A stretch of 33,577 nt of DNA from Planctomycetia bacterium. GTDB taxonomy: Bacteria > Planctomycetota > Planctomycetia > Pirellulales > PNKZ01. The notes beneath the pieces were generated by a model that was not told the origin of the DNA, made no database searches, and worked only from the letters and a program-made list of their open reading frames with translations. The position numbers and the translations under genes are program-made. Position 1 is the first letter of the stretch. Every line of letters starts with the position of its first letter. The stretch spans positions 1 to 33,577 of the forward strand of contig JAIOPP010000123.1 of assembly GCA_021413845.1 (NCBI GenBank), given 5' to 3'. Positions 1 through 33,577 of the stretch are shown one piece after another.

Positions 1-383
1 GCGTCGGACAACTCTCGGGTTCCATCCTGGACCCCGCATCACAGCGGGATCGATTCGGCATCAGCGGACTCCTTTTCCACTGATACGAAGCCCGATCGAA
101 GAGCGTTTAGCTAGCAACACGAAGTTTTGTAACTGCTTCTACTCAAAGAGCGAGGTATCGTCGATCCCGAATTGTCGGCGAAAGCAACGGAGATATATCA
201 AGTCATCATCGATACGTTCAATTCGGAAGACGTGGCGCACTCGATATCTCCGTTTATCAATATCGTGCTTATTAAAAACCACACTAATCACCCTAAGCAA
301 GCATCGTTCCTGCAATCAGTCGCGAAGGTGTTTCGCCGAAGTTAGGTCGTCTCGATTCCGTTTTATTTACGAAGGAGCATGAG
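1..383. other. Left-edge region without an intact gene
   Basis: No complete gene with a convincing start is visible before the small secreted protein at 384. The stretch has visibly lower GC than the carbohydrate genes downstream. Its only coding signal is an open frame at 133-345, listed separately as a possible remnant. No strong hairpin or promoter could be supported. Confidence 0.5.
133..345 (+). pseudogene. Possible C-terminal remnant of a small protein
   Basis: The frame is open for about 70 codons and ends in TAG at 343-345. The conceptual peptide has a protein-like mix of charged and hydrophobic residues, with segments reading SAKATEIYQVIIDTF and QASFLQSVAKVF. The frame is closed upstream by TAA at 130-132, with an earlier TAG in the same frame. 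There is no ATG or GTG near its beginning; the first usable start would be TTG at 172, with only a distant GAGG-like sequence upstream. It may be the tail of a decayed gene or a small gene using TTG. I do not recognise a family. Confidence 0.28.
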
Positions 384-641
384 ATGAAGAAGCAAATCAT
401 TTGCATCGGGCTGTTAGTCCTCGGTGCATGGTCGGCGATGACGGATCAAGCCGAGGCTCGGCGCTTCCGACGCAGTCGAGGTAGCTCGAACTGCAACACC
501 TGTAACTCCTGCACGCCTCAGGGAGGCGGGCAATACGATCCCAACGCACCGATGATCGACCCGAACGGTCCTCCGAGCAGCCCGCCGACACAACCAACCG
601 CTCCTCCGCCGGCGCCGGCAAGAATCGGCAACGCCACTTAG
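384..641 (+). CDS. Small secreted Cys/Pro-rich protein, hypothetical
   Basis: This encodes 85 residues. An AAGGAG ribosome-binding site sits about 8 bases before the ATG, which supports the start. Residues 1-25 form a classic signal peptide: MKKQ, a hydrophobic core around IICIGLLVLGAW, then an AEA site before RRF. The mature part is basic at first (RRFRRSRG), then has a compact CNTCNSC cluster near residue 37, and ends in a Pro/Ala/Gln-rich low-complexity tail. The closely spaced cysteines could bind metal or form disulfides after export; that is inference. No family is recognised. It stands alone, followed by a strong terminator at 704-741. Confidence 0.75.
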   Translation: MKKQIICIGLLVLGAWSAMTDQAEARRFRRSRGSSNCNTCNSCTPQGGGQYDPNAPMIDPNGPPSSPPTQPTAPPPAPARIGNAT

Positions 642-703
642 CACCCGGCTTACCGCAAGAGCTCATTCGCCGTAAGTAAACACGGCGTTTGTCTCGTATC
701 CAA

Positions 704-741
704 AAAGAAAGCCTCGCAGAGCGATCTGCGAGGCTTTCTTT
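704..741. terminator. Bidirectional intrinsic terminator
   Basis: A perfect 17-bp stem (704-720 with 725-741) encloses a GCGA loop. The arms begin and end in A-rich and T-rich sequence, so both strands carry a U-tract. It lies between the convergent genes at 384-641 (plus) and 799-1182 (minus) and most likely terminates both. Confidence 0.9.
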
Positions 742-798
742 ATTTCGTTTACGTGCTTCATGCGACCAAGAGCTCGTCGCTTAAGAACTAGCCCCCGC

Positions 799-1182
799 TC
801 AAGAGTTCGCAATGCCCGGCCGGCCGGCCATCCGTTCGATCAGCGGGATCAACTCTTCGCGATTGACCGGCTTCGCGAGCACTCGTTCGGCTCCGGCCGA
901 GATCGCGGGATAAACGGTGTCGAGCGTCGTATGCGCCGTGAGAAAAACTCCGAGCGTGTCGGGCCGGAGTTCGCGGATGCGGCGATAGAGTTCCACGCCG
1001 TCCATGCCGGGCATCTGATAGTCGAGTAGCGCCAACGTATACGGCCGGCTCTCCACCATTTCGAGGGCATGCACACCGTCGTTCGCGACGTCGACTTGAT
1101 ACCCTTCTTTTTCCAGCATCGAACTCACCAGCGCACAGTTGCCCCGATCGTCGTCAACTACTAACAGGTGGATCTCGGACAT
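799..1182 (-). CDS. Stand-alone response regulator receiver protein
   Basis: This is a 127-residue single-domain CheY-like receiver with no output domain. The acidic pocket is at D11/D12 (VVDDD), the phosphoacceptor is D54 (ALLDYQMPGMDG), the switch threonine is T82 (FLTAH) and the conserved lysine is K104 (AKPVN), so the phosphorylation site looks intact. I chose the start that gives MSEIHLLVVDDD. An upstream ATG would add 16 residues with no role in the fold, whereas a GAGG lies about 9 bases before the chosen ATG. No histidine kinase is in the window, so its partner is unknown. It probably acts by protein-protein contact or in a phosphorelay in the cytoplasm. Confidence 0.92.
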   Translation of the reverse strand: MSEIHLLVVDDDRGNCALVSSMLEKEGYQVDVANDGVHALEMVESRPYTLALLDYQMPGMDGVELYRRIRELRPDTLGVFLTAHTTLDTVYPAISAGAERVLAKPVNREELIPLIERMAGRPGIANS

Positions 1183-1240
1183 GGCGAAAAGCCTCGTTAC
1201 GGCGTGAAGGATCGAACGTGCGACGAACAACGATAAAATA

Positions 1241-1268
1241 GCAAACTACGTGCCGCGTTTCAGTTTGC
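1241..1268. promoter_or_regulatory. Inverted repeat upstream of the receiver gene
   Basis: The arms GCAAACT (1241-1247) and AGTTTGC (1262-1268) are perfectly complementary around a 14-base spacer. They lie 60-86 bases upstream of the receiver start, next to an A/T-rich stretch that could hold a promoter for the minus strand. It could be an operator. The arms are short, so chance is possible. Confidence 0.25.
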
Positions 1269-1454
1269 GTCGAGCGAAGGGGCATCCTCGAATTCGCGCG
1301 CCGGCTTCCGTGGCGAGTGATTATCGCACGAATCGAAAATTCCGCTGGATTCGGCTAGTCGTCGGCTTTCAAAACAAGTGAGAGCAAGTGCCGGTCGTTG
1401 CGACTCGTCCAACTGCATTAAGACATTCACCGCCGCGGATGATTCACCGGTAAA

Positions 1455-1688
1455 TCACCCTCGGAGCGTTTCGATCGGAATTTTCTTCGCATCTTCCAGG
1501 CATGGTCGAACGACGACCAAAATGACCGGCCACCCGTCGTGTATCCATCGGCGAATGTCGATCGATCGATTGCAAGAAATCGAGAGTCTTTCTATCTTGG
1601 AGAACACTCGGAGTCGTCGCTCGATGCAGCGCTCGTTTGCATCGAATTGTAAAACGCTCATCAATTCATCAACCGACATAGATGACAC
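1455..1688 (-). CDS. Doubtful small hypothetical protein
   Basis: A 77-residue frame begins with GTG at 1686-1688, preceded by AAGGA at about 7 bases; an internal ATG (MSVDELM) lies three codons later. The product is a mix of charged helices and a hydrophobic strand (WPVILVVV) with no recognised family. The frame remains open upstream to a stop at 1779-1781 but has no other start there. A longer plus-strand frame (1378-1782) overlaps it and looks less protein-like. The surrounding sequence is lower in GC than the neighbouring genes. It could be a real small gene, a decayed one, or chance. Confidence 0.3.
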   Translation of the reverse strand: MSSMSVDELMSVLQFDANERCIERRLRVFSKIERLSISCNRSIDIRRWIHDGWPVILVVVRPCLEDAKKIPIETLRG

Positions 1689-1909
1689 GACAATCCTTGC
1701 GTCGCTTTCGCTGCGCGTAAAGCGATCGCGTAACTGTTGCCGGCGTATCGTGATCGGTACGAAATACGACGCGAAATCTTAGCCGCTTGCACGTCCTCGT
1801 GCGTGTCCGCGGCATGTCTCTTGCGATCTGCCCCTCTGAATCATTCCCCTACTTCGCGATCTTCCGTCGTAACGGGTGGATAGCGAAAACTTGCAGGAGT
1901 ATTTCTCAG

Positions 1910-2125
1910 ATGGCGACTCTTACGGAACTTCAGAAGCGATTCGCAACGCCCGATATTTCGGTAGTCGGCGCGTTGGGACCGAACGAAGTGCTCATCACGG
2001 ACGGTCGTGCCGCAGCTTCGCCGTCGCAGCAAGTCGAACAGAAACTTCGTAACCTTTTGCCGTCCGAGGCCAAGTCATCTCAACACATCTCCGATTTGCG
2101 TTCTCGCAAAGATGACGATCGATAA
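1910..2125 (+). CDS. Small hypothetical protein
   Basis: This encodes 71 residues starting MATLTELQKRF, with an AGGAG about 11 bases before the ATG. The frame extends further upstream to 1787, but that part is Cys/Arg-rich and does not resemble coding sequence. The product has an amphipathic N-terminal helix, a Gly/Val-containing middle, and a charged C-terminus ending in RSRKDDDR. No domain, signal peptide or membrane segment is visible. It lies 168 bases upstream of the glucan synthase-like gene on the same strand, but I see no functional link. Confidence 0.4.
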   Translation: MATLTELQKRFATPDISVVGALGPNEVLITDGRAAASPSQQVEQKLRNLLPSEAKSSQHISDLRSRKDDDR

Positions 2126-2293
2126 GTCGCCTTGGATCATTCATGTCTGCGCGCGGAAAAGAATCAGTGGCGCCCGATGGAAGCCACTAAATTCGGCGGC
2201 GCGATGTTCCGCCTCGGTTCAACTCTGCACGGCCATGAATAGTCATTCCGTTCGTCGAAGTATTTCGATGGAAGTCGGTTTGTTTAGGCAAGG

Positions 2294-5200
2294 ATGAAAG
2301 TTCCCATGACCCCCGTAGGTATGTTCGGCACCGAGGCTTTGCGCGCTTCGGCCGACGATCAGGTTTTGCGCGTCGATGCGTATGGCATCGTTCACTTAGA
2401 AGATCATGCTCGGCGAATCGCAGCGCTGCATGAACTCGGCGACGCTCGCACGAGCACCGGCGACCTCGCCGCGCGATTCGAAAGCAATCGCGAATTTCTC
2501 GACGGGCTCTATCATGAGCTGGCCGTCTTGCATCGCTCGGGCGAAGCGGTTCCCGCCGGAGCCGAGTGGCTGCTCGACAACCATCAGGTCGTCGATGAGC
2601 AACTCCGCGACTTACACGCTTACCTGCCGCACCACTGTTATTGGGAGTTGCCGAAGCTCCGCGACGGAGTGCCGCGCGTTTATGCGATCGCCGTCGAGCT
2701 CATCGCCCACGCCGACGGGCTGCTCGACGAAGAGACGACCGTCCGCTTTCTGAAAGCTTATCAAAGCGTCGAGCCGTTGACGGTCGCCGAAGTTTGGGCC
2801 GTGCCGATCATGCTCCGCGTCGTGCTCGTCGACAACTTGCGACGCTTGGCCGCTCAATATGCGTTATCGTTGCGCTGCCGTCGGGAAGCGGCGCGCCTGC
2901 TGCAAGACTTCCGCAGCGAAGGTCGTTTTACGTTCGAGCTCGCCGACCCAAGGCCGGCCCCGCTCGAGCGAAGCAAGCGCAACAAATCGATCGCCAAGAA
3001 CCGCGGCTTCTTCTCGCCGCTCCCGGCCGCCTCGAAGCCCTCGGAAGAACGCCTGCGCCGTGCCCTGCCTCGCGACTTCGCCGACGTCCGTCCGCACGGC
3101 TTTGCCGAAACTACGAGCCGCAAGCCGGCTTGGAAAGCCGACGCCCCGCTCCTCTTCGCCCTCGCTGCGGTCGCGGCGCAAGACACGACTTGTGGCGATC
3201 AGCTTTTGGAAAAGCTGGAGCAAGTCGCCGAGCAGCAGGAGACGACGCTCGAAGAAATTCTTCGCTCGGAGCAACGTCGCCAAGCCTACGATCAGGTCTC
3301 GATCAGCAACGTCATTACGACGATTCGCCTCCTCACCTCGCTCGACTGGACCGCGTTCTTCGAGCGCGTGAACTTGGCCGAGACGGCGCTGCGCGAAGAT
3401 CCGCTCGGTCTCTACACCGCGATCGATCCGGAAACCCGCGATCGCTATCGCCACACGGTCGAAGACATCGCCGAGCGCGCCGGAGTGCTCGACGTCGTCG
3501 TCGCTCGCGCCGCGGCGAAGCTGGCGCAAGCGAGCGATGCCGCGTCCGATCCAGCCGTAGGCATGCTCGATGCCGAGCCGGCGCGACACGTCGGCTACTA
3601 CATCATCGGGCCCGGCCTTGCGCAACTCGAAGCCGAGATCGGTTTCCGCCCGTCGCTGTTGCGTCGCGCAGGGCGCGCGTTGATCAACCGCCCGAGCTTC
3701 TGCTATCTCGGCGGCATCGGCTTACTCACGGCATCCTTAAGTGCCGCCGCTGCGCTGCTCTCGCTTCGCGCCGGGGCAAGCTTTCCGATCGCCCTGCTCG
3801 CCGGCTTGCTTACGATCTTCCCGGCCGCGGAGTTTGCCGTCGGTCTGTTGAATTTCCTCGTCACGAAGTGCATCAAGCCTCGACCGTTGCCGAAGCTCTC
3901 ATTCAAAAACGGTATCCCCGTCGAGTGCAAAACGATCGTCGTCATCCCTTCGATGTTGCGCAGCCCGCGCGATGCGTCGACGCTGCTCGAGCGCTTGGAA
4001 ACGCATTATCTAGCGAATCCCGAAGCAAACCTGCATTACGCGCTCTTGACCGACTTCGCCGATGCCGCCGAGCCGACGTTGCCGACCGATGCAGCCTTGA
4101 TCGAACACGCCAAGGCCGGAATTCGCCGACTCAACGCCCGCTACCAAACCGGCGATCAAGGCTCGTTCTTTTTGTTTCATCGAGGCCGTCGTTGGAACCC
4201 TTCCGAAAATGCCTGGATGGGTTGGGAACGGAAGCGGGGCAAGCTCACCGAGTTCAACCGCTTGTTGTTGAACGAATGCGAAACTTCGTACGAAGTGCAA
4301 GAGGGTGACCTCGCGAAGCTGAAGAACGTTCGCTTCGTCATCACGCTCGACGCCGATAGCCAGATGCCGCACGGTGTCGCGCGCCGGCTCGTCGGCACGC
4401 TCGCCCATCCGCTCAATCGCCCGCAACTCGACGAGGCCAAGAGCCATGTCGTCTCCGGTTACGCGATGCTGCAACCGCGCATCGGCATCACGCTCACCAG
4501 CGCGAGTCGGTCGTTGTTCGCCCGCATTTTCGCCGGCGCCGCGGGTGTCGATCCTTACGTCTCCGCGACTTCCGACGCCTATCAAGACTTCTTCCACGAA
4601 GGGAGCTTCACCGGCAAGGGAATCTACGACCTCGAGGCCTTCCACGCCACGACCGACGAGACCTTCCCCGAAAATCAAATTCTCAGCCACGACTTGATCG
4701 AAGGCTGCCACGCACGCGTCGGCCTCACGTCCGACATCGAGCTGATCGACGACTATCCGGCCCGCTACGATGCCGATGCGCGTCGCCATCATCGTTGGGC
4801 GCGCGGCGACTGGCAGTTGCTCTCATGGCTCTTGCCGACGGTCCCGACCGCGCACGGCACGCGCAAGAACCCGCTGTCGTTGTTGTCGCGCTGGAAGATC
4901 GTCGACAACTTGCGCCGCAGCGTTTCGGCTGCCGCTCTGATCGCGTTCGTCGTCGCCGGCTGGTTCTTGTTCCCCGGATCGGCGATGCTCTGGACGCTTG
5001 CGGCTCTCGCCGTCGCCGCGTTTCCGCTGTTCACGCAGATCCCTTGCCTGATTCCGGGCCGGCCCGCCGTGGCTTCGCCCGCCCAGTGGTGGAGTTCGGC
5101 TTCGCACATCTTCACGTCGGCCGTGACGCAGAATTTCCTGACGATCGCCTTCTTGCCGCACAAGGCGTATTACTCGCTCGACGCGATCGTGCGAGCCCTA

Positions 5201-8200
5201 CACCGCACGTATGTCTCGCGCAGCAAACTACTCGAATGGGAAACCGCTGCCGCGGCCGAGCAACGCTTGGTCAGTCGCAAGTGGTCGTTCGTCGCAGAAA
5301 TGTGGTTCGGGCCGGTGCTCGCGATCGGCGTGTTCGTCGCGGCCTGCTGCGGCGTGTTGAAGCCGTCGGCGTACGTTCCGGCATTTGCCCTCGGCTTGGT
5401 TTGGTTCTTGTCGCCGGTGATCGCCGCTTGGGTAAGCCGGGCGACGAAGTCGACCCTCGTCGCTCCGACCTCGAAAGACCAAGTCTATCTGCGCGAGATC
5501 GCTCGGAAGACTTGGGCCTACTTCGAAGCGGCGGTCGGTCCGGAAGATAATTATCTTCCGCCCGACAATATCTCGGAGCATCCGGTCGTCGGCACGAGCG
5601 CGTTGAAAAACGTCACGACGAAGGTCGCGCATCGCCTCTCACCGACGAACGAAGGTTTGTATCTCGTTTCGGCGCTGGCCGCGCACGACCTCGGCTTCAT
5701 CGGCATGCTTGAACTCGCCGATCGCTGCGAAGCCAATCTCGACTCTTGGGAGAAGCTCCCGCAATTCCGCGGGCACCATTTCAACTGGTACGACACCCGC
5801 ACGCTCAAGCCGCTCGAGCCTCGCTATGTGTCGACGGTCGACAGCGGCAACCTCGTCGCTTGCTTCTACACGCTCAGTCGCGGCTTCGAGGAAATCGTCG
5901 CCCGTCCGCAGAGCAAAATTCCAATGGACCGGCTCAGCAATGCCGACGCTTTAGCCAATGAATCCGCACGCTTGATGCCTTGGAAAGAGTCGCTCAAGGA
6001 AGTCCTCGCACCCGCTTGCGAAGCGTGGACGAACCTCCGCGCGAAGCTCGCCGCGGATCACTCGTTGCAATCGCTCGCCGACTTGGCGATGAACACGGCC
6101 GACGATCTGACGGCGCTCGGCTACGAAACGGCCGAAGCCGACCTTTCGGAAGCGGCCGCGTTCGCCGCCGAGGCATGGTTGCGACGTCTCGAAGAAACCA
6201 TCGCGCTCGGCAGCGGCAACGCGCGTCGCCTGATCGAGCGCTACGCCGCGCTCTCGCAGCGGGTCATGCGCCTCGCCGACGAAGTCGACTTCCGCTTCCT
6301 CTACGACCGTAACCGCAAGCTCTTTCATATCGGTTTCAATTTCGAAACCGAAACGCTCGATCGCGGCCACTACGATCTGCTCGCCTCGGAATGCCGGCTG
6401 ACGAGCTTGCTCGCCGTCGCCAAGGGAGATGTCGAGCATCGCCACTGGTTCCAACTCGGCCGTGGGTTCACCCGCGCCTCGGGTAAGCAATGCCTCCTGT
6501 CGTGGAGCGGCAGCCTGTTCGAGCACTTCATGCCGACGTTGTTCACCAAGGTCTATCCGAACTCGCTCATCGATCAAACGCTGCGCGCTGCGACCGAGGC
6601 TCAGATCGCCTACTGCGCCGAGCAAGGCGTTTGCTGGGGGATCTCGGAGTCGTCGTTCGCCGTCGTCAATTCGTCGGTCGATTATTCCTATCAAGGGTTC
6701 GGCATTCCAAGCCTGGGCCTGAAGCGCGGCCTCGCCGGCGATCTCGTCGTCTCTCCCTATTCGACGATCATGACCTTAGGGCTCGACGCGCCTCGCGCAG
6801 TCGCCAACATGCAAGCCTTGGAGCAAGAAGGGGTGCTCGGCGCGCTCGGCTACTACGACGCGATCGACTACACCCCCGATCGCCTCTCGCTCGACGGCAC
6901 CACCGTCGACGAAGACGCGCTCGACGCTTCGCTCACGCCCGTCGATGGGGAAGCGGTTCCGGTCGAATCGGTCGTCAAGAGTCGCAAATCGCGGGCTCGC
7001 AAGCTGCAAGGGCAGATCGTCCCTTGCTACATGACGCACCATCAAGGGATGAGCCTCATGGCGATCGTCAACTGTTTGACCGACGATTGCATGCAGCGCC
7101 GGTTCCATGCCCACCCGATCGTGCGCGCCGCCGAGTCGTTGTTGCAAGAGCGGATTCCGGTCGGCGCGCGATTGGCAGCCCCGCCGGCCGATGCCGAGCG
7201 GCATGTCGAACGCATTCCGGTGATTCAGACCCGGGCCGATCTCGTCAGCCGACGGATCACGGCCTCGGACGTTTCGACGACCCACTCGCATTGGATCTCG
7301 AACGGCCGCTACACGACGGTCGTCAACAATGCCGACGGTGGCTACAGCGTCTGCGGCGATCGCGAAGTCACGCGCCGCCGCAGCGGCGGCATCGACGATC
7401 ACGGCGGACAATGCATCTATCTGCGCGATGTCGGCACCGGCAGCGTCTGGTCGACGGCGTTCCGCCCGACGCGCAAGAAACCCGACGCGTATGAAGTGAC
7501 CTACTCGATCGACAAGGCCGTGTTCCTGCGTCGCGACGGCGACATCGAAACGGAACTGCAAGTCACGGTCGCGCCGGAACACGACGTCGAACTGCGGCTC
7601 TTGAACATCACGAACTACGGCGCACACTCGGCCGAAATCGAAATCACGAGCTTCGTCGAGCTGGCCGAGGGTCATGCCGGCGAGCGATTCGAGTCGGGCC
7701 GGTTCCTCACCCGCCGCGGGACGTTGCCGGGCACGGCCATCGAAATGGAAATCGTGCCCGAACGCGCCGGAATCTTGGCCGGCGGAAGTCGCCGAGGGAG
7801 CAGCCGCACCCCTTGTCTGTTCCACGCGCTGGCGAAATCGACCACGCGCCGCGACGGAGAATCGACCGACGCGGTTTCGCTGCGCACGGAGTTCGAAACC
7901 GACCGGACGCGCTTCATCGGCCGCGATGGCGCGATGCACTCGCCGGCCGCGATGGAGCCGGGCGCACATCTTTCCGGCCGCTCCGAACCGATCCACGACC
8001 CGATCTTCAGCGTACGCGAAACGCTCGGCATCGGGCCCGGCGAAACCGTCACGATCGCGTTCGTCACCGGTGCCGCCGGCTCGCGCGACGAAGCGTTGCG
8101 CTTGATGGCCGACTATCACGACCTGCGGATCGTGCGCCGCTCGTTCGAGCTCGCTTGGGTGCATAGCTGTGCCGAGTTGCGGCGCTTGCGTTCGACCGCC

Positions 8201-8719
8201 GCAGCGGCTCATCTCTATCAACGGATCGCGCCGTTCGTGCTGCATGCCGAGCCGACGCCAGCGGCCGAGCCGCAAGACCAAGCGAAGCGCTTCGACGTGC
8301 TCCGCCGTTGCGGAATTCCGGGCGAACGACGATTGATCCTGGCGCGCGTCTCGCATCTCGATCATCTCTCGTTGGTGCGCGAGCTTTTGGCGGCCCGCCG
8401 CTACTGGCGATCTCTCGGCCTGCATATCGACCTCGCGATCTTGCATGCACCGAAAGCGCCGGCCGATCAGCAGTTGCCCAACGCGCTGACTCTCACGGTC
8501 CGCAGCGCCGAGCAAATCGAGTCGGACGATGGAGCCGGCGTGTTCCTCATCGACGGCGCTCAGCTGACCGACGCCGATCTCACCGTTCTCGACGGCACGG
8601 TTCCGGCCGTGTTCGACGGCGAACGGGGCGATCTGGCGCGGCATCTCGATGCCTTTCACGCTCCGATCCCGGCCGGAGTTAAGATCCGCCGCGGGCGGGC
8701 CACGGCGTTCCAAGGGTAA
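2294..8719 (+). CDS. Cyclic beta-1,2-glucan synthase-like protein lacking the C-terminal GH94 catalytic module
   Basis: This 2141-residue membrane protein resembles NdvB/ChvB/Cgs, which polymerises UDP-glucose into beta-1,2-glucan and cyclises it. The N-terminal helical region carries the family pattern EWLLDN...ELPKL..G.PRVYA. Transmembrane segments lie near 469-520, 876-919 and 1003-1046. The GT84 domain has D686-A-D688, GKGIYD near 774, D800/E803 (HDLIEG) and HHRWARGDW from 832. The glycoamylase-like cyclisation domain (GH189 type) covers about 1070-1620 and includes MTHHQGMS at 1580-1587. One GH94-type N-terminal beta-sandwich follows at about 1660-1960, then a helical linker. Full-length relatives are near 2800 residues and continue with a second sandwich and the GH94 phosphorylase barrel; both are absent here. 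The frame shows no interruption. ATG 2306 (MTPVGMFG) fits the AAGGA at 2290-2294 better than ATG 2294. It lies 117 bases upstream of an ABC exporter. Confidence 0.88.
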   Translation: MKVPMTPVGMFGTEALRASADDQVLRVDAYGIVHLEDHARRIAALHELGDARTSTGDLAARFESNREFLDGLYHELAVLHRSGEAVPAGAEWLLDNHQVVDEQLRDLHAYLPHHCYWELPKLRDGVPRVYAIAVELIAHADGLLDEETTVRFLKAYQSVEPLTVAEVWAVPIMLRVVLVDNLRRLAAQYALSLRCRREAARLLQDFRSEGRFTFELADPRPAPLERSKRNKSIAKNRGFFSPLPAASKPSEERLRRALPRDFADVRPHGFAETTSRKPAWKADAPLLFALAAVAAQDTTCGDQLLEKLEQVAEQQETTLEEILRSEQRRQAYDQVSISNVITTIRLLTSLDWTAFFERVNLAETALREDPLGLYTAIDPETRDRYRHTVEDIAERAGVLDVVVARAAAKLAQASDAASDPAVGMLDAEPARHVGYYIIGPGLAQLEAEIGFRPSLLRRAGRALINRPSFCYLGGIGLLTASLSAAAALLSLRAGASFPIALLAGLLTIFPAAEFAVGLLNFLVTKCIKPRPLPKLSFKNGIPVECKTIVVIPSMLRSPRDASTLLERLETHYLANPEANLHYALLTDFADAAEPTLPTDAALIEHAKAGIRRLNARYQTGDQGSFFLFHRGRRWNPSENAWMGWERKRGKLTEFNRLLLNECETSYEVQEGDLAKLKNVRFVITLDADSQMPHGVARRLVGTLAHPLNRPQLDEAKSHVVSGYAMLQPRIGITLTSASRSLFARIFAGAAGVDPYVSATSDAYQDFFHEGSFTGKGIYDLEAFHATTDETFPENQILSHDLIEGCHARVGLTSDIELIDDYPARYDADARRHHRWARGDWQLLSWLLPTVPTAHGTRKNPLSLLSRWKIVDNLRRSVSAAALIAFVVAGWFLFPGSAMLWTLAALAVAAFPLFTQIPCLIPGRPAVASPAQWWSSASHIFTSAVTQNFLTIAFLPHKAYYSLDAIVRALHRTYVSRSKLLEWETAAAAEQRLVSRKWSFVAEMWFGPVLAIGVFVAACCGVLKPSAYVPAFALGLVWFLSPVIAAWVSRATKSTLVAPTSKDQVYLREIARKTWAYFEAAVGPEDNYLPPDNISEHPVVGTSALKNVTTKVAHRLSPTNEGLYLVSALAAHDLGFIGMLELADRCEANLDSWEKLPQFRGHHFNWYDTRTLKPLEPRYVSTVDSGNLVACFYTLSRGFEEIVARPQSKIPMDRLSNADALANESARLMPWKESLKEVLAPACEAWTNLRAKLAADHSLQSLADLAMNTADDLTALGYETAEADLSEAAAFAAEAWLRRLEETIALGSGNARRLIERYAALSQRVMRLADEVDFRFLYDRNRKLFHIGFNFETETLDRGHYDLLASECRLTSLLAVAKGDVEHRHWFQLGRGFTRASGKQCLLSWSGSLFEHFMPTLFTKVYPNSLIDQTLRAATEAQIAYCAEQGVCWGISESSFAVVNSSVDYSYQGFGIPSLGLKRGLAGDLVVSPYSTIMTLGLDAPRAVANMQALEQEGVLGALGYYDAIDYTPDRLSLDGTTVDEDALDASLTPVDGEAVPVESVVKSRKSRARKLQGQIVPCYMTHHQGMSLMAIVNCLTDDCMQRRFHAHPIVRAAESLLQERIPVGARLAAPPADAERHVERIPVIQTRADLVSRRITASDVSTTHSHWISNGRYTTVVNNADGGYSVCGDREVTRRRSGGIDDHGGQCIYLRDVGTGSVWSTAFRPTRKKPDAYEVTYSIDKAVFLRRDGDIETELQVTVAPEHDVELRLLNITNYGAHSAEIEITSFVELAEGHAGERFESGRFLTRRGTLPGTAIEMEIVPERAGILAGGSRRGSSRTPCLFHALAKSTTRRDGESTDAVSLRTEFETDRTRFIGRDGAMHSPAAMEPGAHLSGRSEPIHDPIFSVRETLGIGPGETVTIAFVTGAAGSRDEALRLMADYHDLRIVRRSFELAWVHSCAELRRLRSTAAAAHLYQRIAPFVLHAEPTPAAEPQDQAKRFDVLRRCGIPGERRLILARVSHLDHLSLVRELLAARRYWRSLGLHIDLAILHAPKAPADQQLPNALTLTVRSAEQIESDDGAGVFLIDGAQLTDADLTVLDGTVPAVFDGERGDLARHLDAFHAPIPAGVKIRRGRATAFQG

Positions 8720-8836
8720 ACTCTCCGTTCGGCGAACGTCGACGAGCATCTATCGTCGCCGGCCGCCGTGGTACGCTCTTAGGCATCCGTCCGCTTTGCG
8801 CATTCCTCTAGGCTTTCAGGTTCGGCAACTACCGTC

Positions 8837-10774
8837 ATGGCGAGCGATCCTCACGCGAAGTCGGAATCGATCGTCGAGGAGTTCCGCACGATCGCTTATC
8901 GCGTTCGGCAAATGTGGAAGCTCATTCCGCAGCGCCAAAAGCTGACCCTCGGCGCGGCCGGCGGAATCATCTTCCTCGGCGGGGCCGCCAACACGGCGAT
9001 TCCGCTCCTGCTGGGCGCGCTCGTCGACACGGTCGAAGCGATGCCGATCGCCGCGCGCAACGCCGCCGGAGAGACGCCGCTGCCGGATGGGTTTCTCCGC
9101 TCGGCCGGCATGTACATGGCGCTAATCGGCGCGGCGTATCTGCTGCGCGAGGCGCTGCAAGTGGCCCGGCGTTATATCGTCGAAGATACGACCACTCGGC
9201 TTGAGAAGCATCTTTTCATTCGCGTCATCACGCAACTGCTGACGGCCGATCTCTCGAGTATTTCGCAAGAGAAAATCGGCGTGCTGCATGGTCGGATGTT
9301 GCGCAGCGTGGCCGGCGGCGTGCGGTTCTTGCGACTCGGCTTTCTCGACTTTCTACCGGCGTTGCTCTCCGGCGGCTTAGCGCTCACCGCGGTGGTCGCG
9401 AAGGAGCCGTGGCTCGGCCTGGCGATGACGGCCGTCGTGCCGCTGTCGCTCTATATCACGCTGCGGCAGATTCGCTCGCAGGAAGGAGTGCGGCTCGATC
9501 TGATGCGGAGCCGGGAGCAGATGGACGGCACGGTCGTCGAGCAGCTCAACGGCATCGAATACATCCGCGCCGCCGACACGCATCTGCGCGAAGTCGAGCG
9601 GGTAGCGAAAGCGGCTGAGAACCTGCGCCGCAAAGAGCTGCGGCATCATTTCGAAATGTCGCTCTACGGCTCGAGCAAGGCGCTCGGCGAAGCGCTCGTC
9701 CATATCTGCGTGTTGGGAGCGGCCGTTTATCTCGCCGCGAAGGGCGAGATCAGCGTCGGCTCCGTGTTTACGTTCTCGATGCTGTTTCTCAACGTCATGG
9801 CGCCGCTCAACGAAGTGCATCGCGTCGTCGACGAAGGACACGAAAGCAGCCTGATGGTCGCCGACTTATTGCAGATGTTGAACCAAGAATCCGACCGCTC
9901 CTACCGCACCGCGCCGCGTGCGGCCGATCCCGCTTACGCCGGCGACTTGATCATCGGCCGCGAGCTCGATGTCGATTACGCGACGCCGGCCTATGTCCGT
10001 CGCGGAGCGTTGTCGGGAGTCTCCTTGTCGATCGCGCGCGGTGAGATCATCGGCATTGCCGGTCGCTCGGGCTGCGGCAAATCGACGTTGCTCAAGACCC
10101 TCATGCGGCTCGTGCATCCCGGCGGCGGCGAGGCCTTGCTCGAAGGAATTCCGCTCGACGAAACCTCGCGCGCGAGCATCGCCCGATTGACGGGCTACGT
10201 GAGTCAGGCGCCGTTCATCTTCTCCGGCACCATCACCGAGAACATCGCCTACGAGCGCCAGGACGCGACGCCGGAGCAGATTCGCCGCGCCGCGGAAATG
10301 GCCTGCCTGCACGACGAAATCATGGCGATGCCCGGCGGCTACGAAGCTCGGGTCGCCGAGCGCGGCAAGAACCTTTCCGGCGGCCAACAGCAGCGGCTGG
10401 CGCTGGCGCGGGTGTTTCTCAAAGATCCCGCGTTGCTGATCCTCGACGAAGCGACCTCGGCTCTCGACAACATCAGCGAACGCAAAATCCAACAAGCGCT
10501 CAACAACGGCCGCCGCGATCGCACGATCTTGCTCGTCGCGCATCGCCTGTCGACGCTCCTCTACGCCGATCGAATTCTCGTATTCGACGGCGGCAAGATC
10601 GTCGAGACCGGAACGTACGACGAGTTGGTCGCCCTAGGAGGCGTCTTTACGGAACTAGTACGAAGCGCCACAGGCTTCGACCACCCTACGGACGACGCGG
10701 CGTTGAGCAATGCGGTATCAAGCAATGCCGCGCCGAACGACACGGCGCCGAAAGACATTCCGCTCACGATGTGA
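8837..10774 (+). CDS. Type I ABC exporter, fused permease/ATPase, possible glucan exporter
   Basis: This 645-residue half-transporter has a six-helix ABC exporter membrane domain (about residues 35-330) followed by a nucleotide-binding domain. Key motifs are Walker A GRSGCGKST at 409-417, a Q-loop in GYVSQAPF, signature LSGGQ at 513-517, Walker B LLILDE at 533-538 and the switch histidine H569 in LLVAHRLST. It should act as a homodimer in the cytoplasmic membrane. The C-terminal 35 residues are a low-complexity Asn/Ala/Asp tail. It follows the glucan synthase-like gene by 117 bases on the same strand. In rhizobia and Agrobacterium, cyclic beta-1,2-glucan is exported by the ABC protein NdvA/ChvA, so context suggests that role. 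Sequence alone does not separate it from lipid, peptide or drug exporters. The ribosome-binding site is weak. Confidence 0.88.
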   Translation: MASDPHAKSESIVEEFRTIAYRVRQMWKLIPQRQKLTLGAAGGIIFLGGAANTAIPLLLGALVDTVEAMPIAARNAAGETPLPDGFLRSAGMYMALIGAAYLLREALQVARRYIVEDTTTRLEKHLFIRVITQLLTADLSSISQEKIGVLHGRMLRSVAGGVRFLRLGFLDFLPALLSGGLALTAVVAKEPWLGLAMTAVVPLSLYITLRQIRSQEGVRLDLMRSREQMDGTVVEQLNGIEYIRAADTHLREVERVAKAAENLRRKELRHHFEMSLYGSSKALGEALVHICVLGAAVYLAAKGEISVGSVFTFSMLFLNVMAPLNEVHRVVDEGHESSLMVADLLQMLNQESDRSYRTAPRAADPAYAGDLIIGRELDVDYATPAYVRRGALSGVSLSIARGEIIGIAGRSGCGKSTLLKTLMRLVHPGGGEALLEGIPLDETSRASIARLTGYVSQAPFIFSGTITENIAYERQDATPEQIRRAAEMACLHDEIMAMPGGYEARVAERGKNLSGGQQQRLALARVFLKDPALLILDEATSALDNISERKIQQALNNGRRDRTILLVAHRLSTLLYADRILVFDGGKIVETGTYDELVALGGVFTELVRSATGFDHPTDDAALSNAVSSNAAPNDTAPKDIPLTM

Positions 10775-11305
10775 CGCGGAGTGGCCTAGACAACGCGCGT
10801 GGTCGGGGTCGCGTAGCGACAAGCGACCCAGGCTGTCGGGCACGATATCGATGCCCTTGCTGCGATGCTACCGATCTAGACGCCGTACGGCTCCGCTGGA
10901 CGATGAAGCGCAGCGGGTTCGCGAAATGGGAAAAAGTGGAGTTGGCCGTTTAGCGAATAACCGCATCGCCCCTTTGCGCGTCAAACGCATTCCGTGCGGC
11001 AACTCAATGCGGAATCGGGCTATTAACCTTTTGCCCCTCGATAACGTAGAGGTCCCGGCAAAAAATGCGATCAGAATGGGCTCGCATTAACATTCTTAAG
11101 GTGCTTACACTATCGTTAAGTAAGCTGCGTAATCCGGGAAGCGTCAAGAGATTGTGGAAACCGATCCATTGATCGTTTGGCGTTAAGCAGCCGTCTCGTA
11201 CTGCCCCAATCCATTCGTCTTCGCTCATTCGTAGCCGCTTTCACGTTTTAGATGACAACCATTTAGAACCGTTAGCAAAACCTTGCGAAACTGAAAGCCC
11301 ACGTC
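10775..11305. other. 531-base intergenic region between ABC exporter and RND pump
   Basis: No convincing gene is present. Near the start, GGGTCGC (10806-10812) pairs with GCGACCC (10823-10829), a hairpin that could end the upstream transcript, although no T-run follows. GCTTAC (11103-11108) and GTAAGC (11120-11125) form a short inverted repeat about 180 bases before the RND gene and might be an operator. The second half is visibly richer in A/T and probably contains the RND promoter, but I cannot place it. Confidence 0.45.
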
Positions 11306-14300
11306 ATGGTCCAACGCCTTGTGAAGTGGTCGCTCGACAATCCCCTGATCGTCATTCTGCTGACGATCACGCTCATCGGCGGTGGGGCGTATTGCTTCTC
11401 TCAAGTCAACATCGAAGCGTATCCGGATCCGGCACCGGCAATCATCGAGATCATTGCGAAGTATCCCGGCGCATCGGCCGAAGAGGTTGAGCGACAGGTC
11501 ACGACACCCCTTGAAGTGGCGTTCGCGGGCATGCCGGGTTTGAAGTTCACACGCAGCAAGTCGCTATTCGGGCTGGCCCACGTGCGGAACCAATTTGAAT
11601 ACGGCATCGACTATTACGCGGCTCGCCAAGAAGTAATCAATCGATTGCAGTTCGTCGAAGGACTTCCGGAAGGAGTCAAACCGCAAATCTCTCCCACGAG
11701 CCCGACGGGCGAGATCATGCGATTTACTCTCACAAGCCCCCGCGACGGGAGCGGTAACGACATTTACACGCTTAACGATCTCAAGGCGCAGCAAGATTGG
11801 ATATTAGTGCGCCGCCTCAGGCGAGTGCCTCGGATCATCGACACCGTAAGCAGCGGCGGAACCGTCAAACGTTACGAAGTGCGGCCGGACCCGGAACGCT
11901 TGTTGCGCTACGGCATTCCGCTCAAGCAACTCGAAACGACGATCCGCGACAGCAATGCCAACGTCGGGGGCGATTACCTAGTTCACGGCGAAAACCTCCT
12001 CAACGTGCGCAGCATCGGCCTCATCGGCAACGGCCAAGATCCGACACGATCCTCCGTCGTCATCAGCACGCGCAATCCGGAAGTCGCTGCGCAGCATCTG
12101 CGCGAAGAGGAGAAGGCTCGCGTTCGCGCGATTCGCGAAACGGTGATCTCCTCGATCAACAACGTCCCGATTCGCGTGGAAGATGTCGTCGAGCGAGGAC
12201 CACTGCAATTTGCCGACGACATCGGCAAAGAGGGAGTCGTCGTTACGCATCAGCCGCGGATGGGGCGAATCAGCATCAGCTATCCCACGCTCGACGCGAA
12301 CGGCAGCGAAATCGCCGATGGTCAAGGAGAGCGGATTTGGAAGGATGAGAAGGAGCGAATCCAGGGAATCGTACTGCTTCGCAAAGGGGACGCGTCGCTC
12401 CCCGCTTTAAAAGACGTCAAGGAACTAATTGCGTCTTACAACGGCGGTAAGGGAGATTTGCTGCCGGGGGTCAAAATCGAGCCCTATTACGATCGGACGG
12501 ATCTCATCGGGGTGACGACCCACACGGTCGGCGAGAATCTGATCGTCGGGCTGGTTTTAGTTACGCTGATACTCCTTATGTTTTTGTCGAATCTGCGGTG
12601 CGCTCTCATCGTCGCGATCAACGTACCGTTGGCACTGCTGGTAGCCTTCGCCATGCTGTACTTCCGCAATCGGTCGGCGAATCTGCTGTCGATCGGTGCC
12701 GTCGACTTCGGCATCATCTTGCTGAGCGCCGTGATCATCGTCGAAAACGTGTTTCGGCATCTCAACGAACGAATCGGCGAAGAGCTCCCACTCAAAGAAC
12801 GGATTCTGAACGCCTGCGGTGAGGTGCAAAAAGGTTTGTTCTTCACCACGGCGATCATGGTGGCGGCATTTATTCCGTTGTTCACGATGAAAGGACCGGA
12901 AGGGCAAATCTTCGGGCCTATGGCGGACACCTACGCGTTTTCGCTGGCCGGAGCGCTCGTGCTTGCGCTCACGATCGTGCCCGTGCTTTGTCTGCTGCTC
13001 TTCAGAAACTTCAAGCCGGCTCCGGACAATGCGATGGTGAGATACTTGCAGCACAGCTACCTCAAGCGCTTGGAGTGGTGTCTGCTGCATCGCACGAAGG
13101 TCTTAGTCATGATGGGCGGCTTGGTCGTGATGACGGCCGCTCTCTTGCCCGGACTCGGCCGCGAATTCATGCCGGAATTGGAGGAAGGGAATCTCTACGT
13201 GCGCGGCACTTTTCCGATCAACGTCGCTCCCGACGCGGCTGCCGACAAGTCGGATCGAGCGCGGCTCATCATGCGTAAGTATCCGGAGATCCGCGTCGTC
13301 GTGTCGCAAAACGGTCGCCCTGATGACGGCACCGATCCGACCGGCTTTTTCAACTTGGAATTCTTTCTCACCTTGAAGATGCCGAGCGAGTGGCCGGCCG
13401 TAAAAGAACAGTCGGGCTGGAAGAAGCTTTTCTGGCCGAAGCGATCGCGCATGAAGTCGGAGCTCATCGAAGAGATGAGCGCGGAACTTTCGCGAGAAAT
13501 CATCGGGGCCGATTGGAACTTTTCGCAAAACATCCGCGACAACGTCATGGAGTCGCTATCGGGCGTGAAGGGAGACAACTCAGTCAAGATCTTCGGGCCC
13601 GATCTAGACGAATTAGAGCGTGTCGCCGAACGATTGCAGCAACGATTGACCACGATCGAAGGGATTCGTAACGTCGGTGTTTTTCGAGTGAAGGGCCAGC
13701 CGAACTTGGAGCTTCCGGTCGATCCGAACAAGTGCAATTATTGGGCGGTCAGCGTGCAAGACGTCAACGACGTCATTCACACGACGGTCGGCGGTAAAGC
13801 ATCGACGGAGATGATCGAAGGGGAGAAACGATTCGACGTTTCGCTTCGCTTTCCGGAGCGACTTCGCAACAGCGAGGAAGCGATCCTCAATATTCCCGTC
13901 GAGGTGTACAACAACCGCGTCGCCGGCCAGGATGGTACGAGCGGCAAAAAGGAGCTTCCGACCTCCGGGGTCGGTTCGGCGCTTCCCTCCCTCTTCGGTA
14001 CGAATTTCGGCGGCAGTCACGCCCAATCAGGCAAAATCGCCCGTCGCCGCCTGGGAGACCTCGTTACTCCGCTCAACGACGACGGCAAATTCGATCCTCA
14101 GGGCCGTTTCGTGCGGGCGGGTGCTTCAACGATTTATCGCGAGCAAGGCAATCGTATGATTGCGGTCAAGTTCAGCGTTCGCGGACGCGACCTCGCAGGC
14201 GCCGTCAACGAAGCCCAGGAGAAAACGAATGATCTTTTCCAGGCCCCGTACAGCGCCGTCTGGAGCGGCGAGTTCGATCAGATGCGCGAGGCCGAAAAGC

Positions 14301-14815
14301 GCTTGATGCTCATCGTCCCGATCTCGATGGTCTTGGTGTTCGTCCTGATCTATCTTGCGTTCCGTTCGGTGTACGACACGCTGGCGGTCGCTGCGAACGT
14401 CGGCGCTCTGTCGATGGGTGGAATTTGGGCGCTGCTCTTAACTGGGACGAACTTCAGCATCTCCGCAGCCGTCGGGTTCATCTCGATCTTCGGTGTCGCC
14501 ATCATGGATGGTCTATTATTGATCGCGTACTTCAACCAGCTACGCGCGCAAGGGCTTCCCCTCCACGATGCCATTATCCACGGTGCGGAAAAACGAGTGC
14601 GGCCGATGATGATGTCGGCGTTGATCGCGATTCTCGGCTTGTTACCCGCGGCGATCTCCACCAAGATCGGCGCTCAAACACAACAACCGCTGGCGATCGT
14701 CGTCGTAGGCGGGATGCTCGTAACGTTGCTGCTCAACCGCTATTTGATGCCTGTACTTTATAGCCTGTACGGCCATCGCGAGCCCTCGGAGCATGCAGCC
14801 AGTATGGCGCACTAG
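11306..14815 (+). CDS. RND efflux transporter, CzcA/CusA-like
   Basis: This 1169-residue inner-membrane pump belongs to the AcrB/CzcA/CusA superfamily, most like the heavy-metal branch. It begins with the typical first helix and the motif YPDPAPAIIEI..KYPGASAEEVERQVTTPLE. Two large periplasmic loops and two bundles of membrane helices follow in the usual order. The fourth helix reads DFGIILLSAVIIVEN from D467. In CzcA the same helix is DFGIIIDGAVVIVEN. The first Asp and the Glu (E480) are kept, but the middle Asp is Leu (L473). A C-terminal LPAAISTKIGAQTQQPLAIVVVGG-type segment is typical of the family. No membrane-fusion protein or outer-membrane channel lies nearby, so it must use distant partners or act differently. 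The substrate cannot be told. Confidence 0.9.
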   Translation: MVQRLVKWSLDNPLIVILLTITLIGGGAYCFSQVNIEAYPDPAPAIIEIIAKYPGASAEEVERQVTTPLEVAFAGMPGLKFTRSKSLFGLAHVRNQFEYGIDYYAARQEVINRLQFVEGLPEGVKPQISPTSPTGEIMRFTLTSPRDGSGNDIYTLNDLKAQQDWILVRRLRRVPRIIDTVSSGGTVKRYEVRPDPERLLRYGIPLKQLETTIRDSNANVGGDYLVHGENLLNVRSIGLIGNGQDPTRSSVVISTRNPEVAAQHLREEEKARVRAIRETVISSINNVPIRVEDVVERGPLQFADDIGKEGVVVTHQPRMGRISISYPTLDANGSEIADGQGERIWKDEKERIQGIVLLRKGDASLPALKDVKELIASYNGGKGDLLPGVKIEPYYDRTDLIGVTTHTVGENLIVGLVLVTLILLMFLSNLRCALIVAINVPLALLVAFAMLYFRNRSANLLSIGAVDFGIILLSAVIIVENVFRHLNERIGEELPLKERILNACGEVQKGLFFTTAIMVAAFIPLFTMKGPEGQIFGPMADTYAFSLAGALVLALTIVPVLCLLLFRNFKPAPDNAMVRYLQHSYLKRLEWCLLHRTKVLVMMGGLVVMTAALLPGLGREFMPELEEGNLYVRGTFPINVAPDAAADKSDRARLIMRKYPEIRVVVSQNGRPDDGTDPTGFFNLEFFLTLKMPSEWPAVKEQSGWKKLFWPKRSRMKSELIEEMSAELSREIIGADWNFSQNIRDNVMESLSGVKGDNSVKIFGPDLDELERVAERLQQRLTTIEGIRNVGVFRVKGQPNLELPVDPNKCNYWAVSVQDVNDVIHTTVGGKASTEMIEGEKRFDVSLRFPERLRNSEEAILNIPVEVYNNRVAGQDGTSGKKELPTSGVGSALPSLFGTNFGGSHAQSGKIARRRLGDLVTPLNDDGKFDPQGRFVRAGASTIYREQGNRMIAVKFSVRGRDLAGAVNEAQEKTNDLFQAPYSAVWSGEFDQMREAEKRLMLIVPISMVLVFVLIYLAFRSVYDTLAVAANVGALSMGGIWALLLTGTNFSISAAVGFISIFGVAIMDGLLLIAYFNQLRAQGLPLHDAIIHGAEKRVRPMMMSALIAILGLLPAAISTKIGAQTQQPLAIVVVGGMLVTLLLNRYLMPVLYSLYGHREPSEHAASMAH

Positions 14816-14922
14816 AACAAGTTGCCGCGCTGGCCGATGCCGGCTCGCGAGAGAAAGACGGTGATAGTGACGCCCAAGACTCCGTAAGACGCTGCGCCGA
14901 GCGATACGGCATCGAAAGACAT
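14812..14922 (-). CDS. Possible 36-residue single-pass membrane peptide
   Basis: A complete ATG-to-TAG frame encodes 36 residues. It has an acidic start (MSFDAVS), an uninterrupted hydrophobic stretch of about 20 residues (around GVLGVTITVFL), then a basic, polar tail (SRAGIGQRGNLF). Codon choice matches the neighbouring high-GC genes. A GAGA-containing sequence lies about 7 bases upstream of the ATG, a modest ribosome-binding site. It begins 46 bases after the treS-mak stop on the same strand, so it could be the last gene of that operon. It overlaps the last four bases of the convergent RND gene. It is too short to assign a family, and chance cannot be excluded. Confidence 0.4.
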   Translation of the reverse strand: MSFDAVSLGAASYGVLGVTITVFLSRAGIGQRGNLF

Positions 14923-14968
14923 TCGTCTCGCGACTTAGCACTGCGAGCTTGTGCCCCTTCGCAATCGG

Positions 14969-17900
14969 CTACGTTAGCAATGTGCGGCATGCCGCCACGG
15001 CTTCCGCGACTTGCGCCGGTTGGTTTTTTTCCATTGCCGTCGTTAGGTCTTCGACTACGGTCGTGAGTCGGAAGGCGTCGAGCGTTTGTTGGAATTCTTG
15101 TTCGTCTTCCGGCACCAGCAACTGGCCGACGACCGCCGCGCGATACGAGCTCAGCAGCGCCTCGGCGCAGGCTCGGCGCCAAGCTTCGGCCCAACTTTGC
15201 ACCTTCGCGGCGAGCTCCGCATGCCGGCCGACTTGCGCGAACCACGCGGCCATTCCCTCCTGCGCCGCGATCTGAATCGCGCGATCGATGCGTGCGAGAT
15301 CGATGAACACGCTCCGTTTGATGCGCCGCTCGGAAAGGGGCCGACCGGGGTTGCCGCCCCAATCGACGATCTGCAAATGGTCTCCTTGCAGCAGCACTTC
15401 GTTCGTCGTCAACGAGCCGTGGCAGCGCACGCGCCAAAGCGGCGTCGACGAGCGCGATAGCGGCCCGAACCGCTGCGCGATCCGATACTCTTCGCTGAGG
15501 AACTGCAAGTCCTGAGTCGCGGGCACCGTGTCGGGATGGAGTCGAAGATAGGTGCGCAAGGCGGCGAAGGCGCGCGCCGTCTGAGCGCGAAAGCCGTGGC
15601 TGATGCTGCGGCGATAATGCGTGTTGAACGGCTCCGGTGCGAACTCCGGTCGGTCCGTAAGGCCGGCGAGCGCCAGATGGATCTCCGCCAGCGATGCTCC
15701 GAGCAGGCGGAACCAATGCGGCAGCGGCCCGAACGAATGTTCGCTCGGCTGCGCCGGCGAATGCGTTTCGGCCGGCGTCGTCGGGGCGTCTCGTTGCGGC
15801 GCGGGCAGGTGACGGTCTGCTGAGACCCGCTCGAATTCTCGTCGCAACTCTTCCCGGCAGAGATCGGCCAAAGGTCGTTCGTAGGTGACGTAGTCGTAAG
15901 CGACGCCAAGCACGACTTCCCCCAGCGCCGCATCTTGAAAGCGAAACGTGCCGCGCAGTTTCGAGCACGACAGGGCTCCCGGCATCGCGGCGAGTGCCGT
16001 CCCGATTTCGACCTCGGGATGAATGCCCGGCTCGATGCGCCGGAATAGCTTGAGGAACAAGAATTTGTCGAGCGCGGCGACGGCGCCGCGCGAATAAGTC
16101 GAACGCCACAGCGGAACGATCGCCGCCGGCGTGACGGAATCGAGCCGCGGCATTTCGCCGAGCGGTCGCCAATCGATCCGCCCTTGAAGGCCCGGCACGG
16201 AAGCGCCGGCCGCGAGAGCCTTCGCCAGCCGCTCCCAGAAATTCGCCTCGGCCGTGGCATCGCAGACGAACCACGTCGCCGCGGGATTGCGCGTTCTCAC
16301 GCGCACGGCTCCGGCCGTCGGGCGATCGCGCAAGATCGCTTGAGCCCGCGCCTCGGGTGTCGCGATCAAGATCAGTTGATATAGGCCCGGCTCTCCCTCG
16401 GTGTAGAAGACGCGCAGCAAGACGATCGCGTAGGTGCTACCGTCGTCGTCGCGCATGCCGATCGGCACGACTTCGACGACGTCGGTCGTGCGAATCGTAC
16501 GCTCGGAGGCGAGATGCCACGATTGCAAACGAAGATACGCGCTCAGGCCGTCGCGAATCCGATCAAGCGCCGGAACACGCAGCGCGTCGGTCCACTCGCT
16601 CGCGACGCGCACGATCGGCAACTCCGATGGTGACCGGCGCGCAGCTTCACCGTGCGGCCGTTCGATCTGAAACCAATAGAAGCCGTGCGGCCCGACGGTG
16701 AGCATGTACGGCAATTCGCCGATCATCGGAAACCGGCTTTGGCCGAAGAGCTCGACCGGCGAACGTCCGCGGTATGCCCCGAGATCAAGCTCGACCGCTT
16801 GCGGGAAGCGCGACAAATTCACGACGACCAACAGCGTTTCGTCTTCATACTTTCGCAGGAACGCCAGCACGCGCGGATTTTGCGGCAACAAGAATTCGAT
16901 CTCGCCTCGGCTGAAGCTCTTGAAGCGTTGCCGAAGCCGGAGCACGCGACGAACCCACCACAAAAACGAATGCGGGCTCTGCTCTTCCGTCTCGACGTTG
17001 ACCGATTGATAGTGGTACTCCGGATCGGAAATCGGCGGCAGAAACAGCCGTTGCGGGTTCGCGCGCGAGAAGCCGCCGTTACGATCGGAGCTCCATTGCA
17101 TCGGCGTGCGCACGGCATCGCGATCGCGCAGGTAGATATTGTCGCCCATGCAAATCTCATCGCCGTAATACATCACCGGAGTGCCCGGCAGCGCGAAGAG
17201 CAGCGAATGCATGAGCTCGATCTTGCGGCGATCGTTGCGCAAGAGAGGCGCCAGCCGGCGGCGCAAGCCGAGGTTGACGCGGGCCCGCGGGTCGGTCATG
17301 TAGAAGCGATACATCGCGTCGCGCTCTTCGTCGGTCACCATTTCGAGCGTGAGCTCGTCGTGGTTGCGGAGGAAGATGGCCCATTGCGAAGTCGGCGGCG
17401 GCGCGGGCGTGTGTTGCAGAATGTCGACGATCGGAAAGCGTTCTTCTTGTTGCACGGCCATGAAGAGCCGCGGCATCAACGGAAAGTTGAAGCACATCTG
17501 GCATTCGTCGTCGTCGCCGAAATAGGCCGAGGTTTCATCGGGCCATTGATTCGCTTCGGCCAACAGCATCCGGCCGGGGTAATGGTCGTCGATGTGCTTG
17601 CGCAGGCGGCGCAAGAAAGCATGTGTCTCCGGCAGGTTCTCGCAGTTGGTCCCTTCTCGTTCGTAGAGATAGGGAATGGCGTCGAGCCGGAGACCGTCGA
17701 TGCCCATCGCGAACCAGAAGTCGACGATCTTCAGCAACGTTTCTTGCACCACTTCATTGTCGAAGTTCAAGTCGGGCTGGTGCGAGTAGAAGCGATGCCA
17801 AAAATATTGCTGTGCTTCGTGGTCCCATGTCCAGTTCGAGACTTCGAAGTCTTGGAATATGATCCGGGCTTCGCGATATTTTTCGGTCGTATCGCTCCAG

Positions 17901-18400
17901 ACATAGAACTCGCGCTCGGGGCTCCCCTTCGGCGCGCGGCGCGCGCGCTGGAACCAAGCGTGTTGGTCCGAGGTGTGGTTGATGACCATCTCGGTGATGA
18001 CGTTAAGGCCGAGCCGATGCGCCTTGTCGAGAAACTTTTTGAAGTCGTCGAGGTTGCCGTACATCGGGTTGACGGTCGAATAGTCGGCGATGTCGTAACC
18101 CTCGTCGCGCAGCGGCGAGGGGTAGAACGGCAGCAGCCAAATCGCCGAAACGCCGAGCGAGGCGACGTATTCGAGCTTCTCCGTCAGGCCGGCGAAGTCG
18201 CCGATGCCGTCGCCGGAGCTATCGAAAAACGAGCGGACGTGCATCTGATAAATGACGACGTCTTTGTACCAATCGGCCGGACGCGAGGCCTCGAAGTCGC
18301 TTTGCGAAGTCGCGTTCACGAGCGGTTGGTTCTGGGCGCCGGTGCCACTTTGCATAGCGGCCTCGTTCGGCGCAGGCTCCGGAGAATGGATGGTGCTCAT
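14969..18400 (-). CDS. treS: Trehalose synthase fused to a degenerate maltokinase-like domain
   Basis: This 1143-residue fusion starts with a GH13 trehalose synthase (about residues 40-590), which interconverts maltose and trehalose. It has WYKDVVIYQ, nucleophile D240 (GLRLDAIPYL), acid/base E282 (LLAEANQW) and D348 (RNHDEL), so this half looks active. The rest (about 600-1143) is a maltokinase-type domain, which in active enzymes uses ATP to make maltose 1-phosphate. The usual HGD.H..Q motif is HGSLTTNE at 994-1001, replacing the catalytic Asp by S996. The usual DFEGEP reads DWGGNP from D1013. The following RPLSERRIKRS segment is conserved. The ATG lies 6 bases after the treY stop, with a GGGAG inside the treY end, so translation is probably coupled. 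The frame is intact to its natural C-terminus. Confidence 0.92.
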   Translation of the reverse strand: MSTIHSPEPAPNEAAMQSGTGAQNQPLVNATSQSDFEASRPADWYKDVVIYQMHVRSFFDSSGDGIGDFAGLTEKLEYVASLGVSAIWLLPFYPSPLRDEGYDIADYSTVNPMYGNLDDFKKFLDKAHRLGLNVITEMVINHTSDQHAWFQRARRAPKGSPEREFYVWSDTTEKYREARIIFQDFEVSNWTWDHEAQQYFWHRFYSHQPDLNFDNEVVQETLLKIVDFWFAMGIDGLRLDAIPYLYEREGTNCENLPETHAFLRRLRKHIDDHYPGRMLLAEANQWPDETSAYFGDDDECQMCFNFPLMPRLFMAVQQEERFPIVDILQHTPAPPPTSQWAIFLRNHDELTLEMVTDEERDAMYRFYMTDPRARVNLGLRRRLAPLLRNDRRKIELMHSLLFALPGTPVMYYGDEICMGDNIYLRDRDAVRTPMQWSSDRNGGFSRANPQRLFLPPISDPEYHYQSVNVETEEQSPHSFLWWVRRVLRLRQRFKSFSRGEIEFLLPQNPRVLAFLRKYEDETLLVVVNLSRFPQAVELDLGAYRGRSPVELFGQSRFPMIGELPYMLTVGPHGFYWFQIERPHGEAARRSPSELPIVRVASEWTDALRVPALDRIRDGLSAYLRLQSWHLASERTIRTTDVVEVVPIGMRDDDGSTYAIVLLRVFYTEGEPGLYQLILIATPEARAQAILRDRPTAGAVRVRTRNPAATWFVCDATAEANFWERLAKALAAGASVPGLQGRIDWRPLGEMPRLDSVTPAAIVPLWRSTYSRGAVAALDKFLFLKLFRRIEPGIHPEVEIGTALAAMPGALSCSKLRGTFRFQDAALGEVVLGVAYDYVTYERPLADLCREELRREFERVSADRHLPAPQRDAPTTPAETHSPAQPSEHSFGPLPHWFRLLGASLAEIHLALAGLTDRPEFAPEPFNTHYRRSISHGFRAQTARAFAALRTYLRLHPDTVPATQDLQFLSEEYRIAQRFGPLSRSSTPLWRVRCHGSLTTNEVLLQGDHLQIVDWGGNPGRPLSERRIKRSVFIDLARIDRAIQIAAQEGMAAWFAQVGRHAELAAKVQSWAEAWRRACAEALLSSYRAAVVGQLLVPEDEQEFQQTLDAFRLTTVVEDLTTAMEKNQPAQVAEAVAACRTLLT

Positions 18401-18406
18401 GGTGTG

Positions 18407-21400
18407 TTATGCTCCCTCGCTCACGAAAACGCCGATCGGAAATTCATCGAGAACTTCCTTCAAGCGAAACAGATCGGACTTCGCGTGGACTTGCCGGCCG
18501 GTGAGATGATTCACGAACGTGCGGGGAAACCCGGCGGGGAGTTCGACCGTCGTGTCGGCCCAGACGCGCTCCCCTTGCCCGACGCAGGCGACGACGCCGT
18601 CGATCGCGGCGGCCTCGGTAAGTCGACCCCACCAGCGCGGCACGACGACCACGATGCGCGTTGCATCTTCCGCCCCGGCTTCATGTTCGGCGGAGTGATC
18701 CGACGTCGGTTGCCAAGCGAAGGCGACGATGTGTTCCGCGGCGCGCCCCGAGGTCGACAGCGGAACATAGCGCCCTGCGGCGAAGAGCGTTTCGTGTTTG
18801 CGGCGCAGCTCGATGAGCTTCCAGGTGGCGAAGAGCTTGAGCCGATCATCGGCGGGGTTTTTCGCTAAACTCGCCGCGAACTCCGCGCGGTGGCTCACCT
18901 CGGTTGGGAAGTCGGCTTTCAGTTTTTGCAGCAATTGCGTCCGACGGGCGTAGTCGACTGGGCGGCGATTGTCGGGGTCGACGAGGCTGAAATCCCAAAC
19001 CTCTTGCCCCTGGAAAATGTCGGGCACGCCGGGCGAAAGCAGCTTCAACGCGACTTGCGAGAGCGCCGTGTAGAGGCCGAGTTGCACGATCTTGCGCTGC
19101 AGCGCAAGGAACTCCGGCAAGAAGCGATTGTCGGCATCCGGGGTCAAGCAAGCGGCGACGAAATCGCGCACCGCTTGGTCGTAGCCGGGGTTCGGGTTGA
19201 TCCAGCTCGTTTGCTGTTTCGATTCGTGCGTAGCCTTTTCCATGTAGGCTTGCATGCGCTCGATGACCGCGGTGCGCGTCGCATCGTCGAGCTCGCCGCC
19301 GGTGGGCCACATGCCGGTGAGGCTTTGATAGAACAAGTATTCATCGTTGCGCGTCGGCGCGAGGACCCCATCGACCTTCGTGCGCCTTCGGCGATTTAAA
19401 CGATTCCACCGATTCACGGCCGTGCGCCACGGGCGCGGCATCTCCGAGAGAACGTTGATGCGGGCCCGAACGTCTTCGCTGCGCTTGGTGTCGTGCGTGC
19501 TCGTGGCGAGCAGGCTCTGCAAGCCGCGGCGTCGGCGACCGGCATTCTGTTGATGAAACTCTTCGATGCCGTGCGCCGCGGAAGCGGGATCGCCGCCGAC
19601 CTCATTCGCCGACAGCAACGGGAAGTAAACGTAAAACGCCGTGTCTTCGACCCCTTTCGCCATGATCGGGCTCGTGACTTGTTGAAACAAGCCGGCGAAG
19701 TGTTCGCGCGCTTGCTTCGCCTCTTCGCTCAGGCCCGAGGGGTGGCGCAGCAAGAGGACGTCGCGGATGAAATCGAACGTGGCGGGATCGATCGTGCGGT
19801 TGTGGCGCTTCGCCGAGGCGACGGCATAGTTCACGAACCGCCGATCGCGATCGCTCACTCCTTCCGGGCCGGGATACGTCCGATAAACCGGAAAGCACGC
19901 GAGGACTTCGCGCAGCGCATAGCGCAGCGCGTTGAGTGTGAAGTCGCGCGATTTGCGATGCTGCTCCGAGATGCGATTCAAACGATGCGCGAGCATTTGC
20001 AACTCACTCGACATCGATGACCGCACTATCAAGCGTTTGCACTCGCGCGCGATCGTAGCGAACGAGCGCTCTTCGGCGGTGAAGCGCTTGTAATGTTTCT
20101 CGACGGAGCCGTAGCCCTGCGGGTGGACGAAGATGCTGTTGAGCTGGTTCGTGAAGTCGTAGCCGGTGGTTCCCGCGACGGGCCACGTCTCGGGCAAAGG
20201 CTCATGCGGGCCGAGAATTTTTTCGACGACGACGAACAACGGCAACCGCTGCTGCAAGTTGCCGTGATCCGCGACCTTGGGAAGATCGTTGCCGCTCGCA
20301 GTACGTGAATCGCGGCCGGCTTCCGCCGCGCCACGCCCGAAAATCGCCGTCCAATCCGACTCTTTCGGTTGTCGCAAACCGAGCCGATCGCAAAGTTGCC
20401 GCAACGCTTCGACGGCCACGCTCAGCGCCGGCGAAGCACTCTCTTCGACGCTGCTCGCAGCATCTTTCTCGGTTTCATTCTCCGGCGATTGTTTCGCACC
20501 GGCGATGCTCTCGGCGAGCGCCGCCGTTTCTTCCGCGGAAAGTTTGCCGAGCTCGTCGCGCAGCAGATGGCCGAGATAATTCCATTGCAGCCGCCACAGA
20601 TATTGCTCGGGGCTGAAAAGCCCGTCGACATGGTCGATGCGCAAGCCGTCGATCTCGCCGGATGCGAGCAACTTGCCGATAAGTTCGTGCGCCGAATGGA
20701 AAACCTCGGACTTCTCCATGCAAAGCGCCGCGAGGTCGTTGATGTCGAAGAAGCGGCGATAGTTGATTTCGTCGGACGCTGCCCGCCAATGACACAACCG
20801 ATAGGTCTGCGCTTGCAGCAATTTGTCGAGCGCCTCGAACGACTCCGGTTCCCCTTCCCGACCGTTGAACACGCGGACGTTCTCCGCCAGAAACTCCGCG
20901 ACCTTCGGCTCGCGGGCTTCGAGATCGCGCAGCCGGCGCTTAATCACTTCCTTCTCGCGCTGCCGCTCGACCGTCGCTTTCGGCGAGATCGAAGTTTGCG
21001 CCGGCAAGTGTTGAATCGCAGTGACGATGCTTTGGTATTCGTCGAAGCTCTCCGAGCCGGCGCCGAGCGCCGTGTTCAACTCTTCGAGGCGATGCGTCAG
21101 CAGCGGGATCGTCGTCTTCGGGCCGAGGGGCAACCGATGTTGAAAGTAATGAAACTCGAAGCGCCCTTCGTGATGTTCGATCTTCAGTTGGCCGCGCTCG
21201 AGCGCGTCGCCGTATTGCGAGCCGAGTTGCGGCAGGAGGACTTTGTTTTCGAGTTCGTCCTTCACCGGATGCCAGTCGATATCGAAGTAGCCCGAGTAAG
21301 GAGAGTTGGGACCGTTCTCCAAGACATCGCGCCACCAAGGGTTTTCGCACGAGGCAGCCATGTGGTTCGGCACGACGTCGACGATATGCCCCATGCCATG

Positions 21401-21712
21401 CGCGCGGAGCGCCGCGATGAAGCCGCGATACGACTCTTCGCTCCCGAACGCCGGGTTCAATTGGTTCGGGTCGCAGACGTCGTAGCCATGCGGACTCCCG
21501 GCCCGGGCCCGCATATAAGGGGAGGCGTAGACGTGGCTCACGCCGAGCTCATGCAGATACGGCACGATCGCGGTCGCATCGTCGAAGGTCCATTCGTCGC
21601 GAAACTGGACGCGATACGTCACGGCCGGAACGACCCGTCGGGCCTGAACGCGCTGAACAACTTGGTCGATCAGCGGTTCCAAGAGATCCATCGTTGGTGC
21701 CGATTCTTCCAT
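18407..21712 (-). CDS. treY: Maltooligosyltrehalose synthase, unusually long
   Basis: TreY converts the reducing-end alpha-1,4 bond of maltooligosaccharides to an alpha,alpha-1,1 bond, giving maltooligosyltrehalose, from which TreZ releases trehalose. The N-terminus has the family pattern TYRVQF..EWTFDDA..I.PYL..LGVSHVY, and PHGYDV follows. Catalytic residues appear as D360 (GLRIDHVDGL), E497 (VVVEKILGP) and D741 (STHDTKR). The C-terminal GVPDIFQGQE segment is typical. At 1101 residues it is longer than most TreY proteins (about 700-950). Much of the extra length lies between D360 and E497 as an acidic, Ala/Glu/Ser-rich segment. A GGGAG eight bases before the ATG supports the start. It is the first gene of the apparent treY-treS operon; no treZ is in the window. 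Confidence 0.94.
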   Translation of the reverse strand: MEESAPTMDLLEPLIDQVVQRVQARRVVPAVTYRVQFRDEWTFDDATAIVPYLHELGVSHVYASPYMRARAGSPHGYDVCDPNQLNPAFGSEESYRGFIAALRAHGMGHIVDVVPNHMAASCENPWWRDVLENGPNSPYSGYFDIDWHPVKDELENKVLLPQLGSQYGDALERGQLKIEHHEGRFEFHYFQHRLPLGPKTTIPLLTHRLEELNTALGAGSESFDEYQSIVTAIQHLPAQTSISPKATVERQREKEVIKRRLRDLEAREPKVAEFLAENVRVFNGREGEPESFEALDKLLQAQTYRLCHWRAASDEINYRRFFDINDLAALCMEKSEVFHSAHELIGKLLASGEIDGLRIDHVDGLFSPEQYLWRLQWNYLGHLLRDELGKLSAEETAALAESIAGAKQSPENETEKDAASSVEESASPALSVAVEALRQLCDRLGLRQPKESDWTAIFGRGAAEAGRDSRTASGNDLPKVADHGNLQQRLPLFVVVEKILGPHEPLPETWPVAGTTGYDFTNQLNSIFVHPQGYGSVEKHYKRFTAEERSFATIARECKRLIVRSSMSSELQMLAHRLNRISEQHRKSRDFTLNALRYALREVLACFPVYRTYPGPEGVSDRDRRFVNYAVASAKRHNRTIDPATFDFIRDVLLLRHPSGLSEEAKQAREHFAGLFQQVTSPIMAKGVEDTAFYVYFPLLSANEVGGDPASAAHGIEEFHQQNAGRRRRGLQSLLATSTHDTKRSEDVRARINVLSEMPRPWRTAVNRWNRLNRRRRTKVDGVLAPTRNDEYLFYQSLTGMWPTGGELDDATRTAVIERMQAYMEKATHESKQQTSWINPNPGYDQAVRDFVAACLTPDADNRFLPEFLALQRKIVQLGLYTALSQVALKLLSPGVPDIFQGQEVWDFSLVDPDNRRPVDYARRTQLLQKLKADFPTEVSHRAEFAASLAKNPADDRLKLFATWKLIELRRKHETLFAAGRYVPLSTSGRAAEHIVAFAWQPTSDHSAEHEAGAEDATRIVVVVPRWWGRLTEAAAIDGVVACVGQGERVWADTTVELPAGFPRTFVNHLTGRQVHAKSDLFRLKEVLDEFPIGVFVSEGA

Positions 21713-22350
21713 GGTGCTGCTCCCGTGCTGCTTCTTGGCTTGGTGCCCAAACGGCTTAGCGCAGCCATCGCTCAGGGAGCGCCGACCGCGGTCGTTCGGC
21801 GACCAACTGCCTTGGTCTATCGCGGCTGTGAAGGCCTTCTAAGATGCTTATTTAATGAGGGTTACGTCTAAACATTCGGCTGGGCGTGCAGGCTGGAAGA
21901 GAGGGTTTGCACTTCTCATGCCGGAGCCGGGAAACAGAGGGACGAACCGCCAAGTCAATTGTATAGAATTCTCTTGTCAGCCTGGTTCGGCGGCGATAGA
22001 TTGGATTCCGGTCCACAAGACCGGCACGGCCAACCCTGGGCGTGTCCCTGCCTGCCGAGCGACAAGCTCGGCTACCTCCATTCCCTGTGGATTGGTGGAC
22101 CGGCGCTGTCCAATTGAGTCGGTTTCGAGACTACTCGGATCCCGGCTTGCTGACGGTTGTCGTTTGCACCAGCCGATTTACACGGCAGTGCTCCGGCGAA
22201 CGTCCGGCAGCGTTAAGCGTCCGAATCAAATCGTTCCTGCAACCGCAACACGGCAAGCGCTTCGGCTCTTCGTCGCTTGCGAGGCGTGAGCGGTTTCGGG
22301 TGCTCCGGCGATTCGAAAAGTCTCCTCGTCCGAACGAGGATGACGTTGCT
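21713..22350. other. Divergent intergenic region between treY and the cytochrome gene
   Basis: These 638 bases separate two divergently transcribed units and should hold both promoters. A perfect 10-base palindrome (GACCGCGGTC, 21784-21793) lies about 75 bases upstream of treY. A/T-rich patches occur near 21845-21860 and 21955-21980, and TATAGAAT near 21963 is a possible -10 element. The frame of the cytochrome gene is open back to an ATG at 22042, but that extension is Arg-rich and would place the signal peptide internally, so I treat it as non-coding. Confidence 0.45.
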
Positions 22351-25300
22351 ATGATTTTGCGATTCTCCTTATCGCGCTCGTTCCGGGCTCCGCGCTCGGC
22401 CGTCGTTTGCGTTCGCGCCGTCGTCGGCATGTTCGGGCTGTTTCTCGCGACAACGACCGTGTCGGCAAACGCTGCCGCCCCTGCCGCGCCGGAAGCGAAG
22501 ATCAGCTTTCATAAGCAAATCCGTCCGATCTTTCAGGCCCAATGCCAGGGCTGCCATCAGCCGGCCAAGCAAGGCGGCGCCTACGACATGACGACTTTCG
22601 GCAAGCTCCTGAAAGGGGGCGAAAGCGAAACCTTGGCCGTCGTGGTCGGCAAGCCGGACAGCAGCAACCTCGTTACCCTCATCACGCCGGCCCAAGGCAA
22701 GGCCGAGATGCCGAAGGGGAAAGAAGCCCTTTCCGCCACCGACATCGACCTAATCCGCAAGTGGATCGCGCAAGGCGCGCTCGACGATACCCCGGCGAAC
22801 ACCGTCCAAAAATACGACGCCGAGCACCCGCCGATCTACACGCGGGCTCCCGTCATTCCTTCGATCGACTACTCGCCCGACGGCAAACTGCTGGCCGTGG
22901 CCGGGTTCCATGAAGTGTTGCTGCAAAAGGCCGACGGCTCCGGCCTCGTCGGCCGCTTGGTCGGCGTGGCCGAGCGCATCGAGAAGGTGAAGTTCTCGCC
23001 CGACGGTACGAAGCTCGCCGTCAGCGGTGGGCTGCCGGCCCGAGTCGGCGAGATTCAAGTGTGGGACGTCGCGACGAAGAAGTTGTTGTTGTCGACGTCG
23101 CTCAGTTTCGATTCGCTCTACGGTGTCTCTTGGTCGCCGGATGGAAAGTCGATCGCCTGCGGCTGCGGCGACAATAGTGTGCGCGTCGTCGATGCGGCGA
23201 CCGGCAAGCAAACGCTCTACATGGGCTCGCACAACGATTGGGCGCTCGACACCGTGTTCTCGACAGACGGCTCGCACCTCGTTTCGGTCAGTCGCGACCG
23301 CTCGGCGAAGCTCGTCGAAGTCGACACGCAACGGTTCGTCGACAACATCACGTCGATCACGCCCGGCGCCCTGAAGGGTGGCTTGCAAGCGGTCGCGCGG
23401 CATCCATCGCGCGACGAGATCGTCTTCGGCGGGGCCGACGGAGTGCCGAAAATCTATCGCATCTATCGCGTGTCGAAACGCGTGATCGGTGACGACGCGA
23501 ACTTAGTCAGCGTGTTGCCGGCTTTGAAGGGGCGCGTGTTCGGAGTTGATTTCAGTCGCGACGGCAAGTTGATCGCGGCCTCAAGCAGCAACGACGGCGT
23601 CGGCGAGATCGGCATCTATCAATATGCCGACGACGCGGCCCTCGCGCCGCCGCTGAAGAAGATTCTCGAAAAGAAAGCAAGCGATCGGTCGGAAGCCGAG
23701 ACGAAGCAGCTCGACGACATCTCGAAGAGCGCGATCAAGCAGCTGGCGAAAGTCGAAGTCGCAACCGGCGGTGTGTTCGCAGTCGCCTTTGCGCCCGACG
23801 GCAAGACGCTCGCCGCGGCCGGTTTCGACGGTTCGATTCGTCTGTTGAATACGACCGACGGAAAGTTGGTGAAGCAATTCGTGGCGGTACCGCTCGCGAA
23901 AGCCGATGTGGTGAAGAGCGGCGTGAAGAGCGCTGCCCCGATCTTGCCGCCGGCCGTGAGCCCGACGGAAACGCTGCCGCCGGCCGCCGTGATCACGGCG
24001 CTGGAGATCTCGCCGTCGTCGCTCGAACTGACGGATAAGTTCGACTACGCGCAACTCGTCGTCACGGCGAAGCTCGAAGGGGGCGCGGTGCTCGACGTCA
24101 CCCGCATGGCGAAGCTCACGGCTTCGTCGCTGAGCGTCGAGTTGATCGCCGGGGGAGTCGTCGTCGCACGAACCGACGGCACTTCGACCATTACGGCAAC
24201 CATCGCCGGCAAAACGGCCGGCGTGCCGGTGAAGGTCGTCGGTACGGCGGCCGATTTCCGTGCCGACTACATCCGCGATGTGAATCCCGTCCTCAGCCGG
24301 ATGGGCTGCAACCAGGGAACCTGCCATGGAGCGAAAGACGGCAAGAACGGCTTCAAGCTTTCGCTTCGCGGCTACGATCCGGTGTACGACTTGCGGGCCT
24401 TCACCGACGATCACGCTTCGCGCCGCGTCAACGTCGCCGCGGCGGACAACTCGTTGATGCTGCTCAAAGCGACCGGCTCGGTCGCGCACGTCGGCGGCCA
24501 GTTGACGAAGCCGGGCGAGGCTTATTACGAGCTCGTGCGACAATGGATCGCCGATGGTGCGAAGGTCGACTTCAAAACGCCGCGGGTCGTCGGCATCGAA
24601 GTGTTGCCGAAGAGTCCCGTCATCGATCGCGCGGGTCAGAACCAACAGATGCGCGTCATCGCCCGCTACGCCGACGGCAAGCTCCGCGACGTGACGCGCG
24701 AAGCGTTCATCGAAAGCGGCAACATCGAAGTCGTCTCGGCCGCAACCGGCGGCTTGCTCACGGCGCTCCGTCGGGGCGAGGCCCCGGTGTTGGCACGCTA
24801 CGAAGGTTCCTATGCCGCGGCGACGTTGACCGTGATGGGCGACCGCACCGGCTATCAATGGGTCGAACCGGCGAAGAACAACAAGATCGACGAGCTCACG
24901 TCTGCGAAGTGGAAGCGGATGAAGATCGTTCCTTCGGACATCTGCAACGATGCCGATTTCATGCGCCGCGTCTCGATCGACTTGACAGGCTTGCCGCCGA
25001 CCGCCGAAGACGTGAACGCGTTCCTCGCCGACACGCGGGCCACGCAAATCAAGCGCGATGCGCTGGTCGACAAGTTGATCGGCTCCGAGACGTTCGTCGA
25101 TCATTGGACGAACAAATGGGCCGACCTGTTGCAAGTGAACCCGAAGTTTCTCGGCAACGACGGCGCGAAGCAACTCCGCGATTGGATCCGCAAGGAAGTC
25201 GCTGCGAATACTCCTTACGATCAATTCGTGAAGAAGATTCTCACGGCCGGCGGATCGAATCGGGAGAATCCGGCCGCGGCCTACTACAAGATCCTCCGCG

Positions 25301-27522
25301 ATCCGGCCGACACGATGGAGAACACGACGCACTTGTTCTTGGCCGTTCGCTTCAACTGCAACAAGTGCCACGACCATCCGTTCGAGCGTTGGACTCAAGA
25401 TCAGTATTATCAAACGGCCGCCTTCTTCTCGCAGATCGACTTGCAAGCCGACCCAATGGCGAAGGGTGCGGTGCTCGGTGCAACGGCGGTGGAAAAAGGA
25501 AAGCCGTTGTATGAGATCGTCGCCGATAAGACGGCCGGCGAAATGACGCACGAGCGGACCGGCCAAGTCGTGCCGCCGCAGTTCCCGTTTCCGGCGAAGT
25601 TCACCGCCGCGGATAAGGCCTCGCGCCGCGAAAAGCTCGCCGCTTGGATCACCTCGGCCGACAATCAGTACTTCGCCAAGAGTTACGTGAATCGGGTGTG
25701 GGGCTATCTGTTCGGCGTCGGCATCATGGAGCCGATCGACGACATTCGGGCCGGCAATCCGCCGTCGAATCCCGAGCTGCTCGACTTCCTGACGCAAGAG
25801 TTCTTGAAGAACAAATTCGACGCGCGCGAGCTGATGCGGACGATCTGCAAGTCGCGCACGTATCAGCTTTCGATCGCGACGAACAAATGGAACTCCGACG
25901 ACAAGATCAACTACTCGCATGCCTCGGCCCGTCGCTTGCCGGCCGAAGTGTTGTACGACGCGATTCACACCGTCACCGGTTCGCAGACGCAATTCGCCGG
26001 CTATCCGGCCGGCACGCGCGCCGCGAACTTGCCCGAAGTGAACGCCGCTCTCGGTGCCGGATTCTTGCAGACGTTCGGTCGCCCGCCGCGCGAGAGCGCG
26101 TGCGAGTGTGAACGCCAAGGAGGCATGGCGCTTGGCCCGGTGATGGCGATGATCTCCGGCCCGACGTTGTCGAACGCCGTGGATGATCCGAAGAACGCGC
26201 TGGCGTCGCTCGTTGCGAAGGAAAAAGACGACGGCAAAGTCGTCGATGGGTTGTTCCTGCGGGTATTGAATCGCCACGCGACGAAAGACGAAGTCGCGCT
26301 GGCGACGAAGTCGATGCAAGAGATCGAGGTCGATCATGCGGCGATGACGAAGCGATTGAGCGAGCGCGAGGCGTGGTGGAAGCCGATCGCTGCGAAGCTC
26401 GAACAAGAACGACTCGCCGCGATCGCCGCCGCGAAGAAAGAACTGGAAACCTACGAGAAGGCGCAGGCCCCGATCATCGCCGCCGCGGAAAAAGCCCGCC
26501 TGGATGCGACCGCGAAAGCGGCGCTCGAGTTGCAAACTTTGGCTCGTCGGTTGCCCCGATCGCAAGAAGCTTGGGAGAAGGCGCTCGCGCCGACGGCCGA
26601 TTCGCCGACCTGGCACCCGTTGAAGATCACCGCGGCAACCGCGCAGGCTTCGAGCCCGGTAGCGCTGAAGATCGAAAACGATACGACCGTCTTCACGGTC
26701 GATCGCAATGCGCAGCCCACGTATAAGCTCACCGGGGAAACCTCGCTGGCGAACGTTACGGGGATCATGCTCGAGGTCTTGCCCGACGAGCGCTTGCCGA
26801 ACTTCGGGCCGGGCTTCAGCAATCGGAACTTCGTGCTGACCGAGATCGTCGTGAGCGACTCGAACCCGCTCGGTACGAAAACGAAGAAGACCGTGTTGGA
26901 GCCGAGCTTGTTCAACGACGCCTTGGCCGATGTGTCGCAAGATAAGTTCGACGTAAAGACGGCGATCGACGGCAAGAAAGATCAAGGAGCGCCGAACGGT
27001 TGGGCCTCCGGCGGCAAGCCGGGCGCGCATCGGGCCGTGTTTCAATTGACGAAGCCGATCGCCTACGCGCCAGGCGCCGAGCTGAAGATCGACCTGTTGC
27101 AGGTCTTCCAACAGAGCTTCGGCATCGGCAAGTTCCGCATCTGGGTGACCGACGCCAAGAAGCCACTCGGGTTCGGTTTGCCGGTCGAGATCGCCGCGAT
27201 CGTCAAGACCCCGGCCGAAAAGCGAACCCTGGCTCAATGGGACGCGCTCGACGCCTATCAACGCTTCACCGACGCGAACTACGACAAGCAAGAGACCGTG
27301 CTCTGGACCGCGCGGCTGCCGCTGCCGATCGACCAGCAATTGGTCGCCCTGAAGACGAAGGTGACGACGGCTGAAACGCCGATCATGATCGACCCCCCGC
27401 TGGTGCAACTCCGGGCCGATCATGCGATGAGCGCCAAGCAGAATGCCGATAAGAGATTGACGGTCGTGCAAGATTTGGCCTGGGCGTTGATGAATAGCCC
27501 GGCGTTTTTGTTCAACCACTAG
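22351..27522 (+). CDS. Giant secreted planctomycete cytochrome / WD40 / DUF1549 / DUF1553 protein
   Basis: This encodes 1723 residues from ATG 22351, preceded by GAGGA at 10 bases and opening a signal peptide (residues 1-41). In order it has a planctomycete cytochrome C domain with CQGCH at 65-69, a WD40 propeller at about 170-515 (repeated FSPDG/WSPDG motifs) and a bacterial Ig-like segment at about 547-630. A second cysteine site follows, CNQGTCH at 653-659, then DUF1549 at about 864-1030 with CNKCH at 1003-1007, and DUF1553 from about 1090. DUF1553 is interrupted near 1314 by a coiled coil (to about 1417) and a beta-rich domain (about 1424-1610). The family's closing motif, ALMNSPAFLFNH, comes only at the very end. 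The protein should be exported and bind haem. The family is abundant in Planctomycetes but its reaction is not established. A DUF1501 gene follows. Confidence 0.9.
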   Translation: MILRFSLSRSFRAPRSAVVCVRAVVGMFGLFLATTTVSANAAAPAAPEAKISFHKQIRPIFQAQCQGCHQPAKQGGAYDMTTFGKLLKGGESETLAVVVGKPDSSNLVTLITPAQGKAEMPKGKEALSATDIDLIRKWIAQGALDDTPANTVQKYDAEHPPIYTRAPVIPSIDYSPDGKLLAVAGFHEVLLQKADGSGLVGRLVGVAERIEKVKFSPDGTKLAVSGGLPARVGEIQVWDVATKKLLLSTSLSFDSLYGVSWSPDGKSIACGCGDNSVRVVDAATGKQTLYMGSHNDWALDTVFSTDGSHLVSVSRDRSAKLVEVDTQRFVDNITSITPGALKGGLQAVARHPSRDEIVFGGADGVPKIYRIYRVSKRVIGDDANLVSVLPALKGRVFGVDFSRDGKLIAASSSNDGVGEIGIYQYADDAALAPPLKKILEKKASDRSEAETKQLDDISKSAIKQLAKVEVATGGVFAVAFAPDGKTLAAAGFDGSIRLLNTTDGKLVKQFVAVPLAKADVVKSGVKSAAPILPPAVSPTETLPPAAVITALEISPSSLELTDKFDYAQLVVTAKLEGGAVLDVTRMAKLTASSLSVELIAGGVVVARTDGTSTITATIAGKTAGVPVKVVGTAADFRADYIRDVNPVLSRMGCNQGTCHGAKDGKNGFKLSLRGYDPVYDLRAFTDDHASRRVNVAAADNSLMLLKATGSVAHVGGQLTKPGEAYYELVRQWIADGAKVDFKTPRVVGIEVLPKSPVIDRAGQNQQMRVIARYADGKLRDVTREAFIESGNIEVVSAATGGLLTALRRGEAPVLARYEGSYAAATLTVMGDRTGYQWVEPAKNNKIDELTSAKWKRMKIVPSDICNDADFMRRVSIDLTGLPPTAEDVNAFLADTRATQIKRDALVDKLIGSETFVDHWTNKWADLLQVNPKFLGNDGAKQLRDWIRKEVAANTPYDQFVKKILTAGGSNRENPAAAYYKILRDPADTMENTTHLFLAVRFNCNKCHDHPFERWTQDQYYQTAAFFSQIDLQADPMAKGAVLGATAVEKGKPLYEIVADKTAGEMTHERTGQVVPPQFPFPAKFTAADKASRREKLAAWITSADNQYFAKSYVNRVWGYLFGVGIMEPIDDIRAGNPPSNPELLDFLTQEFLKNKFDARELMRTICKSRTYQLSIATNKWNSDDKINYSHASARRLPAEVLYDAIHTVTGSQTQFAGYPAGTRAANLPEVNAALGAGFLQTFGRPPRESACECERQGGMALGPVMAMISGPTLSNAVDDPKNALASLVAKEKDDGKVVDGLFLRVLNRHATKDEVALATKSMQEIEVDHAAMTKRLSEREAWWKPIAAKLEQERLAAIAAAKKELETYEKAQAPIIAAAEKARLDATAKAALELQTLARRLPRSQEAWEKALAPTADSPTWHPLKITAATAQASSPVALKIENDTTVFTVDRNAQPTYKLTGETSLANVTGIMLEVLPDERLPNFGPGFSNRNFVLTEIVVSDSNPLGTKTKKTVLEPSLFNDALADVSQDKFDVKTAIDGKKDQGAPNGWASGGKPGAHRAVFQLTKPIAYAPGAELKIDLLQVFQQSFGIGKFRIWVTDAKKPLGFGLPVEIAAIVKTPAEKRTLAQWDALDAYQRFTDANYDKQETVLWTARLPLPIDQQLVALKTKVTTAETPIMIDPPLVQLRADHAMSAKQNADKRLTVVQDLAWALMNSPAFLFNH

Positions 27523-27678
27523 TCATATTCCCGCAGAATCGCGGGTTCCGAATCCGAATCCCGAACGAATTTTCCGCAGTGTGTCGAACCGAGCGAGCCG
27601 GCTAAAACTTTCGTAGCCGCTCGCCCTTTCGCACGCTCTAATACTCGAACACTGAAACGTTTCAACGGAGAAATCCCC
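27523..27678. other. Spacer between cytochrome and DUF1501 genes
   Basis: The 156-base gap has only a weak 5-bp hairpin (CCCGC/GCGGG) near 27530-27545 and no T-run. No terminator is evident, which is compatible with co-transcription of the two genes, although a second promoter is possible. Confidence 0.4.
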
Positions 27679-29148
27679 ATGCTCGTCGTCCCCGGCCGCA
27701 GCGGCAAAGACCTGTGCGATGGTCATCTCGGTATGAGTCGGCGCGCGGTCTTGCGTGTCGGCGGCAGCGGCCTCTTCGGACTCACGCTCGGCTCGATGTT
27801 TAAGCTGCAAGCGGCCAACGCCGCCGCGGCGAGCACCGGCGGAGCGGGTTGGGGCAAAGCCAAGAGCATCGTGATGGTCTACCTGCAAGGCGGGCCGAGC
27901 CATCTCGACTTGTGGGATCCGAAGGAGAACGTGCCGGATAAAGTTCGCAGCGCGTTCAAGAACATCCCGACGAAGATTCCGGGCGTGCAGTTCACCGAGA
28001 ACTTGCCGAAGCTCGCCGGCATCAACGATAAGTTCACGATGATCCGCTCGATGGGTTACACCCCGAACGGCCTCTTCAACCACACGGCCGCCATCTATCA
28101 GATGATGACCGGCTACACGACCGACAAGGTGAGCCCTTCCGGCCAGCTGGAGCCGCCGAACCCGAAAGACTTCCCCAACTTCGGCTCGAACATCATTCGC
28201 TTGAAGCCGAGCGAACAACCGATGTTGCCGTTCGTGATGTTGCCTCGCCCGTTGCAAGAGAGCAACGTCGTCGGCAAGGCCGGCACGGCGGGCTTCCTCG
28301 GCCGCGACTATGATCCGTATACGCTGTATCCCGACGGCGACGATATGGACATGGCGAAGATGAACAAAGTCCGCGTCGACGACCTCAAGCTTCGGCCCGA
28401 GGTGTTCGCCTCGCGTTTGGAACGCCGCGCACGTTTGCGCACGGCGATCGACGCGCGGATGCCCGAGATCGAAGCGGCCGTCGCCGATTACAAGCTCGAC
28501 GAGTATTACGATCGGGCCTTGAACCTCGTTATTTCCGGTCGGGCTCGCGAGGCGTTCGACATCTCGCGCGAATCGGAAAAGACGCGCGATGCTTACGGCC
28601 GGAACACGTTCGGCCAGAGCTTGCTCTTGGCGCGCCGCTTGGTCGAAGCCGGCACGCGCGTCGTCGAGGTCATTTGGCCGAAGGTCGCCAACAGCGATAA
28701 CCACTCGTGGGACCATCACGTCGGCCTCACCGACCGGATGAAGAACCGCTCGGCTCCGATGCTCGACGGCGGACTCTCTTCGTTCATCGCCGATCTCGAC
28801 GATCGGGGCATGCTCGAAGATACGCTGGTCGTCGCGGTGGGCGAGTTCGGCCGGAGCCCGCAAAAGGGGGTCAGCACGTCGGGCAACGGCAACAGCGCCG
28901 ACGGTCGTGACCACTGGCCGTACTGCTTCACGGCGGTCGTCGCCGGCGGCGGCACGAAGCGCGGCTACGTTCACGGCAAGAGCGACAAGACCGCCAGCGC
29001 GCCGCTTGAAGACGTCGTGCATCCGGGCGAGTTGCTGGCGTCGATCTATCATAGCTTTGCGATCGATCCGGAAACGATCGTTTACAACCACTTGAACCAA
29101 CCGCGCGAGCTCGTGAAGGCGCATGCCGTCTCGAAGTTGTTCGCGTAA
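27679..29148 (+). CDS. Tat-exported DUF1501 protein
   Basis: This encodes 489 residues with a GGAG eight bases before the ATG. A twin-arginine signal, [10 protein letters not shown] at 20-29, is followed by a hydrophobic stretch and an Ala-rich cleavage region near 50, so the protein should be exported folded. The mature part shows the DUF1501 landmarks: [10 protein letters not shown] at 71-80, DNHSWDHH near residue 340 and [10 protein letters not shown] near 387. The family is distantly related to the alkaline phosphatase/sulfatase fold, and these His/Asp-rich motifs fit a metal site. In planctomycete genomes DUF1501 genes very often follow DUF1549/DUF1553 cytochrome genes, as here, suggesting joint action outside the cytoplasm. 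The reaction is unknown. Confidence 0.93.
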
Positions 29149-29175
29149 GACGTTTCGTTCGTCGTCCAAGGCGAG

Positions 29176-29195
29176 CGGCCGGTGCGAGCCGGCCG
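29176..29195 (+). terminator. GC-rich hairpin after the DUF1501 gene
   Basis: CGGCCGG (29176-29182) pairs with CCGGCCG (29189-29195) around a 6-base loop, 28 bases after the DUF1501 stop. There is no T-run behind it, so it is only a possible terminator or RNA 3'-end stabiliser. Confidence 0.35.
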
Positions 29196-29245
29196 TTCGG
29201 AGCTAAGAAAGTCTTTGAGAAAAGAGTTGTCGAAAGTTTCGGAAA

Positions 29246-29265
29246 CGGGGGCATGACTGCCCCCG
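29246..29265. other. Perfect G/C hairpin upstream of the ArsR gene
   Basis: CGGGGGCA (29246-29253) and TGCCCCCG (29258-29265) form a perfect 8-bp stem with a TGAC loop, about 140 bases before the ArsR-type gene. It could be a second transcript end for the DUF1501 unit, a regulatory hairpin, or a dispersed intergenic repeat. No T-run follows. Confidence 0.4.
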
Positions 29266-29403
29266 CTCGCCTCGGAGAAGTGATTCGGATCGTTGCCTTG
29301 GAAGTTTGTCCGCTCCCGCCTGATTTCCCCGCCTGTAGAGTTGATCCTGCCCAACGCATCGGCGCCCTCGTTGCGCTCCCGCCTCCCGTGAAAGGATTTT
29401 ACG

Positions 29404-29742
29404 ATGATCGACTTCGCCCACCCGCAAGGTCTCCGTGAACATGAATCGATCGAAGGTTGGGCGGAGCTGTTTTCGCTCCTCGCCGACCGAACGCGGCTCC
29501 GCATCTTGTTTCATCTTTCGCGCAACGACGAGCTTCACGTCGGCGGCCTCTGCGAGCGATTGCAACAGAGCCAGCCGGCGGTGAGTCATCATCTTTCGCG
29601 ACTGCGCTCGGCCGGCGTGCTGACTGCGCGTCGCGAAGGGAAGCAACGTTTCTATCGCCTCGCTCCGCAGCGCTGCCGAGATGTGCTGGAAGCGGCGTTC
29701 CACGGCTTGGAAGAAACGAAGCCGGCCGACGCCTTGGCATAA
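29404..29742 (+). CDS. ArsR-family winged-helix regulator
   Basis: This 112-residue DNA-binding protein has the ArsR fold: LADRTRLRILFHL at residues 26-38, the recognition helix region SQPAVSHHLSRLRSAGVL at about 56-73, and the wing AREGKQRFYRL-like strand pair after it. AAAGGA seven bases before the ATG supports the start. The alpha-3 position that carries the ELCVC metal site in arsenic and cadmium sensors reads ELHVGGLC here, with only one Cys, so classical ArsR metal sensing is unlikely. No target gene is obvious: the upstream neighbour is the DUF1501 gene and the downstream decarboxylase is convergent. It may act on its own promoter or on distant genes. Confidence 0.9.
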   Translation: MIDFAHPQGLREHESIEGWAELFSLLADRTRLRILFHLSRNDELHVGGLCERLQQSQPAVSHHLSRLRSAGVLTARREGKQRFYRLAPQRCRDVLEAAFHGLEETKPADALA

Positions 29743-29793
29743 GCGCGTAGCTCGACCACATACGTTCGATCGACGAACGTCCCTCCTTCAATA

Positions 29794-29815
29794 GCCCGGG
29801 ATGAATATCCCGGGC
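29794..29815. repeat. Palindromic hairpin, copy 1 of a related pair
   Basis: GCCCGGGAT (29794-29802) pairs perfectly with ATCCCGGGC (29807-29815) around a GAAT loop. Its stem differs from the hairpin at 29848-29869 at only two positions, both compensated on the other arm. Confidence 0.7.
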
Positions 29816-29847
29816 GCACACGCTTCGTGAGCTACGCTCGTCGCGCG

Positions 29848-29869
29848 GCCGCGGATATGCATCCGCGGC
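29848..29869. repeat. Palindromic hairpin, copy 2 of a related pair
   Basis: GCCGCGGAT (29848-29856) pairs perfectly with ATCCGCGGC (29861-29869) around an ATGC loop. Stem length, loop size and the GGAT/ATCC inner part match the hairpin 32 bases upstream. Confidence 0.7.
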
Positions 29870-29884
29870 TATCGATTCATGCGT

Positions 29885-30025
29885 ACGAAATTTCAAGTTC
29901 CAAAAAACAAAACTCAAACAAGTTCCCAAAGCAGAAAATCACAAACGCAGAGTACGCGCGTATGCATTTGTAATTTGAAGTTTGTTTTTGTTTGTGATTT
30001 GTCTTTTGCGATTTGAGATTTTCGT
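29885..30025. repeat. Imperfect long foldback with opposite base skew in its arms
   Basis: The left arm is rich in A and C, and the right arm is rich in T and G. Matching arms include ACGAAA/TTTCGT (29885-29890, 30020-30025), CTCAAA/TTTGAG (29913-29918, 30012-30017) and the 11-base pair AAATCACAAAC/GTTTGTGATTT (29936-29946, 29990-30000). A 10-base palindrome, TACGCGCGTA, sits at the centre (29953-29962). It could be a shared terminator for the two convergent genes, a small mobile-element relic, or a structured RNA. Confidence 0.5.
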
Positions 30026-30035
30026 CGAAGACGAA

Positions 30036-31715
30036 CTACACCTTCTTACTCAACCGTTCGGCGAGCCGCCCCAAGGCGTGGCTCTTGTCCGTTAGGCTCA
30101 GATGCACTTGGATCAGGCTCACGTTCGGCTCGTTCCAAGCCGCGGTGAGCGCCGCGTCGAACTCCCCTTCCGTGCGCACCTCGTAGCCCTTCCCGCCGCC
30201 GAACACCTCCGGCAGCTTGCTGTATTTCCACGGGTTGATTTCGTTGAAATCGCCCGGATGCAGGAACCGCTCGGTGCCGTAGCCTTTGTTGTCGAGCACG
30301 ATGCAGATGTGATGAAACTTGTGGCGGATGAGCGTCGATAGTTCGTGGCCCGTCATTTGAAACGCGCCGTCGCCGACGATCGCCACGGTCCGCGTCGTCG
30401 GCCGTGCGACCGCCGCTCCGAGCGCGGCCGGCACGGCGAAGCCCATCGACGTGTAATACGCCGGGCCGATGTACTCCGTCTTGCCGTGCGTCGTCAGTTC
30501 GGTCGAGGCGAAGAGCGAGTCGCCGACGTCGGAGATGACGATCGTGTTTTCATCCAGCGCTTCGTCGAGCCGGCAGATCAGCCGATCGATCGACACCGGC
30601 GCGTCGGGCCGCAACGTAAACGGCGCCGCAGTTTGCTTCGGGCGCTTCAGCATCGGCCGGCGAACCGTCTCGGGCTTCGCCGCCGTGAGCTCGCGCAGGA
30701 AGTCGCCGAGCAATACGTCGTGGTAATGATGATGGCGAATGCGCAGCTGTTCGCTCGTCGCATAGATGCAGGTGCCGGGATCGAGGTTCGCCGTGTTGAT
30801 GCCGAGGTTGATGTCGGTCATAAACGCGCCGAGCAGGAGCGTGCAATCGCTTTCTTCGACGTAGCGCGTCACCTCGTCGAGCCCCATCGCCCCTTCGTAG
30901 AGACCGACGTAAAGCGGATGCCGCTCCGAGACGACGCTCTTGCCGAGGATCGTCGCGGCGATCGGAATCTGAGTCGCTTCGGCGAGCGCGAGCAACGCGT
31001 CTTGCAAGCCGAAGCGATGAATCTCGACGCCGGCGATGATGATCGGCTTCTTCGCCGCCGTAAGCAGTCGCACCGATTCCGCAATCGCTTCTTCCAACGC
31101 CTCGGGACTACTCACCGTCGACGTCGGACGAAACGCGTGCGAAGCCGGCGGCACGACCTTCACCATGTCGCGCGGCAACTCGATATAGACCGGCCGCTTG
31201 TAGCGCACCGCGGCATCGAGCACGCGGTCGATCTCGCGAAACGCCGTGTGCGGATCGTTCAACTCGCAGCACGCGACGCAGATCTTTTCGTACACCTCGA
31301 ACTGCGTCCGGAAGTCGCGCACCTTATGATGCAAAAGCGGATTGTTCGGTCGTTCGCAAAGGCCCGGCGCACCGGAAATCACCACGACCGGCGACTTCTC
31401 GGCATACGCACCGGCCACCGAGTTCACGCAGCTCAACCCACCGACGCAGTACGTCACGCACACGACGCCGAGCCCGTTCACGCGCGCATAAGCATCGGCC
31501 GCGAACCCGGCATGATCTTCCTTGCAGCACCCGATGACGCGGATCGGTGAGTTCTCGAGCATCGAATAAAAGCCGAGCACGTAGTCGCCCGGAATACCGA
31601 AGGCATCGCGCACGCCGTAGTCTTGCAAGCGGAGAATGAGATACTCGCCGATCGAAAGCCCGACGGAAGGAGTCGCGGCGGCGACATGCGGAACCGGGTC
31701 CGTGGTGCTGGTCAT
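30036..31715 (-). CDS. Thiamine-diphosphate 2-keto acid decarboxylase (pyruvate/indolepyruvate decarboxylase type)
   Basis: This 559-residue cytoplasmic enzyme should decarboxylate a 2-keto acid to an aldehyde. The N-terminal domain has E66 ([14 protein letters not shown]), which activates the cofactor, and the H129-H130 pair (LLHHKV) typical of pyruvate and indolepyruvate decarboxylases rather than acetolactate synthases. The C-terminal cofactor motif starts with GDG at 448-450 and ends at N476. E482 (GYGTE) matches the catalytic Glu of the family. AAAGGA seven bases before the ATG fixes the start. Substrate choice (pyruvate, phenylpyruvate, indolepyruvate or a branched-chain keto acid) cannot be read from sequence. 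No alcohol or aldehyde dehydrogenase is adjacent, so the pathway is unclear. Confidence 0.93.
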
Positions 31716-31859
31716 GGTGGAATCCTTTCACGATTTCGGAACTATCTGCGATTCCAATCGAGGACGATCACACAGGCAATTGTACGCAGCTAACAAAATT
31801 CGGTTGGGAAGCAATGAAAAATCATTCAACTGGGGCAAACGCGCTCTGGGACAAGACGG

Positions 31860-32990
31860 TTATCGTGCGGCATCGATATCTGCCGTAACGGATGCAACTT
31901 CCGGAGCGACGGAAAGGGCTTTCTTTAGTTGCTCGTCAACCTCCAACAATTGTTGCTCGATCGCATCGACGACATCGCTCCGAACTTTGTCGATCGGGAA
32001 TCGCAACTCATATTCAAGCCCGCCGAATCGATCGTCTCGATCATCCGTCTCGAAACTCCGCAAGCCGGACCTGTGCTTCCAAGGGTCGAGAGCAGGCTCG
32101 ATCCATGAAACTGGAGTGTAATTGACCCCTGTCACCCTCAACACTAGGGGAGTCGCAAACGATGCCCATCGGTCGGCGCAAAAAGCTAGGGAACAGCCCG
32201 TACTTGCCATCCTGAAGTAGCGACCATACCAGCCACTTCCGGCCGCCGACCGCAAATTCTTCGTATCGGCGATTCCAGCCTCGACCAACTTATCTACCAC
32301 CGCGTCGACGACTTCTCCGAATTGAAGAACTCGTCGGCCGACGTTCGAGGTCAGCTCTTCGGAAGAGAGCGGCAAAAATGCTTCGGTATCTTCGTAATTG
32401 CAAAGACCTTGTAATTGCCGAAGATCCTCAACCAGTATTCCTTCTCCTCCGGCTTCCAGCATCGAATCATGCAATCGCTGTAAAATCAATTTCCAGCTGA
32501 GGATGACAAGGCGTACGCCATCTCCGGTATCTATGGAGCGCATTTCCTCATGAGGTTTCTTTTGCGCGGCGCGAATGCTCGTTTCCAAGTCGCAACGACG
32601 CAACAATTCTTCCCAGAGCAAACCTAGTCGCTTAGCCGGCGCGATGAAAACCAGTGTTCCGGTTCGGATCGCTTTTAGTCGCTTCAAATAAACGGTCGGT
32701 TGAGCTTTCGTGAGACCCGCCCAAAACTTGGCCTCTAAAATCACGACATCGCGCCCGTGAACGTCACGGCCTACGAGATCGGGAATTGCGCCATCTTCCC
32801 CCCAAGCCTGGGTTCGGAAAGACAATACTCCGGGTCTCTCCGGCTCGGATTCATAAATCAATCGAAGCAATGAGTCGCCGGCGACGTGAGATTTTTTTAA
32901 TAGATAGCAGAGCGCATCCGTTGCAAAGTTCTCTCGCTGCGTCACGTAGCGATAGGCCAAGTGACTCAGTAACGTCCCTTGCTCTGCCAT
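31860..32990 (-). CDS. PD-(D/E)XK nuclease-like protein, hypothetical
   Basis: This encodes 376 residues with AGGGA seven bases before the ATG. The N-terminal part resembles the PD-(D/E)XK fold: a helix with ENFATDALCYLL, then P70-D71 in GAIPDLVGRD, the strand VVILEAKF carrying E86 and K88, and a following Q-P-x-x-Y segment at 97-101. This arrangement (D, 14 residues, E-x-K) is the usual metal-dependent nuclease site. The C-terminal two thirds has no recognised domain and ends in a charged helix (IEQQLLEVDEQLKKAL). Base composition and codon use are visibly less GC-rich than in the genes on both sides, suggesting acquisition. It could be a defence or DNA-repair nuclease, or a non-catalytic relative. 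No partner methylase or helicase is adjacent. Confidence 0.75.
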   Translation of the reverse strand: MAEQGTLLSHLAYRYVTQRENFATDALCYLLKKSHVAGDSLLRLIYESEPERPGVLSFRTQAWGEDGAIPDLVGRDVHGRDVVILEAKFWAGLTKAQPTVYLKRLKAIRTGTLVFIAPAKRLGLLWEELLRRCDLETSIRAAQKKPHEEMRSIDTGDGVRLVILSWKLILQRLHDSMLEAGGEGILVEDLRQLQGLCNYEDTEAFLPLSSEELTSNVGRRVLQFGEVVDAVVDKLVEAGIADTKNLRSAAGSGWYGRYFRMASTGCSLAFCADRWASFATPLVLRVTGVNYTPVSWIEPALDPWKHRSGLRSFETDDRDDRFGGLEYELRFPIDKVRSDVVDAIEQQLLEVDEQLKKALSVAPEVASVTADIDAAR

Positions 32991-33079
32991 GGAAACGTCC
33001 CTGAAAGTTGATGATCAATGTAATCAAGGAAATGTGACCAACGAATCAGATGACGGATTGCATCGACTTTCGATACGGC

Positions 33080-33577
33080 CTACACCTTCGCCGGCACCGC
33101 GAAACCGGCTCGGTAGTCGCGGGTGAGTAGTTTATCGGCGTCCGGGGCGTCGAGGAATTTTTCGTTCGCCGCGTCGATGGTCAGTTTCTTGCCGACGTGA
33201 AATTTCTCGCCCGCGAGCGTCAGCTTGTTGCCGGTGCCCAGGTGTTCTTCCATGCGGGCCAGCGCTTCATAAGCATCTTTGTCGTCGCCGAAGGCCTTGG
33301 CTTGCGCGTCGAACGGCGCGACCTCGCCGAGCCGATAGGAGATGTTTCCCAAGTGGCAGAGCGCGCTGGAGTAGTGTCCTTCGAGGATGTCGGCGTACTG
33401 GTTCTCGCGCTTCCGCGAGCGCATCGCATCGACGAAGTTGCGGAACAAGTCCGAGTCGCGCACCACGTCGACTTCGACGTTGAGCTTCGGCAGCGCTTCG
33501 GGCGTCTTGCTTCCCTTGCGGTAGAGCTTGCCGCCGGCGATCGTGGTGCCGTCTTCGAAGTGGAGCGTGTTGCCGAC
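33080..33577 (-). CDS. Gfo/Idh/MocA-family oxidoreductase, C-terminal part only
   Basis: This is the last 165 codons of a gene entering from the right edge; it is open to 33577 and stops with TAG at 33080-33082. The visible sequence matches the C-terminal half of planctomycete Gfo/Idh/MocA proteins: a beta-strand segment (TLHFEDGTTIAGG), then VVRDSDLFRNFVDAMRSRK and HYSSALCHLGNISYRLG. In the full proteins this half forms the substrate-binding and dimer face, while the NAD(P)-binding Rossmann domain lies beyond the edge. These enzymes oxidise or reduce sugars, inositols and related compounds; many planctomycete members are exported. The substrate cannot be inferred. Confidence 0.88.
   Translation of the reverse strand, partial: VGNTLHFEDGTTIAGGKLYRKGSKTPEALPKLNVEVDVVRDSDLFRNFVDAMRSRKRENQYADILEGHYSSALCHLGNISYRLGEVAPFDAQAKAFGDDKDAYEALARMEEHLGTGNKLTLAGEKFHVGKKLTIDAANEKFLDAPDADKLLTRDYRAGFAVPAKV

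Follow-up and report, generated by a model that had tools for sequence, protein, structure and literature searches.

A short cyclic glucan synthase without the GH94 barrel, encoded beside an ABC exporter in a planctomycete

Cyclic glucan synthases (CGSs) are described as three-module machines that polymerise, trim, and cyclise. In a 33,577-nucleotide stretch of DNA from a Planctomycetia bacterium (hereafter the window), one CGS gene stops before the trimming module, which raises the question of whether the gene is intact and, if so, what its enzyme would make.

Domain layout and integrity of the gene

The open reading frame at 2294-8719 on the forward strand starts with ATG and encodes 2141 residues with no internal stop. 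Pfam (E ≤ 0.01) matched the protein to Glycoamylase (PF10091, residues 1359-1608) and to one GH94 supersandwich (PF06165, residues 1665-1926), with no match to Glyco_hydro_94 (PF17167). By phmmer, it matches the Agrobacterium CGS structures 8rf0/8rf9 across the N-terminal domain, GT84, cyclase, and GP1, the match to 8rf0 spanning 309-1532. The features are as follows; residue limits of the domains are approximate.

2294..8719, + strand: short CGS, 2141 aa, without GP2/GP3 (GH94 barrel) (ORF, Pfam, alignment)
2339..2923, + strand: N-terminal domain, residues 16-210 (alignment with full-length CGSs, phmmer to 8rf0)
3224..5911, + strand: GT84 polymerase and membrane segments, residues 311-1206 (alignment, phmmer; D686, D688, D800, priming Y755)
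5912..7213, + strand: linker and cyclase domain of GH189 type, residues 1207-1640 (PF10091; E1366, E1452, H1582, H1583)
7214..8173, + strand: GP1, the first GH94-type supersandwich, residues 1641-1960 (PF06165, alignment, AlphaFold2)
8174..8653, + strand: RFL, a Rossmann-like domain, residues 1961-2120 (alignment, AlphaFold2)
8654..8719, + strand: short tail, predicted disordered, then the stop at the would-be GP2 start (alignment, AlphaFold2)
8720..8836, no strand: 117-bp intergenic gap
8837..10774, + strand: half-transporter of an ABC exporter (645 aa), probably the partner for export (PF00664 and PF00005; adjacency)

The window protein stops about 20 residues past RFL (a domain name taken from PMC10901819). 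At this point, all 13 planctomycete CGSs in the alignment continue with GP2 and the barrel; 12 of them have frames of 2919-3021 aa from stop to stop, and the remaining one, truncated by the end of its contig, has 2697 aa. An AlphaFold2 model of residues 1305-2141 (mean pLDDT 78.1) folds into a portion of the cyclase, the sandwich, and an α/β domain of four strands, and its tail is disordered; its secondary structure shows no second helical barrel over these residues. A preliminary description had called the product a CGS that ends without its barrel and had named homologue alignment and structure prediction as checks. Both the identity as a CGS and the missing barrel are borne out, the former by Pfam, phmmer, and the kept catalytic positions, and the latter by the absent PF17167 match, the alignment, and the model. 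The single GH94-type sandwich that it described is present as GP1, but RFL is kept too, the missing parts being GP2 and GP3. Judged by its sequence, the protein is a CGS variant and not a canonical member, with PF17167 absent, its end before GP2, and no such module found downstream.

The C-terminal part of a full-length relative (L070) gave no tblastn match at E ≤ 1 against positions 8401-33577 of the window; therefore, no frameshifted GP2/GP3 remnant was found past the stop, in agreement with the earlier statement that the 117 bases downstream hold no GH94 leftover. Third-position GC stays at 0.71-0.83 across all 200-codon blocks of the gene (0.75 in the last), and the 11 GT84 and cyclase positions checked are all kept, both here and in five other short forms. 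Among positions conserved in ≥90% of the full-length set, GT84 retains 172 of 183 and the cyclase 67 of 75; GP1 retains only 40 of 56 and RFL only 4 of 9, a relaxation that is also to be expected of a decaying gene. Together, the open frame, the coding composition, the kept positions, and the tree described below support the proposal that the missing barrel reflects a natural variant rather than a broken gene. An assembly or sequencing error that cut a full-length gene is highly improbable. The genome is a draft, and two other loci (L057 and L062) hold CGSs broken across frames; these were rejected as short forms because their GH94 part is encoded alongside in a different frame. However, GP2/GP3 similarity was not found over 8401-33577, and a short CGS also adjoins an exporter in two Schlesneria assemblies.

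Related short forms, the exporter, and the full-length copy

Among genus-mates, the same gene had no match in G001 and G002 (E ≤ 1e-3), and G003 has only a clade-B full-length form. An even shorter sister CGS of 1416 aa, consisting of GT84 and cyclase, is present in two Schlesneria MAGs. The window gene, on a long branch, forms a clade with these two short forms at 100/100; the Schlesneria pair has a dN/dS of 0.052 and, by this ratio, is under purifying selection. Grouping Schlesneria with L183 instead of the window gene was rejected (p-AU 0.00013), as was a single clade of the window, Schlesneria, and L146 genes (p-AU 9.7e-15), both on a 20-row subset and with p-values weakened by the naming of the clades after the tree was seen.

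Two further barrel losses appear on the tree, at L146 and at L160 plus L166. The fewest changes that explain the short forms on the tree are three, and a single loss behind all of them was rejected on this count. Of the natural short forms, those of Schlesneria, L160, and L166 stop after the cyclase, the window protein after RFL, and L146 after GP2. These data suggest that the barrel was lost more than once in nature; the tree likewise suggests that the L160/L166 loss was independent of the others. Given repeated loss among related genes, the trimming step may therefore be optional. A Gemmatimonadota locus (L115) also has no barrel, and its N-terminal part is missing too.

The exporter gene starts 117 bp 3′ of the window CGS and encodes an ABC transmembrane domain (PF00664) and an ATPase (PF00005). 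Related ABC exporters lie directly 3′ of the window and Schlesneria short CGSs, with gaps of 22-117 bp. In the fetched flanks, a related exporter (E ≤ 1e-20) was found at five of the six short loci, L166 being the exception. Outside the short forms, such an exporter was found at 6 of 13 loci in clade A1, 7 of 15 in clade A2, and 1 of 12 in clade B; as the flanks are short, these counts are lower bounds. Matches were weak at L160, L182, L185, and L045 (169-225 bits) and short at L066 (114 bits). Adjacency to an exporter was rejected as a hallmark of the short form, many full-length CGSs being flanked likewise. Like ChvA/NdvA, the window exporter is an ABC half-transporter encoded beside a CGS, but it scores below the curated family cut-offs (192.6 bits versus 585.4 for TIGR01192 and 250.5 bits versus 733 for NF010178).

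The preliminary description had stated that no other gene supplies GH94. This holds for the window contig, where Pfam scans of 16 window translations and a whole-genome search found no separate GH94, but not for the genome, which holds one inside a full-length CGS encoded elsewhere, on contig C26. That CGS (a 2978-aa frame) belongs to clade B, a different clade from the window gene, and the two are 44% identical over GT84; no related exporter lies near it within the stretch fetched. The GH94 module of the C26 enzyme, or another phosphorylase, could trim the window enzyme's product in trans, and another genome with a short CGS (G475) has a separate 1825-aa GH94 protein that is 33-35% identical to the CGS module. 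We consider such length control unlikely, as the C26 gene lies on another contig and in another clade, and four of the six genomes with a short form have no PF17167 match (G230, G384, G188, and G501, the last only 89% complete). GH94 was not detected in either Schlesneria genome.

Comparison with known synthases and the expected product

The N-terminal domain, GT84, cyclase, GP1, and RFL follow the same order in the window protein as in Agrobacterium CGS, and the GT84 aspartates (D686, D688, and D800) and the priming Y755 are kept; unlike that enzyme, the window protein has no GP2 and GP3 barrel and ends near Agrobacterium residue 2012 (limits from PMC10901819). Counterparts of E1356, E1400, E1442, H1536, and H1537 of the Thermoanaerobacter italicus CGS cyclase (GH189, PDB 8wy1) are kept as well, with window E1366 and E1452 aligning with E1356 and E1442, although 8wy1 is the structure of an isolated domain of a CGS. 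This isolated domain turns linear chains into rings, according to PMC10834661.

Similar in domain content is a Brucella Cgs truncated in its phosphorylase domain, which likewise combines GT84 with a cyclase and lacks the phosphorylase module but is a laboratory product, whereas the window gene is natural. As described in PMC11071196, it yields larger rings in Escherichia coli, which are poorly secreted in E. coli with the native transporter. The cryo-EM study of the Agrobacterium enzyme (PMC10901819) reports that inactivating the barrel site leaves Cgs close to wild type in vivo and that truncations lacking the C-terminal half, or everything from RFL on (Cgs 1-1846), lose function in a growth assay. 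Its authors argue from the truncations that the C-terminal half is necessary, and from trimming-site conservation in known homologues that trimming has fitness value; they propose that RFL, GP2, and GP3 together present a surface on which the chain is oriented for ring closure.

We infer, with somewhat more confidence than doubt, that the window gene encodes an active CGS that works without phosphorolytic trimming, probably makes larger or less uniform rings, and relies on its neighbour for export. GT84 would prime itself on Y755 and elongate β-1,2-glucan from UDP-glucose, and the GH189 domain would cyclise it by transglycosylation. With the GH94 barrel absent, the chain would go untrimmed, and ring size would be set by the geometry between GT84 and cyclase, by any remaining contribution of GP1-RFL, and by the substrate range of the neighbouring ABC exporter. 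The expected product would be a larger or less uniform cyclic β-1,2-glucan, which ranks as the likeliest among the product hypotheses on published precedent (PMC11071196 and PMC10901819); rings usually have 17-25 glucoses. Counted against this reading are the full-length CGS of the same genome, which could do the job, the loss of function in the Agrobacterium truncations, the poor secretion of larger rings, the exporter scores far under the ChvA cut-offs, the low GP1/RFL conservation, and the lack of a close relative of the window gene, which leaves the Schlesneria pair as the place where selection was measured.

Two other readings concern what the protein does. It may be an inactive, decaying paralogue that the cell can tolerate since the full-length C26 enzyme does the work; the relaxed GP1 and RFL, the long branch, the full-length copy, and the inactive Agrobacterium truncations speak for this. 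We hold this to be improbable in view of the intact 2141-codon frame, the coding composition to its end, the 11 kept positions, and the purifying selection on the sister form in Schlesneria, whose two genomes yielded no GH94. Loss of the proposed glucan-binding surface could instead leave the enzyme making linear β-1,2-glucan or another product. We give this less likely reading little credence, since every cyclase residue checked is kept in six of six short forms and the Thermoanaerobacter domain forms rings on its own.

Implications for the family

More tentatively, active synthesis without trimming may extend to a planctomycete lineage of minimal CGSs coupled to an ABC exporter of their own; synthase geometry and exporter choice, not phosphorolysis, would then set ring size. 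If so, these enzymes would make an undescribed class of β-1,2-glucans, large rings (or long linear chains), and the published RFL/GP2/GP3 surface would be dispensable for cyclisation. The natural short forms offer a ready-made truncation series for the role of each piece and for what sets ring size, and short CGSs could serve as compact sources of large cyclic glucans.

Domain content and integrity of the short synthase

The cyclic glucan synthase (CGS) gene at 2294-8719 (forward strand) is open over 2141 codons, confirming the clean frame noted in the preliminary description, in a 7.08-Mb assembly of 167 contigs (completeness 99.6%, contamination 1.7%) in which the window is C123:1-33577. Pfam analysis of the protein returned a Glycoamylase (cyclase) match and a single GH94 supersandwich; the GH94 catalytic domain gave no match, in agreement with the claimed absence of the phosphorylase module. 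At the sequence level the protein matched the CGS structures 8rf0 and 8rf9, from Agrobacterium, as well as 8wy1, the cyclase from Thermoanaerobacter. In the domain scheme of PMC10901819, the protein comprises NTD, GT84, cyclase, GP1, and RFL and stops where GP2 should begin; in our first alignment, GP2 and GP3, the GH94 barrel, lay beyond this point in 13/13 planctomycete CGSs.

A structure model restricted to residues 1305-2141 (37-row alignment; mean pLDDT 78.1, pTM 0.67) contained a sandwich, a Rossmann-like domain, and then a disordered tail. Its top Foldseek matches were three Agrobacterium CGS entries (827-836 columns), with a TM of 0.49 and an rmsd of about 23, indicating that the relative domain placement is not reproduced. 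The reported lack of a downstream GH94 leftover also held: tblastn, queried with the C-terminal portion of a single full-length relative, found no GP2/GP3 remnant at E≤1 in window positions 8401-33577. Third-position GC was 0.71-0.83 across all 200-codon blocks of the gene.

We then considered 11 positions, namely the GT84 aspartates, the R and W that we take to be part of the polymerase motif, the priming tyrosine, and five cyclase residues; all 11 are retained in the window CGS and in the five other short forms. Residue roles were taken from PMC10901819 and PMC10834661, and the published numbering was transferred by reading of the alignments to 8rf0/8rf9 and 8wy1, the priming Tyr-694 of Agrobacterium corresponding to Tyr-755.

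Among positions conserved in at least 90% of the full-length set (n = 40), the window CGS keeps 172/183 in GT84, 67/75 in the cyclase, 40/56 in GP1, and 4/9 in RFL. Leave-one-out analysis of the full-length set gave medians of at least 98% in each domain (the minima are meaningless, as some rows are partial). The short form L146, in which GP2 is present and the barrel absent, likewise keeps 40/56 in GP1. Because these two barrel-less proteins each keep 40/56, constraint on GP1 seems to relax after barrel loss.

Short forms among the relatives

The query protein P0001 matched 16 of 57 relatives (E≤1e-3), at least 108 of 397 genomes sampled from the class (1e-20), 38 of 396 from the order (1e-100), and 44 of 170 from the order of the Schlesneria genome G230 (1e-100); the four sets overlap, and the window's genome is included in the first three. 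The survey covers part of these matches: most frames open over at least some 2650 aa were scored as full-length by length alone, and the loci fetched were shorter frames plus representatives of the remainder. A locus was decidable if it had a barrel match or at least 3.9 kb beyond the cyclase. The barrel was present in 40/45 decidable planctomycete loci, which is not a frequency, since the fetched set was deliberately enriched for short frames; 33 more were undecidable (contig ends or partial matches), and L051, L056, and L174 had been removed for want of a GT84-cyclase match. The five loci without a barrel are the window, L060, L061, L146, and L166. A sixth short form, L160, is undecidable under the 3.9-kb rule; its coding sequence also stops after the cyclase, and the next ORF lies on the reverse strand. 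In a separate contig scan, mostly of other phyla, 49/50 decidable loci had the barrel and 13 were undecidable, after removal of three duplicates and of L122, L140, and L144, which lack a GT84-cyclase match.

The Schlesneria genes L060 (G230) and L061 (G384) each code for a 1416-aa protein limited to GT84 and the cyclase, the cyclase being the sole Pfam domain found in L060; the pair gave dN 0.032 and dS 0.62 (ratio 0.052). L146 (G188) ends after GP2, and L160 (G501) and L166 (G475) end after the cyclase, the N terminus of L166 being cut by the contig. Two other loci (L057:4157-12567 and L062:3777-12649) carry the N- and C-terminal parts of a CGS on one strand but out of frame with each other, which may be a sequencing error or a real split, and a Gemmatimonadota chromosome has a CGS-like frame from mid-GT84 to GP1 with both ends missing (L115:9845-13321, forward strand).

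No GH94 match was found in four of the six short-form genomes (G230, G384, G188, and G501). The catalytic profile PF17167 had no match in G230 or G384 (99% and 100% complete), and the absence is less certain in G501 because that genome is 89% complete. G475 (93% complete) encodes a separate 1825-aa GH94 protein with supersandwich and barrel (L186:3857-9334, forward strand; 33-35% identity to the CGS module). In the window's genome, the whole-genome search revealed no stand-alone GH94 and a single one inside a full-length CGS on contig C26.

In a careful IQ-TREE analysis (51 proteins, 1152 GT84-plus-cyclase columns), the window and Schlesneria CGSs formed a clade at 100/100 (98 in the first quick tree), to which long-branch attraction may contribute, as both are long branches. 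L146 grouped with full-length L090 and L179 (100/99), and L160 paired with L166 (100/100) within clade B, also home of the C26 paralogue. Parsimony gave three changes between full and short forms. Joining L146 to the window and Schlesneria was rejected (p-AU 9.7e-15), as was joining Schlesneria to L183 rather than the window (p-AU 0.00013), both on a 20-row subset with the group picked after seeing the tree.

Exporter and trehalose genes

A 645-aa ABC exporter starts 117 bp past the CGS stop and is followed by:

11306-14815, forward strand: RND transporter, downstream of the exporter (TIGR00914, CusA/CzcA, 734.6 bits against a cut-off of 701.45)
14969-21712, reverse strand: trehalose genes TreS, which includes a putative maltokinase part, and TreY, adjacent to the CGS cluster

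The Schlesneria short CGS genes have exporters 22 and 23 bp downstream (57.5-58.5% identity to the window exporter), and an ABC exporter with 48% identity lies upstream of the L146 short CGS on the same strand (L146:10893-13088, reverse strand). Exporters of the same group also adjoin full-length clade A CGSs, so the pairing is probably older than the module loss. The "glucan exporter" label rests on gene position, because the window exporter scores far under the ChvA cut-offs.

The TreS-TreY pair also occurs in the genus-mate G003, where the 31 kb fetched contain no CGS, no RND gene, and no close relative of the window exporter; the CGS cluster was therefore either gained in the window's genome or lost in G003. 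TreS-TreY beside the CGS cluster possibly marks an osmoadaptation neighborhood. Farther along, 22042-27522 (forward strand) encodes an 1826-aa protein with the planctomycete cytochrome-type domains PSCyt1, PSCyt2, and PSD1 and WD40 repeats.

Proposed ring formation without the barrel

In the proposed mechanism, GT84 would prime and then extend the chain, and GH189 would close the ring with phosphorolytic trimming absent; a partner exporter tolerant of larger rings could make the loss of trimming cost-free. CGS is described with a C-terminal GH94 region in PMC11842490, and PMC5352709 goes no further than a table of GT84 and GH94 counts and a mention of GH94 genes. Among the titles and opening abstracts listed, and in passages of these two papers and of PMC12102758, with most subscription papers and CAZy outside the scope, we found no report of natural GH94-less CGSs, which does not establish their absence from print.

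In Agrobacterium, the barrel active site was found to be nearly dispensable and the C-terminal half to be needed (PMC10901819); larger rings are reported in E. coli from a Brucella Cgs whose phosphorylase domain carries a truncation (PMC11071196). The natural short forms agree with the near-dispensable barrel site and with the larger rings of truncated Cgs, and they challenge the need for the C-terminal half, as given there for Agrobacterium, as a general rule.
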